64,000 nucleotides of DNA from Nocardia bhagyanarayanae (GTDB lineage Bacteria > Actinomycetota > Actinomycetes > Mycobacteriales > Mycobacteriaceae): contig NZ_VFPG01000002.1 of the NCBI RefSeq assembly GCF_006716565.1, positions 124,001-188,000 on the forward strand, written 5' to 3'. The notes under the pieces were generated by a model, which had not been told where the DNA came from, searched no databases, and worked only from the letters and a program-made list of their open reading frames with translations. The first letter of the stretch is position 1; each line of letters begins with the position of its first letter. The translations under genes were made by a program, and so were the position numbers. This document shows positions 1-64,000 of this stretch, piece by piece.

Positions 1-944
1 TTCATCCGGTCCAGCTCGTAGAGCGTGTGCGTGGCGCCGCCGCCGATCAGATCGTCGGCCATCTTCTCGGTGAACGCGGCGGGGACGCTGGTGTAGGTGA
101 GAAACAGGCGGATGGACGGCGGCAGCGCGCCGATCAGCTCGCCGACCAGGAAGTCGGACACCGCGCGCGGCGGCCGGGCCAAGACGCCGAGCGCTGCTGC
201 GCGATCGGGATTGGCGACCAGGTACATCGCGGTGATGCGGACCAGCGCCGCCCACCCGTGGGTCAGGTCGAGGACCGTGGCGAGTTCGGCGTCGTCCAGT
301 TCGCAATGGTGTTCGCGGCACAGCGCGGCGATTTCCGTGCTCGTCATCGCGAGGTCGGCGGCGCCCCACCGCGTCGATCGTTCGGTCAGCCCGATCAGGT
401 GCCAGTGCAGCGGCGGGTCGAAGCGACCGGAGACCACGGTGGTGACCGTCGGCGGCGCGTGCAGCAGGAAGTGTTCCAGCCCGGCCAGAGCGAGTGGCTC
501 GGCGACGAGGTGGGCGTCGTCGATGACGATCACCGTCGGCGTTCCGCGCGCGGTCAGAGCTGTGACGAGGTGGGCCGCGTCGAAACCGGGGGCGTCGACG
601 GTTCGGGGCTGCGGCGGGTTCGGCAGCCCGAGCTGATCGCGCAGCGCCTGCCACAGCGAGTGCCCTGGCTCGGGATGCTCGGACACCGAGATCCAGCCGA
701 GCGCGGGTCGGCGTGACGTCCGCGCCCGCAGTCGGCTCGCCCAGTCTGCGAGCAGGACGGTCTTGCCGCTTCCGGCGGGCGAGCAAATCAGTAGCACTCG
801 GTGCTCGTCACTGTCGACGATGGCGTCGAGTCGCTCGATCAGCGTCGTCCTGGCAATCGGCGCGGACGAGAACGACGGCATTTCCGGGGGAATTCCGCCG
901 CCGGCGGAGGTCGAACGTAGATCGGGGCCGTGCGAGATTGTCAC
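1..944 (-). CDS. LuxR-family (LAL/MalT-like) ATP-binding transcriptional regulator, C-terminus beyond window
   Basis: The visible part is the N-terminal 314 residues. A P-loop (PAGSGKT, residues 56-62) is followed by a Walker B-like run ending IDDAH and then by the helical region typical of STAND/MalT ATPases. The family is large ATP-dependent regulators with a C-terminal LuxR helix-turn-helix. That DNA-binding end would lie left of the window, so the assignment rests on the ATPase part only. The GTG start at 944 is chosen because AGGAGG lies 4 nt upstream and the P-loop is then at the usual distance from the N-terminus. The gene is divergent from the 32-residue peptide gene at 1164, so it could control that unit, but this is inference. 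A plain NTPase without a LuxR domain cannot be excluded. Confidence 0.8.
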   Translation of the reverse strand, partial: MTISHGPDLRSTSAGGGIPPEMPSFSSAPIARTTLIERLDAIVDSDEHRVLLICSPAGSGKTVLLADWASRLRARTSRRPALGWISVSEHPEPGHSLWQALRDQLGLPNPPQPRTVDAPGFDAAHLVTALTARGTPTVIVIDDAHLVAEPLALAGLEHFLLHAPPTVTTVVSGRFDPPLHWHLIGLTERSTRWGAADLAMTSTEIAALCREHHCELDDAELATVLDLTHGWAALVRITAMYLVANPDRAAALGVLARPPRAVSDFLVGELIGALPPSIRLFLTYTSVPAAFTEKMADDLIGGGATHTLYELDRM

Positions 945-1163
945 GGTGCCTCCTGGACCGACTGACGACATCTTTCGCGCTTGGCTCAGGAATCTGTGAT
1001 CGTTCGGTTGCCATCGTAAAGGCGTGCGCGCCGGAAATGCCCAGATGCTCCGGATATTCGAGCGTCCCGCTCAGGACGCACTGGCGTGTCATCGCCTTGA
1101 TGTGATCTTTGTCACCGATCTCGTGCGAGGCTTGCCGGGGTTCCCAACGGAAGAGGAGACACG

Positions 1164-1262
1164 ATGGAAATCCTGGATCTCGGGTCCGCCGTGTTCGACC
1201 TGGTCGAAACGGTGCTCGAAGTCGTCACGGATCTCATCGCCATTGCCACCGGCTCGGCGTGA
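1164..1262 (+). CDS. 32-residue hydrophobic/acidic peptide
   Basis: A very short reading frame starts at ATG 1164 behind a purine-rich GAGGAG ribosome site and ends at 1262. The product begins MEILDLGSAVFDLVETV and is an alternating hydrophobic/acidic helix with no Cys, Lys or Arg and a GSA end, so it looks amphipathic and could lie at a membrane. A 12-bp perfect terminator stem starts 12 nt after the stop, making a free-standing transcription unit. Similar tiny peptides are known in actinobacteria but I do not recognise a family. Function unknown. The main doubt is whether it is translated; start, ribosome site and terminator together argue that it is. Confidence 0.55.
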   Translation: MEILDLGSAVFDLVETVLEVVTDLIAIATGSA

Positions 1263-1274
1263 ACGAGTTCCCGA

Positions 1275-1303
1275 ACGCGGGGAGGGTGCGCCCCTCCCCG
1301 CGT
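1275..1303. terminator. Bidirectional terminator hairpin
   Basis: Perfect 12-bp stem (1275-1286 with 1292-1303) and a 5-nt loop, lying between the stop of the short peptide gene (1262) and the stop of the convergent GAF gene (1309). It can serve both. There is no clear T-run, which is usual for GC-rich actinobacteria. Confidence 0.75.
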
Positions 1304-1308
1304 CCACG

Positions 1309-1740
1309 TCACTCCTTCGCGCGGAAGGCGTTGGTGTGGTGGGAGTACATGTTCAACAGGCCGAGTACCTGCCCGTCGGAGACGAGTGGGTGACAGTACA
1401 GCGACCGTACGTCGAGTTCGCGCAGGTGGGCGCAATAGTCGCGCCAGCGCGATTCCGTGGCGAGGTCGGCGATCAAGATCCTCTTGTGCCGCCGGATGAC
1501 GTCCATGCCCGGCGAATCCGGAAATTCGAGGAGGGCCTGCTCCACTATCGCGGCCTGCTGATCGGAGCAGCCGACGACTTCGAGGCCGTCGAGTCCCCAG
1601 GCCGTGATGCCGACCAAGGGGTGATTGGGCAGCAGGCGCGCTATGTTCGCGGCGGCCTGCGCGGGTATCGCCGAGGGCTTGTTCGGGAAAAGGGTGACTG
1701 AACCGGGGAAATTCGTCGTGATGGGTCGGGTATCGAGCAT
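1309..1740 (-). CDS. Stand-alone GAF-domain protein
   Basis: 143 residues, nearly all one GAF fold: the segments VGITAWGLDGLEVVG, ALLEFPDSPG, the IADLATESRW turn and VRSLYCHPLVSDGQVLGLLNMYS are typical of actinobacterial GAF sensors. In this group GAF domains often precede an ANTAR RNA-binding domain, but here the protein stops at NAFRAKE directly after the GAF core, so there is no output domain. It may act as a partner or ligand-binding subunit; the ligand is unknown. The ATG at 1740 has GGAGTGAGG upstream. Its 3' end meets the shared hairpin at 1275-1303. Confidence 0.8.
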   Translation of the reverse strand: MLDTRPITTNFPGSVTLFPNKPSAIPAQAAANIARLLPNHPLVGITAWGLDGLEVVGCSDQQAAIVEQALLEFPDSPGMDVIRRHKRILIADLATESRWRDYCAHLRELDVRSLYCHPLVSDGQVLGLLNMYSHHTNAFRAKE

Positions 1741-2337
1741 TCGGACACCTCACTCCACGGCGCGCACCGGCGGCAGGGCCCACTGGGCCGACCTGCTGGT
1801 GTCTCCGGACGCGCCGACTTGCTGACCACCTGTGCAGCTGCCGCGTTGGCAGCGTCGCATCGCCCGTCCCCCGAACGGGCGCCTGCCACCGGTGTTCGAC
1901 CGGTGGCGGCGTGAACGGTTGCGCGCCTGGGCTTCTCAGAACCGCCGCCCAGGGTTTCCGGAGAGAACCGTTCACCTTCACGCGGGTCGCATGCTGCCGA
2001 GCAGCTATGTGACGGCCACCACATTAACACCGGGTGGTCGGTTCGGGTTCAACTTTTTCACGTTCGGTTCCGGACGGCCGATTCGGACGCGGGCGGCGCC
2101 GGCTCCGGTTGTTGGCCTCGTCACGCATGAAAAGGGCTGTGCCGCAACGGGAAACGACGTATTCTGCTGGTCAGGTCCCGCGCGGCCGACCGCAACGAGG
2201 CGTTTTGTATCCGGCGACCAACTTTCGGTCGTTCTTTCTCTAGATTGCCCAGTGACAGCGCCCGCTCCGCCGCCCGATACTCGCAGCATCGGTTGATGGC
2301 TACTGCACGGCAACGTTGCTGGCGGAACGGAGTGGAC
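1741..2337. other. 597-bp interval without a convincing gene
   Basis: Lies between the divergent GAF gene (-) and the small gene at 2338 (+). Reading frames here have no recognisable protein and poor starts. The left half holds the inverted-repeat cluster listed separately; the right half (about 1990-2330) is less GC-rich than its surroundings and probably holds the promoters of both flanking genes. No confident -10/-35 pair is called. Confidence 0.6.
1861..1975. repeat. Cluster of perfect inverted repeats, possible structured RNA or mobile-element remnant
   Basis: Three adjacent foldable units: CGCCCGT/ACGGGCG (1861-1867 with 1875-1881); GCCACCGGT/ACCGGTGGC (1885-1893 with 1899-1907, 5-nt loop); and a nested pair in which GTGAACGGTT (1911-1920) pairs with AACCGTTCAC (1966-1975) around an inner CCTGGGC/GCCCAGG stem (1926-1932 with 1947-1953). 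The outer 65-bp element looks like a small cruciform or MITE-type palindrome. I see no target-site duplication. Confidence 0.6.
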
Positions 2338-2544
2338 ATGTCGCTCGCACACCCCTGTCCGGACAACGACCTGCTCGGCCACGGCGGTGACGCCGGAGTC
2401 GTCGCGCGATTCACCGACCGCGCCCTTCGCCGCTTCGCCCAGACCGTCGAAGGGCTTCCCGAGGCCACGATGGAAGAGATTCTCGCGGTGGTGGACCTGT
2501 TCCGTATCGCAGAAGGTGTGCACGTCGGCGTGCGGGACGTCTGA
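2338..2544 (+). CDS. Conserved-looking 68-residue hypothetical protein
   Basis: Starts at ATG 2338 with GGAG in the upstream spacer and ends at 2544. The frame is open further upstream, but the part before 2338 is compositionally unlike protein. Residues 25-60 form a likely amphipathic helix pair (RFTDRALRRFAQTVEGL, then MEEILAVVDLFRIAEG). No catalytic motif, signal peptide or membrane segment. It is convergent with the acetyltransferase gene, with only 7 nt between stops. Function unknown. Confidence 0.5.
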   Translation: MSLAHPCPDNDLLGHGGDAGVVARFTDRALRRFAQTVEGLPEATMEEILAVVDLFRIAEGVHVGVRDV

Positions 2545-2551
2545 GGTCCGG

Positions 2552-3274
2552 CTACGAGGCCGTGTGGTGCGCGTCGCCGGCGGGCGCGGGCGGGCTATCG
2601 CTCCCGCCCCGGGAAACGCCGACGGGCGGACCGTCGCCGATAGTGGTCGCGACGAGCCGTTCACCGTTGGCCGGGTCCAGTTGCGCGGGCACGCCGAGAA
2701 CGGGGGAGAGGTCGATGCTCTCGCCCGGTCCCAGAACTCGAAAGCCGCGGTCGTTGCAGAGGCGGTCGACGTCGGTGTCCGCGGTGCACGACCCGTACAT
2801 CAGCCGGACTCGACCGGCGGCCGCGCGATCCGCCGCGTACCGCAGCAGGCTCGCGCCGACGCCCTCGCCCCGGAACTCCGGCTCCACCGCGAGCACGCCC
2901 ACTTTCATCAGGCCGACGAGCGCGCGTGTCTGCGCGGCGGTGCCCCACGGCTCGAGGCGGTGCAGCACAAGGGCTTCGGGCCCGGCGTAGAGGCCGCCGA
3001 TGACCTCGCGATCGCGTTGGGCCACCAGGACCAGGCTGCGCGCGGCCACCGCACCGGCCAGCCCGCCCTTGCCCGCGGCCGCCGAGATCGCGCGGACGCC
3101 CGAGGGTGCGATGGCGGAGGCGAGCAGGCCGCGCCGCTGCGCTTGGGCGAGTTCCTGGCCGTAGCCGCCGAGCGGAGTGTCGCCGATGCCCGCCAGTGCG
3201 CACCACCGCGGGTAGCTGACCTCGATCTCGGCCGCCGACGCGTACGAGATCGTCACTCGTGCTGGTGAACCCAT
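2552..3274 (-). CDS. GNAT-family N-acetyltransferase
   Basis: 240 residues. The acetyl-CoA-binding region is seen near residues 125-150: VGVLAVEPEFRGEGVGASLL contains the Q/RxxGxG/A loop as RGEGVG, preceded by a beta-bulge strand. The N-terminal 80 residues are less conserved, as is usual, and the acceptor is unknown. ATG 3274 is preferred over GTG 3280 because AAGGGG lies 8 nt before the ATG but only 2 nt before the GTG. The C-terminal 20 residues are Gly/Pro/Ser-rich and probably disordered. The gene follows the M3 peptidase gene on the same strand with a 181-bp gap, so it probably has its own promoter. Confidence 0.85.
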   Translation of the reverse strand: MGSPARVTISYASAAEIEVSYPRWCALAGIGDTPLGGYGQELAQAQRRGLLASAIAPSGVRAISAAAGKGGLAGAVAARSLVLVAQRDREVIGGLYAGPEALVLHRLEPWGTAAQTRALVGLMKVGVLAVEPEFRGEGVGASLLRYAADRAAAGRVRLMYGSCTADTDVDRLCNDRGFRVLGPGESIDLSPVLGVPAQLDPANGERLVATTIGDGPPVGVSRGGSDSPPAPAGDAHHTAS

Positions 3275-3409
3275 GTGCACAACCCCTTATAGCTCCGTGG
3301 GACCGGCCGTCGGCGCCGCGAGCGGCTGGCGTCGCCGAGCGCGTCGCACGGTGCGCGCTCGGTCGCGGTGCAGACCGCTTGGGCCGCGGCGCCGACCTGG
3401 CGCCACTCA

Positions 3410-3425
3410 GTGTACAGTTGTGCAC
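3410..3425. promoter_or_regulatory. Imperfect 16-bp palindrome upstream of the GNAT gene
   Basis: GTGTACAGTTGTGCAC matches its own reverse complement at 12 of 16 positions and lies about 135 bp upstream of the acetyltransferase start. The half-site GTGCACAAC recurs at 3276-3284 over the ribosome site. Possible operator; no regulator is identified. Confidence 0.3.
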
Positions 3426-3455
3426 CCAGTCGCGCGTCGTCCGGTCGCGAGCGGG

Positions 3456-5501
3456 TCAGCTCACCAGCCCTCGGCGAGTCAGCAGCGGTTCGATCTCCGG
3501 TGCGCGCCCCCGGAAGGATTCGAAGGCCGCGAGCGGATCCACCGAACCGCCGCGGGAGAGCAGTTCGCGCCGGAAGGTCTCGCCCTTCTCGCGGATCGGT
3601 GCGGCGCCGTCCTCGAACCATTGCACGGTGTCGGCGTCCAACACCTCGCTCCAGATGTAGGAGTAGTAGCCCGCCGCGTAGCCGCCGGCGAAGACGTGGG
3701 CGAAGTAGCCGGTCCGGTACCGGGGCGGGATCGTGTCCATGGCGACTCCCGCTTTCTCGAGCGCCTGCCGCTCGAACGCCTCGGGGTCGACATCGGCGAG
3801 CGCGTCGGGCCCTGGCACGCGGTGCCACGCCCAGTCCAGCAGCGCCGCGGCCAGGTAGTCGACGGTGCGGAAACCCTCGCCGAACCGTGCGGCCTCGGCC
3901 ATCCGCTCGACGAGCTCGGCGGGCATCGGCTCGCCGGTCTCGACATGTTTGGCGTAGTTGGCCAGCACCTCCGGCCGGTCCATCCACATCTCGTTGACCT
4001 GCGAGGGGAATTCGACGAAGTCGCGCGGCACCTCGGTCCCGGCGAAGAAGGGGAACCGGACGTCCGAGAACAAGCCGTGCAGCGCGTGCCCGAACTCGTG
4101 GAAGAGCGTGCGGACGTTGTCCCAGGTGAGCAGGGCGGGCTCGCCCGCGGGCGGCTTGGCGATGTTCAGGTTGTTGACCACCACCGGTCGCGTCCCCAGC
4201 AGCCGCGACTGACCGACCAATTCGTTCATCCACGCGCCGCCGCGCTTGGACGGCCTGGCGAAGAAGTCGCCGAGAAACAATCCGAGCGCGCTGCCGTCCG
4301 CGTCGAACACCTCGAAGACGCGGACCTCCGGGTGGTAGCCCACCAGATCGGTGCGCTCGACGAAGCTGATTCCGTAGACCTGCTCGGCGGCGAAGAACAC
4401 GCCGTCCCGCAGCACCCGCTCGAGCTCGAAGTAGGGGCGCAGCGCCTCGGTGTCCAGCGAAAAGCGTTCCGCCCTCAGCTTTTCCGACCAGTACTGCCAA
4501 TCCCACGCGCGCAGCTCGGCGTCCGCGTCGTCGGCGCGCATGGCCGCCGCGAGCTCCGCGGCCTCCCGTTCGGCATTGGCGACGGCGGGCGGGACCAGCC
4601 GTCCCAGCATCTCCTCCACCGCCCCAGCGGTTTTCGCGGTCTGGTCTTCGACCGCGTAGGCCGCGTGGTCCTGGTAGCCGAGCAGCGCCGCTCGCTCGGC
4701 TCGCAGTGCGGCGATTCGGACGGCGAGGTGAGCGTTGCGGCCGTCCGCGCCGAATCCGCGCTCGAGCGAGGCCTCGAGCATCCTGCGCCGTACCTCCCGG
4801 TCGGCCAGCTCGGCGAGGACGGGCTGGTTCGACACGTTCTGGAGGCGCAGCGCCCACGCGCCCTCCCGGCCCAGCGAGCGGGCGTTCTCGGCCGCGGCCG
4901 TCACCGCAGTGGAACCCAGGCCCGCCAGCTCCTGCTCGCTCTCCACGACCAAGGCTGCGGCATTGGTCGCGGCCAGCAGGTTCTGCCCAAACTCGGTTGC
5001 CGCCGTAGCCAATTCCGCATTGAGCTCGCGTAAGCGCGCCTGCCCTTCGGCATCCAGTCGCGCGCCCGCTCGGACGAACCGAATGTGGTACTGCTCCAAC
5101 AGCCGAGCTTCCTCGGCGTCCAGCCCGAGCTGCTCGCGTTCCCGGTACAGCGAGTCGATCCTGGCGAACAGCTTCGGATCGAGATACACCGCGTCCCGGT
5201 GCGCGGCGAGCCGCGGCGAGATCTCCGCCTCGATCGCCTCGATCCGCTCGTTCGAATCCGAACCGACGATATTGAAGAACACATTCGACACCCGCGTCAG
5301 CAGCGCACCCGAACGCTCCAGCGCCACAACGGTATCCTCGAACGTCGCCTTCCCCGCACCGGCCGTGATCACCCCGATCTCGGCCAACTGCTCCGCCATC
5401 CCCCGCTCGAACGCGGGCAGATAATGCTCGTCGCGAATCTCCGCGAACGGCGGCAGCTCGTAGGGCAGCGCACTGCGCTCGAAGAACGGGTTGCTCGTCA
5501 T
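3456..5501 (-). CDS. dcp: M3-family zinc oligopeptidase / peptidyl-dipeptidase (Dcp-like)
   Basis: 681 residues, the usual size of Dcp/oligopeptidase A. Zinc site HEFGH at residues 468-472 and the downstream glutamate ligand in VEFPSQ (E497); the family's YFxRxGK-like stretch is represented by LGLFLGDFFARPSKRGGAW near 407-424. These enzymes cut short peptides in the cytoplasm, and no signal peptide is present. The ATG at 5501 starts MTSNPFFERSALPYELPPF, the normal N-terminus of actinobacterial members. Whether it removes C-terminal dipeptides (Dcp) or cuts internally (OpdA) cannot be told from sequence. It stands alone, divergent from the TerD-nuclease gene. Confidence 0.93.
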   Translation of the reverse strand: MTSNPFFERSALPYELPPFAEIRDEHYLPAFERGMAEQLAEIGVITAGAGKATFEDTVVALERSGALLTRVSNVFFNIVGSDSNERIEAIEAEISPRLAAHRDAVYLDPKLFARIDSLYREREQLGLDAEEARLLEQYHIRFVRAGARLDAEGQARLRELNAELATAATEFGQNLLAATNAAALVVESEQELAGLGSTAVTAAAENARSLGREGAWALRLQNVSNQPVLAELADREVRRRMLEASLERGFGADGRNAHLAVRIAALRAERAALLGYQDHAAYAVEDQTAKTAGAVEEMLGRLVPPAVANAEREAAELAAAMRADDADAELRAWDWQYWSEKLRAERFSLDTEALRPYFELERVLRDGVFFAAEQVYGISFVERTDLVGYHPEVRVFEVFDADGSALGLFLGDFFARPSKRGGAWMNELVGQSRLLGTRPVVVNNLNIAKPPAGEPALLTWDNVRTLFHEFGHALHGLFSDVRFPFFAGTEVPRDFVEFPSQVNEMWMDRPEVLANYAKHVETGEPMPAELVERMAEAARFGEGFRTVDYLAAALLDWAWHRVPGPDALADVDPEAFERQALEKAGVAMDTIPPRYRTGYFAHVFAGGYAAGYYSYIWSEVLDADTVQWFEDGAAPIREKGETFRRELLSRGGSVDPLAAFESFRGRAPEIEPLLTRRGLVS

Positions 5502-5761
5502 GCGAGAACTCTATGCCCGCCCCCCACACCCCCGACAACGCTTTCCCGCAGCCACCCGCCGCCGACGGCGAATCGCAGGGTCGGCCCAAGGTAGTGATAC
5601 GAGTTCTACTCGAATGTGAGATGTGTAACACACGTCCGCTCCCGGCCGAATAGTTCTGCGGCACCGCTGGATTGCGGTGCGATGCAATGGGGGTCGGTAT
5701 CCGAATCAGCTGAACCCGATTGTCTGTGACGCATGTTCCGAACCAGAAAGGGCTGTCAGCT

Positions 5762-7792
5762 GTGACGTCTCCGATGCTGTCCAAGGGCCAGAACGTTCCG
5801 CTGCCGGACGATGTCGATCGCATCGATGTCGTCATCGGATGGACCGAATCGGAGATCGAAGTCGATGCGTCAGCGCTATTGCTCGGAGCCGATCGACGGG
5901 TCGGGTCCGATGCCGACTTCATTTTCTACAACCAACCTGAATCGACCGACGGATCGGTCCGGTTCCTCGGTACCAGTGCGACCGAGGAGGGTGCACAAGC
6001 TCGGATCGCGATCGATCTGTCGGCTGTGCCGGACAGCGTCCACACGGTTGCACTCGCGGGCAGCGTCGGAGTCGGGACGTTCGGAGATCTCGGCAAACTC
6101 GCGCTCCGGGTCGTCGACGCTGCCGGATTGTCGCTGGCCGAGTATGTAACCGCGGACGCAACCATGGAGTCGGCGTTCGTATTCGGCGAGATCTACCGTC
6201 GCGGCGGGGCGTGGAAGGTCCGTGCTGTCGGGCAGGGGTGGGAGTCGGGGCTGGCGGGTCTTGCCAAGGACTTCGGCGTCGACGTCGATGACGCCGAACC
6301 CGAAACAGGCTGTACAGAACCGGATTCCGCACCAGCGAGTGAGCCGGATCCTGCCGCGCCCGTAGAACCAGTTGCCGCAGAGCCCGATGGCCAGCCGCAG
6401 CAGGCGCCCGCATCAGGTGCCCGAGCAAGCGGACAGGGTCGCGGTGTCAGAACGGCCAAACGGGCGTTGAAGAAGGCCAAGCCCCTCGAATTCAGGCTCG
6501 CCGAACTGGACACCTGGCAACCGGCGCGATTGTTCTCGGTAGTCGGCGTCGGAGCGGGGGAGGAGCAGGAGCGTCGCGCCACATCGGCACTGATCGGCAC
6601 GATGCAAGCTGTCCGGCCATTCGCACGTGCGGTGTGCGCCAGGATGGGCGCCCCGGTCGGCGCATTCGAGGGGTACGTCGAGGTGCAATACGAACGCGGT
6701 GAATCGAAGGTGATACCGGATGCCGTCCTGAAGGTTTCGCGAGGTAGCCGGGTGTGGACCGGATTGCTCGAGGTCAAGACGGGAAACGGCAAGCTCAAAC
6801 GTGATCAGCTCGAGAGCTATCTGGATGTGGCGCGTAAAAAGAAGTACGACGCGGTAGTCAGCTTGTCGAACGACGTTCCCGCGAGCCCGGGAGAGCTCCC
6901 GGTCGAAGTCGACCGCCGCAAGCTGGCCAAAGTGGCTTTGCGGCATCTGTCCTGGGCGGAAGTGGCGCACGAAGCCCGAATGTTGCTCTCGCACGGCGGC
7001 ATCGACAACGAATTGCAGGCCTGGATACTCGGTGAGTTCTTGCGCTACCTCGACCACCCCCGCTCCGGGGCAACCGAGTTCGTCGACATGGGTCGGCACT
7101 GGGTGGCGGTTCGGGATTCGGTGACGGCGGGTACTTTGCGTGCGGGTGATCAGAAGGCACTGACGGTCGCGGACACATGGGTGTCGTTGTCGAGGCACCT
7201 CGCCTTGCGATTGACTGCCGAACTCGGTGTCACGGTCAAGCACATACTGCCCCGGCGTCACCGCTCTGACCCGGCTGCCCGCAACGCCGCGGTCGCGGAG
7301 CGGCTCGCGGCGGATGGCACGTTCGAAGCCGTGCTGCGCATCCCCGATACCGCGGGAGATCTGGTCGTGATCGCCGACGTGCGCACGAACAAGGTTCGGT
7401 GCCGCACGGTTCTCGACGCGCCGAACGAGGGGTCGTCCGGTCGCCGCATGTCGTGGTTGCTCAGGCAACTCGAGGATGCCCCTGGCGATGTGCAGGTCGA
7501 GGCTGTGTTCTCGGAGCGCGGCAACGAGGCATGCGAGCACCTCGCGACGGTGCGCGCGAATCCGAAAGTGCTGACCGACGGTCGTTCGGGTGCGATCGTG
7601 TCGTTCTCGTTGGAGCAGACCTTCCCGATGGGCAACCGGAGAGCCGGTACCGCGGCTAGTTTCATCTCCAGCGTCACCTCGGCGACCGACGCGTTCTACG
7701 GGTCGGTGGTACAGCCGTTGCGCGGATGGGTGCCCGCCGCACCCAAACAGCCGGAGCAAGTGCAGTCCGAGGCCGCGGCATCCACAGAGTGA
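5762..7792 (+). CDS. TerD-domain protein fused to a PD-(D/E)XK-like nuclease domain
   Basis: 676 residues. Residues 1-180 are a TerD/TerZ fold: LSKGQNVPLP at the start, DVVIGW, then acidic stretches and SAFVFGEIYRRGGAWKVRAVGQGW. TerD domains bind calcium and work in Ter stress systems. An Ala/Pro/Glu linker (about 185-240) follows. Residues 255-370 hold a nuclease-like core: D320 in IPDAVL, LEVKTG (E337, K339) and QLESY (Q349, Y353), matching the D-ExK plus QxxxY pattern of RecB-like PD-(D/E)XK enzymes. Residues 370-676 are unassigned. GTG 5762 is preferred over TTG 5720: AAAGGG lies 9 nt upstream and TerD proteins begin with SKGxN. No other ter gene is adjacent. Nuclease activity is inferred from motifs only. 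Confidence 0.8.
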   Translation: MTSPMLSKGQNVPLPDDVDRIDVVIGWTESEIEVDASALLLGADRRVGSDADFIFYNQPESTDGSVRFLGTSATEEGAQARIAIDLSAVPDSVHTVALAGSVGVGTFGDLGKLALRVVDAAGLSLAEYVTADATMESAFVFGEIYRRGGAWKVRAVGQGWESGLAGLAKDFGVDVDDAEPETGCTEPDSAPASEPDPAAPVEPVAAEPDGQPQQAPASGARASGQGRGVRTAKRALKKAKPLEFRLAELDTWQPARLFSVVGVGAGEEQERRATSALIGTMQAVRPFARAVCARMGAPVGAFEGYVEVQYERGESKVIPDAVLKVSRGSRVWTGLLEVKTGNGKLKRDQLESYLDVARKKKYDAVVSLSNDVPASPGELPVEVDRRKLAKVALRHLSWAEVAHEARMLLSHGGIDNELQAWILGEFLRYLDHPRSGATEFVDMGRHWVAVRDSVTAGTLRAGDQKALTVADTWVSLSRHLALRLTAELGVTVKHILPRRHRSDPAARNAAVAERLAADGTFEAVLRIPDTAGDLVVIADVRTNKVRCRTVLDAPNEGSSGRRMSWLLRQLEDAPGDVQVEAVFSERGNEACEHLATVRANPKVLTDGRSGAIVSFSLEQTFPMGNRRAGTAASFISSVTSATDAFYGSVVQPLRGWVPAAPKQPEQVQSEAAASTE

Positions 7793-7838
7793 TGGGTCTG
7801 GCCTCGGAACCTCACCGCCGGGTGCGCCGACGCGCGGC

Positions 7839-7850
7839 TATCGTGGAGGC
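7839..7850 (+). promoter_or_regulatory. Probable leaderless promoter (-10 TATCGT)
   Basis: TATCGT at 7839-7844 lies six bases before the GTG at 7851, the spacing expected if transcription begins at the start codon. The purines just before the GTG are too close to act as a ribosome site. Confidence 0.5.
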
Positions 7851-8012
7851 GTGGGCATCATCGGCGAGCTGTTCGGCAACAAGCTGAACGACGAGGGCAG
7901 CGAGGACAGCGACGGACAGCTGCACGAGCCGCGCGTCGACGTGGATCTGGACGCGGGCGTAGTCCGGTTGTCCGCCCCGGCGCGGTCGAACGAGAACGAC
8001 ACCACCGGCTGA
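7851..8012 (+). CDS. 53-residue hypothetical protein, probably leaderless
   Basis: Small acidic protein starting MGIIGELFGNKL and ending in a disordered Asn/Thr tail. An N-terminal amphipathic helix is followed by a VDVDLDAGVVRLS strand-like stretch. No known family recognised. The GTG at 7851 is supported by a -10 element at leaderless spacing and by its position directly after the TerD-nuclease gene (58-bp gap). It ends 7 bp before the convergent transporter gene stops. Confidence 0.5.
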   Translation: MGIIGELFGNKLNDEGSEDSDGQLHEPRVDVDLDAGVVRLSAPARSNENDTTG

Positions 8013-8018
8013 CCGCGT

Positions 8019-8903
8019 TCAGCTGGTTTCGGCGAGGGCGGGGCGGGGTTGGCCGCGGGTGAGGAGCCAGCCGACGGCGGTGGCGAGCGGGAACATGAGG
8101 ACGCCGTAAACCGCTGCGGGCACGGCCATTTCGGTACTGTCGAGGACGCTGATGGCGATGGTGATCGCGATGGTGCTGTTGTGGATGCCCACTTCCATCG
8201 AGCAGGCGATGGCTTGGCGGTCGGGGACGCCGAGCCAGCGGGGGAGGAAGTAGCCCGCGGTCAGGCTGGCGAGGCAGAACAGCGTGGTGACCGCGCCGAC
8301 GTCGAGGGCGTAGTCGACCAGGTTGTCGCGCTCGGCGACCATGGTGCCGACGACGACCAGCGCCAGCGTCAGCGCCGAGCCGATGCGCACCGGCCGATCC
8401 ATCCGGTCGGCGAACCCGCTCCACAGCCGCCGCACCACCATCCCGATCGCCACCGGAACCAGCACGATCGCGAACACCTGGACCACCTTGCCGAATTGCA
8501 GGCCGACCGTGCCCGCCCCCTCGTCCGGATCGAAGTAGTCGATAGCGAAGTTGGTCACCAGCGGCACCGTGACCACCGCGATGATCGAATTGACCGCGGT
8601 GAGAGACACATTCAGCGCCACATCGCCGCGGAACAGATGGCTGAACAGGTTCGCGGTCGTCCCGCCCGGCGAGGACGCGAGCAGCATCATGCCGACCGCG
8701 AGGATCGGCGGCAGATCGAACAGCAGCACCAGTCCGAAGGCGACGATCGGCAACACCACCAGCTGGCAGGCGAGCGCGATCGCCACGGTCTTCGGGTTGC
8801 GGGCGATGCGGGTGAAGTCCGCGACCGTCAGCGACAATCCCAGGCCGAACATGATGACGGCCAAAGCTATTGGCAGACCGACGGATACGAGCGGAGAGTC
8901 CAT
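8019..8903 (-). CDS. Bile acid:sodium symporter family (BASS) transporter
   Basis: 294 residues with about nine or ten hydrophobic segments. Signature stretches are MLLASSPGGTTANLFSHLFRGD near residue 80 and EVGIHNSTIAITIA near residue 245, the two broken-helix crossover motifs of the BASS/ASBT fold, where sodium and substrate bind. Substrates in bacteria range from bile acids to pantoate and other organic acids; none can be chosen here. The ATG at 8903 has GAGGAAG 5 nt upstream; an earlier start at 8948 would add a non-hydrophobic tail. No operon partner. Confidence 0.9.
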   Translation of the reverse strand: MDSPLVSVGLPIALAVIMFGLGLSLTVADFTRIARNPKTVAIALACQLVVLPIVAFGLVLLFDLPPILAVGMMLLASSPGGTTANLFSHLFRGDVALNVSLTAVNSIIAVVTVPLVTNFAIDYFDPDEGAGTVGLQFGKVVQVFAIVLVPVAIGMVVRRLWSGFADRMDRPVRIGSALTLALVVVGTMVAERDNLVDYALDVGAVTTLFCLASLTAGYFLPRWLGVPDRQAIACSMEVGIHNSTIAITIAISVLDSTEMAVPAAVYGVLMFPLATAVGWLLTRGQPRPALAETS

Positions 8904-9033
8904 ATTCTTCCTCAGCATTCGCGGGCCGAAGCCCACATCTGAGACCAATTCGACTCAGAATGAATGGAGGGTAGCGGCATGTGATCTACGTCGCAACCAA
9001 TCCGGCCGCGTCGGCCTGCGCCACGCCGACGAA

Positions 9034-9065
9034 CGAACCCCTCCCGACCGGTCGGAAGGGGTTCG
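9034..9065 (-). terminator. Terminator of the small secreted protein gene
   Basis: Inverted repeat CGAACCCCT (9034-9042) and AGGGGTTCG (9057-9065) with further pairing in the 14-nt centre, 35 bp past the stop at 9100 on the minus strand. Confidence 0.65.
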
Positions 9066-9099
9066 CGAGATTGCCGCCGCGAGGCAGCGGCGAAAATTC

Positions 9100-9306
9100 C
9101 TACTTGGCCGAACCGCTCGCCGAGAGCGACGACAGCAGGCAGTCCCAGTGCGGAGCGCCGCCCGGGCACCCTGGGTTGGCGACCTGCTCCGACTGCGAAG
9201 CCGGTTCGGCGGGCTCCAGCGGGATGGCCGAGGCCGGGACAACCCCGGCCAACGGGGCCAGCAGAAGGGCGCCGGCGAGCATTCCGGCGCGAAGGTGCTT
9301 ACGCAT
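9100..9306 (-). CDS. Small secreted protein with signal peptide
   Basis: 68 residues: MRKHLRAG basic N-region, hydrophobic core to about residue 22 and a PASA cleavage site near residue 27. The mature part is about 40 residues, Pro/Ser-rich, with two cysteines (GCPGGAPHWDC) that could form one disulfide after export. AAAGGA lies 7 nt upstream of the ATG. Own terminator downstream. No known family; function unknown. Confidence 0.75.
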   Translation of the reverse strand: MRKHLRAGMLAGALLLAPLAGVVPASAIPLEPAEPASQSEQVANPGCPGGAPHWDCLLSSLSASGSAK

Positions 9307-9459
9307 CGAGAATTCCTTTCGGGCGGCAACGGGTGGCCGCCGCCGACGACGCTATCGATGGCTCCGAGTCCGCGGACAGACCTGGAAAGGTGGGCCACCG
9401 AAACTCGGGGCCGTGCGGACCTCCCCCTCCGGTCGTCACCGATCTTGCACAATCGGTAT

Positions 9460-10197
9460 ATGGCCAAGCCCTGCCTGCTCTTGCAGTTGCGGCCCGAGCG
9501 CGCCGCAGCGGACGACGAGTATCGCGCGATCCTGCGCGCCGGCGAGCTCCAAGCCGACGACGTGGTGCGGGTGAAGATGGACGAGGAATTCCCGCACATA
9601 GACCTCGACGACTACTCGGCGGTGATCGTCGGCGGTGGTCCCAGCAACGTCAGCAGCCCGGAGGACCAGAAGTATCCCTACCAGCGGCGCTTCGAGCCCC
9701 GCCTGAAGAAGTTGATGACCGAGATCGTCGGCCGCGACTTCCCGTACCTGGGCGCCTGCTACGGCCTGGGCATTCTGGCGGACGTGCTCGGCGGGAAGGT
9801 CAGCGGCGACCGATACGGCGAGACCGCGGGCGCGCAGACCATCGAACTGGTCGACCACGCGGACGAAGACCCGCTCCTACGCGACCTGCCGCGGTCGTTC
9901 CGCGCGTTCGTCGGCCACAAGGAGGCCTGCCAAGAGGTGCCGCCCGGCGCGACGCTGCTGGCCGGGTCGTCCGGCTGCCTGGTGCAGATGATCCGAACCG
10001 GCCAGCACGTGTACGCGACCCAGTTCCACCCCGAACTGGACGGCAACGGGCTTGCCATCCGCATCGATGCCTATCGCCACGCGGGGTACTTCGCGCCCGA
10101 GGAGGCGGACTACCTCACCGAGCTCGGCCACCGCGAATCGATCACGGTCCCGCCGGAGATTCTGCGCCGATTCGTCACCCGATACCGCGTCGATTAG
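9460..10197 (+). CDS. Class I glutamine amidotransferase (GuaA-N-like)
   Basis: 245 residues. Nucleophile elbow YLGACYGLG with the catalytic Cys near residue 108, and the His/Glu pair in TQFHPELDG near residue 190. SAVIVGGGPSNVSSPED near residue 55 is the oxyanion-side loop. Free-standing members hydrolyse glutamine or gamma-glutamyl bonds; no synthetase partner is adjacent, so the substrate is unknown. ATG 9460 is chosen because the homologous fold starts there. The frame is open far upstream but overlaps the divergent secreted-protein gene. No ribosome site is evident. The tandem repeats start immediately after the stop codon. Confidence 0.88.
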   Translation: MAKPCLLLQLRPERAAADDEYRAILRAGELQADDVVRVKMDEEFPHIDLDDYSAVIVGGGPSNVSSPEDQKYPYQRRFEPRLKKLMTEIVGRDFPYLGACYGLGILADVLGGKVSGDRYGETAGAQTIELVDHADEDPLLRDLPRSFRAFVGHKEACQEVPPGATLLAGSSGCLVQMIRTGQHVYATQFHPELDGNGLAIRIDAYRHAGYFAPEEADYLTELGHRESITVPPEILRRFVTRYRVD

Positions 10198-10520
10198 GTG
10201 TACCTCCGCATCCGCTCCGGCCATGCGCGGGCTCTGGACGGACTTCGTCCGCCCATAGGCGTACCTCCGCATCCCCTCCGGCCATGCGCGGGCCCTGGAC
10301 GGACTTCGTCCGCCCATAGGCGTACCTCCGCATTCGCTGCGGCCGTGCGCGGGCTGAGGACGGACTTCGTCCAGGCAGCGCCCATTAGGCGTACCTCCGC
10401 CGTCGCTGCGGCCGTGTGCGGGCTGCGGGCGGACTTCATCCGGGCAGCGCCCATTTAGGCGTACCTCCGCCGTCGCTGCGGCCGTGTGCGGGCCGAGGAC
10501 GGACTGCGTCCGACAGCGCT
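10198..10520. repeat. Five tandem copies of a 61-70 bp repeat
   Basis: Units start near 10198, 10259, 10320, 10389 and 10459. Each contains TACCTCCGC, then GCGGCCGTGCGCGGGC or a close variant, then GGACGGACTTCGTCC (itself a hairpin with GGACG/CGTCC arms), and ends near TAGGC. Periods are 61, 61, 69 and 70 bp: the last units carry an extra GGCAGCGCC segment. The copies begin at the stop codon of the amidotransferase gene. Another copy is at 58352-58416, so this is a dispersed family. Not a CRISPR: there are no unique spacers between short repeats. Confidence 0.85.
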
Positions 10521-10988
10521 ATTCGGAGGTGATTCGCCCCGCGCCCCGCGGGTGATCCACCTCTCGCCCGGCTGGTGATCCACCGCGAAACCGTCGCGGA
10601 ATCCCGCCGAAGCAATCGCCAAGCGATCTTGGTACACCCCGCACAAGTTGTCTCGAACGCGTCCGAATGCCAGCGCGTCGCGCCGCGATGTGGTATCGGC
10701 AGGCCCCTCGGTGATGAACCGGCTGCGGCCAGGTGTCTGGGTCACGTGGCTCTGTGGCTAAGCTCTGGCAATCGCTCGGGTGTGCTCCTGCCTGGGCCGA
10801 TGTGGCTGACATCTCATCACGCCGCGACCTGTGGTCTGATAGGGGCCGGATTTGCCGAAATTGCCCCCTGTAAATCGATTCCTTCTCGCTTTGTTCGACA
10901 CTGGCCCGTTCGCAGGCGGGTCGTCCGACCGGGTTCGTGGGTCTCGACGAAATCTGCGGGCTGGACGCGAGAGGGATGTAGTACTCGG
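10521..10988 (+). other. Leader region upstream of the NRPS gene, no gene recognised
   Basis: 468 bp. The NRPS frame stays open through most of it, but the translation is Arg/Ser/Pro-rich without domain similarity, so I treat it as untranslated leader and promoter region. A direct repeat GGTGATCCACC occurs twice near 10550-10585. No confident promoter boxes and no MbtH-like gene. Confidence 0.5.
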
Positions 10989-13900
10989 ATGGATGGAGTT
11001 CGTCGTGCTGTTCGGGGTCGAATTCGTCGGAGGTCGAGTAACCCGCTTTTCGTCCAGCTGCTGACCGCCGCGGTCGAGTCCGCGGCCGACTCGATCGCCA
11101 TCAGCTATGACCCGACCGGCGAGCCCGGCGCCCGGCGCGAACTCACCTATACCGAACTGGACGGATCCTCGTCGCGACTGGCGCGCGAACTGATCGAGCG
11201 CGGCGTCGGCCCCGGCGACGTCGTCGCCATCGGCTTCACCCGGTCGATCGAATCCGTGCTCGCCGTCTGGGCCGTCGCCAAGACCGGAGCGGCCTACGTG
11301 CCGGTCGACCCGACGCTGCCCGCGGACCGCATTGCCTACCTCGTCGCCGACTCCGGAGCGATGCTCGGTCTCACCGACTCGAAGCACCGCCTGCGCCTCG
11401 GCGATGGCATCGACTGGCTCGAGCTCGACAACCCCTCGCACCGGGAGCGGATCGCGGCCCGGCCTGCACACCCGATCTCGTATGTCGACCGCGTCCGCCC
11501 GCTGACCGAACAGCATCCCGCCTACGTCATCTACACCTCCGGCTCGACCGGTCGGCCCAAGGGCGTCGCCGTGACCCACGCGGGTCTGGCGAGCTTGGTC
11601 ACCGCCGTGCGAGAGCGCTATCAAGTGGATGGCGGCGCCCGGGTACTGCATGTTTGTTCCCCGAATTTCGATGTCTCGGTGCTCGAACTGCTGCTCGCCT
11701 TCGGGTCCGGTGCGACGCTGGTGGTGTCGCCCCCGACGGTGTTCGGCGGCCCGGAGCTGGCCGACCTGCTCCGCCGGGAGCGCGTCACGCATCTGCTGAT
11801 CACACCGGCCGCACTGGAGTCGGTGGATCCGGCCGGGCTGGACCACCTGCGGACCGTCGTCGTCGCGGGTGACGCGTTCGGCCCCGCATTGGTCGAGCGG
11901 TGGTCGGACACGGGACGGTCCTTCTACAACGGTTACGGCCCCACCGAGGCCACCATCCTCGCGACCGGCAGCGCCGCGCTGGCGCCGGGCGAGCCGATCA
12001 CCATCGGCGCCGCACTGCCAGGCATCGGCGCGGTGGTGCTGGACGCGCGGCTGCGTCCGGTGCCCGCCGAAGTGACCGGCGAACTCTATCTGTCGGGCCC
12101 CGCGCTGGCCCAGGGTTACCTCGGGCGGCCCGGGCTGACGTCGGAACGCTTCGTGGCCAATCCTTTCGGCGCCACGCCGGGGTCGCGGATGTATCGCACC
12201 GGCGACTTGGTGCGCCGCACCGCGGACGGCGACCTCGAGTACTTGGGCCGCACCGATTTCCAGGTGAAGATCCGCGGTTTCCGGATCGAACTCGGCGAGA
12301 TCGACGCCGCGCTCACCGCGCACCCCGATATCGACTACGCCGCGACCCTCGGCAAGGTCGCGCCCTCCGGCGCGACCGTCCTCGTCTCCTATGTCCTTCC
12401 GCGCGAGGGTGTTTCGCTCGACTTCGGTGAACTGTCCCGCTTCGCCGCAACCTCGCTGCCCGGTCACATGGTGCCGTCCGCGTTCGTGGCGCTCGACGCG
12501 ATTCCGTTGACCGCCAACGGAAAACTAGACCGGCAGGCCTTGCCCGAGCCGGTGTTCGAGGCGGCCGTCTCGCGTGCGCCGGAGGGTCCGGTGGAATCCC
12601 GGATCGCCGAGTTGTTCGCGCAGGTGCTCGGTGTGCGGCGGGTCGGCGCGGAGGATTCGTTCTTCGCCGCGGGCGGGGACAGCATTCTCTCGATCCAGCT
12701 GGTGTCGCGGGCAAGGGCGGCGGGAATCTCGTTCACGCCCCAGGATGTGTTCGAGCACCGCACCGTCGCGGGGTTGGCGCGGGTCGCGGTGCTCGGCGGA
12801 GAGTCCGCCCTCGTGCTCGCGGAGCTACCGGGCGGCGGCGTCGGTGAGATGCCGCTGACGCCGGTGCTCGCCGCGTACTTGTCCGGCGGCGAGCCCTTCC
12901 GCCGATTCACCCAGCACATGGTGCTCGCGCTGCCCGAACACATCGATCGAGCGGCCCTGGTGGCCACACTCGGCGCGGTGCTGGATCACCACGACATGCT
13001 GCGCGCCCGGATCCGGTCCGTCGAAGGGCAGTGGCGACTGCACTCCCTGCCGCCCGGCTCGCTGGATGTGGACGCACTGCTGACCCGCGTCGACGTTCCC
13101 GCGGAGCTGGACATCGACGAGTTGCGGGAAACAGCCAGCACCGCATTGGATTCCGCGCTGGACACGCTGGACCCGACGGCGGGACGGATGATCGCCTTCG
13201 CCTGGCTGGCCCGCCCGGACGGCCGGGACGCACTGATCGTCGCCGCGCATCACTACGTCATCGATGGCGTGTCCTGGCGAATCCTGATCCCGGACTTGGT
13301 GACCGCATGGGCACAGCACGCCGCCGGGCAGCGGATCTCTTTGCCCGGTGTCGGCACGTCGTTCCGGCGGTGGGCACACGGTCTGGTCGATGCTGCCGCG
13401 GACCGCGTCGGCGAATTGCCTTACTGGCGGCGAACTCTCGCCATCGCCGATCCGAATCTGGGTGCCCGTGCGTTCGATCCGGCCGTCGACACGGCGGACA
13501 CCGTGCGGCGCTTCACCGTCGCGGCGCCCGCCGAGGTCACCCACGCGGTGCTGACCGAGCTGCCGAAGTTGTACCGAGCCGGAACCAACGACGGACTGCT
13601 CGCGGCGTTGGCGCTGGCGACTCGTGCGTGGCGGGCGAACAGGGGTGTCGACGCCGCGGCCACCAGGGTGCGGCTCGAGGGGCACGGCCGCGAGGAAACC
13701 ACTGTCGCCGGAGCCGATCTGACCCGCACCGTCGGATGGTTCACCACCATGTATCCGGTGGCGCTCGATCTGTCCGGCATCGACGCCGAGGCGGCTTGGC
13801 GCGGTGGCGACGCGACCGCGGCGCTGCTCAAGGCGGTGAAGGAGCAACTGCTCGCCGTGCCGGACAAGGGCATCGGCTTCGGCATGCTCCGGCACCTGAA

Positions 13901-16900
13901 CCCGGACACCGCTGGGGAACTGGGCGGCGCGCTCGGCCAGATCGGCTTCAACTATCTCGGCCGGATCTCCGCGGGCGATACGCCGGAGGGCCTGACCGAC
14001 CGGAGCTGGCTGCCGACCGCCGAATGGGGCGACCCGGAGGCCGCGCACGATCCGGACATGCCCGCGGCCGCCGTCGTGGACATCAACGCGCTCGTCACCG
14101 ACACCGACTCCGGCGCGCGGCTGTCCGCGTCCTTCGCCTACGCGTCCGAGATCCTCGACGAGGCCGCCGTTCGTGAGCTGACCGAATACTGGGTCGCCGC
14201 ACTGACCGTGCTCGCCCGGCACGCGCACGACCCGTCCGCGGGCGGGCTGACTCCGGCCGACGTCCCGCTGGTGCGGGTCACCCAGGCGGAACTCGACACT
14301 TGGCGGCGGGAGCGGCCGGGACTGGTCGACGTGCTGCCGCTCTCGCCCCTTCAGCTCGGATTGCTCTTCCTGACCCAGCTTTCGCCCGGCGCGGATCCCT
14401 ACCTGTTGCAGCTGGCGGTGGAACTGTCCGGCGACATCGATCTCGACCGACTCCGCAGGGCGGCGCAGGCGATGCTGGATCGGCACGCGATCCTGCGCTC
14501 GGCGTTCGGTTCCTCGGAAGAAGGCGCACCGGTTCAGTTCGTGAGCGAGGGACTCGCCGTGCCGTGGCGGGTCCTCGACACACCCGACGCTGACGCGGCG
14601 ACGCTGTTCGCGGCCGAACAGCGCCTCGGATTCGACCCGGCGACGCCGCCGCTGCTGCGATTCACGGTGTACCGCACGGATTCCGGGCGCACGCACTTGG
14701 TGCTGACCGCCCACCACATCCTGTTGGACGGCTGGTCGATGCCGTTGCTGATGAAGGACCTGCTGATCTTCTATGCGACAGACGGTGATTCGACGCCGCT
14801 GCCGCGGATTCGGCCGTACCGTGACTATCTCGCCTGGCTGGCGCGGTACGACCGGGACGCCACGCTGCGCACGTGGCGCGACGCGCTGGCCGGTACGACA
14901 CCGACCATGCTCGCCGCGTCCCTCGCGCCGCCGGTGCGTCCCGCCGACGGCTACGGCGACTGCGCCGCTGACCTGTCGCAGGACGAGACGGCGGCACTGA
15001 CGGCGTTCGCCGCGGCGGCGGAGGTCACCGTGAACACGGTGGTGCAGGCGGCGTGGGGTCTGGTGCTCGCCGCCTGCGTCGGGCGTACGGACGTGGTCTT
15101 CGGCGCGGTGGTGTCCGGGCGGCCGCCGCAGCTCGACGGCGTCGACGCGATGGTGGGCCTTTTCGCGAACACCATCCCGGTCCGGATCCGGTTCGACTCC
15201 GACATCTCGGTGCGGCAGTTGCTGAAACAAGTTCAGTCCGAACAGGCTTCGCTGCTCGAAGGGCATCACGTCGGACTCGCCGACATCCAGCGCGCGGCGG
15301 CGGCGGGGGAGTTGTTCGACTCGATCCTGGCTTACGAGTCGTATCCCGTCGACGCCGACGGCTTGCGAGCGGCCTACGGGACGATCGACGGGCTGGAAAT
15401 CGTCGACCTGCAAGGGGTCAACTTCACCCACTACCCCGTGGCGATCCAGGTCGAACTGGGCGCCGAGCTGCGGCTACAGGTGCAGCATCGCAACGACGCC
15501 GTCACTCCTGCCACCGCGCGGGCGCTGGCGGACCGATTGCGTTCGCTGCTCGGCGAATTCGTCGCGGCGCCCGAGCGCACATTGGCGGCGACGATGGAGT
15601 CGCTGGATGAGCGCGACGATCTGATCGCGCAGACCCGGTATTGGCGCACCGCGCTCGCCGGACTGCCGGACGAGCTGAATCTGCCCACGGATCGCCCGAG
15701 GCTCGCCGGCCCAGCGGTCGCGGAGGGCCGGATCGACTTCGAGATCGATGGCGAGCTGCACGACCGACTGCGGGAGGTCGCGCGTGCGGCAGAGGCGACG
15801 GTATTCACGGTCGTCCACGCGGCTTTCGCGGTATTGCTGGCCCGACTATCGGGCACCGACGACATCGCGATCGGTACACCCGGAGTCGACGGATCGGCCA
15901 ACACGCTGGTCCTGCGCACCCGAGTCCAGGGCGGCATGTCCTTCGCGGATCTGCTATCGGAGACGAAGGACGTCGACCTACAGGCTTTCCGACACGCGGA
16001 CCTACCGTTCGACGCCTTGGTGGCACTGCTCGACCCGGACCGGTCGGATGCGCGTCATCCGCTGGTGCAAACGATGTTCTCGGCGGGGGACCGCACTATC
16101 GAGTACCAAAACGACACGGCGAGACTGCCTCTCGACCACGGGGACGCCACCCCCGCAGCGAAACCGGACCTCTCCCTGCATATTCGCGAGCGCGACGCGG
16201 GCATCGCCGCGAACTTCACCTTCTCCCGCGCACTCTTCGATCCGCACACCATCCGCGTCTTCGCCGAGCGCTTCCTCCGGCTACTGACCGCCGCGACGCA
16301 CCGACCGGAGACTTCCGTCGGTGACCTCCCGCTGCTCGACGCCGACGAACACGCGCTGCTGACCCGCGTCGCCGCCGACGACGCCATCGGCGCCGCCCTG
16401 CTGCCCGATCTGCTGACCCGCGGCGTCGCCCTGGGCCGCGACCGCATCGCGGTGCGCTACCGTGGCCGGTCGATCGGCTACGGCGAATTCGACGAGCGCA
16501 CTTCGCGATTGGCGCGCACGCTGATCCAGCGCGGCGTCGGCCCGGAGCGTCTCGTCGCCGTCGCCCTCCCGCGCTCCGCCGACATGGTGCTCGCGGCCCT
16601 CGCGATCGCCAAGGCCGGCGGCGCGCACGTGCCGATCGATCCCGGCTATCCCGTGGAGCGGGTGCGGCACATGGTGTCCGACTCGGGCGCGATGCTCGGC
16701 ATCACCGTCGCGGAATACGCCGATCGGCTCCCCGCAGGCGTGGACTGGCTTGTTCTCGACGACCCTGCGACAGAAGAGATCTGCCGCGCGCAGTCCGCGG
16801 AGCGGGTGACGGACGCGGATCGCCTTGCGCCACTGCGTATGCGGCATCCCGCGTACGTCATCTACACGTCGGGTTCGACGGGCGTGCCGAAGGGCGTCAC

Positions 16901-19900
16901 CGTGACCCACAGCGGCCTCGAGGGTCTGCGCGAGGAGTCCGTGCGCCGCTACGGGCTGGAGCCACACCACCGGTTCCTGCACCTCTGCTCGCCGTGCTTC
17001 GACCCCTCGGTGCTCGAGTGGCTGTGCACGTTCTCGGTCGGAGCGACGCTGGTCATCGTGCCGCACACCGTGGTCGGCGGCGCGGAGCTCGGCGATCTGC
17101 TGCGCACCGAGGCGGTCACGCACGCGATCTTCACCCCGGCGGTCCTGGGTACCGTCGATCCGGAGGGCCTGGACGCGCTGGAGCTGTTGTGCGTCGGCGG
17201 TGATGTGACGACCTCGGAACTGCTGGCGAAGTGGCAGCCGGGCCGCCGCTACCTCAACGCCTATGGTCCGACCGAGGCGACCATCGCCGCGTCGTACGCG
17301 GAACTGACCGCGGGACAGCGCATCACGATCGGTTCGCCGCTGCACGGCATGTCCGCGCTGGTGCTGGACGCGCGGCTGAATCCGGTGCCGCCGGGTGTCG
17401 CGGGTGAGCTGTATCTGGCGGGCGGCGGCTTGGCCCGCGGCTATCGGAACCGCGCGGGGCTCACCGCCGAACGTTTCGTCGCCGATCCGTGGGGCGCTCC
17501 CGGCGCGCGGATGTACCGCACCGGTGACGTCGTGCGCTGGCACGTCGCCTCGCCCTCGGCACCGTGGGAGCTCGAGTACGTGGGCCGCGCCGACACCCAG
17601 GTCAAGGTGCGCGGGTTGCGCATCGAACTCGGCGAGATCGACGCGGTGCTCGGCGGGCACGACGACGTGGAGTTCGCGGTCACCGTCGGACGGAAGATGG
17701 CGTCGGGATCGACGGCGCTCGTGTCGTATGTGCTCGCGGCGCCGGGCCGCACGGTGGACACGGCGCGCCTCACCGAGCACGCGGCAAAGATTCTCCCGGC
17801 GCACATGGTGCCGTCGGCGATCGTCGTCCTGGATGAGATCCCGTTGACCACCAACGGCAAGCTGGATCGAAAGGCACTGCCGGAACCCGTTTTCGAGACG
17901 ACGCCGACCCACGCGCCGTCGAGTCCCGTCGAAGAGCGGCTCGCCGAACTGTTCGCCCAGGTACTCGGTGTGGCGACGGTCGGGGTGCACGATTCCTTCT
18001 TCGCGATCGGCGGCGACAGCATCATGTCGATCCAGCTGGTGTCGCGGGCCAAGGCGGCCGGAATCGTCTTCACCGCGCGCGACGTCTTCGAACACCGGAC
18101 CGTCGCGGGCTTGGCGCGCATCGCGACCGTCGGCGGCGACGCGTCGCCAATGGTGTTGGCGGAGTTGCCCGGTGGCGGCGTCGGCGAAATTCCGCTGACG
18201 CCGGTGCTCGCCGAATTCCTCGCCAACGGCTCCTGCGACCGCTTCGCCCAGACCGCGGTGCTCGCGCTGCCCGAGGGGATCGATCGCGCCGGTCTCGTCG
18301 CGACCGTCGCGGCGGTGCTCGACCGGCACGATGTGCTGCGTTCCCGGGTGTGGCAGGACGGCGGCCGGTGGCGGTTCGAGGCGCTGCCGAGCGGCGCGGT
18401 CGATGCCGACGCACTGGTGACCGAGGTCGACGTCCCCGTCGTCGACGACGCCGAGCTGACCCGGATCGGCAGCGCCGCAATGGCTTCGGCGATGGCCGCC
18501 CTCGATCCGGCGGCCGCGAGAATGATCGCCTTCACCTGGTTGCGCAGGTCCGGCGCGCGCGACGTGCTCGCGGTCGCGGCGCACCACTACGTCATCGACG
18601 GGGTGTCCTGGCGCATCCTGATTCCCGATCTAGCGGTGGCCTGGGCGCAGCGCGCGGCGGGACAGGAGGTCGCGCTGCCCGCGGTCGGCACCTCGTTCCG
18701 GCGCTGGGCGCACGGACTTTCCGACGCCGCCACCCGCGCGGAGCGGGCCGCCGAGGTCGGCCACTGGCAGCGGGTGCTCGCCACGCCGGATCCGTTGCTC
18801 GGCGCGCGTGCCGTCGACTGCGCGCTCGACACCGAGCCGACGATGCGGTCGATCACGGTCCGGGTGCCGGTCGAGGTCACCGAGGCGCTGTTGACCACGC
18901 TGCCCGCGCTGTATCGCGGCGGCGTCAACGACGGCCTGCTCGCGGCGCTCGCGCTGGCGGTGCGCGCGTGGCGTGCGCGGCGCGGTGTCGACTCCCCGAC
19001 GACCCGCATCCGCCTCGAGGGCCACGGACGTGAGGAAACCGTAGTTCCCGGAGCGGATCTCACGCGCACCCTCGGCTGGTTCACCAGCGTCCACCCCGTG
19101 GCGATCGACCTGTCCGGCATCGACACCGCGCATGGGCTCACCGACGGCGCGGCGCTCGCCGACGTGCTGAAATCGGTCAAAGAGCAACTGCTCGCGGTGC
19201 CGGACAAGGGCATCGGCTTCGGCATGCTGCGCCATCTCAATCCGGACACCGCCGGACTGCTCACCGGCGATATGGGCCAGATCGGCTTCAACTATCTCGG
19301 CCGCGCTTCGGCGGGCGGCCAGATCGACCAGACCGACGGAAGTTGGTTGCCGACAGCCGATCTCGGAGAGATCGAGATCGAGCACGATCCGGCCCTGCCC
19401 GTCGGCGCGGTGATCGACATCAACGCGATCGTGGCCGACACCGCGACCGGCCCGCGCATGGAAGCGAGCTTCCGCTACGCGAGCGGCATCCTCGACGAGG
19501 CGGCGGTGCGGGAACTGGCCGACGAGTGGACGGCCGCGCTGACCGCCGTCGCCGACCACGTACGGCACCCGGCCGCGGGCGGACTGACGCCCTCGGATGT
19601 GCCGCTGGTGCGAGTCACCCAAGCCGATCTGGACCGCTGGCGGCGGGACTACCCGGGGCTGTCGGACGTCTTGCCGCTCTCGCCGCTCCAGTCCTCGCTG
19701 CTGGTGCTCATCGAACTGCTCGCCGGATCGGTCGACGCCTACATCATCCAGTTGGCTGCCGAGCTGACCGGCGACCTGGACACGAACCGCCTGCGCGGGG
19801 CCGCGCAGACCATTCTGGACCGGCACGCGAACCTCCGCTCCGCCTTCGTCACCGCGGCCGACGGGACCCCGGTCCAGCTGGTGGTCGACGACCTCGACAT

Positions 19901-22900
19901 GCCGTGGCGCATCGTCGACCGCGTCGCCGACGCCGACCTGCCCGGGTTGCTGGCCGCCGAGCAGCGCACCGAATTCGATCCCGCGGTGGCGCCGCTGCTG
20001 CGATTCACGCTGTACCGCACCGACTCCGGCCGCAACCACCTCGTGCTGACCGGCCATCACATCCTGCTCGACGGCTGGTCGATGCCACTGCTGATGAAGG
20101 AGCTGCTCGTCCTGTACGCGACCGGTGGCGACGCGTCGCCGCTGCCACCGGTCCGGCCCTATCGCGACTACCTACGGTGGCTGTCGCAGCAGGACCGTGG
20201 CGTCGCGGAGCGGGCCTGGTCGGAGGTGCTGGCGGGCGTCACCCCGACGATGCTCGCGCCCGAGCTCACCTGGCCCGCGCCGACGGATGGCGGATTCGGC
20301 CTCCGCGAGTTCGAGCTGTCGACCGAGGAGACCACCGCGCTGACCGCTTTCGCGGCAGGGGCCGAGGTCACCGCCAACACGGTGCTGCAGGCCGCGTGGG
20401 GTCTGGTCCTCGCGGCGGCCACCGGACGCGACGACGTCGTCTTCGGCGCGACCATCTCCGGGCGACCCCCGCAACTCGACGGCATCGGCGAGATGATCGG
20501 CCTGTTCGTGGACGCGATCCCGGTGCGCATCCGGTTCGATCGCGGCACGACGGTCCGGGCGCTGGTCGACGGGGTGCAGACCGAGCAGGTCTCGCTGTTG
20601 GATCACCACCACTTCGGGCTCGGCGCCATTCAGCGCGTCGCGGGGCAGGGTGAGCTGTTCGACACGATGCTGGTCTTCGAGTCGTACCCGGTCGACGTCG
20701 AGGGCCTTCGGCAGGCGAGCGGCGCGCTCGACGGATTGCGGGTCGACGACCTCGGCGGGGGCGATTACACGCACTATCCGATCACCGTGCTGGTCTTCCT
20801 CGGCAGCCGAACGCTGGTGCAGGTGAAGTACCGGCGCGACCTGGTCGCCGACGCGACGGCGGGCGCCGTCGCCGATCGACTGCAGCGCGCGCTCGGCGAG
20901 CTCGTCGCGACGCCGGACCGGACCGCCGCCGAGACCGTGCTGCTGCTCGACGTCGAATCGGACGACTCGATCACCCGATCCCGCTATTGGCGTACGGCTT
21001 TGGCGGGACTGCCCGAGCTGGAGCTGCCGGGAGAGCGGCCCACCGTGCCATCGAACGACCGTGGGCGAGTGCGGTTCTCGGTTTCGGAGGAGGTGCAGAG
21101 GGGACTGCGCCATCTCGCGCACACGGCCGGGGTGAGCTGGTCATCGGTGGTGCGCACGGCGTTGTCGGTTGTGCTCGCACGTCTTTCGGGCACCGACGAC
21201 ATCGCGATCGGGTCGCCCATGCCCGGTGGTCTCCGCGCCGAGGTGGTGTTGCGTACCCGGGTGGATCGGTGCGCGCGGTTCGCCGATGTCCTGCCGGACG
21301 CGCACCGTGTCGAGCTGGAAGGGTTCGCGCACGCCGGTATTCCGCTCGACGAGCTGGTCGAGCTGCTGGGACGGTCGGCTCGGCAACCGCTGTTCCGTGT
21401 CGCGTTGTCCTTCGAAGGACAACCGGAAGCGGTGGGAGACATCGCGATCTCGTTCACCGAGGATGGACGCGGCGAAATGTCCTTCGCCCGTGGTCGTTTC
21501 GGTGACGATGACGCGGAACTATTCGCCGAGAGGTTCGTTCGCGTCCTGACGACCGCCGCGGACCGGCCCGACACGGCCGTCGGTGACCTGCCGCTGCTGG
21601 CCGCGGACGAGTACGAGCGGCTGATCCGGATGGGCGGCGGTGACGCCGTCGAGATCGGAACGCTGGCCGAACTGCTGGTGCGAGGTGTGCGTTTCGGCCG
21701 GGACCGTGTCGCCGTGCGCGACGCGGGACGCGCCTACACCTACGGCGAACTCGACGACCAGTCCTCGCGGCTGGCACGCGTCCTGATCGAGCGCGGTGTC
21801 GCGCCCGAAACGGTGGTGGCGCTGGCGATGCGGCGCTCCTACGAGCTGATCGTAGCGGTGTGGGCGGTCGCCAAGGCCGGTGGCGCGTACCTGCCGGTCG
21901 ATCCGACCTATCCGGTCGACCGGGTGCGGTACATGATCGCCGATTCCGGTGCCGCGCTGGGCATTACCGTCGCGGAGCAGGCGGCCGGTCTGTCCGGCGC
22001 GGTGGATTGGCTCGTCCTCGACGATCCCGCCGTGGGGGCGCGATGTGCCGCTCAGACTTCCGCGCCCGTGTCCGACGCGGAAAGGCTTGCGCCCCTGCGG
22101 CTGACGCATCCCGCGTACGTGATCTACACGTCGGGATCGACGGGTCTGCCCAAGGGCGTCGCGGTGACCCACGCCGGTCTCGGCGGACTGGTCGGCCACA
22201 CGGTCGACATGCTGCGGCTCGCGCCGGAACACCGGATGCTGCATGTGTGCTCGCCCAGCTTCGACCAATCGGTGGAGGAGCTGTCCAGCGCCTTCTACAG
22301 CGGGGCGACGTTGGTGATCGCGCCGCCGGACACCGTCGGCGGCACGGAATTGCACGAACTGCTGCGCGCCGAGCGGGTGACGCACACGATCATCACGCCC
22401 GCGTTGCTGGGCACCGTCGATCCGTCCGGCTTGGACGACCTGGCGGTGGTGTCCGCCGGTGGCGAGGCCACCACACCCGACCTGCTGGCCAAGTGGCAGC
22501 CGGGACGCCGGTTCATCAACGGCTACGGTCCGACCGAGGCCACGATCGGCGCCACCTATACGACCCTCCTCGCGGGACAACGGGTGACGATCGGCCGACC
22601 GGTGCCCGGAGTGTGGGCGGCGGTGCTCGACCAGCGGCTGCATCCGGTACCGGTGGGCGTCACCGGTGAGTTGTACCTCGCGGGCCCGGCGCTCGCGCGC
22701 GGCTATCACGGCCGCGCCGGCGCCACGGCGGACCGTTTCGTCGCGAACCCCTGGATGCCCGGCGAGCGGATGTATCGGACCGGTGATCTGGTCCGGTGGG
22801 TGCCGGACGCCGAATCGAACGGCTGGGAGCTGGAGTGCTTGGGCCGCACGGACTTCCAGGTGAAGATCCGCGGCTTCCGCATCGAGCTCGGCGAGATCGA

Positions 22901-25900
22901 CGCGGTGCTCGCCGGGCACCCCGAGGTCGGCTACGCGGTGACCGTCGGACGCGAGAACTCCAACGGGGTAGTCGTTTTGGTGTCGTACGTGACCGGCCGC
23001 GTCGATGCCGACCAGCTGACGCGATGGGCCGCACGGGCACTGCCGTCGCACATGGTGCCCGCGGCGATCGTCGTGCTCGACGAACTCCCGCTCACCGCGG
23101 GCGGCAAGCTCGACCGAAACGCCCTTCCGGAACCGGAATTCGCGGCGCGCACCTACCGGGAGCCGTCCACGGTCTCGGAGCGGATCGTCGCCGAGGTCTT
23201 CGCCGAGGTGCTCGGGGTCGAGCGGATCGGCGCCGACGACCACTTCTTCGAGCTCGGCGGTAACTCGCTGCTGGCCACCCGGGTGACCGCGCGCCTCGGC
23301 GCGGCGGTGAACGCCCGGGTTCCGGTGCGTCTGCTGTTCGCCGCGCCCACGGTCGCGGGTTGCGCGCGCGACCTCGCGAAGCTCACCGGTGGCGGCCGTC
23401 CCGCCTTGGTGGCCGGGCCGAGACCGGAACGCGTTCCGCTCTCACCCGCGCAGCAGCGCATGTGGTTCCTCAACCGGTTCGACACCGGATCGACCGCCTA
23501 CAACATCCCGGTCGCGATCCGTCTGACCGGCGAACTCGACATCGACGCGATGCGGCGGGCGTTCGCCGATCTCGTCGCGCGGCACGAGATCCTGCGCACG
23601 GTGTATCCGCAGCGCGAGGACGGTCCGGTGCAGGTCGTGCTGCCTCCCGATCACCCGGATGTGCCGGAGCTGCGGGTACGGGACGTGGTCGATGTCGAAT
23701 CCGCTGTGGAAGAGGTTCTTTCGACGGTCTTCGACGTCACCGCGGAGGTGCCGGTTCGCGCCGCTCTGTTCTGTGCCGAACGCGAATTCGTGCTCGCCAT
23801 GGTCGTCCACCACATCTCCGCCGACGGCTTTTCCGGCAGCCCGCTGACCCGTGACCTGGCGGCGGCGTACGTGGCCCGCGCGGCGGGGCGAGCTCCGGCG
23901 TGGACGCCGCTGGCCGTGCAGTACGCGGACTACGCGCTGTGGCAGCGAGCGCTGCTCGGTAGCGAGGATCAGCCGGGGTCGATGGCGGCCGAGCAGATCG
24001 CCTACTGGCGGGAGGCGCTCGCCGATCTCCCGGATCAGCTGGAACTGCCGAGGGACCGGCCGCGGCCCGCGGTGCAGTCGTTCGCCGGCGGGCGGGTACC
24101 GCTGCGCGTCGAGGCGGCCACCCACGCGGCGCTCGCGGAGCTGGCCCGTGCGAACGGCGCGACACTGTTCATGGTCGTGCACACCGCGCTGGCTGTGCTG
24201 CTCGCCAGGCTCTCGGGCACCGACGACATCGCGATCGGCACGCCCGTGGCGGGACGCGGCGAGGAGAGCCTGGACGATCTGATCGGCATGTTCGTCAACA
24301 CCCTGGTGTTCCGCACGAGGGTGGATCCGGACGCGGACTTCACGGAATTGCTCGCGCGGCAGCGCGACACCGATCTCCAGGCTTTCGCCCACGCCGACGT
24401 CCCGTTCGAGCGCCTGGTCGAAGTGCTGAATCCGGCGCGGTCGACCGCGCGGCATCCGCTGTTCCAGGTGGGTCTGTCGTTCCAGAATCTGGCCCCGGCC
24501 CGCATGGAACTGCCGGGCTTGACGGTCGCCGCGTGGGAGACGGATCGGCAGCTCTCGCAGTTCGATCTGCACGTCATCGTGGCCGACAGCTACGACGCGG
24601 CGGGCGCGCCCGCCGGTATCGGCGGCGTCTTCACCTACGCCGCCGACCTGTTCGACGAGTCGACGGTGCGCGGTTTCGCGGACCGGTTCGTCCGGGTGCT
24701 GGACGCGGTGGCCGCCGACGCGGCGGTGCCGGTCGGTGCCATCGATCTGCTCGCGCCCGAGGAGAGCACGCGGATTCTCGCGGCCTGGAACGACACCGCG
24801 CACCCGGTGGATACCAGCGCCACGCTGGTGTCCCTGCTCGACGCGACGGTCGCCGCAGTGCCGGAGTCCGTGGCGCTTGTCGCCGCGGACGGCGAGCCGA
24901 CGAGCTATGCGGAGTTGGATGCGCGAGTCAATCGCCTTGCGCGCTACCTGATTTCGCTGGGAGCCGGTCCGGAGTCGCGGGTGGCGTTGGCCCTTCGGCG
25001 GTCGGTGGATCTGGTTGTCGCGATGTACGCGGTGAGCAAGGCGGGCGGTGCGTACGTGCCGGTGGATCCGGATCAGCCCGCGCAGCGGACCGAGTACATC
25101 CTCGAGACGGCGGCGCCGGTCTGCGTGCTGACCGACGCCGACGCGGATTTCACGACGTCCGCCGCGCCGGTGGTGCGCCTGGATCGGCTGGACCTTTCGG
25201 CGGTGGACCCTTCGGCGCTCACCGACCTGGATCGCCTCGCGCCGTTGCGCGCCGAGCACCCGGCGTACGTGATCTTCACGTCGGGTTCCACGGGCCGCCC
25301 GAAGGGCGTCGCGGTTTCGCACGGCGCGATCGTGAATCAGTTGCTCTGGAAGACAGCGGAATTCGGTCTCTGCGCCGATGACGTCGTGCTGTTGAACACA
25401 GCGGCGACGTTCGACGTGTCGGTGTGGGAGTTCTGGTCGCCCGCGGTGCGCGGCGGCCGGTTGGTGATCGCCGCACCCGGCGGTCATCGGGACCCGGCGT
25501 ATCTGAACGAGCTCATGGCGCGGGAGGGCGTGACGACGCTGCACACGGTGCCGTCCATATTGGACGCCTTGTTGACGGGTCGCCTGGCGGAATCCCTGCG
25601 CCGGGTGCTTGCCATCGGCGAGGCGCTGCCCGCCGCGCTGGCTCGCCGGTTCGCCGCGGCCGCGCCGGATACGGAGCTGTTCAATGTGTACGGCCCGACA
25701 GAGGCCGCCGTGTCGATCACCAGTCATCCGGTGCGAGCGGTCGACGCGGTGGCGGTGCCGATCGGCGTCCCGGCCTGGAACAGTCAGGTGTACGTCCTGG
25801 ATTCGCGCCTGCGGCCGGTGCCGGTCGGTGTCCCCGGTGAGCTGTATCTGGCGGGCGCGCAGCTGGCGCGAGGCTACTTCGGCCGGCTGGATCTGACCGC

Positions 25901-27344
25901 GGAGCGATTCGTGGCGAACCCGTTCGACGCGGGCACCCGGATGTACCGCACGGGCGACCTCGTGGCATGGAACGCGGCGGGGGAGTTGGAGTACCTGGGC
26001 CGCACCGACTTCCAGGTGAAGATCCGCGGATTCCGCATCGAGCTCGGCGAGATCGACGCCGTACTCGCCGAGCATCCGGAGGTGGACTTCGCGGTCACGG
26101 TCGGCAGAGAAAACGCCGCCGGTGCGACGCTTTTGGTGTCGTACGTGATGGGCGCGCCCGGCCTGGACACCGGTCTCTTGATCGAGTGGACCGCGCGGAC
26201 GTTGCCGTCGCACATGGTGCCCGCGGCGATCGTGGTCCTCGACGAGCTCCCGCTGACCTCGTCCGGCAAACTCGACCGCGCGGCGCTGCCCGAACCGGAA
26301 TTCGCCGCCGGCGCCTATCGCGCTCCGTCGACGGCGCTGGAGACCACGGTCTGCGGGGTCTTCGCGGAAGTCTTGTGCGTCGATCGAATCGGCCTGGACG
26401 ACAACTTCTTCGAGCTGGGCGGCAACTCGCTGATCGCGACCAAGTTGTCGGCGCGGCTGAGCGAGGCGGTGGCCGAGGCGATTCCGGTCGTGTGGGTGTT
26501 CACCGCGCCCACCCCGGCGGGCATCGTCGCCCAGCTCCGTGCGGGTGGCTCCGAAAGCGCGGGCACGGACTCGGCTTTCGACGTGTTGCTTCCGTTGCGC
26601 ACGTCCGGCGCCGCCGAGCCGCTGTTCTGCGTCCACCCGATCGGTGGCATCGCGTGGTCGTTCGCCGGGCTCACCGCGCACCTGGACACGGAGCGGCCCG
26701 TCTACGGCCTCCAGTCGCCCGCCTTGAGTTCGGCCGCACCGCTTCCGGATTCCATCGAGGACTGGGCGCGGCTCTACGTCAAGCACGTCCGCTCCGTGCA
26801 ACCGGAGGGGCCGTACCACCTGCTCGGCTGGTCGCTCGGCGGTGTGCTCGCGCACGCCATGGCGGTCCAGCTCCAGGACGAGGGTGAAGAGGTGGCGCTG
26901 CTGGGCATGATGGACAGCCATCTGCGTTCGGCCGCCGATTCGCACGCTGACGTTTCGGTACCGGAGTTGCTCGGTGGACTGCTCGGCGATCGAGTCGCGG
27001 AATTCGGCTTGGACGAGACCGTGGAGTTGCCGGAGCTGGCCAAAAGGTTGAGCACGCTCCCCGAACCGTTCGCGTCCTTCGGAGCCGAGCGGATCGGACG
27101 AGTTGTGGACGCCGCGGTGGCTTCGGCCGACCTCGACGCGGTCTATCGCCCCCGCGTGTTCGATGGCCGGTTGGTGTATTTCACTGCTGCCCAGAGCGAT
27201 CCGACCGGTTCCGCCGGTGCGGCGACCTGGACGGCCGCGGTCACCGGCCCCGTGCACAACCACCAGGTCGACGCCACGCACTGGCGGATGACCACCGACT
27301 CGGCTCTCCGGCAGATCGCGGAGGCGCTGCGGACCTGGTTGTGA
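10989..27344 (+). CDS. Four-module non-ribosomal peptide synthetase with terminal thioesterase
   Basis: 5451 residues. Approximate order by residue: A1 20-520, T1 about 561 (GGDSI), E1 620-1086 ([10 protein letters not shown] 754), C2 1115-1530 (HHILLDGW 1242), orphan C-lobe 1551-1784, A2 1804-2298, T2 2341 (GGDSI), E2 2400-2860 (2532), C3 2895-3320 (3023), orphan C-lobe 3331-3535, A3 3557-4040, T3 4089 (GGNSL), C4 4151-4590 (HHISADGFS 4275), A4 4610-5100, T4 5143, TE 5205-5451 (GWSLGG 5280, later Asp and ATHW His). There is no starter C domain, so A1 loads the first residue; two E domains predict D residues at positions 1 and 2 of a tetrapeptide. Binding-pocket residues read by eye: A1 DVLLVAGILK, A2 DPLICGAIAK, A3 DQEISGGIGK, A4 DVWHLIVVSK. 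A4 begins like serine pockets (DVWHL); the others I cannot assign. ATG 10989 is chosen because A-domain similarity starts about 20 residues later; GAGGG is 13 nt upstream. Confidence 0.92.
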
Positions 27345-27353
27345 GTCCTGCTC

Positions 27354-27388
27354 GGCGGGATCGGCGTGGACGACCACCCGATCCCGCC
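27354..27388. terminator. Terminator between the NRPS and the convergent small gene
   Basis: Perfect 11-bp stem (27354-27364 with 27378-27388), with extra pairing in the 13-nt centre, starting 10 bp after the NRPS stop and ending 8 bp before the convergent gene's stop, so it can act in both directions. Confidence 0.75.
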
Positions 27389-27396
27389 GCCCCCGG

Positions 27397-27645
27397 CTAT
27401 CGCCCGGCCTTCACCGCGACTCCGCGCGCCTTCAGCTCGTCGGCCATCTGCTTGCCGAGCGCCCGCGCCTCCGCCCACACCTGCTGGAGCTCCTCCTTGC
27501 TCGGCCGAACGAACCCGTTCGCCTCCTCGATCCGCAGCCCGGCCCGCACCTGCGCCGCCTCGGCCGCCGCCATCCGCCGATCCGCCTTCGCGCGAGCGGT
27601 CTCCATGCGAGCGGCGACCAGATCCGACAGCGTGTTCTGCGACAT
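27397..27645 (-). CDS. 82-residue helical hypothetical protein
   Basis: Ala/Arg/Glu-rich, probably all helical (MSQNTLSDLVAARMETARAKADRRMAAAEAA in two runs, then EELQQVWAEARALGKQMADELKARG), possibly a coiled coil. No Cys, signal peptide or membrane segment. A strong AGGAGG lies about 9 nt before the ATG at 27645. No known family; function unknown. Convergent with the NRPS. Confidence 0.65.
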   Translation of the reverse strand: MSQNTLSDLVAARMETARAKADRRMAAAEAAQVRAGLRIEEANGFVRPSKEELQQVWAEARALGKQMADELKARGVAVKAGR

Positions 27646-27755
27646 TGTCCTTCTCCTCCTGTTGGTGCCGGAGCCCGTGTTCCGGCTGACAAGAAAGACG
27701 ATGACGCGCACCGCTGACAGCCCACCGACAACCGGCTGACAGCATCGTCGGCGGC

Positions 27756-28130
27756 TCAGTAGTCGCAGAGCTTGATCCAGCGGTTCTTGCGGCTGGTGTC
27801 CTTGAACCACAGACCGGCACCCGAGATGTAGGGCACCGCCACGTCGTAGCGGCCCTCGCGGTAGACGATGTGCTTGTCGTCCCAGGTGATCCGGGCCGAC
27901 TGGTTGTCCACATCGGTCAGGAATCCGTAGAAGTAGAGGTAGCTGTATTCGCGGTCGATTTCCCCGTCGTCGAACTCGACCTCCAGATCGGTGTCGGCCT
28001 CGAACCACCCGTACCCGGCCACGTCCCCCTTGCATTTCCCCACCACCCGATACGACTTCGCCTGCGCCGTCCCCGCCACGGCGACCACGACGGCGGCGAA
28101 CAAGGCGAGCACACACAACAGCTTCTTCAC
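27756..28130 (-). CDS. Secreted hypothetical protein, about 100 residues mature
   Basis: 124 residues with a clear signal peptide: MKKLL, a hydrophobic core to residue 20 and cleavage after TAQA (residue 24). The mature part is rich in Asp, Tyr and Trp with two cysteines (GKCKG near 33 and the LCDY end), suggesting a small disulfide-closed beta domain. GTG 28130 is chosen because GGGAGG lies 5 nt upstream and the signal peptide begins there; the frame stays open upstream into a decayed gene. No family recognised. Confidence 0.75.
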   Translation of the reverse strand: MKKLLCVLALFAAVVVAVAGTAQAKSYRVVGKCKGDVAGYGWFEADTDLEVEFDDGEIDREYSYLYFYGFLTDVDNQSARITWDDKHIVYREGRYDVAVPYISGAGLWFKDTSRKNRWIKLCDY

Positions 28131-28169
28131 GACGACCTCCCCAGATTGCGTTGGCACCGTGGACGTTAC

Positions 28170-28709
28170 GACGCCAGCACCTGGTAAACGCTGAAGAACT
28201 TCTTGCAGTAGCGCCTGCGGCCGACCGCCCCGGCCCGATCGGCCGACTGTGCACCCGTCCGCCGAGCAGCGCGGGGCGAAACGCCTGGACGTCGAGGACA
28301 CCGGCATCGGTGCGGCGAGCCGCCGCGCCACTGAGCGGGGGCTCAGCTCGCGGCGCGGGCGGTGGTGCGGAAGGCGCGTTGCCGTAGGCGGCCGCCGCCA
28401 CATCGGGCATCGGCACCGTGCGAAGAAGCCGAAGCGGTCGGGGTGATCGGCGCTGAGCTTCGCGGCGTAGTCGTTGACCGCGCGAGCGAGCTCCGCGGCT
28501 TCGGCGGGATCCGTCAGAAACGCGGTACCGGGAGTCGACACCGACAGGATGGCGGACGCGATGCCTGTCGCCGACATCGACCGCAACGCCGTCTCCGGCG
28601 TCCATTCGGGCAGCTCACGCCCACCCGGTGCGTCGATTCCGTGGGTAAGGAGCGCCTCGCGGTAGCCGGGCGGGATCAGGTGCTGCTGCACGTCGATGCG
28701 GGTAATGAC
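28170..28709 (-). pseudogene. Decayed amidohydrolase (metal-dependent hydrolase family 2)
   Basis: The first roughly 100 residues read as an amidohydrolase N-terminus (RIDVQQHLIPPGY, then WTPETALRSMSATGIASAIL, then the LARAVNDYAAKL helix). At about 28420 one base is missing: the frame should continue as FFATVPMPDVAAA, but this lies in the next frame. Similarity fades soon after and the C-terminal 200 or so residues are absent. There is also no ATG/GTG at the expected start; the codon there is ATT (28706). The intact family includes ACMSD-like decarboxylases and hydrolases. Broken by frameshift and 3' deletion. Confidence 0.7.
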
Positions 28710-28842
28710 GAAAAAGTCAGAACTCGCTCGCGCAAACGCGACCCCCTCCGCCGCGGTTCCCGACGTTGGAAGGCTCCCCGCGCGGGAGGGTGAATTCCCG
28801 AAAATCGACACACGCGCGGCGTTCCGGGACTTGAATGAAGAG

Positions 28843-29679
28843 GTGTGCAGGTGGATGGCATACTCCGGCGATCCGATCCTCATCGAGGACCTGCTGTTCC
28901 GGCCTGTCCACTCCCTGATCGACCAGAGCCTGCACTCGCGCATGGGCGCGACCACCACGAACGGTGACGGCTTCGGCATCGGGTGGTACGGCGAGGGCCC
29001 CACACCCGCGGTGTTCAAATGCACCGAACCCGCGTGGAACGAGCGAAATCTCCAGGAGATGTCCCGGCAGATCCGCACGCCGCTGCTGTTCGCGCATGTG
29101 CGCGCGTCGACGGGCACCCCGGTCCAGCGCAGCAACTGCCACCCCTTCCGGTACGGCAACTGGCTGTGGATGCACAACGGCGCACTGCGGGGCTTCTCCG
29201 AGGTCAAGCGCGACCTCGCGATGGCCGTCGACCCGAGTCTCTACCGCGCCATCGAAGGCTCCACGGACTCCGAGACCCTCTTCTTCCTCGCGCTGACCTT
29301 CGGCCTCACCGAGGATCCGTTCGCCGCGGTCGCGCGGGCGGTCGGGCTGGTCGAGGACGTCGGCGCCCGCCACGGCGTCGAGAACCCGGTGCAGATGACG
29401 GTCGCGACCACGGACGGCGCCTCGGTGTGGGTCTTCCGGTACTCGAGCGAGGGCCGGACCCGGTCGCTGTTCTTCTCGACCGCCGTGGAGAAGATCCGCG
29501 CCCTGCACCCGGAGGTGGAAGTGCTGCACCGGTTGGGCGAGGAGACCCGGTTCGTGGTCTCCGAACCGCTCCGCGACCTCGAAGGTGCGTGGAACGAGGT
29601 CCCCGAGTCGCACGCCGGTCTAATCCGGCCGGGCGAAGACGAGATCCGGCCGTTCCAGCCCTTGGCGCCGGTGCGCTGA
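28843..29679 (+). CDS. Class II glutamine amidotransferase (Ntn hydrolase)
   Basis: 278 residues. The GTG at 28843 gives M-C-R-W, so Cys2 becomes the N-terminal nucleophile after Met removal, as in the EgtC/YafJ-type family; this fixes the start although the frame is open about 50 codons upstream. Other conserved parts: DGFGIGWYGEG near residue 48, FAHVRASTG near 85, NCHPFRYGNWLWMHNGALRGF near 101 and STDSETLFF near 145. These act as glutaminases or gamma-glutamyl amidases. EgtC of ergothioneine synthesis is a relative, but no egt genes are adjacent, so the substrate is open. Single gene. Confidence 0.9.
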   Translation: MCRWMAYSGDPILIEDLLFRPVHSLIDQSLHSRMGATTTNGDGFGIGWYGEGPTPAVFKCTEPAWNERNLQEMSRQIRTPLLFAHVRASTGTPVQRSNCHPFRYGNWLWMHNGALRGFSEVKRDLAMAVDPSLYRAIEGSTDSETLFFLALTFGLTEDPFAAVARAVGLVEDVGARHGVENPVQMTVATTDGASVWVFRYSSEGRTRSLFFSTAVEKIRALHPEVEVLHRLGEETRFVVSEPLRDLEGAWNEVPESHAGLIRPGEDEIRPFQPLAPVR

Positions 29680-29713
29680 TCCCGCCGTCGCACCGAAACG
29701 ACCAGCGCGGCGC

Positions 29714-30076
29714 TCACGACGTCTCGGACGAAACCGTGTCCGCGGCGTGGGTGGCTCCGATCCAATGCAGCAACTCGTGGATCGTGTCGTCGGCGAGGCG
29801 GTATCGGACGATGCGCCCGTCCTTGGTGCTGGTCACCCAGCCCTGCTGGCGAAGTAGCCGAAGTGCTTGGGAGACAGCGGTTCCGGACTTCCCCACCGCG
29901 GCGGCGAGATCGCTGACGCTGATATCGGGCGCGTGGTGCAGGCATACCAGGAGCCGGAGCCGATGCGCATCGGAGAGCAGGTCGAAACGATCGGCCCACT
30001 GGTCGATGCCGACGATATCCAATCCCGATGCGGCGCGGCTGGCGTGATCGGGATCCAGCGGAAGACTGACTGCCAC
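29714..30076 (-). CDS. ArsR/SmtB-family metalloregulator, probable nickel/cobalt sensor
   Basis: 120 residues from GTG 30076 (a longer form from GTG 30133 would overlap the operator). The winged helix is clear: LSDAHRLRLLVCL, then DISVSDLAAAVGKSGTAVSQ (recognition helix) and DGRIVRYRL (wing). After the wing, the last helix reads DDTIHELLHWIGATH, with Asp and three His at spacings that fit the alpha-5 metal site of NmtR/KmtR-type Ni/Co sensors. It is divergent from cbiM with a palindrome between them, so it probably represses the importer when metal is plentiful. Metal specificity is inferred. Confidence 0.85.
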   Translation of the reverse strand: MAVSLPLDPDHASRAASGLDIVGIDQWADRFDLLSDAHRLRLLVCLHHAPDISVSDLAAAVGKSGTAVSQALRLLRQQGWVTSTKDGRIVRYRLADDTIHELLHWIGATHAADTVSSETS

Positions 30077-30132
30077 GTCTCCACTCTGCCGGTCGCGGGT
30101 GCGCAGGGCCAGTCTCCCGGCCCATGACTTCA

Positions 30133-30146
30133 CATGTGTTCACATG
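30133..30146. promoter_or_regulatory. Probable ArsR operator CATGTG-TT-CACATG
   Basis: Perfect 6-bp inverted repeat around TT in the gap between the divergent ArsR and cbiM genes; the block TTCACATG also occurs as a direct repeat (30129 and 30139). A -10-like TATCGT at 30162-30167 faces cbiM, so a bound repressor would lie just upstream of that promoter. Confidence 0.55.
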
Positions 30147-30196
30147 CGCAGGTATCGAGCGTATCGTCTTGGGAGGTGAGCGATTACACAGTGGCC

Positions 30197-31267
30197 ATGC
30201 ACATGAGTGACGGCATCGTCGACGCTCCCACTTCGTTGGTCTTCGCTCTGATCGCCGTCGCGGGAACAGGTTTCGCCGCCTGGCGGGCGCGCGCCGAGCT
30301 CGACGAACGTGCCGCTCCCATGGCGGGTCTGGTGGCCGCGTTCATCTTCGCGGTGCAGATGGTCAACTTTCCGATCCTGCCGGGCGTGAGCGGGCATCTA
30401 CTCGGCGGAGCGCTCGCCGCGATCCTGGTCGGACCGTACGTCGGGGCGCTGTGCGTGGCGATCGTGCTCGTCGTCCAGGCGCTGCTTTTCGCCGATGGCG
30501 GACTGAGCGCGTTGGGCGCCAACATCACCAATATGGCGCTGATCGGCGTCGCGGTGGGATACGCGGTCGCACGCCTGATCCTGCCGATGCTGGTCGACCG
30601 AGCCGATTCCGGGATCGCTGTCACCGCCTTCACATCCGCACTTGTCGCAACCGTCGCCGCCGCAATGGGTTTCGTCGCCGAGTACGCGATCGGCGGTGCG
30701 GCGGGATCGACCGTCGGGGCCGTCGCGGGATACATGTCGATCACGCACGCGCTGATCGGTGTCGGAGAGGGAATCATCACCGCGATCACCGTTGTCGCCG
30801 TGGTGAAGGCGCGACCCGATCTCGTCTACCTGTTCCGCGTCATCGGTCGACGCCGAACCGCCACGACGCCGCTCCGCGCCAGACTCTCGACGACCGGATT
30901 CCTGTGGACGTTCGCGGCGGTCGCGGTGATCACCGCGGGCGCGCTGTCGTACGTGGCCAGTTCGCAGCCGGACGGCCTCGATGCCACAACCCAACGCGGC
31001 TGCACGGTGGTCGAAGTCGGCGGCGCCGAAGAACTGCACGGCGAATGCATCGCTCGGAGCGCCGAAGAACATCGGCTCGCGAACTCTCCGCTCGCGGACT
31101 ACACGATCGGTGGCAACGAGGAATTGACCGGTATCGCAGGCGTTCTCGGTGTCGCCGCCGCGTTCGCCGCGCTGTTCGCTCTGCTTCGCACGATCCGGGC
31201 GGGACGGAAAGACCGGACCGCTGCGGCGGCAGGAGATGCCGCGATCGCCGGGTCGGAGACGGCCTGA
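30197..31267 (+). CDS. cbiM: CbiM(N)-type substrate-binding membrane component of an ECF nickel/cobalt importer
   Basis: 356 residues. ATG 30197 gives the N-terminal Met-His that binds metal in CbiM/NikM; starts at 30176 or 30191 are possible and the ribosome site does not decide. Residues 1-215 are CbiM: about seven hydrophobic segments with QMVNFPILPGVSGHLLGGALAA carrying the second metal His. After a basic linker, residues 240-340 resemble CbiN: one membrane helix, a PDGLD element, HRLANSPLADYTIGG and a last membrane helix. So CbiM and CbiN are fused. Followed by cbiQ after 1 bp. Likely controlled by the divergent ArsR protein. Nickel or cobalt cannot be distinguished. Confidence 0.9.
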   Translation: MHMSDGIVDAPTSLVFALIAVAGTGFAAWRARAELDERAAPMAGLVAAFIFAVQMVNFPILPGVSGHLLGGALAAILVGPYVGALCVAIVLVVQALLFADGGLSALGANITNMALIGVAVGYAVARLILPMLVDRADSGIAVTAFTSALVATVAAAMGFVAEYAIGGAAGSTVGAVAGYMSITHALIGVGEGIITAITVVAVVKARPDLVYLFRVIGRRRTATTPLRARLSTTGFLWTFAAVAVITAGALSYVASSQPDGLDATTQRGCTVVEVGGAEELHGECIARSAEEHRLANSPLADYTIGGNEELTGIAGVLGVAAAFAALFALLRTIRAGRKDRTAAAAGDAAIAGSETA

Positions 31268-31268
31268 G

Positions 31269-32024
31269 GTGAGCGGTCACTGGCTGTATCTGCCGGGGAA
31301 TTCGCCCGCCCATCGGACGCCGGTCGAAGTGAAGATCGTCTGCGCGGTTGGCGCGATCTTCGCCGTCGTCGCGACACCGCGAGAATTGTTCTGGCCGTTC
31401 GGTTGCTACGCCTTGGGCCTCGTCGCGGTGTGGTCGTGGATCGGTGTCCCGCTACGGTGGATCGCGCCGCGCCTGCTGATCGAAGCGCCGTTCGTCGTGT
31501 TGGCGATACTGTTGCCATTCGCCGCGGGCGAACCGAGAACGGTATTCGCGGGGCTTTCGCTGTCGACGAACGGTCTGTATGCCGCGTGGGGAATCGTCGC
31601 CAAAGGAACGCTCGGCGTGGGTATATCGCTGACCCTGGCCGCGACAACGAGCGTCGGCCAGTTGCCCGCCGGGCTGGCCAGGCTGCGCGTGCCGGGCGTG
31701 ATCGTCATGATCGTAGTGCTCATGCTTCGGTACGTGGATGTGCTCGTGGACGAGGCGGCGCGGATGCGGGTAGCCCGAATCTCGCGCGGCGACGACCCGC
31801 GCACACTGCGTCAAGCCGGTGCGACCGCCCGCGGCGCGGGCCACTTGTTTCTGCGGTCCTACGAACGGGGGGAACGCGTACATCTGGCGATGGTGTCGCG
31901 CGGATTCGACGGCAGCGCGGTCGATTTCGGGCATCAGCCGGCAACCCGGGCGCAGTGGCTGTTCGGTTTGCTGCCGGCGATCGGCGCGATCTGTGTCTGC
32001 CTGAGCGCGTGGGCGGTCCGGTGA
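31269..32024 (+). CDS. cbiQ: CbiQ/EcfT transmembrane coupling component
   Basis: 251 residues. Several hydrophobic segments, then the cytoplasmic coupling region with the EcfT signature: ARMRVARISRG near residue 160 (Ala-Arg-Gly type motif I) and LAMVSRGFDG near 208 (motif II), which contact the ATPase grooves. GTG 31269 follows the cbiM stop by 1 bp and its 3' end overlaps cbiO by 4 bp (GTGA), so translation is coupled. It transmits ATPase motion to CbiM. Confidence 0.9.
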   Translation: MSGHWLYLPGNSPAHRTPVEVKIVCAVGAIFAVVATPRELFWPFGCYALGLVAVWSWIGVPLRWIAPRLLIEAPFVVLAILLPFAAGEPRTVFAGLSLSTNGLYAAWGIVAKGTLGVGISLTLAATTSVGQLPAGLARLRVPGVIVMIVVLMLRYVDVLVDEAARMRVARISRGDDPRTLRQAGATARGAGHLFLRSYERGERVHLAMVSRGFDGSAVDFGHQPATRAQWLFGLLPAIGAICVCLSAWAVR

Positions 32025-32740
32025 CCGAGCCGACGACACCCGCGGTGCGCCTGGTCGACCTGACTTTCGCCTATCCCGACGGAACCGGCGCACTGCACGG
32101 CGTGAATCTCGACATCGCGACCGGGGAGCGGGTGGCCGTCCTCGGCCCCAACGGCGCCGGAAAATCCACCCTGATGCTGCACCTGAACGGTGTCCTCACC
32201 GCGGCATCGGGGGAGGTGCGCATCGGCGGAACACGCTTGGACCGCACCACTGTTCGTGCCATCCGCCAACGCGTGGGCGTAGTCTTCCAGGACCCCGACG
32301 ACCAGCTGTTCATGCCGACCGTCGAACAGGACGTCGCCTTCGGCCCGGCGAATTTCGGTGTCCGGGGCGAACGCCTCGCCGAGGATGTTCGCGACGCCCT
32401 CGCGGCCGTCGGCATGACCGACCGGGCCGATCGCACCCCGACACACCTCTCGGTCGGCGAACGCCGTCGCGCCGCGTTGGCCACCGTCCTCGCGTGCCGA
32501 CCGGAGGTGCTCGTGCTCGACGAGCCCGCCGCGAACCTCGACCCGGTCGCCCGCCGCGAACTCGCCGACATTCTCCTGACCCTGCCCACAACCATCCTGA
32601 TGGTGACCCACGACCTGCCCTACGCCCAGCGCGTCTGCGAACGCGCCGTGATCCTCGACGCGGGCCGAATCGTCGCGGACGGACCGATCGACGAAATCCT
32701 CCGGGACACTGCCCTTCTCGCCGAGCACCGCCTGAGCTGA
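32021..32740 (+). CDS. cbiO: CbiO/EcfA ATPase of the nickel/cobalt importer
   Basis: 239 residues. Walker A GPNGAGKST near residue 44, Q-loop VFQDPDDQLF typical of ECF ATPases near 92, Walker B VLVLDEP near 166, H-loop VTHD near 196. The ABC signature reads LSVGERRR instead of LSGGQ/E-type, with Val for the first Gly, which is unusual and worth checking. GTG start overlaps the cbiQ stop. Only one ATPase gene is present, so it presumably works as a homodimer. It ends 20 bp before the convergent TetR gene. Confidence 0.92.
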   Translation: MTEPTTPAVRLVDLTFAYPDGTGALHGVNLDIATGERVAVLGPNGAGKSTLMLHLNGVLTAASGEVRIGGTRLDRTTVRAIRQRVGVVFQDPDDQLFMPTVEQDVAFGPANFGVRGERLAEDVRDALAAVGMTDRADRTPTHLSVGERRRAALATVLACRPEVLVLDEPAANLDPVARRELADILLTLPTTILMVTHDLPYAQRVCERAVILDAGRIVADGPIDEILRDTALLAEHRLS

Positions 32741-32759
32741 GGCCAGTTTCCGTGAGCTG

Positions 32760-33407
32760 TTACGCGACGCCGAATGCCCGCAAGAAGGTGCGCACCGCCG
32801 CCTCGCTCACCGCCTCGAGCTCGGCATCGGGAACGCGGCGCGTACCGAAATGGGATCGGATCTCCAACGGGCCGGTGAGGAGCGCCGTGAACTGCTCGGC
32901 GGCCTCGGCCGGGTCGCCGATGTCGAGGCGGCCCGCGAGCGAGAGGCGGGCCAGGCGATCCGCGAGGGCATCGTTCACCCGATCCATCGCGCGTCCCCGG
33001 ACGATGTCCAGCAGATCGGGAAACTGGACGATCTCGGCGTGCAGCAGTCGGCGCAACGACGTGGAACGCTCGTCGCAATAGCATTGCGCCAGACGCAATC
33101 CCGCCGCCCGTAAGCTGGCGCCGATGTCGTCGTCGGGATCGCGCAACTGGTCCACCGCGGCCAGATTGTTCGCGACCGAGAGCTCCGCATCGGCGACGAG
33201 GACCGCGCGGAACAGGCTCGCCTTGTCGCCGAAGTGGTTGTAGATCGTGTGTTTGGCGACTCGCGCCTCGGCCGCGATCGCATCCACCGAGGACTGTGCG
33301 TAACCCTCGCGGGCGAAGACCGAGAACGCCGCATCCAAGATCGCCTGCCGCTTGTCGATGCGTCCGCGGGTGGGATTTCGCGGCGTCGAGACGTTTGCTT
33401 CGGGCAC
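32760..33407 (-). CDS. TetR-family transcriptional regulator (divergent from DUF1330 gene)
   Basis: 215 residues. N-terminal helix-turn-helix at residues 18-65 (RQAILDAAFSVFAREGY, SSVDAIAAEARVAKHTIYNHFGDKASLF). The C-terminal domain has the length and LLTGPLEIRSHFG end of an AcrR-type TetR_C. Two identical-pattern palindromes lie between it and the DUF1330 gene, so it most likely represses that gene and itself. Ligand unknown. ATG 33407 is kept, though a shorter start is possible. Confidence 0.9.
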   Translation of the reverse strand: MPEANVSTPRNPTRGRIDKRQAILDAAFSVFAREGYAQSSVDAIAAEARVAKHTIYNHFGDKASLFRAVLVADAELSVANNLAAVDQLRDPDDDIGASLRAAGLRLAQCYCDERSTSLRRLLHAEIVQFPDLLDIVRGRAMDRVNDALADRLARLSLAGRLDIGDPAEAAEQFTALLTGPLEIRSHFGTRRVPDAELEAVSEAAVRTFLRAFGVA

Positions 33408-33437
33408 TTCGGGAGTGTACCTGCGTGGACCACTGAC

Positions 33438-33453
33438 TGCACTGGGTAGTGCA
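33438..33453. promoter_or_regulatory. TetR operator 1, TGCACT-N4-AGTGCA
   Basis: Perfect 6-bp inverted repeat with spacer GGGT, 31 bp upstream of the TetR start. The same half-sites recur in operator 2. Confidence 0.7.
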
Positions 33454-33500
33454 CTTGGATAGTCGTGCCGGTTTGAGGTGCACCGTCTTGATCGCTAATC

Positions 33501-33516
33501 TGCACTCATCAGTGCA
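33501..33516. promoter_or_regulatory. TetR operator 2, TGCACT-N4-AGTGCA
   Basis: Perfect inverted repeat with spacer CATC, 63 bp from operator 1 and 24 bp before the DUF1330 start, well placed to block its promoter. Confidence 0.7.
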
Positions 33517-33540
33517 ATCTAGTAACCGATAGGAGTCGTT

Positions 33541-33864
33541 ATGGCCGCCTACTTGATCGTCGACGCCGAAGACTTGGTCGTGGAAAGCGGAGGCGCCGAC
33601 GGGCGTGCGGACGAATACCGAGCCGTCGCGCAGGCGTCGATCGATCGATACGGTGGCCGGTACCTCGTGCGCGGCGCCTCGCCTGTCGCGGTGGAGGGCG
33701 ACTGGCCTGACGGCAGGGTCCTCACCGTCATCGAATTCCCCGACCGCGCGTGCCTCGAAAGGTGGCGCGGATCAGCGGAATACGGACAGGCCGCGGCGAT
33801 CAGGAAGATCTCGATCGACGCGCGCATGGTCATCGCCGACGGAGTGATCCCGGGCGAGTGCTGA
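33541..33864 (+). CDS. DUF1330-family protein
   Basis: 107 residues, the usual DUF1330 length (dimeric ferredoxin-like alpha/beta barrel). Features: AAYLIVDAEDLV, YRAVAQASIDRYGGRYLVRGASPVAVEGDW, then VLTVIEFPDRACLERWRGSAEY. No catalytic function is established for the family. AGGAG lies 6 nt before the ATG. Divergent from the TetR gene and probably its target. Downstream lies a fragment of another gene. Confidence 0.88.
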   Translation: MAAYLIVDAEDLVVESGGADGRADEYRAVAQASIDRYGGRYLVRGASPVAVEGDWPDGRVLTVIEFPDRACLERWRGSAEYGQAAAIRKISIDARMVIADGVIPGEC

Positions 33865-33891
33865 TTCGGGGCTGGGCGGGTGGCTCGGGCC

Positions 33892-33957
33892 GCCCCAGGG
33901 ACCGGCGAAGTCGAGTTCCTCGGCATCGTCGAAAACGAGGATTCCGTATGTGGTCAT
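33892..33957 (-). pseudogene. 5' fragment of a DJ-1/PfpI-family gene
   Basis: From ATG 33957, with a good GGGAGG ribosome site, the frame encodes MTTYGILVFDDAEELDFAGP, the standard N-terminus of DJ-1/PfpI amidase-like proteins. Similarity stops after Pro-Trp at about residue 22 and the rest is low-complexity. The 3' portion has been lost, so the gene is a remnant next to the DUF1330 gene. Confidence 0.65.
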
Positions 33958-33974
33958 GAGGCGCCTCCCATGGA

Positions 33975-34265
33975 TCACAGCGAGAAGTACGGGTCGTCCA
34001 GCACGTACCGCCAAGACCCGTCGCGGCCGCGCCGGGCGACCTCGGTGGAACTGGAGATCACCGGGTCGCCGTCGGGTCGCACGCCCGACACGGTGGCATC
34101 GTTGGAGATCAGCGCCAGTTCGCCCACCACGTGCACCTGGCGCGTCCGCAACTCGATCCGCGCACCGGAGCCGATCATGCCGCCGAGCGCGTTCCGGATC
34201 GCCGCGGTACCGGATCGCCGGTCGCCCGCGGAAAGAGCAGTGCCGCAGGCTCGTATTAGCGACAT
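33975..34265 (-). CDS. SnoaL/NTF2-like protein, possibly 5'-truncated
   Basis: 96 residues from ATG 34265; core segments RSGTAAIRNALGGMI, QVHVVGELALISNDATVSG and WRYVLDDPYFSL fit a small NTF2-like fold. In the same frame upstream, LFERYFDTVDLDG (to about 34310) looks like the missing first helix, but no ATG, GTG or TTG exists between it and an in-frame stop inside the neighbouring gene; only a CTG is available. Either CTG is used, or the 5' end was lost. Function unknown. Confidence 0.55.
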   Translation of the reverse strand: MSLIRACGTALSAGDRRSGTAAIRNALGGMIGSGARIELRTRQVHVVGELALISNDATVSGVRPDGDPVISSSTEVARRGRDGSWRYVLDDPYFSL

Positions 34266-34335
34266 CGAGCCGTCGAGATCAACGGTGTCGAAGTAGCGTT
34301 CGAACAGGCGTGAGCGGGACGCGCCGTCGGCCGAA

Positions 34336-35337
34336 TCAGACCGAGAGCACGAGCTTTCCGTGGTTCGCGCCGGTGAACAACATGTTCAATGTCTCGCCGA
34401 AGCGCGCGACCCCACCCTCGACGACGTGCTCACGGCTCTTCACCTTGCCCTCGGCCAGCCATTGCCCGATCTGCTGGACGGCCTCGCCGTAGCGGTCGGC
34501 GTAGTCGAACACGACGAACCCGGTCATGGACGCGCGGAAGACCAGCAGGGACATGTAGCGCGACGGCCCGGGCGCGAGCGTCTCGTCGTTGTACGCCGAG
34601 ATCGCACCGCACAGCACCACCCGCGCGCCGCGGCGCAAGTTGGCCAGCGCCGCATCGAGGATCTCGCCACCGACATTGTCGAAGTAGATATCGATGCCCT
34701 TCGGCGCGACTTCCCGCAACCGGCTCAGCACCGATTCGTTGCGATAGTCGATGGCCGCGTCGAAGCCGAGCTCCTCGGTGAGCATCCTGCACTTCTCGGG
34801 ACCACCGGCGATGCCGATGACGTGCGCGCCTTTCGCTTTCGCGATCTGACCGACGACGCTGCCGACGGCTCCGGCCGCCGCTGAGACCACCACCGTCTCC
34901 CCGGCCTGCAACTTCCCGACCTCCAGCAGGCCGAAATACGCCGTCATCCCCGGCATTCCGAGTGCGCCGAGCCAGGTGGGTCCGGGTGCGACGTTCAGGT
35001 CGACACGCTGGACGCCGCGGCCGTCGCTGACGGCGTACTCGGTCACCCCGAACGTGCCGCTCACGGTGTCGCCCACCGCGAAGTCCGGGTGGGTGGATTC
35101 GACGACGGTCGCGATATCGAGCGAGCGCATGACCTCGCCGAGGCGGACCGGCGGGACATACGAGCGAACATCGTTGAGCCAGCCGCGCATGGCCGGGTCG
35201 AGGGAGATGTAGTCGACCTTGACCAGCAGCTGCCCGTCGGCGAGGGCCGGGGTTTCCTCGGTCGTCACGTTCCAGGTGTCGTCGGTGGTCAGCCCGGTCG
35301 GGCGCTGCGCGAGACGGACCTGCTGTGTCTTCGGCAT
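34336..35337 (-). CDS. NADP-dependent MDR-superfamily oxidoreductase (CurA / leukotriene B4 dehydrogenase type)
   Basis: 333 residues. MDR without the structural zinc: SLDPAMRGWLND near residue 48, the Rossmann glycine motif in SAAAGAVGSVVGQIAKAKG near 150, YFDNVGGEILDAAL near 228 and FVVFDYADRY near 285, all typical of the enone/alkenal reductase group. It would reduce carbon-carbon double bonds with NADPH. ATG 35337 is chosen by the conserved MPKTQQVRLAQRP N-terminus; AAAGAG lies upstream. Divergent from the TetR gene at 35580, a common pairing, so that protein may control it. Confidence 0.9.
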   Translation of the reverse strand: MPKTQQVRLAQRPTGLTTDDTWNVTTEETPALADGQLLVKVDYISLDPAMRGWLNDVRSYVPPVRLGEVMRSLDIATVVESTHPDFAVGDTVSGTFGVTEYAVSDGRGVQRVDLNVAPGPTWLGALGMPGMTAYFGLLEVGKLQAGETVVVSAAAGAVGSVVGQIAKAKGAHVIGIAGGPEKCRMLTEELGFDAAIDYRNESVLSRLREVAPKGIDIYFDNVGGEILDAALANLRRGARVVLCGAISAYNDETLAPGPSRYMSLLVFRASMTGFVVFDYADRYGEAVQQIGQWLAEGKVKSREHVVEGGVARFGETLNMLFTGANHGKLVLSV

Positions 35338-35567
35338 GCGTGTTCTCTTTCTGTTCCGTGATGGCGTCGAAACCGGAGGTTCGGCAGTGGACCGAAGTCC
35401 GAGCGCGGCCCGGCTTCCTCGATTCAGGTGGCGGCTCTCGCGGAGCGTAATTGAATTCGGCGTCAGGTTCAATAAACGCGGCGGCCCGGCCGGGCTCGCC
35501 GGATCGCGCGGGCCGTCGACAGCGTCCGGAATCCCCGCCCGAGGCCACGAACGCCATCGGCCGGACG

Positions 35568-35579
35568 TATAAATGCGAC
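35568..35579 (+). promoter_or_regulatory. Probable leaderless promoter (-10 TATAAA)
   Basis: TATAAA at 35568-35573 ends six bases before the ATG of the TetR gene and there is no ribosome site, so transcription probably starts at the A of the ATG. Confidence 0.55.
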
Positions 35580-36260
35580 ATGACTATTCCTGGCACCGAC
35601 GTCGACGACCATGACGCGCCACCGTCCATGGCGCGCTCGTCGCTGCTGCGGGAGTTGCCGACGACCCAGCGCGGTCTGCGGACGCGGGCGGCGCTGGTAG
35701 CGGCCGCGCGGAAGGTGTTCGAACGGCACGGGTACCTGGAAACGCGGCTGGTGGACATCACCAAAGCGGCCAAATGCTCGTCGGGAACCTTCTACACCTA
35801 CTTCGCGAGCAAGGAAGAGATCTTCGCGGCCGTGCTGGAAGTGGCCCAGGAGGACATGATGCATCCGGGCATGCCCCGGGTGGCAGAGGACGCCGATCCG
35901 GCGCGGATCATCGCCGCGAGCAACCGCGCCTACTTCCTGGCCTACGAGCGCAACGCGAAACTGATGGGGCTGCTCGAACAGGTCGCCAATATCGACCCCG
36001 AGTTCGCCCGGCTGCGGCGCAACCGCGCGGAGGCGTTCGTCGTCCGCAACGCGCGCAGCATCGAGAACCTGCAAGAGCGGGGGCTCGCCGATGCGGAGCT
36101 CGATCCGATGCTGGCGGCGCGAGCTCTGTCCGGCATGGTCAGCCGACTCGCCTTCAACCATTTCGTCGCCGGTGCGGACGAGGTCGATCGGGCGCCGCTC
36201 GACGAGGTGATCGACACCGCGACCCGGCTGTGGGTCAACGCTCTGCGCATCTCCTCCTGA
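35580..36260 (+). CDS. TetR-family transcriptional regulator
   Basis: 226 residues. Helix-turn-helix at residues 34-80 (RAALVAAARKVFERHGY, TRLVDITKAAKCSSGTFYTYFASKEEIF). The C-terminal domain (MGLLEQVANIDPEF, RLAFNHFVAG) fits TetR regulators near acyl-CoA dehydrogenase operons. It is divergent from the oxidoreductase gene and upstream of the acyl-CoA dehydrogenase operon, so either may be its target. Its 3' end is built into a terminator stem. Confidence 0.9.
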   Translation: MTIPGTDVDDHDAPPSMARSSLLRELPTTQRGLRTRAALVAAARKVFERHGYLETRLVDITKAAKCSSGTFYTYFASKEEIFAAVLEVAQEDMMHPGMPRVAEDADPARIIAASNRAYFLAYERNAKLMGLLEQVANIDPEFARLRRNRAEAFVVRNARSIENLQERGLADAELDPMLAARALSGMVSRLAFNHFVAGADEVDRAPLDEVIDTATRLWVNALRISS

Positions 36261-36286
36261 CCGCCTCCTAGGCGGGAGATGCGCAG
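36243..36286 (+). terminator. Terminator overlapping the 3' end of the TetR gene
   Basis: Perfect 12-bp inverted repeat CTGCGCATCTCC (36243-36254) with GGAGATGCGCAG (36275-36286); the stop codon lies in the 20-nt loop, which contains a further GCCT/AGGC stem. It separates the regulator from the acyl-CoA dehydrogenase operon. Confidence 0.7.
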
Positions 36287-36458
36287 CTAGCGGGCCCTTT
36301 CGGCGGCAATATTTGAAATTGACGCCGACTTCAGAATATCCTTTGGTGGGGTATGGATCGCAGCTCGTCACCCCGCCGTCGGCTCGGCCGTGCCGAGGTA
36401 TCGCCCGGACATCACACCGATCGCATCGCCGACACCCGTCCTACCGTCAGGAGCCAGG

Positions 36459-37700
36459 ATGTCCTTGTTCGACATGTCCGAACGCGCCTTGAAATACCAG
36501 GCGGATCTGCTCGACTTCATGGATTCGCACATCTATCCCGCCGAACCCGTCTACGAACGGCAGATGCGCGAATCCGGCGATCCGCATTTCCATCCGCCGA
36601 TCTTGGAGGAGCTCAAAGCCGAGGCCCGTCGGCGCGGACTGTGGAATCTCTTCCATCCCCATCCGGAATGGGGTCCGGGGCTGACCAACCTGGAATACGC
36701 GCCGCTGGCCGAGATCATGGGTCGCAGCCACATCGCCTCGGAGGCGTGCAACTGCAACGCGCCCGACACCGGGAACATGGAGGTACTGACCCTCTTCGGC
36801 ACCGACGAGCACAAGCAGAAGTACTTGAAGCCGCTGCTCGACGGCACGATGGCGTCGGCGTTCGCGATGACCGAACCGCGCGTGGCCAGCTCGGACGCGA
36901 CCAATGTCGAGCTGTCGATGGTCCGCGACGGCGGCGACTACATCCTGAACGGTCGCAAGTGGTTCGCCTCCAACGCGCTGCACAAGAACTGCAAGGTGCT
37001 GATCGTGATGGGCAAGACCGATCCGAACGCGGCGCCGCACCGTCAGCAGTCGATGATGGTCGTCCCGATCGACGCGCCCGGCATCACCGTGATGCGCAAC
37101 CTGCCGGTCTTCGGCTACCAGGACCGCGAGGGCCACGCCGAGATCGATTTCGCCGACGTCAGGGTGCCCGCCAAGGACGTGCTCAAAGGTGAGGGCGAGG
37201 GTTTCGCCATCAGTCAGGCCCGCCTCGGACCCGGCCGTATCCACCACTGCATGCGGTCGATCGGCATGGCCGAGCGCGCGCTGGAACTGATGTGCAAGCG
37301 TGCCCGCTCGCGCACCACCTTCGGCAAGCCGATCAGCGAGAACGCCAACATCCAGGACTGGATCGCGGAATCGCGGATCGAGATCGAGATGATCCGGCTG
37401 CTGACCCTGAAGGCCGCGCACTTGATGGACACCGTCGGCAACAAGGAGGCGCGCACCGAGATCGCGGCGATCAAGGTCGCGGCTCCGCGGATCGCGCTGA
37501 AAGTCGTTGACCGCGCGATCCAGGTGCACGGCGGCGCCGGCGTCACCGACGACTTCCCGCTCGCCATGGCCTGGGCGCATCTGCGCACCCTGCGCCTGGC
37601 CGACGGCCCGGACGAAGTGCACAAGCGGGCGATCGCCCGGCAGGAGCTGGGCAAGTACCGCACCGTCGAGACCGCGGCGAGCAATGGAGTGAAGGCCTGA
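36459..37700 (+). CDS. Acyl-CoA dehydrogenase, ACAD11-like
   Basis: 413 residues. FAD-binding acyl-CoA dehydrogenase: the [17 protein letters not shown] middle strand near residue 131, RTTFGKPI near 298, [13 protein letters not shown] near 315 and [15 protein letters not shown] near 360. The long N-terminal helix with [12 protein letters not shown] is typical of the ACAD10/11 branch. AGGAG lies 6 nt upstream of ATG 36459. First gene of a five-gene operon; its stop overlaps the SDR start (ATGA). The phosphotransferase two genes on matches the kinase half of mammalian ACAD10/11, suggesting action on phosphorylated 4-hydroxyacyl-CoAs (inference). A simple beta-oxidation role is the alternative. 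Confidence 0.92.
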
Positions 37701-38479
37701 TGACCACCATCGATCTGAGCGGCCGCACCGCCATCGTCACCGGCGCCTCCCGCGGCATCGGGCTCGCCGCAGCGCAGGCCATCGCCGCCGCGGGCGGCAA
37801 TGTCGTGCTCACCTCCCGCTCGCAGGACTCCGCGGACGCCGCGGCCGCGCAGGTGGACGGCAGCGCGCTCGGCGTCGCCGCGCACGCCGTCGACGAGGAC
37901 GCGGCGCGGCGCTGCATCGACCTGACGCTGGAGAAGTTCGGCAGCGTCGACATCCTGGTCAACAACGCGGGCACCAATCCCGCCTACGGCCCGGTGATCG
38001 GCCAGGACCACGCGCGGTTCAGCAAGACCTTCGACGTGAATCTATGGGCCCCGATCATGTGGACCTCGCTGGCCACCAGCGCGTGGATGGGCGAGCACGG
38101 CGGCAGCGTGATCAATACCGCGTCCATCGGCGGACTCGGTTTCGAAGCGAACCTCGGCCTCTACAACGCCAGCAAGGCCGCGCTGATCCACCTGACCAAG
38201 CAGATGGCGCTGGAGCTGTCGCCGAAGATCCGGGTCAACTCGGTCGCGCCGGGCGTGGTGCGCACGCGGCTGGCCGCGGCGCTGTGGCAAGAGCACGAGA
38301 ACCTGCTGAACGAGCAGACGCCGCTGAACCGGATCGGCGAGCCGGAGGACATCGCCTCCGCGATCGTCTTCCTCGCCTCCGACGCCGCGAGCTGGATGAC
38401 CGGCGAGACGATGGTGATCGACGGCGGTCAGCGGCTCGGCGACGCCACGATGTTCCGCGGGGGGTTGGCCGGTGCCTGA
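37700..38479 (+). CDS. Short-chain dehydrogenase/reductase
   Basis: 259 residues, classical SDR: NAD(P)-binding TGASRGIG near residue 15, NNAG near 89, catalytic Ser in INTASIGG near 142 and YNASK (Tyr and Lys) near 155. ATG 37700 overlaps the dehydrogenase stop by 1 bp. In the operon it would oxidise a hydroxyacyl-CoA or reduce a ketoacyl-CoA; substrate unknown. Confidence 0.93.
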   Translation: MTTIDLSGRTAIVTGASRGIGLAAAQAIAAAGGNVVLTSRSQDSADAAAAQVDGSALGVAAHAVDEDAARRCIDLTLEKFGSVDILVNNAGTNPAYGPVIGQDHARFSKTFDVNLWAPIMWTSLATSAWMGEHGGSVINTASIGGLGFEANLGLYNASKAALIHLTKQMALELSPKIRVNSVAPGVVRTRLAAALWQEHENLLNEQTPLNRIGEPEDIASAIVFLASDAASWMTGETMVIDGGQRLGDATMFRGGLAGA

Positions 38480-39509
38480 GGTTTCCGACGCCGTGGCGGT
38501 CGATCCGGTGGCCGTGGCCGGTTGGCTCGATTCCCTCGGCATCGAGGTCGACGGGCCGCTGCGTTTCACCAGAATCGGCCTCGGCCAATCCAATCTGACC
38601 TATCTGGTCACCGACGACGCCGACCGGCGGTGGGTGCTCCGCCGACCGCCGCTCGGTCATCTGCTCGCCTCGGCGCACGATGTCGCGCGCGAGGCGCGGA
38701 TCATCGCGGCGCTGGAAGACACGGCGGTGCCCGCGCCGCGCATCCTCGGGGTCGCCAAGGATCCGGCCATCTCCGACGTGCCGCTGGTCTTGATGGAGTT
38801 CGTCGACGGTCAAGTCGTCGACACGATGGAGATCGCGCGGTCGCTGACACCGCAGCGCCGTCGCGAGATCGCGCTGTCGCTGACGCGCACACTCGCGAAG
38901 ATCCACGCCGTCGACATCGACGCGGTCGGTCTCGCGGACCTGGCCAGCCACAAGCCGTATGCCCAGCGTCAGCTCAAACGCTGGGCGGGGCAGTGGGAGC
39001 AGTCCAAGACCAGGGAACTGCCGGAGCTCGACGACCTGACCCGCAGGCTGGTCGCGGCGATACCGGAACAGCGCGAGATCACGCTGGTGCACGGCGATTT
39101 CCATCTGCGCAACATCATCGCCGATCGCGAATCCGGTGAGCTCGTCGCGGCCTTGGACTGGGAGTTGTCCACGCTGGGTGAACCGCTGGCCGATATGGGC
39201 AGCCTGCTCGCCTACTGGACCGAACCGGGGGAGGACACCGGCGGTGATTTCCCCGCCTCGGCACTGCCTGGTTTCCCGAGCCGGGCCGAGCTCACCGAGG
39301 TGTACCTGTCCGAAACCGGACGCGATCTGTCGGCCTTGCGGTACTGGCATGTGCTCGGCCTGTGGAAGCTGGCCGTGATCGCCGAGGGCGTGATGCGCCG
39401 GGCGATGGACGAACCGCAGAACAAGGCCGCGGCGGGCACGCCGACCGTCGAGCGCATCGACGCGATCGTGCACAAGGCGATCGAGATCGCCGACGCCGCG
39501 GGCATTTGA
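38472..39509 (+). CDS. APH-fold phosphotransferase (ACAD10/11-type kinase)
   Basis: 345 residues. Protein-kinase-like fold: GQSNLTYLV glycine-rich start near residue 38, WVLRRPP strand with the ATP-binding Arg/Lys region, catalytic loop VHGDFHLRNII near 205 (HxDxxxxN) and the metal-binding DWE near 225. This branch (LvaA, ACAD10/11 kinase domains) phosphorylates the 4-hydroxyl of hydroxyacyl-CoAs, not antibiotics. GTG 38472 overlaps the SDR gene by 8 bp. Its company with an ACAD and an SDR supports that role. Confidence 0.9.
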   Translation: MPEVSDAVAVDPVAVAGWLDSLGIEVDGPLRFTRIGLGQSNLTYLVTDDADRRWVLRRPPLGHLLASAHDVAREARIIAALEDTAVPAPRILGVAKDPAISDVPLVLMEFVDGQVVDTMEIARSLTPQRRREIALSLTRTLAKIHAVDIDAVGLADLASHKPYAQRQLKRWAGQWEQSKTRELPELDDLTRRLVAAIPEQREITLVHGDFHLRNIIADRESGELVAALDWELSTLGEPLADMGSLLAYWTEPGEDTGGDFPASALPGFPSRAELTEVYLSETGRDLSALRYWHVLGLWKLAVIAEGVMRRAMDEPQNKAAAGTPTVERIDAIVHKAIEIADAAGI

Positions 39510-39549
39510 CCGATCCGGCGTATCAGGAACCACCACAAGGAGTTCGACG

Positions 39550-40533
39550 GTGAAAGCATGGCGAGTACACGAACTCGGCGAACCGCGCGAGGTGCTGCGG
39601 TTCGAAGAAGTCGCGGACCCGGAGCCCGACACGGGGCAGTTGCTGGTGCGGGTGCTCGCCGCACCGGCGAACTTCCCCGATGTGCTGTTGTGCCGCGGCG
39701 AGTATCAGATCAAGCCGCCGCTGCCGTTCACGCCCGGTGTCGAGCTGTGCGGCGAGGTCGTCGCGATCGGCGCCGGAGTCACCCGGTTCGATGTCGGTGA
39801 CCGGGTGATCGGCACCCCGAACCTGCCCGGCGGCGCGTTCGCCGAACTGGCCGTCGTCGAGGAGGCCAACGCCTTCCCGGCGCCTGCCGCGCTGGACGAC
39901 ACCGAGGCCTCGGCGTTGAGCATCGGATACCAGACCGGCTGGTTCGCACTGCACCGGCGGACCAGCCTGCTGCCGGGGGAGACCCTGCTGGTGCACGCCG
40001 CCGCGGGTGGTGTCGGCAGCTGTGCCGTCCAGCTCGGCAAAGCGGCCGGAGCGACGGTGATCGGTGTCGTCGGTGGCGCGGAGAAGGCCGAGTACTGCCG
40101 GGCTCTCGGCGCGGACCTCGTGATCGATCGGCACGCCGAGGACTTCCTTCCGGTCGTCAAGGAGTTCACCGGCGGTCGCGGCGTCGACGTCGTCTACGAC
40201 CCGGTCGGTGGTGACGCCTACGCCAAATCCACCAAATGCATCGCCTTCGAAGGCCGCATCCTGGTGATCGGCTTTGCCGGTGGCACGATTCCCCAGCCCG
40301 CGCTCAATCACGCGCTGATCAAGAACTATTCGATCATCGGGCTGCATTGGGGGCTGTACAAGCACCACGATCCGCAAGCCATCCAGGACTGCCACGACGA
40401 GCTCACCCGGCTCGCGGCGAACCGCGCGATCAAGCCGCTGATCAGCGAGCGGCTCGCCCTGACCGAGGTAGCCGACGGACTCGGCCGCCTCGGCGACGGC
40501 AGCACCGTCGGACGAATCGTGTTCCAGCCATGA
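39550..40533 (+). CDS. NADPH:quinone oxidoreductase-like MDR protein
   Basis: 327 residues. QOR-type MDR: PANFPDVLLCRGEYQIKPPLPF near residue 39, PGVELCGEV, and the Rossmann motif HAAAGGVGSCAVQLGKAAG near 154. No zinc-ligand set. AAGGAG lies upstream of GTG 39550. 40-bp gap to the phosphotransferase and 4-bp overlap with the HAD gene, so same operon. Common in actinobacterial acyl-CoA operons; substrate unknown. Confidence 0.9.
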   Translation: MKAWRVHELGEPREVLRFEEVADPEPDTGQLLVRVLAAPANFPDVLLCRGEYQIKPPLPFTPGVELCGEVVAIGAGVTRFDVGDRVIGTPNLPGGAFAELAVVEEANAFPAPAALDDTEASALSIGYQTGWFALHRRTSLLPGETLLVHAAAGGVGSCAVQLGKAAGATVIGVVGGAEKAEYCRALGADLVIDRHAEDFLPVVKEFTGGRGVDVVYDPVGGDAYAKSTKCIAFEGRILVIGFAGGTIPQPALNHALIKNYSIIGLHWGLYKHHDPQAIQDCHDELTRLAANRAIKPLISERLALTEVADGLGRLGDGSTVGRIVFQP

Positions 40534-41162
40534 CCGCGCCCTCGGTCGACCCGCGCGACGCGGTCCTGGTGGATTTCGGCGGCGTCATGACTACGAGCGT
40601 GCTCGACGCGTTCCGCGCGTTCGGCGCGACATTCGGGTATCCCGATTTGCCGATCACCTTGTTGAGCACGGACGAGATCGCGCGAAAGCTGCTCGCCGAC
40701 CACGAATCCGGCCGCATCGATGCCGATGCCTTCGACAACGGTTTCGCCGAACGGTTGCGTGCGCACGGCGCCGATGTCGATCCTGGCGCGTTGAGCGCCA
40801 GGATGCAGAGCGCGCTTGCCAGGGATGAGGCGACGATCGAGCTGATTCAGGGGATACGCGCCGCCGGGGTTCCCGTCGCGCTGGTGTCGAACGCTTTCGG
40901 GCGTGACTGCTACGCCGGATTCGATCTGACCGCCCTCGCCGATGTCGTCGTCATCTCCTCGGAGGTGGGCATACGCAAACCGTCGAGGCGGATCTACCAG
41001 ATCGCCTGCGACGGTCTGGGCGTGCAGCCGAATCGGGCGGTCATGATCGACGACCTGCGCCAGAACCTCGACGGCGCGGCGCGACTCGGCATCGCCGGGG
41101 TGCTGCACACCTCGGCCGAGGACACCGGTCGTCAGCTGGCCGAGCGGTTCCGCATCGGGTGA
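40530..41162 (+). CDS. HAD-superfamily hydrolase (subfamily IA, epoxide hydrolase N-domain type)
   Basis: 210 residues. Motif I VLVDFGGV carries the nucleophile Asp, but the usual second Asp two residues on is Gly, as in the phosphatase-like N-domains of epoxide hydrolases, so phosphatase activity may be altered or lost. Motif II is LVSNAF, motif III KPSRRIY and motif IV MIDDLRQN. ATG 40530 overlaps the upstream stop (ATGA). Last gene of the operon. Confidence 0.88.
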   Translation: MTAPSVDPRDAVLVDFGGVMTTSVLDAFRAFGATFGYPDLPITLLSTDEIARKLLADHESGRIDADAFDNGFAERLRAHGADVDPGALSARMQSALARDEATIELIQGIRAAGVPVALVSNAFGRDCYAGFDLTALADVVVISSEVGIRKPSRRIYQIACDGLGVQPNRAVMIDDLRQNLDGAARLGIAGVLHTSAEDTGRQLAERFRIG

Positions 41163-41195
41163 ACGAGCGAAACGCCAGCGGTATCAGGGCTTTCG

Positions 41196-42350
41196 TCAAT
41201 GGGCGGGAAGGACACCGGCGAGGAAGGTCTGTGTGTCGGAGGCGGCGGTCGGCAGGAGGGTGAAGTGGTCGGCCGCCGGGTGCAGCACCAGTCGGCTGTC
41301 GGCGCCGCCCCGCTGGAGTTGCTGGTGCAGAAGGACCGTGGTCGGCAGGGGCTGCACCTTGTCCGCCGCACCTTGCAGCAGCAGCACCGGCCGGTGGTGG
41401 CCGGTGGTCGGCACCGAGAGGTAGTCGCGCAACGCCGCCATCAGGGGCGGATCGGCCAGCGGCGCGGAGAAGAGCAGTCCGACCGGCTGCCCGGCGACCG
41501 CGGCTTCCAAGGCGCCGAGGCACTCCTCCCCGGCTCGCGCGATCGCGAGCACACGTTGACCGTGTGGACTCACGTAGTCGGTGACCCGCACATCCGGGCG
41601 GGCGTGGTCGAGGCCGGCCAGGATCATCACGAGGCGAGCATGCAGGCCGTCGAGTGACGGGAGCGCGGGCGTGCCGGGGCGGCCCAGTGCGGCGATCACG
41701 TCTTCGACGTTGCTCGTGGGGGCGTAGGCCACCGTGCCTCGCAGGTCCAGTTCGGCGGCGTAGCTCGGCCACATCTGCGCCGCGGCGAGCGCGGACTGGC
41801 CGCCGATGGAATGCCCGGCCGCCACGAAGGATTTCGACAACGCGGCATCGAGAGCGTGACCCGCGCGGACGATATCGAGGACCGCGTGGCCGGCCGCTCG
41901 GCCGGCCAGGTACTCGTAGGTGCCAGGTGCGCCTAGGCCGATGTAGTCCGTGGCCTCCACCGCGTAGCCCTGGGCCAGGTAGCTCGACAGCTGCGGCGTT
42001 TCGTCGAAGGTATCGGCCATACCGCCGTTCAGGGTGGGCGCGCAGCCTTGCGTCATGCCGCTCGTGCCGTGGGCCCACGACACCACCGGCCAGCCGTCCG
42101 CCGGGGGAGTCCCCGACGGCACATAGATGGTGCCGCCGCTGACCGCCGGTTCGCCGTTCTGTCCCGTGGTCCGGTAGACGAGCCGATAACCTTCGGCCGC
42201 TTCGGGAATCAGTTCGGCTTCGGCAAGGACCCGTGACGACACGATCGCGCCCGCCTCCGTTCCCGTCCCCGGCTGGGCCGACGCCGGGCCGATCGAGGTC
42301 GCCGACGACAGGGCGGCGAGCGCCGCCAGAACCATGTATCGCTTCTGCAC
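41196..42350 (-). CDS. Secreted lipase/esterase of the secretory lipase (LIP) family
   Basis: 384 residues with a signal peptide from GTG 42350: MQKRYMVLAALAALSS, cleavage near GPASA (residue 25). The ATG at 42335 would lack the basic N-region. Alpha/beta hydrolase motifs: VVSWAHGTSGMTQGCAP near residue 90, the nucleophile elbow AGHSIGG near 170, an Asp in the region of QGAADKVQPLP near 330 and PAADHFTLLP with the His near 360. These enzymes hydrolyse triglycerides or esters outside the cell; mycolic-acid bacteria have several. Convergent with the HAD gene. Confidence 0.88.
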   Translation of the reverse strand: MQKRYMVLAALAALSSATSIGPASAQPGTGTEAGAIVSSRVLAEAELIPEAAEGYRLVYRTTGQNGEPAVSGGTIYVPSGTPPADGWPVVSWAHGTSGMTQGCAPTLNGGMADTFDETPQLSSYLAQGYAVEATDYIGLGAPGTYEYLAGRAAGHAVLDIVRAGHALDAALSKSFVAAGHSIGGQSALAAAQMWPSYAAELDLRGTVAYAPTSNVEDVIAALGRPGTPALPSLDGLHARLVMILAGLDHARPDVRVTDYVSPHGQRVLAIARAGEECLGALEAAVAGQPVGLLFSAPLADPPLMAALRDYLSVPTTGHHRPVLLLQGAADKVQPLPTTVLLHQQLQRGGADSRLVLHPAADHFTLLPTAASDTQTFLAGVLPAH

Positions 42351-42493
42351 ACCGCCGATCGTCGCGCCGGACCGGTGCGCTCCGCGTCCGTCGAAAACAG
42401 CGGGCTCGTACGTAGATTCGCGTACGCGACGCACGGTCCACCGAGCCGAAGCGTGTAGCCGTCCCCGCCCGCGAGCGTGCGCGCATGCTTGTT

Positions 42494-42505
42494 TTCGAAT
42501 TCGAA
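42494..42505. promoter_or_regulatory. 12-bp perfect palindrome TTCGAATTCGAA
   Basis: In the 263-bp divergent gap between the lipase gene and the small gene at 42614. Possible operator; it does not match the mycobacterial LexA box spacing. Confidence 0.3.
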
Positions 42506-42613
42506 TCTGGTTTGACTTTGTCGGGCGGGTCGGGCACTGTCAATAGCCACGCCGGTACCGCTGTGCGACGCGACACAAGCCGGCAGCGTCACATCCCCGC
42601 CCGAAGGTCGACA

Positions 42614-42877
42614 ATGAGCCCGTTCGAACACGAAATACTGGAATTCGCCGCCGCGTGGGCGCCCTACGGCGGCAACGACGACGAAGCCTTCGTACGATTC
42701 GGCCTCCGCCCCAGGGAGTTCCACATTCGCCTGATGCGCCTGCTCGGTTCGCCTGCCGCCCGCGCGCTCAGCAATTCGACCGTCGCCGAACTCCGTGACC
42801 AGTGCGTCGATCGTTTGACCCGCGCGTCGCCCGGGAGGGCTGGTTCGAATCGCCGGCCAGAGGCTCGCAGGCCGTAG
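42614..42877 (+). CDS. Small DUF3263-like helix-turn-helix protein
   Basis: 87 residues. MSPFEHEILEFAAAWAPYGG, then DDEAFVRFGLRPREFHIRLMRLL, fits the short helical DUF3263 pattern of actinobacteria (a hydrophobic Trp-containing helix followed by a sigma-like helix-turn-helix). The Arg/Pro-rich C-terminus is likely disordered. GAAGG lies upstream of ATG 42614. Function unknown; DNA binding is an inference. Confidence 0.65.
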   Translation: MSPFEHEILEFAAAWAPYGGNDDEAFVRFGLRPREFHIRLMRLLGSPAARALSNSTVAELRDQCVDRLTRASPGRAGSNRRPEARRP

Positions 42878-43018
42878 TGGCCGTCCGGGGCATCGCACGC
42901 CAAGGCTGATTCCGAGTCACCGCGCGCAGGCTGCTGTGTCGTTGCCCGCCCGGAAACGGCATGACAGACTGGGCCCACTCCGCTTGCCCATTCGAATGGA
43001 ATATCGGAGGGCCATCGC

Positions 43019-43987
43019 GTGCGAGCTGCCTACATCGAACGACTCGGGCCGTCGGAATCGATCGTCTACGGCGAGCTGCCGCCGCCGGTACGCGGTCCGG
43101 GCGACGTTCTGGTCGGAGTCATGGCCACCGCGGTGAATCCCGTCGACACCTTCGTGCGCTCCGGGCGATACCCGACCGCGATGGAGTTTCCGTTCGTGAT
43201 CGGCCGCGACCTGGTCGGCAACGTCGTCGAATCACCTTCGCCCGAATTCGCTCCCGGCGATCAGGTCTGGTGCAACAGCCTCGGGCACGAAGGGCGGCAG
43301 GGAGCGGCCGCCGAGCTCGCCGTCGTTCCTGTCGATCGCCTCTACCATCTGCCCGACGGAGCATCGCCAACCGAGACGGTGGCGATCGTCCATCCGGCGG
43401 CCGCCGCCTACCTCGCCGCGTTCACGCACGGGCATCTCCGGCCGGGTGATACGGCACTGATCGCGGGCGCCGCAGGCAACGTCGGCAGCGCACTCGTGGC
43501 CCTGATCAGCCGCGCCGGGGGCACGGTCATCGCGACCGCTGATCCCGACGACCACGATTACTGCCGGCGCGTGGGCGCCGCGCACACCATCGACTATCGC
43601 GAGCGGAACATCGTCGACGAGGTCCGCGGAATCGTCGGCAGCGGCGTCGACCTCTATATCGACACCTCCGGTCGGAACGACATGGTGGATGCCGTGGCGA
43701 TGCTCGCGGTCGGGGGCCGGGTCGTCGTCATGGCAGGCACCGGTTCCCGAAGCGAGCTGCCCACGGGGACGCTGTATCTGAAGGACGGTTCGATTCGCGG
43801 TTTCGTCATCTCCCGCGCGACCGTCACCCAATTGCGCGAGGCCGCGACGGTGATCAACCGCCACCTGCTCGACGGAGCGCTGCGGCCCCGGGCGATCGAC
43901 TTGCTTCCGCTGTCCGCCGCCGCGGAGGCGCATCGCAGAATCGAGACGGAGCGGCTGCGCGGTACGCGTCTCGTGCTGGAAATCTGA
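43019..43987 (+). CDS. QOR-type MDR oxidoreductase
   Basis: 322 residues. NAVNPVD-type loop (ATAVNPVDTFVRSGRYP near residue 38), GRDLVGNVV near 63 and the Rossmann motif AGAAGNVGSALVALISRAGG near 150. Zinc-independent quinone/enone reductase family. GGAGGG lies 7 nt before GTG 43019. A small hairpin follows (43996-44012), then fdxA. Substrate unknown. Confidence 0.88.
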   Translation: MRAAYIERLGPSESIVYGELPPPVRGPGDVLVGVMATAVNPVDTFVRSGRYPTAMEFPFVIGRDLVGNVVESPSPEFAPGDQVWCNSLGHEGRQGAAAELAVVPVDRLYHLPDGASPTETVAIVHPAAAAYLAAFTHGHLRPGDTALIAGAAGNVGSALVALISRAGGTVIATADPDDHDYCRRVGAAHTIDYRERNIVDEVRGIVGSGVDLYIDTSGRNDMVDAVAMLAVGGRVVVMAGTGSRSELPTGTLYLKDGSIRGFVISRATVTQLREAATVINRHLLDGALRPRAIDLLPLSAAAEAHRRIETERLRGTRLVLEI

Positions 43988-43995
43988 CGCGGTCC

Positions 43996-44012
43996 CATAA
44001 GGCCAACTTATG
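43996..44012. promoter_or_regulatory. Hairpin CATAAG-N5-CTTATG upstream of fdxA
   Basis: Perfect 6-bp inverted repeat directly after the oxidoreductase gene and 97 bp before fdxA. Could be a weak terminator or an operator; its AT-rich arms stand out locally. Confidence 0.35.
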
Positions 44013-44109
44013 AGGTGGTCGGTATCGGACCCCTACCCGCGCCCACGATCGGGCGCCAGGATCGGAACATCCGCGAGTCGCGGGGTGCCGAACGGCAGAG
44101 GAGAAGATT

Positions 44110-44445
44110 GTGACGTTCGTGGTCGGCGCTGCCTGCGTCGATGTCCTGGATCGGGCCTGCGTCGAGGAGTGCCCGATCGACTGCATCTTCATCGGCGATC
44201 GGATGGCGTACATCCAGCCCGACGAGTGCATCGACTGCGGGGCGTGCGAACCGGTCTGCCCGGTCGAGGCGATCTACTTCGAAGACGACATTCCCGCGGG
44301 CCAGGAGCAATTCGTCATCGAGAACGCCCGCTTCTTCACCGAACCGCTACCCGGACGGCAAACGCCACTAGGCCAGCCGGGTGCCGCGGCGGGCGTCGGC
44401 GCGCTGGGAGTCGACACGGTGTTCGTGCAGGAATACCAGCCGTGA
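44110..44445 (+). CDS. fdxA: 7Fe ferredoxin
   Basis: 111 residues. Cysteines at 9, 17, 21, 25, 40, 43, 46 and 50 in the standard FdxA arrangement (ACVDVLDRACVEECPIDC, then ECIDCGACEPVCP), giving one 3Fe-4S and one 4Fe-4S cluster. Low-potential electron carrier in the cytoplasm; partners may include cytochromes P450, none of which is adjacent. AGGAG lies upstream of GTG 44110. In mycobacteria fdxA responds to hypoxia; no such site was identified here. Confidence 0.95.
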   Translation: MTFVVGAACVDVLDRACVEECPIDCIFIGDRMAYIQPDECIDCGACEPVCPVEAIYFEDDIPAGQEQFVIENARFFTEPLPGRQTPLGQPGAAAGVGALGVDTVFVQEYQP

Positions 44446-44494
44446 ATGTTGCTGCCACGACTGAGCGGAGGCGGTGGCGTCTGAGCGGGGCCGG

Positions 44495-45031
44495 TCAGCT
44501 CGCGCGTGCTCGGGCGTGCGGCCACAGTGGCATGTCGTCGACGTCTTCGCCGTCTTCGAGTCGAACCCACCAGCCGGTGTCGTCGAGGTAGTCCTCGAAC
44601 CATTGCGCCAGGCTCGGCGTATCGAGGAACCACGCGGCGTCTGGATCGCCCGGGTTGGGCTCGAACAGCAGCACCGTGCCCTCATCGCTGCGACAGTCGA
44701 CACACGCGTACATGCCGCATCCCCACGTCAGAATCGGTACGACCCCCTCCGGCCAGGCCCACTCGGTACCCGCGCCGGAGGCCCGGTTCGCGAGATAGGC
44801 CGAGACCACGGTCTCTGCGTCACCGTCGAGTAGCCGGAGCAACTGGTATTCGGGGCCGAAACCGCCGTCCGCGATCTGCCGGTATACGTCGGCGAGAAGG
44901 GGGTGGAGGGCGAAGCCGAGCCGAGATTCCGCTTCTACCAATTCCGTATCGGTGATGGGCGCGAGTAGAGGCAGACCTTCGTCTCGCGCCCGAGCCGAAA
45001 TCCGGTTCAGCAGACGCGTGTAGTCGATCAT
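44495..45031 (-). CDS. SUKH (SMI1/KNR4) family protein
   Basis: 178 residues. The SUKH signature is seen: ITDTELVEAESRLGFALHPLLADVYRQIADGGFGPEY near residues 27-63 and a Trp/Gly-rich middle (WAWPEGVVPILTWGCGMYACVD). The C-terminal acidic tail ends in DDMPLWPHARARAS. Members are often immunity proteins against polymorphic toxins, but many are stand-alone housekeeping-like proteins, and no toxin gene is adjacent here. ATG 45031 is chosen by the MIDYTRLL start; ATGs at 45040 and 45043 are alternatives. Confidence 0.85.
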   Translation of the reverse strand: MIDYTRLLNRISARARDEGLPLLAPITDTELVEAESRLGFALHPLLADVYRQIADGGFGPEYQLLRLLDGDAETVVSAYLANRASGAGTEWAWPEGVVPILTWGCGMYACVDCRSDEGTVLLFEPNPGDPDAAWFLDTPSLAQWFEDYLDDTGWWVRLEDGEDVDDMPLWPHARARAS

Positions 45032-45253
45032 GACCCCCATCATCGGGTACGGCCGTCACTCGCCGGCTTCGGCGTCGCGACCAGCGACGAGGATCGTGTC
45101 TCGAATCGGCGGCAACACAGTCCTTGGTTTCGGGCGACGCTGATGTCGAGCGGACCGCCTCGTCGCCGACCCGCCGCAGGACCCTCCTCCTGTTCGGCGC
45201 TCGATTTCGGGCCCTGCTAGGAATGGGTGTCGATTCGGATAGGAGACAAGACT

Positions 45254-46102
45254 GTGAAGTTGATCGGTGTGATCGGTGGCGGCACGATGGGTGCGGGCAT
45301 CGCCGAGGTGTGTGCGAAGGCCGGTAGCGAGGTCCTGGTGCTCGAGACGACGCAGCAGTTCGCCGACGCGGCGCAGCAGCGGATCGCCTCGTCGATCGCG
45401 CGCGGGGTGGCGAAGGGCAAGATCACCCAGGAGGACGCCGACGCCGTGCTCGCGCGGGTGCGCGTGACCCTCGATATCGAGGAGTTCGCCGATCGTGACC
45501 TGGTCATCGAGGCCGCCCCGGAGATCGAGTCGCTGAAGTACGAGATCTTCGGCAAGCTCGACAAGATCGTGAAGCCGACCGGCATCCTCGCGACCAACAC
45601 GTCGTCGATCCCGGTGATCAAGGTCGCGGGCGCGACCCAGCGCCCCGAGCAGGTCGTCGGCGTGCACTTCTTCAACCCGGTGCCGGTGATGCCGCTGGTC
45701 GAGATCATCTCCACCCTGGTGACCTCCCCGGAGACGGCCGCCGCCGTCACCGACTACGCGAAGAACACCCTGAAGAAGACCACCGTCCAGGCCGGCGACC
45801 GCTCCGGCTTCATCGTCAACGCGCTGCTCATCCCGTACCTGTGCCAGGCGGTCCGGATGCTCGAGTCGGGTTACGCCTCCGCCGAGGACATCGACGCGGC
45901 GATGAAGGGCGGCTGCGGCTACCCGATGGGTCCGCTCACCCTGCTCGACACCGTCGGCCTCGACATCGCACTGGCGGCGGCCGAGTCGCTGTACGCCGAG
46001 TTCGCCGAACCGCACTACGCGCCGCCCGCCCTGCTGCGCCGGATGGTCGACGCGGGCCGCCTCGGCCGCAAGACCGGACGCGGCTTCTACAGCTACAACT
46101 GA
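45254..46102 (+). CDS. fadB2: 3-hydroxybutyryl-CoA dehydrogenase
   Basis: 282 residues. N-terminal NAD-binding GGGTMGAGIA near residue 7, ATNTSSIPV near 115, catalytic HFFNPVPVMPLVEI (His about 137) and C-terminal helical domain ending GRKTGRGFYSY. The overall pattern matches mycobacterial FadB2. It oxidises 3-hydroxyacyl-CoA with NAD or the reverse. AGGAG lies 8 nt before GTG 45254. Single gene, with a 151-bp upstream gap from the SUKH gene's divergent start region. Confidence 0.93.
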   Translation: MKLIGVIGGGTMGAGIAEVCAKAGSEVLVLETTQQFADAAQQRIASSIARGVAKGKITQEDADAVLARVRVTLDIEEFADRDLVIEAAPEIESLKYEIFGKLDKIVKPTGILATNTSSIPVIKVAGATQRPEQVVGVHFFNPVPVMPLVEIISTLVTSPETAAAVTDYAKNTLKKTTVQAGDRSGFIVNALLIPYLCQAVRMLESGYASAEDIDAAMKGGCGYPMGPLTLLDTVGLDIALAAAESLYAEFAEPHYAPPALLRRMVDAGRLGRKTGRGFYSYN

Positions 46103-46183
46103 CACGCGCGGGCGCATCGCCCGTTGCACGACACCACCGCGCCACCCGACGATGGTCATCGAGAGGTGAGCGGTGGTGTCTGA

Positions 46184-46507
46184 TCAGCCCGCCGTGCGTC
46201 GGCGGACGGTGCGTTCGAGGATCCCGAGGGTCGCTTTGAGGGGGGCGGGGACGCCGATGGACTCGACGTCGAGTGCGTGCACCACGAAGAAGTAGCGGTG
46301 GGGGCCGTGCCCGGCGGGCGGGGCGGCGCCGAGGAAGCGGGTCTCGCGTGCGTCGTTGGGGAGCTGGAAGGCCCCTTCTGGCAAGCCAGACCCGATGTCG
46401 TCCCCCGCACCCTCAGGCAGTTCGGTGACTGTGGCGGGGATGTCGGCGACCGCCCAGTGCCAGAACCCGGACCCGGTCGGGGCGTCGGGATCGTAGACGG
46501 CGATGGC
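46184..46507 (-). pseudogene. 3' fragment of a PEBP (YbhB/YbcL) gene
   Basis: The last 107 codons of a phosphatidylethanolamine-binding-like protein: [24 protein letters not shown] carries the DPDxP ligand-binding motif, then [13 protein letters not shown] near the end. The first 50 or so residues, including the normal start, are missing: similarity stops abruptly near 46507, where GntR sequence begins on the other strand. Truncated by deletion. Confidence 0.75.
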
Positions 46508-46510
46508 CTC

Positions 46511-46984
46511 GCAGACCGGCTGCCCAACCGCGGTTTCGCGGTCCCGCCGTTCTCCGACCGCCGCTGGCAGGAGATCGCCGAGGCACGCCGAACCATCGAA
46601 CCGGTTGTGTTGCGCATGCCGATCGATCGCGGCGACGTCGACTGGGAGGCCGACGTGCGAGCCGCCCACCACCGGCTGGCGCGGACCCCGGCATTCGTCC
46701 CGGACGACGGTAGGCACTACAGCGAGGCATGGTTCGAAGCCCATCGGACCTTCCATCGAACGCTGCTGGAGGGTTGCCGAAACCCCGTCCTGCTCGAGAC
46801 CTTCGACCGAATGTGGACCGCGAGCGAACTGACACGCCGCTGGTCGGCACAGCGCGACCCCGGCTGCGATGGCGCCGACGAACACCGTCGGCTGGAGGAA
46901 GCGGCGCTGGCCCGCGACGCCGACGCCGCGGCCGAGATCTTGACCCAGCACCTCACTCTGACCGCAGCCGCATCGACCGAGTAG
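46511..46984 (+). pseudogene. 3' fragment of a GntR/FadR-family regulator
   Basis: From about 46511 the plus strand encodes the end of the wing ([13 protein letters not shown]) and the whole FCD ligand domain ([59 protein letters not shown], with the metal-site Asp/His pattern). The winged-helix DNA-binding domain and start codon are gone. The break coincides with the break in the PEBP gene, so one deletion removed both 5' ends of a former divergent pair. Confidence 0.75.
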
Positions 46985-47054
46985 CAAGAGTGATTCGCCG
47001 CGCCGGTCGGTTCTATGTCGGCCGAGAAGCGGTCATCGACTACTGATCCGAACG

Positions 47055-47071
47055 CGGGGCCTCGGGCCCCG
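47055..47071 (-). terminator. Terminator hairpin downstream of tRNA-Leu
   Basis: CGGGGCC/GGCCCCG stem with TCG loop, 8 bp past the 3' end of the tRNA on the minus strand. Confidence 0.6.
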
Positions 47072-47078
47072 AAAACTG

Positions 47079-47160
47079 TGCGCGAGAGGGGACTTGAACC
47101 CCTACGTCCGTGGACACCAGAACCTAAATCTGGCGCGTCTGCCAATTTCGCCACTCGCGC
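47079..47160 (-). tRNA. tRNA-Leu (anticodon UAG)
   Basis: On the minus strand: acceptor GCGCGAG pairs with CTCGCGC, a D-arm with TGGCGAAATTGGCAGA, an anticodon stem-loop CAGATTTAGGTTCTG with anticodon TAG, a long variable arm as in class II tRNAs, and a T-arm GGGGTTCAAGTCCCC. Discriminator A at 47079 is correct for leucine. CCA is not encoded. Confidence 0.95.
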
Positions 47161-47180
47161 TTGATGGTACGACCGTCCAA

Positions 47181-47186
47181 ACTCTA
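47181..47186 (-). promoter_or_regulatory. Possible -10 element for tRNA-Leu
   Basis: On the minus strand TAGAGT (TAnnnT) lies 20 bp before the mature 5' end of the tRNA. No clear -35. Confidence 0.35.
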
Positions 47187-47275
47187 CCGGGCTTGACCGA
47201 GATCGCGAAGCAACTGTGGCGAGTGTCGTACTGGCCGGTAACACCACCAGGGATTATAACGATTCCATAACGGTC

Positions 47276-47296
47276 AACATGAGGGGCACTCATGTT
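47276..47296. promoter_or_regulatory. Inverted repeat 1 upstream of fas (probable FasR operator)
   Basis: AACATGA-N7-TCATGTT, perfect arms. First of three related repeats in the 389-bp gap between tRNA-Leu and fas; same arms and spacer as repeat 2. Confidence 0.65.
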
Positions 47297-47332
47297 TCAT
47301 ACGTGTTAGTAACCGGGTGGACCAGTGCGTTC

Positions 47333-47355
47333 AAACATGAGGACTGGTCATGTTT
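47333..47355. promoter_or_regulatory. Inverted repeat 2 upstream of fas (probable FasR operator)
   Basis: AAACATGA-N7-TCATGTTT, 8-bp perfect arms, centre 58 bp from that of repeat 1. Strongest of the three. Confidence 0.7.
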
Positions 47356-47414
47356 TTCGTCATTCTGGCACGCACGTACGTAAATACCGAGCGGTAAGGG
47401 CTCGCCGACGAGCC

Positions 47415-47435
47415 AAACGTGAGGATTTCCTCATG
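47415..47435. promoter_or_regulatory. Inverted repeat 3 upstream of fas (probable FasR operator, degenerate)
   Basis: CGTGAGGA-TT-TCCTCATG, one mismatch, sharing the A(C)GTGAGG/CCTCATG half-site theme with repeats 1 and 2. About 115 bp before the fas start. Confidence 0.5.
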
Positions 47436-47549
47436 ATTTTGTGCCATCCTCGCCCGTATCAGGCCTAGAGGTCGAGGACGACCCGCGCACCTATAGGAAG
47501 CGGCGTGTCGACAACGGGCATGTCGCCAGGAGAAGGAAGTCGAAGCGTC

Positions 47550-50500
47550 TTGACGATCAACGAGAGCACCGAGACCGGAACCGGAGCGAGCGCGAAGGTG
47601 GTCAGGACTGCCGGGCAGGCAGCCGGCGTGCGATCGCCGCTGCTCGATCGTTTGCTGAACGGGACGCCGTACGCGCTGGCCTTCGGCGGGCAGGGCGCGC
47701 AATGGCTCGGCGAACTGGAAGAGATCGGGCGCGACAGCGCGCTGGAGCCGGAGCTGACCGCCTTGGTCAACGAGGCGGCCGCGCTGCTGGAACCCGTTGC
47801 GGCACAATTGCTCGTGGTCCGTCCGGTCGGGTTCGACCCGATCGCGTGGATGCTCGAGGACGAGCTGGTCGACACCGAGCAAGGTGAGACCTCGGCGGCG
47901 CCTTCGGAGCAGGTGCTCCGGTCCGCGGCCGTGTCGATGCCGGGCGTGCTGCTGACGCAGCTGGCCGCGCTGCGGGCGCTGCGCTTGCAGGGTCTCGATT
48001 TCGCCGAGCACGCGCCGGTCGCCGTCGTCGGACACTCGCAGGGCAAGCTGGCGGCCGCGGCGGTGCGGTCGGCCGGTGCGCGGGACGCGGAGCTGCTCGC
48101 GATCGCGCAGTTGATCGGCGCCGCGGGCAATCTGGTGGCGCGCAGGCGCGGGCTGATGCCGGTGGGCGAGCGTTCGCCGATGGTCGCGGTGTCGAACGTG
48201 GACCCTGAGCAGTTGCGCGCGGTGGTCGCCGAGGTCGCCGAAGGCGTGAATCCCGATGCGGCAGCTGTGGTCTCGATCCGCAACGGGCGGCGCAGGGCGG
48301 TGCTTTCCGGCACCCCGACGCAGCTCGAGCGAGTGCGGCAGCGCTGCGCGCAGATCTCCGAGGAGCAGACCCGCGCCCGCGATGCGAAGGTGCGCGGCGG
48401 TGCGGTGTTCGCCCCGGTCTTCGAGGACGTGTCGGTCGACGTCGCCTTCCACCACCCGGCCCTGGCCGAGACGGAAGAAATGGTGGCGGGCTGGGCCGCC
48501 CAGTGCGGACTGGACGCGGAGCTGGCCGGTTCGCTCGCCAAGGCCATCCTGGTCGACCCGGTGGACTGGGTGCAGTCCGTGGACGATGTGGTCGCCGCGG
48601 GCGCGCAGTGGATTCTGGATCTCGGCCCCGGTGATCTGCTCAGCCGTCTCACCGGCGGCACGTTGAAGGGCACCGGCGTCGGTATCGTCGCCGCCGCGAC
48701 CCGCCCGGGCCAGCGCAGCCTGCTGACCCCCGGCGCGGCTCCGGAACAGGCGCGGCCGTGGTCGGACTACGCGCCGCGCCCGGTGCGGCTGCCGAACGGC
48801 CGGATCGTGGTGGAGACCGCGTTCACCAAGCTGACCGGTCGCTCGCCGATCCTGCTCGCGGGCATGACGCCGACCACCGTGGACGCCAAGATCGTCGCGG
48901 CCGCGGCGAACGCGGGCCACTGGGCCGAGCTGGCGGGCGGCGGCCAGGTGACCGAGCAGATCTTCGCCGACCGAGTCGCCGAGCTGAAGCAGCTGCTGCA
49001 GCCCGGTCGCGCGGTGCAGTTCAACTCACTTTTCCTCGATCCCTACCTGTGGAAGCTGCAGCTGGGCGGTAAGCGCCTCGTGCAGCGGGCCCGGAGCGCG
49101 GGCGCTCCGTTCGACGGCGTGATCGTCACCGCGGGCATCCCGGAGCTCGACGAGGCCGTCGCACTCATTCAGGAGCTCACCGAGGTCGGCATCTCGCATG
49201 TCGCGTTCAAGCCGGGCACCGTCGCGCAGATCCGCGCCGTGCTGCGGATCGCCGACGAGGTGCCGGACTACCCGGTGATCATGCACATCGAGGGCGGCAA
49301 GGCGGGCGGCCACCACTCGTGGGAGGACCTGGACGACCTGCTCCTGGAGACCTACGCCGAACTGCGCAACCGCCCCAACGTGGTGGTCTGCGTCGGCGGT
49401 GGCATCGGAACCCCCGAGCGCGCGACGGAGTACCTCACCGGCGTGTGGTCGCAGGCGCACGGCTACCCGGTGATGCCGCTGGACGGCGTGCTGGTCGGCA
49501 CCGCGGCGATGGCGACGTTGGAGGCCACCACCGCACCCGAGGTCAAGCAGCTGCTCGTCGACACCCCCGGCACCCCGGACTGGGTCGGCGCGGGCACCGC
49601 GTCCGGCGGAATGGCCTCGGGCCGTAGCCAATTGGGCGCCGACATCCACGAGATCGACAACGCCGCCTCGCGCACCGGCCGCCTGCTCGACGAGGTCGCG
49701 GGCGACGCCGACGCGGTCGCCGCCCGGCGCGCGGAGATCATCGAGGCGCTCGACGGCACGGCCAAGCCCTACTTCGGCGATCTCGGCACCATGACGTACC
49801 TGGAATGGCTGGAGCGCTACGTCGAGCTGGCCGTCGGCCTGGACCGCCGCAAGGACTTCGACTGCGGCAGCGACCTCGGCGACGCCATCCTCGAGGCCAC
49901 CCGGTCGGTGTGGCTCGACATCACCTGGCGCGACCGCTTCGCGGAGATGGTGCGCCGCACCGAGTCCCGCCTGCACCCGGCCGACCGCGGCGAGATCCCG
50001 ACGCTGTTCGCCGACGACGAGGCGTTCGAGCGCCCGGTCGACGCCTTGTGCACGCTGAAGAAGCAGTACCCGGCCGCCGAGCAGATCCTGCTGCACCCCG
50101 CCGACGTGCCGTTCTTCATCGCGCTGTGCAAGACGCCCGGCAAGCCCGTCAACTTCGTCCCGGTCGTCGACGCCGACGTACGGCGCTGGTGGCGTTCGGA
50201 TTCCCTGTGGCAGGCGCACGATCCGCGCTACTCGGCCGATCAGGTGTGCGTCATCCCCGGCACCGTGTCCGTCGCGGGTATCACCCGGGTGGACGAGCCG
50301 GTCGGCGAGCTGCTGGACCGTTTCGAGCAGGACACCGCCTACTCGCTGGTGCGCGCGGGCGTGGTGCCCGCCCCGATCGACGCGCGCCGCACGGCGGGGG
50401 TGACGAGCGGCCCGATCGACGCGGTGCTCGCCGCGCCGGATGTGCAGTGGGCGGGCCGCACCACCGTGAACCCGGTGCACCGGCTCGGCGACCACACCGA

Positions 50501-53500
50501 ATGGACCGTGGACGGCAAGGGCGCCGTGCACCCGCGCACCGGCGCCACCCTCGTCGAGACCACCGGTCCGGAGGCCGACAACTCCTACGTCGAGCTGACC
50601 GTCCCGCTGTTGCGCAGCGACGCGGTGCGCATCCGGATCACCGTGCCGGTCTCCATCTACAACGGCGGTTCGCCGGTCGTCACCGAGGCCGACGCCGAAG
50701 CCGCCATGGCCGCGCTGCTCGCGGTCGCGGCGGGACAGTCGCTGCCGGAGGTGAAGGGCTCGGTCGCGCACGTCAACCTGGCCTGGACTCCCGATCTGAT
50801 CGCCGACCACGCCGGTGTCACCGGCTCGGGTCTGCCCGCCTCGCTCAGCACGCTGGGCCGCACCGCGCCCGACGTGCTGGTCGGCGCCTGCTGGCCCGCC
50901 GTGTTCGCGGTGCTCGGCGCCACCCGCACCGGCGACGCGTGCTCGGTCATCGAGGGCATGCTGGACCTGGTGCACCTCGACCACCAGATCGAGCTGCTGC
51001 GCGAACTGCCCGACACCACAAGCATTCTCGTGGTGCGCGCGGAGTCGAAGTCGGTGCTCGACACCGACATGGGCCGCGTCGTCGAGGTGGAGGTCACCGT
51101 CGGCGAGATGCGCGACCAGGGCCTGGACGTGGTGCCGCTGGCCCGGCTCAGCGAGCGCTTCGCCATCCGCGGCCGCAACGGCGCGGGCGAACTGGCCGAC
51201 CCGCCGCGGGCCGCGGGCACCGCCGCGTCGGCCACGGACACCCCCCGCCGCCGTCGCCGCGACGTCACTCTCGTCGCGCCGCGCGCGATGCACGCTTTCG
51301 CCGCGGTGTCCGGCGACCACAACCCGATCCACACCAGCGACAACGCCGCCAAGCTCGCCGGGCTGGGCAGCCCGATCGTGCACGGCATGTGGCTGTCGGC
51401 CGCCGCCCAGCACGCGGTGTCCGCCGTGGATCCCGAAAGCTCGGTTCCCGCACGGACTCTCACCGCATGGACCACTCGCTTCCTCGGGATGGTGCGTCCG
51501 GGGGCGGAGATCGATGTGCGGGTCGAGCGGATCGCCGTCGACGCGGGCAGCGAGATCGTCGAGGTCTCCTGCCGCACGGGTGGTGATCTCGTGATGACCG
51601 CGACCGGCCGCACGAAGGCGCCGAAGACCGTGTACGCCTTCCCGGGGCAGGGCATCCAGCGCAAGGGGATGGGTCTGGACGCCCGGTCGCGGTCCAAAGC
51701 GGCCAAGGAGATCTGGGAGCGCGCCGACAAGCACACCCGCGAGGCGCTCGGCTTCTCGATCCTCGCCGTGGTGCGCGACAACCCGACCTACCTCAAGGCG
51801 CGCGGCGTCGAGCACCGGCACCCGGACGGCGTGCTGCACCTGACGCAGTTCACTCAGGTCGCGATGGCGACCCTGGGTGTCGCGCAGGTCGCCGAGCTGC
51901 GCGAGGCGGGCGCCTTCGTCGAGGGCGCCATGCTCGCGGGCCACTCGGTCGGTGAATACAACGCGCTCGCCGCGGTCGCCGGGGTGCTGCCGCTCGAGGC
52001 GGTGCTCGAGGTGGTGTTCCAGCGCGGTTCGGCGATGCACGAGCTGGTTCCGCGGGATGCCCAGGGCCGCAGCGACTATCGGATGGCCGCCATCCGGCCC
52101 TCGCAGATCGGCCTGCCCGACGAGGACGTGATCGGCTTCGTCCAGAGCGTTTCCGAGCGGACCGGCGAATTCCTCGAGGTCGTCAACCTGAACCTGCGCG
52201 GCTCGCAGTACGCGATCGCGGGCACGGTGGCGGGCCTGGAGGCGCTGGAGACCGAGATCGACCGCCGCCGTGCCGAATTCGGCGGCAAGCGGGCGTTCAT
52301 CCTGGTGCCCGGCATCGACGTGCCGTTCCACTCCACCGTGCTGCGCAAGGGCGTGCCGGAGTTCCGGCAGAAGCTCGAGCAGCTGCTGCCAACGGACCTG
52401 CGGCCAGACGTCTTGGTCGGCCGCTACATTCCGAACCTGGTGCCAAGGCCGTTCTCGCTGGAGCGCGATTTCGTCCAGGAGATCGCGGACCTGGTGCCCT
52501 CGGAACCGCTCACCGCGGTGCTCGCCGATTTCGACAGCTGGGCGGCCCAGCCTGCCGAGCTGTGCCGGGTGGTGCTGATCGAGCTGCTCGCCTGGCAGTT
52601 CGCCAGCCCGGTGCGTTGGATCGAGACCCAGGACCTGCTGTTCACCGACGCCGAGAACGGCGGGCTCGGTGTCGAGCGGTTCGTCGAGATCGGTCTCGGC
52701 GCGACGCCGACCGTGGCGAACCTGGCCAGCCAGACCCTGAAGCTGCCGAGCTTCGGCACCGCCACCGTCGAGGTGCTCAACATCGAGCGCGAGGCCGCGG
52801 TCGTCTACTCGACCGACACCGACCCCGCCCCGGTCGACGAGCCCGAGGAGACCCCGGCCGAGACCGCCGCCCCGGCCGCCGCCGCGCCCGCCGCGGTGGC
52901 CGCCCCGGCCCCTGTCGCGAGCTCGGGCGGACCCCGCCCCGACGACATCCTGTTCACCGCCGCCGACGCCACCCGCGTGCTCATCGCCCTGTGGACCAAG
53001 CTGCGGCTGGACCAGATCGGCCCGGTGGACACCATCGAAGGCCTCTGCGACGGCGTCTCCTCGCGGCGCAACCAGCTGCTCGTCGACCTCGGCTCCGAGC
53101 TCTCGCTCGGCGCCATCGACGGCGCGGCCGACGCCGACATGGGCGCGCTCTCGGCCACGGTCGAGCGGCTGGCGCGCACCTACAAGCCGTTCGGCTCGGT
53201 GCTCTCCGACTCGATCAACGACCACCTGCGCAAGGTGTTCGGCCCGTCCGGCAAGCGGCCCGCCGCGATCGCCGAGCGCGTCAAGAAGGTGTGGGAGCTC
53301 GGCGACGGCTGGGCCAGCCACGTCACCGCCGAAGTCTCGCTCGGCACCCGCGAAGGCACCAGCGTGCGCGGCGGCGATCTCGGCGGACTGGTCTCGGGCG
53401 CGCTGAACGACGCGGCCTCGGTCGACGCCGCCATCGACGCGGCCGTGCAGGCCGTCGCCGCCCGGCGCGGTGTCGCGGTGTCGCTGCCCACGGCGGGCGG

Positions 53501-56500
53501 TGGCGGCGGCGCCACGGTCGACGCGGCGGCGCTCGGCGAGTTCACCGAGCAGATCACCGGCCGCGACGGCGTGCTCGCCTCGGCGGCGCGAGTCATCCTC
53601 GAGCAGCTGGGCCTCACCGATCAGGTGTCCGCGCCGGAAACCACCGACGACACGCTTGTCGACCTGGTCTCGGCCGAACTGGGTTCGGACTGGCCGCGTT
53701 TGGTCGCGCCCGCGTTCGACGGACGCAAGGCGGTGCTGATCGACGACCGCTGGGCGACCGCGCGCGAGGATCTGGCGCGGCTGTGGCTGGTCGACGACGC
53801 GGACACGGCCGACGGATCGGTCATCGGGTTCCTCGGTGCGGGCGAAGCCGTTGCCGCGCAGGCCGAATGGTGGCGCGAGCAGGCCAAGCACCAGGCGCGC
53901 TCGGTGCTGGCGGGCCTGTACGAGCGCATCGCCGTTGCCGCGCGCAGCACCGAGGAGCCGGGCCTGTGGTCCGACGACATCGCGGTGATCACCGGCGCGA
54001 GCAAGGGTTCCATCGCCGCGGCGGTGACCGGACGCCTGCTCGGCGGCGGCGCGACCGTCATCGTCACGACCTCGAGCCTGAACGACGACCGTCTCGGCTT
54101 CTACAAGAAGCTCTACCGCGAGAACGCCAGGCACGGCGCCGCCCTCTGGGTCGTGCCCGCGAACATGGCCTCCTACCAGGACGTCGACGCGCTGATCGAC
54201 TGGGTCGGCAGCGAACAGGTCGACAACGCGGGCGGCGCGAAGGTCAAGATCAAGGACGCCATGACGCCGACCATGCTGCTGCCGTTCGCGGCGCCGCGGG
54301 TGGCGGGCGACCTGGCCGACGCGGGCGCGCGCGCCGAGATGGAGATGCGCGTGCTGCTCTGGTCGGTGGAGCGGCTGATCGGCGGGCTGTCCAAGCTCGG
54401 CGCCGATCACGACGTGGACGCGAAACTGCATGTGGTCCTGCCCGGTTCGCCGAACCGCGGCATGTTCGGCGGTGACGGCGCCTACGGCGAGTCCAAGGCG
54501 GCGCTCGACGCGGTGGTCGCCAAGTGGCGGGCCGAGAAGTCCTGGTCGACGCGGGTCACCCTGGTGCACGCGCTGATCGGCTGGGTGCGCGGCACCGGCC
54601 TGATGGGCCACAACGACCCGATGGTCGAGGCCGTCGAGAAGGCGGGCGTGCAGACCTGGTCCACCACCGAGATGGCCGACGAACTGCTCAAGTGGTGCAC
54701 CTCGCGGGCCCGTCAGGTGACGGCCACCGGTCCGCAGCAGATCGACCTGACCGGCGGACTGGCCAGGGCCAAGCTGGATCTGCCCGCGCTGGCCAAGGAA
54801 GCGGCGGAGCAGGAGGCGGCGGAGTCCGCGGAAACCGCTGCGGCCGCGACTATTCCGGCCCTGCCCGCCCCGCCGACCATGACCTCGGCACTGCCGGTGC
54901 CCGAGTGGGGTGAGGTCACCGCCGATCTGGCCGACATGGTGGTCATCGTCGGCGCGGCCGAGCTCGGCCCGTACGGCTCGTCGCGCACCCGCTTCGAGAT
55001 GGAGGTCTCCGACGAGCTCTCCGCGGCGGGCGTGCTCGAACTCGCCTGGACCACCGGCATGGTGACCTGGGAGAACGATCCCAAGCCGGGCTGGTACGAC
55101 GCGGAATCGGGCGACTACGTTCCCGAATCCGAAGTGGCCCAGCGCTACCACGACGCCGTGGTCGCCCGCTGCGGCATCCGCCGCTACGAGGACGACGGCG
55201 CCATGCTCGACAACACCGCGCCGCTGATGACCTCGGTCTTCCTCGATCAGGATCTGTCGTTCACGGTCGGCAGCGAGGCCGAGGCCCGCGCCTTCCACGC
55301 GGCCGATCCGGAGCACACCGTCATCACGGCGGTGCCGGACTCCGGCGACTGGACGGTGACGCGCAAGGCGGGCACCGAGATCCGGGTGCCGCGCAAGGCC
55401 AAGCTCTCGCGCACTGTCGGCGGCCAGATCCCGACCGGCTGGGATCCGACCATCTGGGGCATCTCCGCCGACATGGCCGCCTCGGTGGACCGGGTCGCGC
55501 TGTGGAACATCGTCTGCACGGTGGACGCGTTCCTCGGCTCCGGCTTCAGCCCCGCCGAATTGATGAGCTGGGTGCACCCCTCGCTGGTCGCCAACACCCA
55601 GGGCACCGGCATGGGCGGCATGTCCTCGATGCGCTCGCTCTACGTCGACAACCTGCTCGGCGAGCCGCGACCGAACGACATCCTGCAGGAGGCGCTGCCG
55701 AACGTGGCCCTCGCGCACGTGGTGCAGTCCTACGTGGGCAGCTACGGCGCGATGGTGCACCCGGTGGCCGCCTGCGCCACGGCGGCGGTGTCCGTCGAGG
55801 AGGGCGTGGACAAGATCCGGCTCGGCAAGGCCGAACTCGTGGTGGCCGGCGGCTACGACGATCTCGGCATCGAGGGCATCGTCGGCTTCGGTGACATGTC
55901 GGCTACCGCCGACTCGGCGACCATGAGCGCCAAGGGCATCAGCGACCGGTACTTCTCCCGCGCCAACGACCGCCGCCGCGGCGGCTTCGTGGAATCGCAG
56001 GGCGGCGGCACCGTGCTGCTCGCCCGCGGCGACGTGGCGCTGGAGATGGGTCTTCCGGTGCTGGGCGTGGTGGCCTACGCGCAGTCCTTCGCCGACGGCG
56101 TGCACACCTCGATCCCGGCGCCCGGCCTCGGCGCGCTCGGCGCGGGTCGCGGCGGACGCGAGTCCCGGTTCGCCGCGGAGCTGCGCAAGCTCGGCGTCAC
56201 CCCGGACGAGATCGCGGTGGTGTCCAAGCACGACACCTCCACCGCGGCCAACGATCCCAACGAGTCCGAGCTGCACGAGCGGCTGGCCGCGGCGATCGGG
56301 CGTTCGGAAGGCGCGCCGCTGTTCGTGGTCTCGCAGAAGAGCCTGACCGGACATGCCAAGGGCGGCGCTGCCGCGTTCCAGCTGATCGGCCTGTGCCAGG
56401 TGCTGGAAACCGGTGTGGTACCGCCGAACCGGAGCCTGGACTGCGTCGACGAGAAGATGCAGGCCTACCCGCACCTGGTGTGGCCGCGCGAGCCGCTGCG

Positions 56501-56906
56501 CTTCGGCGAGCGGTTCCCCCTCAAGGCCGGTCTGGTGACCTCGCTCGGCTTCGGGCACGTCTCCGGCCTGCTCGCGGTGGTGCACCCGCAGGCGTTCCTG
56601 CGTGCCATCGAGCCCGCGCGGCGCGAGGAGTACCAGCGTCAGGCCGAACAGCGGCAGCTGGCCGGTCGGCAGCGGTTCGTCGAGGCCATGTGCGGCGGTG
56701 CGCCGCTGTACGAGCGGCCCGCGGACCGGCGGCTCGGCGGAGAAGGCACGCCCGCCAAGCGGATTCGCCAGCTGGAGGCGGACATGCTGCTCTCGCCGCA
56801 GGCTCGCCTCGGCGCGGACGGCGCCTACCGCGCCGACGGATTCGGTTGCGGCACGGGCGCGGTCGTCGCCGGGCAACTCGAGGGCGATGGCTCTTTGGAT
56901 CGGTGA
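47550..56906 (+). CDS. fas: Type I fatty acid synthase
   Basis: 3118 residues, similar to mycobacterial FAS-I. Domains by approximate residue: acetyltransferase (GHSQGK 161), enoyl reductase (PILLAGMTPTTVDAK 425), dehydratase (GDHNPIHTSDNAAK 1250), malonyl/palmitoyl transferase (GHSVGEYNA 1465), ACP (GVSSRRNQLLVDLGSEL, phosphopantetheine Ser about 1838), ketoreductase (ITGASKGSIAA 2143), ketosynthase (AACATAAVSVEE, Cys about 2741; SLTGHAKGG His later). It makes C16-C26 acyl-CoAs that feed mycolic acid synthesis. TTG 47550 is preferred: AGGAGAAGGAAG lies upstream and the protein then begins MTI, as in mycobacteria; GTG 47505 (AGGAAG, 7 nt) is the alternative. Ala/Pro linkers flank the ACP. Three inverted repeats precede it and acpS follows. 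Confidence 0.96.
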   Translation: MTINESTETGTGASAKVVRTAGQAAGVRSPLLDRLLNGTPYALAFGGQGAQWLGELEEIGRDSALEPELTALVNEAAALLEPVAAQLLVVRPVGFDPIAWMLEDELVDTEQGETSAAPSEQVLRSAAVSMPGVLLTQLAALRALRLQGLDFAEHAPVAVVGHSQGKLAAAAVRSAGARDAELLAIAQLIGAAGNLVARRRGLMPVGERSPMVAVSNVDPEQLRAVVAEVAEGVNPDAAAVVSIRNGRRRAVLSGTPTQLERVRQRCAQISEEQTRARDAKVRGGAVFAPVFEDVSVDVAFHHPALAETEEMVAGWAAQCGLDAELAGSLAKAILVDPVDWVQSVDDVVAAGAQWILDLGPGDLLSRLTGGTLKGTGVGIVAAATRPGQRSLLTPGAAPEQARPWSDYAPRPVRLPNGRIVVETAFTKLTGRSPILLAGMTPTTVDAKIVAAAANAGHWAELAGGGQVTEQIFADRVAELKQLLQPGRAVQFNSLFLDPYLWKLQLGGKRLVQRARSAGAPFDGVIVTAGIPELDEAVALIQELTEVGISHVAFKPGTVAQIRAVLRIADEVPDYPVIMHIEGGKAGGHHSWEDLDDLLLETYAELRNRPNVVVCVGGGIGTPERATEYLTGVWSQAHGYPVMPLDGVLVGTAAMATLEATTAPEVKQLLVDTPGTPDWVGAGTASGGMASGRSQLGADIHEIDNAASRTGRLLDEVAGDADAVAARRAEIIEALDGTAKPYFGDLGTMTYLEWLERYVELAVGLDRRKDFDCGSDLGDAILEATRSVWLDITWRDRFAEMVRRTESRLHPADRGEIPTLFADDEAFERPVDALCTLKKQYPAAEQILLHPADVPFFIALCKTPGKPVNFVPVVDADVRRWWRSDSLWQAHDPRYSADQVCVIPGTVSVAGITRVDEPVGELLDRFEQDTAYSLVRAGVVPAPIDARRTAGVTSGPIDAVLAAPDVQWAGRTTVNPVHRLGDHTEWTVDGKGAVHPRTGATLVETTGPEADNSYVELTVPLLRSDAVRIRITVPVSIYNGGSPVVTEADAEAAMAALLAVAAGQSLPEVKGSVAHVNLAWTPDLIADHAGVTGSGLPASLSTLGRTAPDVLVGACWPAVFAVLGATRTGDACSVIEGMLDLVHLDHQIELLRELPDTTSILVVRAESKSVLDTDMGRVVEVEVTVGEMRDQGLDVVPLARLSERFAIRGRNGAGELADPPRAAGTAASATDTPRRRRRDVTLVAPRAMHAFAAVSGDHNPIHTSDNAAKLAGLGSPIVHGMWLSAAAQHAVSAVDPESSVPARTLTAWTTRFLGMVRPGAEIDVRVERIAVDAGSEIVEVSCRTGGDLVMTATGRTKAPKTVYAFPGQGIQRKGMGLDARSRSKAAKEIWERADKHTREALGFSILAVVRDNPTYLKARGVEHRHPDGVLHLTQFTQVAMATLGVAQVAELREAGAFVEGAMLAGHSVGEYNALAAVAGVLPLEAVLEVVFQRGSAMHELVPRDAQGRSDYRMAAIRPSQIGLPDEDVIGFVQSVSERTGEFLEVVNLNLRGSQYAIAGTVAGLEALETEIDRRRAEFGGKRAFILVPGIDVPFHSTVLRKGVPEFRQKLEQLLPTDLRPDVLVGRYIPNLVPRPFSLERDFVQEIADLVPSEPLTAVLADFDSWAAQPAELCRVVLIELLAWQFASPVRWIETQDLLFTDAENGGLGVERFVEIGLGATPTVANLASQTLKLPSFGTATVEVLNIEREAAVVYSTDTDPAPVDEPEETPAETAAPAAAAPAAVAAPAPVASSGGPRPDDILFTAADATRVLIALWTKLRLDQIGPVDTIEGLCDGVSSRRNQLLVDLGSELSLGAIDGAADADMGALSATVERLARTYKPFGSVLSDSINDHLRKVFGPSGKRPAAIAERVKKVWELGDGWASHVTAEVSLGTREGTSVRGGDLGGLVSGALNDAASVDAAIDAAVQAVAARRGVAVSLPTAGGGGGATVDAAALGEFTEQITGRDGVLASAARVILEQLGLTDQVSAPETTDDTLVDLVSAELGSDWPRLVAPAFDGRKAVLIDDRWATAREDLARLWLVDDADTADGSVIGFLGAGEAVAAQAEWWREQAKHQARSVLAGLYERIAVAARSTEEPGLWSDDIAVITGASKGSIAAAVTGRLLGGGATVIVTTSSLNDDRLGFYKKLYRENARHGAALWVVPANMASYQDVDALIDWVGSEQVDNAGGAKVKIKDAMTPTMLLPFAAPRVAGDLADAGARAEMEMRVLLWSVERLIGGLSKLGADHDVDAKLHVVLPGSPNRGMFGGDGAYGESKAALDAVVAKWRAEKSWSTRVTLVHALIGWVRGTGLMGHNDPMVEAVEKAGVQTWSTTEMADELLKWCTSRARQVTATGPQQIDLTGGLARAKLDLPALAKEAAEQEAAESAETAAAATIPALPAPPTMTSALPVPEWGEVTADLADMVVIVGAAELGPYGSSRTRFEMEVSDELSAAGVLELAWTTGMVTWENDPKPGWYDAESGDYVPESEVAQRYHDAVVARCGIRRYEDDGAMLDNTAPLMTSVFLDQDLSFTVGSEAEARAFHAADPEHTVITAVPDSGDWTVTRKAGTEIRVPRKAKLSRTVGGQIPTGWDPTIWGISADMAASVDRVALWNIVCTVDAFLGSGFSPAELMSWVHPSLVANTQGTGMGGMSSMRSLYVDNLLGEPRPNDILQEALPNVALAHVVQSYVGSYGAMVHPVAACATAAVSVEEGVDKIRLGKAELVVAGGYDDLGIEGIVGFGDMSATADSATMSAKGISDRYFSRANDRRRGGFVESQGGGTVLLARGDVALEMGLPVLGVVAYAQSFADGVHTSIPAPGLGALGAGRGGRESRFAAELRKLGVTPDEIAVVSKHDTSTAANDPNESELHERLAAAIGRSEGAPLFVVSQKSLTGHAKGGAAAFQLIGLCQVLETGVVPPNRSLDCVDEKMQAYPHLVWPREPLRFGERFPLKAGLVTSLGFGHVSGLLAVVHPQAFLRAIEPARREEYQRQAEQRQLAGRQRFVEAMCGGAPLYERPADRRLGGEGTPAKRIRQLEADMLLSPQARLGADGAYRADGFGCGTGAVVAGQLEGDGSLDR

Positions 56907-56951
56907 CTCAGGCCACTACCCTTCACTCAGGCCGTCCGGCGCGGGCGGCCG

Positions 56952-57012
56952 GGACCCGGCGGTCACGCCGGGTCCGGTGAGCGGAGTGCGGCCGCGCGAA
57001 CGGCCGCACTCC
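56952..57012 (+). promoter_or_regulatory. Two tandem hairpins between fas and acpS
   Basis: Perfect stems: GGACCCGGCG with CGCCGGGTCC (56952-56975, 4-nt loop) and GGAGTGCGGCCG with CGGCCGCACTCC (56983-57012, 6-nt loop). Both lie in the 132-bp gap, the second ending 11 bp before the acpS ribosome site. They may end part of the fas transcripts or set the amount of acpS message. Confidence 0.6.
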
Positions 57013-57038
57013 ACCTAGGGGTGAGGAGCTGCGACGCA

Positions 57039-57476
57039 TTGACCATTCTGGGGATCGGCCTCGACTTGGTGACCATCTCCGAGTTCGCCGAACAACTCGA
57101 GCGGTCCGGAACCACCATGCTCAGGGAGAGTTTCACCGCGGGCGAGCGGCGCTACTGCCAGAGCAAGGGCACCGATCCGGCGCGCAGTTTCGCCGCGCGC
57201 TGGGCCGCCAAGGAGGCGGTGCTCAAGGCGTGGGCGTCGTCGCGTTTCGCCCGCCGCCCGCAGATCGGCGACAACCCGTACCCGCTGATCGAGGTGGTCA
57301 ACGACGCGTGGGGCAGGCCGAGCATCAAATTGCACGGTCTCGCGGCCGAATTCCTGCCGCGCGCCAGGGTGCACCTGTCCTTGACGCACGACGGGGACAC
57401 GGCGGCGGCGATGGTCGTGCTGGAGGATCCCGGCGAACTCGCCGACCTGATCGAGGGTCGCGAAACGACCGCGTGA
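57039..57476 (+). CDS. acpS: Holo-ACP synthase (phosphopantetheinyl transferase)
   Basis: 145 residues. The AcpS metal site is present: GIGLDLV (Asp near residue 8) and ARWAAKEAVLKAW (Glu near 57); the C-terminal strand VHLSLTHDGDTAAAMV completes the trimer interface. It loads the FAS-I ACP domain with phosphopantetheine. TTG 57039 has GAGGAG 10 nt upstream and gives MTILGIGLDLV; GTG 57021 would put the ribosome site inside the gene. It is coupled to fas and converges with the fasR-like gene 6 bp away. Confidence 0.93.
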   Translation: MTILGIGLDLVTISEFAEQLERSGTTMLRESFTAGERRYCQSKGTDPARSFAARWAAKEAVLKAWASSRFARRPQIGDNPYPLIEVVNDAWGRPSIKLHGLAAEFLPRARVHLSLTHDGDTAAAMVVLEDPGELADLIEGRETTA

Positions 57477-57482
57477 GCGCCG

Positions 57483-58163
57483 TCAGCGCTCGCTGGCGGT
57501 GCGGGATTCCTTCTCGGCGACAAGCAGATACGCGACCATCAGGCGCTTGAGTTCGGCGACGGCCTCGGCGTGCGACTGCTCGTCCTGGACCGAGAAATTG
57601 AGCATCGAGTACACCACGTGCACGAGGACCTCGGCCATCATGGTGCGCCGGACTCGCGGCGTGCGCGGGGTGAGCGGCCGCAGCATCTGCGAGACGACCT
57701 CGGCGAACTGCTTCTCGTGGATGGCGCCGGTGGCTCGGGTGGACGGCGTGGACTGCATGGCCAGCCACACCTCGCGCCGGGATGGGTCGGTCATCCACAG
57801 GTTGGCCAGGTGGTCGACGAACTGGTTCATGTGCCGCAGCCAATCGAGCGACGGCACCTCGCCGTGGAAGTCGGCCAGTTCCTGGGAAACGGCAACGAGA
57901 TCTTGGCGATTCAGTTCACAGACGATGACGTACTTGTTCGCGAAGAACTGGTACAGCGTGCCGATCGGGACTTCGGCGCGCGCCGCGACCTCTTCACAGG
58001 TGAACGATTCGAAGCCGACCTCGACGAGCAACTCGCGGGAGGCCTGGAGCAGCGCGTCGAACTTGCGTTTGCTGCGTTCCTGAGTCGGCCGCTTGCGCGG
58101 CATCAGCTCTTGCGGATCGTCCTGCAGTTCCAACGCGGGGTCCAGGTGTCGCTTGGACGGCAT
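57483..58163 (-). CDS. fasR: FasR-like TetR-family regulator of fas-acpS
   Basis: 226 residues. A charged N-terminal arm (ALELQDDPQELMPRKRPTQERS) precedes the helix-turn-helix at about 38-85 (FDALLQASRELLVEVGFESFTCEEVAARAEVPIGTLYQFFANKYVI). The ligand domain includes WMTDPSRREVWLAMQSTPSTR. The arm and domain text resemble mycobacterial FasR, the acyl-CoA-responsive activator that binds inverted repeats upstream of fas. ATG 58163 has GGAGG 8 nt upstream; GTG 58190 is an alternative. Its place directly after acpS, convergent, and the repeats at 47276-47435 fit this. Identity is inferred, not proven. Confidence 0.8.
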   Translation of the reverse strand: MPSKRHLDPALELQDDPQELMPRKRPTQERSKRKFDALLQASRELLVEVGFESFTCEEVAARAEVPIGTLYQFFANKYVIVCELNRQDLVAVSQELADFHGEVPSLDWLRHMNQFVDHLANLWMTDPSRREVWLAMQSTPSTRATGAIHEKQFAEVVSQMLRPLTPRTPRVRRTMMAEVLVHVVYSMLNFSVQDEQSHAEAVAELKRLMVAYLLVAEKESRTASER

Positions 58164-58351
58164 CGCCCTGGCCTCCGTGTGTACTTCCACGTATCCAGGC
58201 TAGCGGTACCGACACGCACGCGACACGCGCACTTGGTCAGCGTGTTCAGGTCTGTCACATTTCACGACCCATCCGTGACGGTTGTGGCCGCGAACACTAA
58301 CCAAGCGTGCGTGCATCCGCGGGCACGTTGCCAAGGGTGTTCGCCCACCTC

Positions 58352-58416
58352 GGCGCACCTCCGCCTTCGCTCCGGCGCGTGCGCGGGCTGAGGAAGGACT
58401 TCGTCCGCGTCCGTAG
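58352..58416. repeat. Sixth, dispersed copy of the 10.2-kb tandem repeat
   Basis: Contains CACCTCCGCCTTCGCTCCGG, then GCGTGCGCGGGCTGAGGA and GGACTTCGTCCGCGTCC, the same order of blocks as the units at 10198-10520. It lies in the gap upstream of the membrane protein gene at 58460, close to its promoter region. Confidence 0.75.
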
Positions 58417-58459
58417 GGCGGGGCGATCCGGTCCGGACAGTCACTGGGAAGGCGTATCT

Positions 58460-59728
58460 GTGGTAGCTCGATCTGTGGTAACTCTCGGCGTTTCCACCGA
58501 ACGTGGCGCCGTGCACGCGGTAGCGCTCGCCGACACCGGCGAGAAGCTCGTGGAGCGCGTGCTGGTTCACCGGGTGGCGAAGACGCACGGCGACAACAAG
58601 GCGGATGTGGCGGCAGCGGTCCAGGCCGCGATGGACTACGTCGCCGCGGAGGTCGGACAGGGACGGGAGATCGCGGGCGCCGCGGTCGCGTACCGCGATG
58701 CCGCCGAGCGGCGGGCCATCGTGACCCGGCTCGCGTCCGGACCGTGGCGCACCGCATCGCTGCTCTCGACGAAATCCGCGCACCTGAGCGCGGCGGGCGC
58801 GATGACCTGGCTCGGCGAGTTCGACGACCTGCTCGTCTGCGAGGCCGTTCCCGGCTACCAGGCGTTCACGCTGGTCGACAAGGGCCGCGATCGGGTGCTC
58901 GCGGCGGTCGCGCAGACCGGCGGCATCAACGAGGCGTCGCTCGGCGCCGCGGTGACGGCCGCGTGGGACCAGTTCGAAGCGGCCGCCGTCCGCCCCGACG
59001 GGGTCGTGTTGATCGGTTCCGCCGCGGACGAACCGGCGGTGCGCGAGGCCGTTGATCGCTTCGGTGCGCCCGTGCTGCCCTGCAAGATCGCGTCGTCGGC
59101 CGCGGCCATCGGCGCCGCGCTGTTCGCCATGGCCGACGTGCCGGAAGTGGTGGACACCGTCGAAGAGCCGCGCGGCAGCCGGAGCTCGTCGGCGCTGTTC
59201 GTGGCGGCCAGCGTGGTCGCGGCCGGTCTGGTCGTCGGTGGTGTCTACACGGTCGGCGACTACTCCATTCGGTCGGTCGTCGCCGACTCGCGGAACACCG
59301 CCGACGCGCACGTGGTCCCCGGTACCGGGTCGCCAAGCGGGATGGCCGTTGGCTCGTCGGTGCAGCCGGAGATCATCGCGAGCGAAGACAAAGGTGCGGC
59401 GTCGGTTCCGCGGCAGTCGCCCGCGGTCACCGCGGGCATGCCCGCCGTCGCACCGCAGCAAGTGGTGCAGCGCTGGGGCAGCGGCCGGCAAGGTCCGTTG
59501 ACGCTGGAGGAGTCCGAGGAGCTGCAGGAGTCCGACACCGCCGCCGCGTCGGTCGTACCCGGCACCGGCGTCCCGTCCACCACCAAGGTCGGCGCGCCCA
59601 ACGACGTCATGTTGTTCCCGGGCGAGGCGCCGCCGCCCCCTGCCTTCACCCCGGAGTCCTACGAGTGGTGGGACAACCATTTGCGCTTGCTCGCGCAGTG
59701 GGCCTCGCAGCAGCTGTCGGAGGCCTGA
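58460..59728 (+). CDS. Actin/Hsp70-fold-like membrane protein, function unknown
   Basis: 422 residues. Residues 1-225 look like an actin-type ATPase fold: a first strand pair VVTLGVSTERGAVHAVALAD, then GDNKADVAAAVQAAMDYV, and VVLIGSAADEPAVREAVDRFGAPVLPCKIASSAAAIGAAL, which resembles the second phosphate/adenosine region of DnaK/FtsA-like proteins. One membrane helix (SALFVAASVVAAGLVVGGVY, about 238-257) is followed by a Pro/Thr/Gly-rich, low-complexity extracytoplasmic tail with a Trp-rich end. GTG 58460 has GGAAGG upstream. Nucleotide binding is not proven. It ends in a very strong terminator. Confidence 0.6.
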   Translation: MVARSVVTLGVSTERGAVHAVALADTGEKLVERVLVHRVAKTHGDNKADVAAAVQAAMDYVAAEVGQGREIAGAAVAYRDAAERRAIVTRLASGPWRTASLLSTKSAHLSAAGAMTWLGEFDDLLVCEAVPGYQAFTLVDKGRDRVLAAVAQTGGINEASLGAAVTAAWDQFEAAAVRPDGVVLIGSAADEPAVREAVDRFGAPVLPCKIASSAAAIGAALFAMADVPEVVDTVEEPRGSRSSSALFVAASVVAAGLVVGGVYTVGDYSIRSVVADSRNTADAHVVPGTGSPSGMAVGSSVQPEIIASEDKGAASVPRQSPAVTAGMPAVAPQQVVQRWGSGRQGPLTLEESEELQESDTAAASVVPGTGVPSTTKVGAPNDVMLFPGEAPPPPAFTPESYEWWDNHLRLLAQWASQQLSEA

Positions 59729-59737
59729 CACAGAGCA

Positions 59738-59774
59738 CGAAAGGCCCGGCGCCGCATCGGCGCCGGGCCTTTCG
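59738..59774. terminator. Strong bidirectional terminator
   Basis: Perfect 16-bp stem (59738-59753 with 59759-59774), loop GCATC, with a TTT tract on each side within the arms. Serves the membrane protein gene and the convergent ABC permease gene. Confidence 0.85.
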
Positions 59775-59828
59775 CCTGTTCTGCGCAACCCCCACGTCCG
59801 GTTCGGCCGCGGTCGGGTCGGTCCCGGA

Positions 59829-60638
59829 TCAGTTGCGGGTGCGGCGCCGGAAGAGCGCGCCCGCCGCGACGTAACCGACCACCGCGATGCCCGCGCACCA
59901 CAGCACCGCGAGCAGGGCGCTGTCACCGATGGGCGTTCCCATCAACAGACCGCGCATCGTCTCGATCACCGGCGTCACCGGCTGGTTCTCGGCGAACCGG
60001 TGCAACCAGCTCGGCATCGACTCGGTCGGCACGAACGCGCTGCTGACGTAGGGCAGGAACATGAAGAAGAAGGTGAAACCGTTGGCCGCCTCCGGGTTTC
60101 GCGCGACCAGGCCGAGAGCGGCCGACAGCCAGGACAGCGCGAGCACGTACATGGCGATCACCCCGAGCGCGCCGAGCCAGCGCAGCGGTTCGGTGGTCGG
60201 GCGGAAGCCCAGCGCGACGGCGACCACGATGACGAGTCCGGTGGTGATCAGGTTGCGGATCAGGCTCTCGGCCACATGCCCGGTCAGCACCGCGGACCGC
60301 GCGATGGCCATGGTGCGGAACCGATCGATGATGCCCTCGGCCAAGTCGGTCGAGATGCTGACGGCGGTGGTCGAGGCGCCGAAACCCGCGCACAGCAGGA
60401 TGATTCCGGGCACCACGTAGTCGATGTAGGCGCCGGGGCCGACGTCCATCGCGCCGCCGAAGACGTAGACGAACATCAGCAGGATCATGACCGGCAGCGC
60501 GATCGTCATGATCATGGTGTCGGGACTGCGCAGCGTGTGCCGCAGGTTGCGGTCCAGCATGGTGCCGGAGTCCTGGACGGTGCGCAGCGCGCGGAGGGCC
60601 GGGGAGGGGGTCGTCATCGTCGTTGTCTCGTTTCTCAT
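59829..60638 (-). CDS. ABC-2 type permease (DrrB-like)
   Basis: 269 residues, six hydrophobic segments with the ABC-2 pattern (MIMTIALPVMILLMFVYVFGG first, then YIDYVVPGIILLCAGFG; LAEGIIDRFRTMAIAR coupling loop near 110; FTFFFMFLPYVSSAFVP near 185). ATG 60638 overlaps the ATPase stop by 4 bp (ATGA), so the two are translated together. It exports a hydrophobic compound or drug as the membrane part of a DrrAB-type pump; substrate unknown. Confidence 0.9.
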   Translation of the reverse strand: MRNETTTMTTPSPALRALRTVQDSGTMLDRNLRHTLRSPDTMIMTIALPVMILLMFVYVFGGAMDVGPGAYIDYVVPGIILLCAGFGASTTAVSISTDLAEGIIDRFRTMAIARSAVLTGHVAESLIRNLITTGLVIVVAVALGFRPTTEPLRWLGALGVIAMYVLALSWLSAALGLVARNPEAANGFTFFFMFLPYVSSAFVPTESMPSWLHRFAENQPVTPVIETMRGLLMGTPIGDSALLAVLWCAGIAVVGYVAAGALFRRRTRN

Positions 60639-61609
60639 GCGGCCGATTCGGTGCGGCCTTGGTGGCCGGTCAAGGCGAAGAAGACGTCGTCGAGGTCGGG
60701 GGTGTGCACGGTCAGCCGCTCGACGGCGATGTCCAACTCGGCGAACCGGTCGAGCAGGCGCTTCACCTCGGCCGCGCTGCCGTCCGACGGCATCTGGAGG
60801 GTCAGCTGTTCCGGGTCCATCTGGCTGCCCGCCGTGGGGACGGCGCGATCGTCGACGGCGCGGGCGGCGGCCGCGAGCAGGTGCCGGTCGGCGAAACGGA
60901 GCCGGATGTGTCCGCCGGGGGCGAGGCGCTTGAGCTTCTCGGGCGTGCCTTCTGCGACGATGCGCCCGCCGTCGAGCACGGCGATGCGGTCGGCGAGCTG
61001 GTCGGCCTCCTCCAGATACTGCGTGGTGAGGAAGATCGTCGCGCCGTCGTCGGCGAGTTCCTGGATGGCCGACCACAAGTCGCGGCGGCTGCGCGGGTCG
61101 AGGCCGGTGGTCGGTTCGTCCAGGAAGACGATGCGCGGTCTGCCCATCAGGCTCATCGCGAGATCGAGGCGGCGGCGCATGCCGCCGGAGTAGGTGTCGA
61201 CCGGCCGATCGGCGGCGTCGGTGAGGTCGAAACGTTCGAGCAGGGTGGCGGTCCGGCGGCGCGTCTCGGCCGCGCCGAGGTGTAGCAGTTTGCCGGTGAG
61301 GCGCAGGTTCTCGGTGCCGGTCAGCACGCCGTCGACGGCCGCGTACTGGCCGGTGACGCCGATCAGCCCGCGGACGACGTCCGGCTCGCCCGCCAGATCG
61401 TGCCCGAAGACGCGGGCCTCGCCGCGATCCGGCGTGCTCAGCGTGGCCAGGATGCGCACCAGGGTGGTCTTGCCCGCGCCGTTCGGCCCGAGCAGCGAGA
61501 AGACCGTTCCCGCGGCGACATTCAGATCGATGTCGGCGAGCACGGTGTGCGTGCCGAAGGACTTGCCGAGCCCGTGCACCGCGAGTGCGGGGGGTGGTTC
61601 GGGGGACAT
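60635..61609 (-). CDS. ABC transporter ATPase (DrrA-like)
   Basis: 324 residues, the DrrA length. Walker A GPNGAGKTT near residue 41, signature YSGGMRRRL near 140, Walker B RIVFLDEPTTGLD near 158, and the C-terminal DDVFFALTGH element of the daunorubicin-resistance subfamily. GGAG lies upstream of ATG 61609. Divergent from a TetR gene with two operators in the gap, so the pump is probably drug- or ligand-induced. With the permease it forms a half-transporter pair. Confidence 0.93.
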   Translation of the reverse strand: MSPEPPPALAVHGLGKSFGTHTVLADIDLNVAAGTVFSLLGPNGAGKTTLVRILATLSTPDRGEARVFGHDLAGEPDVVRGLIGVTGQYAAVDGVLTGTENLRLTGKLLHLGAAETRRRTATLLERFDLTDAADRPVDTYSGGMRRRLDLAMSLMGRPRIVFLDEPTTGLDPRSRRDLWSAIQELADDGATIFLTTQYLEEADQLADRIAVLDGGRIVAEGTPEKLKRLAPGGHIRLRFADRHLLAAAARAVDDRAVPTAGSQMDPEQLTLQMPSDGSAAEVKRLLDRFAELDIAVERLTVHTPDLDDVFFALTGHQGRTESAA

Positions 61610-61629
61610 GGGAGCTCCGATCCGGAAAC

Positions 61630-61646
61630 TGTTTATGGAATAAACA
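61630..61646. promoter_or_regulatory. TetR operator A, TGTTTAT-GGA-ATAAACA
   Basis: Perfect 7-bp arms, AT-rich in a GC-rich region, 21 bp upstream of the ABC ATPase start in the divergent gap. Confidence 0.7.
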
Positions 61647-61647
61647 C

Positions 61648-61664
61648 AGTTTATAGAGTAAACA
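61648..61664. promoter_or_regulatory. TetR operator B, AGTTTAT-AGA-GTAAACA
   Basis: Same size and pattern as operator A with two mismatched positions in the arms, its centre 18 bp further on. Two sites side by side suggest binding of two dimers. Confidence 0.65.
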
Positions 61665-61736
61665 GTTCATGGGCGCAAGAGATGACGGGCGGAGCGAGGC
61701 TTAAGGTCGAGGCGAGCGAAGGAGGCTGAAGGGCAG

Positions 61737-62468
61737 ATGACGACGTCGGACGAGGCGGCGCTACCGAAGTCGGTGGAACTGTTGTGGCGGCTCGATCAGC
61801 CGGGCGGCCGCGGCCCCAAACGCGGGCTGACGCTGGACCAGATCCTGGAGGCCGCGATCGAGGTGGCCGACGCGGAGGGTTACGCGGCGCTGTCGATGAA
61901 CCGGGTGGCCCAGCAGCTCGGCTTCACCGCGATGTCGCTCTACCGGTACGTCGACAGCAAGAACACCCTGGTCGAGCTGCTGCTGGATCGGGTGATCGGC
62001 GAGCCGCCGCACATCCCGCCCGGCACGCCGTGGCGGACGGGGCTGGAGTACTGGGCCCGTAGCGAATTCGAGGTGGTCGGGCGGCATCCGTGGTGGCTCG
62101 ACATCCCGCTCAAGGCGCCGCCGATGGGGCCGAACAACATGGCCTGGCTCGAGGCCGGACTCGCGACGCTCGCCGACACCGCGGTGCCCGAGCCGGTGCG
62201 GCTGCAACTGGTGATGAACCTGTCGCTCTACGTCATCGGCAGGCGCTGGGCGGCGAGCAATGTGGTCGGCGGGGCGGATGGCGAGCAGGACTTCACAGCG
62301 GCGCTGCGGCGCGTGCTCGATCCGCAGCGCTTTCCCGCGGTACTCTCCGCCCTCGCCCACAGTGCCTTCGACCAGGACGACATCGACTGGGAGAAGGCGG
62401 ATTTCGAGTTCGGCTTGGCGCGGATGCTGGACGGCTACGAGAGCCTCGTCCGCTCCTTCGAGAGCTGA
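61737..62468 (+). CDS. TetR-family regulator of the ABC exporter
   Basis: 243 residues. Helix-turn-helix near residues 34-80 (DQILEAAIEVADAEGY, ALSMNRVAQQLGFTAMSLYRYVDSKNTL). The C-terminal domain has the WWLDIPLKAPPMGPNNMAWLEAGL stretch seen in TetR proteins paired with DrrAB pumps. Purine-rich upstream (GGAGGCTGAAGGG). It likely represses the divergent exporter through operators A and B; ligand unknown. Convergent with bcp, 3 bp apart. Confidence 0.92.
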   Translation: MTTSDEAALPKSVELLWRLDQPGGRGPKRGLTLDQILEAAIEVADAEGYAALSMNRVAQQLGFTAMSLYRYVDSKNTLVELLLDRVIGEPPHIPPGTPWRTGLEYWARSEFEVVGRHPWWLDIPLKAPPMGPNNMAWLEAGLATLADTAVPEPVRLQLVMNLSLYVIGRRWAASNVVGGADGEQDFTAALRRVLDPQRFPAVLSALAHSAFDQDDIDWEKADFEFGLARMLDGYESLVRSFES

Positions 62469-62471
62469 CGG

Positions 62472-62942
62472 TCAGACCGACAGGTCACGGCGCAGCTTGG
62501 CGACGTGGCCGGTGGCGCGCACGTTGTACTGCGCGACCTCGATCTTGCCCTGCTCGTCCACCAGGAAGGTGGAGCGGATGACGCCGGTGACGGTCTTGCC
62601 GTACATCGTCTTCTCGCCGAAGGCGCCCCACGCGGTGAGCACCGCGCGGTCCGGATCGGACAGCAGCGGGAAGGTCAGTCCTTCGGCGTCGCGGAACTTG
62701 GTCAGCTTGGCGGGTTTGTCCGGCGAGATGCCGAGGACGTCGATGCCCGCCTCGTTCAGTTCGGCGAGGTTGTCGCGGAAATCGCAGGCCTGCTTGGTGC
62801 AGCCGGGCGTGCTCGCGGCGGGGTAGAAGTAGACGATCACCTTGCGGCCGCGATAGTCGGCGAGCGAGACGTCCTTGCCGTCGGCATCGGGCAGCGTGAA
62901 CGCGGGGGCGGTATCGCCGGGGGAGAGTCGTTGGTTGGTCAC
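62472..62942 (-). CDS. bcp: Thioredoxin-dependent thiol peroxidase (peroxiredoxin Q/Bcp)
   Basis: 156 residues. Peroxidatic site FYPAASTPGCTKQACDF near residue 42: Cys followed five residues later by the resolving Cys, as in atypical 2-Cys Bcp. VTGVIRSTFLVDEQGKI near 115 is also conserved. It removes hydroperoxides in the cytoplasm. GTG 62942 is chosen by length and the TNQRLSPGDTAPAFTLPDADG N-terminus; GTG 62951 is an alternative. Divergent from the DUF3618 gene. Confidence 0.93.
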   Translation of the reverse strand: MTNQRLSPGDTAPAFTLPDADGKDVSLADYRGRKVIVYFYPAASTPGCTKQACDFRDNLAELNEAGIDVLGISPDKPAKLTKFRDAEGLTFPLLSDPDRAVLTAWGAFGEKTMYGKTVTGVIRSTFLVDEQGKIEVAQYNVRATGHVAKLRRDLSV

Positions 62943-63080
62943 GTCCTGCACGGTAACCGAACGCCCTTCGGCCGGACGGATACACTCGTCCGCGAGCCCT
63001 GGTGACTCGCGAACGGCCGGTGGGAACGGTCCCCGGCCCGGTTCGCGCCCGGCGGCACGCCCATCGACAGGAGGACATAC

Positions 63081-63302
63081 GTGGCGAAGGACACCGAGCG
63101 GATCGAGCGGGAGATCGAGGCTGCCCGCACCCGGCTGGCGAGCACTCTGGACGAGATCGCCGTGCGCGCCGATCCGCAGCGGATCGCGGACGACACCAAG
63201 AGCATTGTCGTCGCCAAGCTGAACGAACCCAAGGTCAAGTACAGCCTGATCGGCGCAGGCGCGCTGGTCGTCGGCCTGGTGCTGGTGAAGCTCTTCCGCT
63301 GA
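63081..63302 (+). CDS. DUF3618 small membrane protein
   Basis: 73 residues. A charged helical N-terminus (RIEREIEAARTRLASTLDEIAVRADPQ, the DUF3618 signature) and one C-terminal membrane helix (YSLIGAGALVVGLVLVKLF). AGGAGG lies 7 nt before GTG 63081. Single gene with its own terminator. Family function unknown; conserved in mycolate bacteria next to bcp. Confidence 0.9.
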   Translation: MAKDTERIEREIEAARTRLASTLDEIAVRADPQRIADDTKSIVVAKLNEPKVKYSLIGAGALVVGLVLVKLFR

Positions 63303-63314
63303 GTTTCCCGGCAG

Positions 63315-63358
63315 ACGAGAACACCCGGTGCGGCACTGCCACACCGGGTGTTTCTCGT
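63315..63358. terminator. Terminator between DUF3618 and excalibur genes
   Basis: Stem ACACCCGGTG/CACCGGGTGT (63321-63330 with 63342-63351) extended by ACGAGA/TCTCGT (63315-63320 with 63353-63358). Shared by the two convergent genes. Confidence 0.8.
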
Positions 63359-63369
63359 TATCGGCGGTA

Positions 63370-63666
63370 TCAGACCGTCGGGCAGGCGAATCCGTCGCCG
63401 TCGGGGTCCAGGTGCGGGCCGAAGCCCGGCTCGCCACGGAAGATCGGGGCGCGACCCGCCGCGCGGGCGTCGTCGCAGTTGGCGAAGGCGCCACCGGCCG
63501 AGCCGGTCTGGGACACGCCCGCCGAACCGGTCGCGGCGGAACCGGTGTCGATGGCGGAGGAGCCGGTTCCGGAGGAACCGGTCGGGGCGGCGGCCAAGGC
63601 GGCGGGCGCCGCGAGGATGGTCAGTCCAGCGACGGCGGCGCTGACGGTAAGCCGGCGAACGTTCAT
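63370..63666 (-). CDS. Secreted excalibur calcium-binding domain protein
   Basis: 98 residues. Signal peptide MNVRRLTVSAAVAGLTILAA with cleavage near ALAAA (residue 27), a Gly/Ser/Thr-rich linker (30-60) and a C-terminal excalibur domain: [19 protein letters not shown], then LDPDGDGFACP with the DxDxDGxxC calcium loop and two Cys. Extracellular; function unknown. AGAGGA lies upstream of ATG 63666; an earlier start would precede the signal peptide. Confidence 0.9.
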   Translation of the reverse strand: MNVRRLTVSAAVAGLTILAAPAALAAAPTGSSGTGSSAIDTGSAATGSAGVSQTGSAGGAFANCDDARAAGRAPIFRGEPGFGPHLDPDGDGFACPTV

Positions 63667-63800
63667 GTATTCCTCTGTGTGTGCTGCGGTGGATGGGCGC
63701 CTCGACGAGCGACGCCGCACCCACTGTTGCGAGGGGCCGCCCAGTTGTCAACCGCGCGTCACCCGAATTAGGGCCATTAGGGGCTATAGGGAAGCCCGGT

Positions 63801-64000
63801 TCAGCGCGTCGGACGGGTGCCGGAGAGGTGTTCTGCCGGAATGTTGCCCATCCGTCCCGACTGGAAGTCCTCTATCGCCTGGATGATCTCCGCGCGGCTG
63901 TTCATGACGAAGGGGCCGTATTGGACGACGGGTTCGCGGATCGGTTGCCCGCCGAGCAGTAGCACCTCGAGATCGCCGGTGTGATCGTGCTGCTTCGAAT
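63801..64000 (-). CDS. Pirin-family protein, C-terminal part only
   Basis: Only the last 66 codons lie in the window. LLLGGQPIREPVVQYGPFVM and NSRAEIIQAIEDFQSGRMGNIP are the typical end of the pirin C-terminal cupin. The metal-binding N-terminal cupin is outside. Pirins are quercetinase- or redox-linked cupins; the specific role is unknown. 134 bp separate it from the excalibur gene start. Confidence 0.85.
   Translation of the reverse strand, partial: SKQHDHTGDLEVLLLGGQPIREPVVQYGPFVMNSRAEIIQAIEDFQSGRMGNIPAEHLSGTRPTR

Follow-up and report, generated by a model that had tools for sequence, protein, structure and literature searches.

Two modules of an NRPS of Nocardia bhagyanarayanae carry an additional C-terminal lobe of a condensation (C) domain, hereafter a half-C, between a complete DCL-type C domain and the following A domain. 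The trees described below indicate that the halves are LCL-type C-lobes by descent, unlike the DCL domain that precedes each of them. The reading that we favour, with some reserve, is that the half-C is the LCL acceptor lobe of its A domain, which would have been retained after an E-DCL graft and would now act as an adapter at the C-A interface. The window, i.e., the whole stretch of DNA that was analysed, is 64,000 nucleotides long, and translation of the NRPS frame gives the domain order A-T-E-C-halfC-A-T-E-C-halfC-A-T-C-A-T-TE (Table 1). The residue numbers of an earlier, sequence-only reading are about 149 below the present ones, probably because of a different start codon, and the nucleotide coordinates agree.

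Table 1. Features of the NRPS in the window (nucleotide positions of the window).
Feature	Position	Strand	Remarks
NRPS open reading frame	10575..27344	+	5589 aa; actual start codon probably more internal
Epimerization domain E1	12837..14162	+	10-residue motif at 13248
C2, complete DCL-type condensation domain	14328..15599	+	HHILLDGW at 14712; DCL model 1-441/442, 648 bits
Half-C 1, LCL-type C-lobe alone (by descent in the trees)	15618..16322	+	without N-lobe; floor loop deleted between 15876 and 15908
Half-C 1, low-confidence segment	16107..16145	+	pLDDT <50 in the model; probable latch position
A2 domain, behind half-C 1	16413..17891	+	
Epimerization domain E2	18177..19499	+	10-residue motif at 18582
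C3, complete DCL-type condensation domain	19665..20942	+	HHILLDGW at 20055; DCL model 1-441/442, 656 bits
Half-C 2, LCL-type C-lobe alone (by descent in the trees)	20961..21584	+	more eroded than half-C 1; floor loop deleted
A3 domain, behind half-C 2	21675..23138	+	
C4, complete LCL-type condensation domain	23430..24749	+	LCL model 1-458/458, 707 bits; normal comparison within the protein

The sequence-only reading had proposed an orphan C-lobe between C and A in two modules, each behind an E-C pair, and the translation and the domain order bear this out. As it had also stated, C2 and C3 are complete and carry HHILLDGW, and a second stretch follows each of them, opening with a 10-residue motif at 15639 in half-C 1 and at 20985 in half-C 2. 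A 13-residue motif (15837 and 21174, respectively), VLRTRV (15909 and 21246) and the C-A linker follow. Half-C 1 matches the Pfam Condensation profile PF00668 (cut-off 30.6 bits) at profile positions 186-450 of 456 with 140.2 bits, and half-C 2 matches it at positions 188-358 with 71.1 bits; only the C-lobe part of the profile was found in this search of the halves, and no complete second C domain. A check of the sequence found no HHxxxDG motif in either half. The floor-loop columns, also claimed to be lacking, are missing from both halves in the alignment, and from half-C 1 in the comparison with a solved structure as well; the floor loop is present in the halves of the loci L012, L061 and L064. 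Of the features of an active condensation domain under PF00668, which are two lobes, the HHxxxDG motif and the floor loop, the window halves show none.

Half-C 1 is identical to C4 in 112 of 242 C-lobe columns and half-C 2 in 92 of 203; the corresponding figures for the C-lobe of the C domain directly upstream, which is complete, are 51 of 218 and 48 of 193 columns, respectively. The proposed match to C4 holds for the type of lobe, but C4 is not the closest relative, since the LCL lobe of another Nocardia NRPS (L071) is nearer to both halves (138 of 241 and 100 of 203 columns). The halves begin at positions 177 to 208 of the LCL model, near the YWR motif at 195. Their cut point coincides with the boundary between the two C lobes, as in the XUC exchange units that reportedly go back to Bozhuyuk et al. 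2019.

The descent of the halves was analysed with a tree of 66 halves, from which 4 of the 70 distinct halves, 7 of the 85 DCL lobes and the single starter C were dropped as rows with fewer than 150 filled columns or as identical rows; the overlapping loci L006 and L010 were left out of alignments, trees and ranking. All 78 DCL lobes lie on one side of this tree (support 0.994), and all 66 halves lie on the LCL side. A phylogeny against C4 had been proposed as a check, and the halves are placed with LCL lobes, the type of C4, and not with DCL lobes. The mixture-model tree and the AU tests used 47 rows of our own choice, namely 17 halves, 23 LCL lobes and 7 DCL lobes, five of the last drawn at random. 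In this tree, the DCL lobes arise by one change (support 100) and the halves by six, at least five of which are forced by the starred branches. A single clade of all halves was rejected (AU p = 2.7e-15), which rules out a common origin for all of them and indicates that the halves arose more than once. A clade of halves and DCL lobes was also rejected (p-AU = 2e-90); together with the tree sides, this rules out derivation of the half from the neighbouring DCL domain. Holding the two half types of the window as one clade was allowed (p-AU = 0.588), with a slightly higher likelihood.

Two young halves each group as sister to an LCL lobe from a different module within their own gene (support 0.998 and 1.0), and the A domain behind each of them is closest to the A domain of that module (tree support 1.0 and 0.104). 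In a young graft, the half is 74% identical to an LCL lobe within the same gene, and the series extends from there to old, trimmed halves. There is good support for a history in which the graft was inserted where the two lobes hinge and the former acceptor lobe remained with its A domain.

The relation between the halves and their A domains was evaluated by score-based ranks. When the 74 LCL modules are ordered by closeness of their C-lobe to a given half, the one whose A domain is closest ranks in the top five for 56 of the 70 halves, where 4.7 would be expected by chance, and it ranks first for both window halves. With the DCL lobes that precede these halves, the corresponding number is 17 of 66. 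These ranks indicate that the halves are mostly inherited with the following A domain, as an acceptor lobe is in the XUC-like scheme, with the exceptions of L061, where half and A domain mismatch (rank 61), and several eroded half-C 2 rows (rank 10 to 27). The score-based ranks replace two measures based on tree distances. The median Spearman correlation, −0.15 for halves and 0.40 for intact LCL modules, was set aside because deep-tree distances dominate it, and a tree-distance rank test, in which 64 of 65 halves fall in the top five, was set aside because tree distance favours short-branched LCL tips. Within the half modules, the correlations of half with A (0.79) and of DCL with A (0.74) are about equal because most rows are orthologues.

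The pooled omega of the halves is 0.392 (95% 0.356-0.428) compared with 0.205-0.228 in the neighbouring domains, as determined by NG86 dN/dS without codon-bias correction over eight pooled pairs that share no gene, although their tree paths may overlap. The halves thus appear to evolve about twice as fast as their neighbours and yet under purifying selection; in one pair, half-C 1 has an omega of 0.20 and is no faster than its neighbours. In the E-DCL groups, the floor loop is filled at 0.37-0.59 and the latch region at 0.36-0.48, while LARLSGxDDIxIG is filled at 1.00 and the last helix at 0.96-1.00. In these alignments, the loops most often lost are the two expected to reach towards the N-lobe, the floor loop and the latch. 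Some half-C 1 rows miss further segments (C5 filled at 0.55 and C6 at 0.50).

Both halves were predicted to fold with high confidence. In model 1, the half-C and its A domain superpose as one unit on the C-lobe and A domain of LgrA (3.2 Å over 627 and 3.0 Å over 619 residues) and on those of EntF (3.2 Å over 627 residues); such a rigid unit of half-C 1 and A accounts for 3 of 50 rows among the matches listed. In none of the matches listed by the structure searches for model 2 do half-C and A superpose together as a rigid whole; these matches comprise A alone (about 2 to 5 Å), C alone (about 3 Å) and whole chains (about 15 to 27 Å). Half-C 1 is therefore predicted to occupy the canonical position of a C-lobe at the interface with A, and half-C 2 is not seen in this position in its model.

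The same C-halfC-A order, which was to be looked for in other Nocardia NRPSs, was found: by our count, the E-C-halfC junction occurs in 44 of 148 Nocardia genomes and a starter-type junction is matched in 34 of 148. A third case in the genome of N. bhagyanarayanae itself, elsewhere than in the window NRPS, consists of a starter C, a C-lobe and an A domain. Of the 29 family genes, from which L009 is left out as not orthologous, 28 retain half-C 2 and one, L055, has lost it cleanly; half-C 2 is therefore not strictly needed. Eleven other E-DCL-A positions that were examined have no half. Outside the genus, no E-C-halfC junction was confirmed in a limited set of searches (one at a strict 1e-60 and two at 1e-22 over 397 and 394 genomes, a few of them Nocardia) and a further scan of one genome per species, among the matches listed. 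In the four outside loci that were read (L106, L107, L111 and L112), the DCL domain leads directly to A without a half, and another outside match (G737) turned out to be an ordinary, complete C domain. The outside matches beyond the four loci include G210, which reaches profile position 123 of 148.

In the favoured reading, an ancestral LCL-A-T module would have received an E-DCL block, or a starter C, by a graft at the hinge that joins its two C lobes; in the window, a duplication of the resulting module probably followed. The complete new DCL domain would catalyse condensation, and the old LCL C-lobe would stay fused to its A domain as an adapter that fills the C-lobe's share of the C-A interface, keeping A folded, positioned and selective despite the foreign C domain. 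According to the available text of a review, the C-terminal subdomain alone, when co-expressed, alters the specificity of the McyB A domain (PMC11546977). In the accessible parts of two other papers, C and A domains are argued not to co-evolve in general (PMC8097286, PMC7486941), and this makes it less certain that an A domain depends on a C-lobe of its own. Also counted against the adapter are the doubled omega, the additional losses in half-C 1, the loss in L055, the 11 positions without a half, the mismatch in L061 and the ranks of 10 to 27 of several eroded half-C 2 rows, the lack of a rigid unit of half-C and A in the model 2 matches and its presence in only 3 of 50 listed rows for half-C 1, and the consideration that purifying selection may merely prevent misfolding.

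That consideration, taken as an explanation of its own, gives the half no positive role and lets selection merely avert the harm of a misfolded insert; it accounts for relaxed but purifying selection and for the clean loss in L055, but leaves a single loss in 29 genes unexplained, and we hold it to be rather improbable. The idea of a neutral recombination scar, a leftover lobe without a role and in decay, is of a similar standing and is unlikely. The doubled omega, the frequent absence of the floor loop and latch and the event in L055 speak for it; a pooled omega well below 1, the retention of half-C 2, the confidently predicted fold and the uneven distribution of losses over the lobe speak against it. 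What stands of the earlier suggestion of scars duplicated with the module is recombination followed by duplication, which fits the LCL origin and the permitted single clade of the window types; the pure scar fits less well. The suggestion of a mere structural spacer fails to explain the conserved core and the co-inheritance with A.

A protein-binding platform for a tailoring enzyme, similar to X or interface domains, had been proposed as well, and a C-like X domain with such a role does exist in other NRPSs, as described in the available text of PMC8949500. However, no oxygenase or P450 family match was obtained among the 10 neighbouring open reading frames scanned, the halves have no N-lobe, and they recur in different NRPSs beside different A domains, which makes this role very unlikely. 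An occasional pairing of the half with the DCL N-lobe as a second active arrangement appears more improbable still: the half shares its descent with acceptor lobes and adjoins a complete C domain, but the floor loop and latch, which cross to the N-lobe, are the parts most often lost, and the DCL domain has a complete lobe of its own. Repeated modules are a recognised risk in assembly and prone to misassembly, and an error joining different modules had been named as what would overturn the finding. The recurrence of the same junction in other genomes, single-contig assemblies included, refutes such an error, to which we give a negligible probability.

Where to cut an NRPS for recombination is an old engineering question, and these proteins look like natural, long-lived solutions, in which the A domain retains its acceptor lobe and a foreign C domain, itself complete, is placed before the two. 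Half-C proteins allow direct testing of whether a C-lobe alone supports A-domain function, and they bear on the dispute over C/A co-evolution. A wider proposal, which we advance only tentatively, is that Nocardia may have used, repeatedly and independently, a natural plug-in scheme to change stereochemistry or initiation, placing an E-DCL cassette or a starter C before an intact acceptor-lobe/A/T unit. The orphan lobe might then have become a dedicated adapter that separates A gating from condensation, shedding the floor loop and latch and keeping the core fold and the A-facing side.

No description of a C-lobe between a complete C domain and an A domain was found in the accessible text of the open-licence literature searched, and several known systems are similar in part. 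Truncated, presumably inactive C domains (C*) are described in the available text on ThdA of Thermoactinomyces (PMC7253712) and on the fmq cluster (PMC10212144). The C* of ThdA is N-terminal, before A1, and may influence A selectivity, as its authors suggest (PMC7253712). Compared with C* by description only, the Nocardia halves are likewise incomplete C domains directly before A, but they are internal, after E-DCL and behind a complete C domain with an intact motif instead of in an N-terminal starter position, consist of the C-lobe only and recur in the genus. The Co of Aspergillus HcpA, between A4 and A2, is also an internal C-domain remnant before A; according to the available text, it differs in being flanked by two A domains and in coming from one fungal protein, and its authors read it as module degeneration (PMC4041764). 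The X domain of glycopeptide synthetases is, in the accessible description, likewise C-like and derived from a remnant C domain (PMC8949500), but it is described as a P450 recruitment platform near TE, whereas each half-C is one lobe placed between C and A. Another parallel is the XUC, in which, as far as the available texts describe it, the cut is made between the C subdomains and the acceptor subdomain moves with its A domain (PMC11546977, PMC8097286, PMC10212144). The XUC is engineered, and in it the incoming donor lobe takes the place of the previous one, whereas the Nocardia proteins retain the acceptor lobe as an extra part behind a complete C domain.

The sequence-only reading had claimed an orphan C-terminal lobe between C and A in two modules of the NRPS; both are present, matching Pfam only at positions 186–450 (140.2 bits) and 188–358 (71.1 bits), respectively. 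Using LCL and DCL models made from the source genome's own C domains (43 LCL and 9 DCL), the complete C domains preceding the halves matched the DCL model over positions 1–441 of 442, and half-C 1 and half-C 2 matched the LCL model from positions 183 and 193 onward, which indicates that each E domain is followed by a complete C domain, to which the half is an addition. The floor loop, also read as absent, is deleted in both halves. From the intact E and C motifs, and from these only, we infer that the half-C modules may be active. Contigs C1 and C2 of this genome contain 80 Pfam Condensation matches, with open frames of up to 12409 codons.

Locations of the half-C genes and of neighbouring features
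Feature	Location	Strand	Content
NRPS gene	window 10575-27344	+	A-T-E-C-halfC-A-T-E-C-halfC-A-T-C-A-T-TE
L012, starter-type locus	G000 (source genome):C1:3924487-3926586	-	starter C, then LCL C-lobe with floor loop, before first A domain
Upstream of NRPS	window 5720-8948		TerD-domain frame; sodium/bile acid symporter-family gene
Cobalt uptake gene	window 30134-32740	+	CbiM/PDGLE; adjoining frame with ABC transporter ATPase domain
Big reading frame	window 47505-56906	+	fatty acid synthase domains (Fas1-like helical, AT, MaoC, ketosynthase)

The order C-halfC-A, sought in other Nocardia NRPSs, occurs in several types: tetramodular (about 5500 aa), trimodular (about 3000–3200 aa), and others with one half. 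The E-DCL-halfC junction was recorded 65 times in loci fetched because of a junction match, and in a larger set, also picked by junction match, the half was present at 71 of 83 E-DCL-A positions and absent at 12. With the junction profile (match of at least 135 bits, extending to at least profile position 126), it was detected in at least 44 of 148 Nocardia genomes, the source genome included; four further genomes (G035, G054, G055 and G115) have it by architecture at scores lower than this, and a match of 145.2 bits in genome G108, which stops at position 96, is a DCL without its lost half and was not counted. Named species with the junction, among the matches listed, included N. amikacinitolerans (closest), N. 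xishanensis, N. anaemiae, N. otitidiscaviarum and N. takedensis. Outside Nocardia, no such junction was confirmed among the matches listed from one genome per species, in a search at 1e-60, or in sets of 397 and 394 genomes, a few of them Nocardia, at 1e-22; in the four outside loci read, the DCL leads directly into A.

L012 holds the third orphan C-lobe of the source genome. Its starter-type junction was matched in 34 of 148 Nocardia genomes, at nearly full query length in 32, and all 20 loci fetched had starter C, C-lobe and A. The floor-loop FVN is intact in 8/20 loci and changed in others; in L192 and L205 it is deleted with the lobe retained, which indicates that this element was again lost, here in a second lineage whose C-lobe has no N-lobe.

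In a C-lobe tree computed with the floor loop left out, 78/78 DCL lobes were separated from the rest (support 0.994), and 66/66 halves fell on the LCL side as seven separate groups. A 47-row mixture-model tree gave DCL as one change (support 100) and the halves as six, at least five of which were forced by starred branches. A single clade of all halves was rejected (p-AU 2.7e-15), as was a clade of halves and DCL (p-AU 2e-90). The window lineage suits one graft followed by module duplication, since its two half types are compatible with one clade when so constrained (p-AU 0.588), and A2 and A3 are mutually nearest within the gene. L012, whose half shares 190/256 identical positions with the LCL lobe in the following module, and the NRPS locus L064 (186/253 against an LCL lobe elsewhere in its own gene) are young cases that show the graft step; their nearest A domains are concordant with the lobe tree, at low support for the L064 pairing (0.104). 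As to the route, an E-DCL block could have been inserted at the hinge between the two lobes of the C domain, or a tandem DCL-LCL could have shed its second N-lobe.

The LCL module whose A domain matched best was ranked by its C-lobe match among 74, most rows being orthologues. It was in the top five for 56 of 70 halves (4.7 by chance) and for 17 of 66 DCL lobes of the same modules. By lineage, the rank was 1 for both window halves, L071, L012 and L064, 1 to 3 for the trimodular group, 1 to 27 for half-2 orthologues and 61 for L061. These ranks indicate that, as a rule, a half belongs with the A domain that follows it.

As the 29 tetramodular family genes were fetched via half 1, its presence in 29/29 is uninformative; half 2 was kept in 28/29 and lost in L055 (aa 2879-3331), where the DCL is fused straight onto the old C-A linker. 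The second DCL of L051, L053 and L054 has its match split near model position 327–330, suggesting a small insertion within this C domain in some orthologues. Pooled over eight pairs (NG86), the omega of the halves was 0.392 (0.356–0.428); the DCL C-lobes gave 0.228, the LCL4 C-lobe 0.205 and A2+A3 0.213. In the E-DCL-group halves, LARLSGxDDIxIG was always filled, with an LCL-likeness of 0.85–0.90 versus 0.86 in intact domains, and the last helix was filled to 0.96–1.00. The floor loop was filled to 0.37–0.59 and the latch region, assigned by us behind the C6 motif and from the model's low-confidence stretch, to 0.36–0.48; both elements extend from the C-lobe to the N-lobe (PMC11546977). Further thinning was found at C5 (0.55) and C6 (0.50) of the half-1 rows and in the late strands (0.46–0.69).

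The AlphaFold model of the DCL1-halfC1-A2 core had a mean pLDDT of 89.6 and a pTM of 0.82, and residues 594–606 were the sole stretch of half-C 1 with pLDDT below 50. Half-C 1 and A fitted as one unit on the C-lobe and A of LgrA 9meh (3.2 Å, 627 residues), LgrA 6mfy (3.0 Å, 619 residues) and EntF 5ja2 (3.2 Å, 627 residues), these being 3 of 50 listed rows; other LgrA and EntF chains were aligned over the whole model. The whole-chain rows gave at least 13.9 Å, which suggests that the DCL would be located differently from a normal C domain. For the second-site model (pLDDT 87.1, pTM 0.71), no row among the structure matches listed fitted half-C 2 and A as one unit.

Most likely, the grafted DCL carries out condensation and the role of the retained lobe is to support its own A domain. 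This reading draws on the McyB A domain, for which a review reports a gain in selectivity on co-expression of its C domain, with the C-terminal subdomain alone equally effective (PMC11546977), and on the similar effect that the ThdA authors propose for an N-terminal C* (PMC7253712). A contrary argument is that natural recombination acts chiefly on A domains, independent of C (PMC8097286, PMC7486941).

Neither a C-lobe between a complete C and A nor a genus-wide recurrence was found in the available portions of the open-licence literature searched. A truncated C before A is known at the N-terminus (ThdA, PMC7253712) and once internally, in a fungus (HcpA, PMC4041764); a truncated C domain is also described for the fmq cluster (PMC10212144), and others occur at other places of other synthetases. 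The engineered counterpart of a C-lobe kept with its A domain is the XUC (PMC11546977, PMC8097286, PMC10212144).
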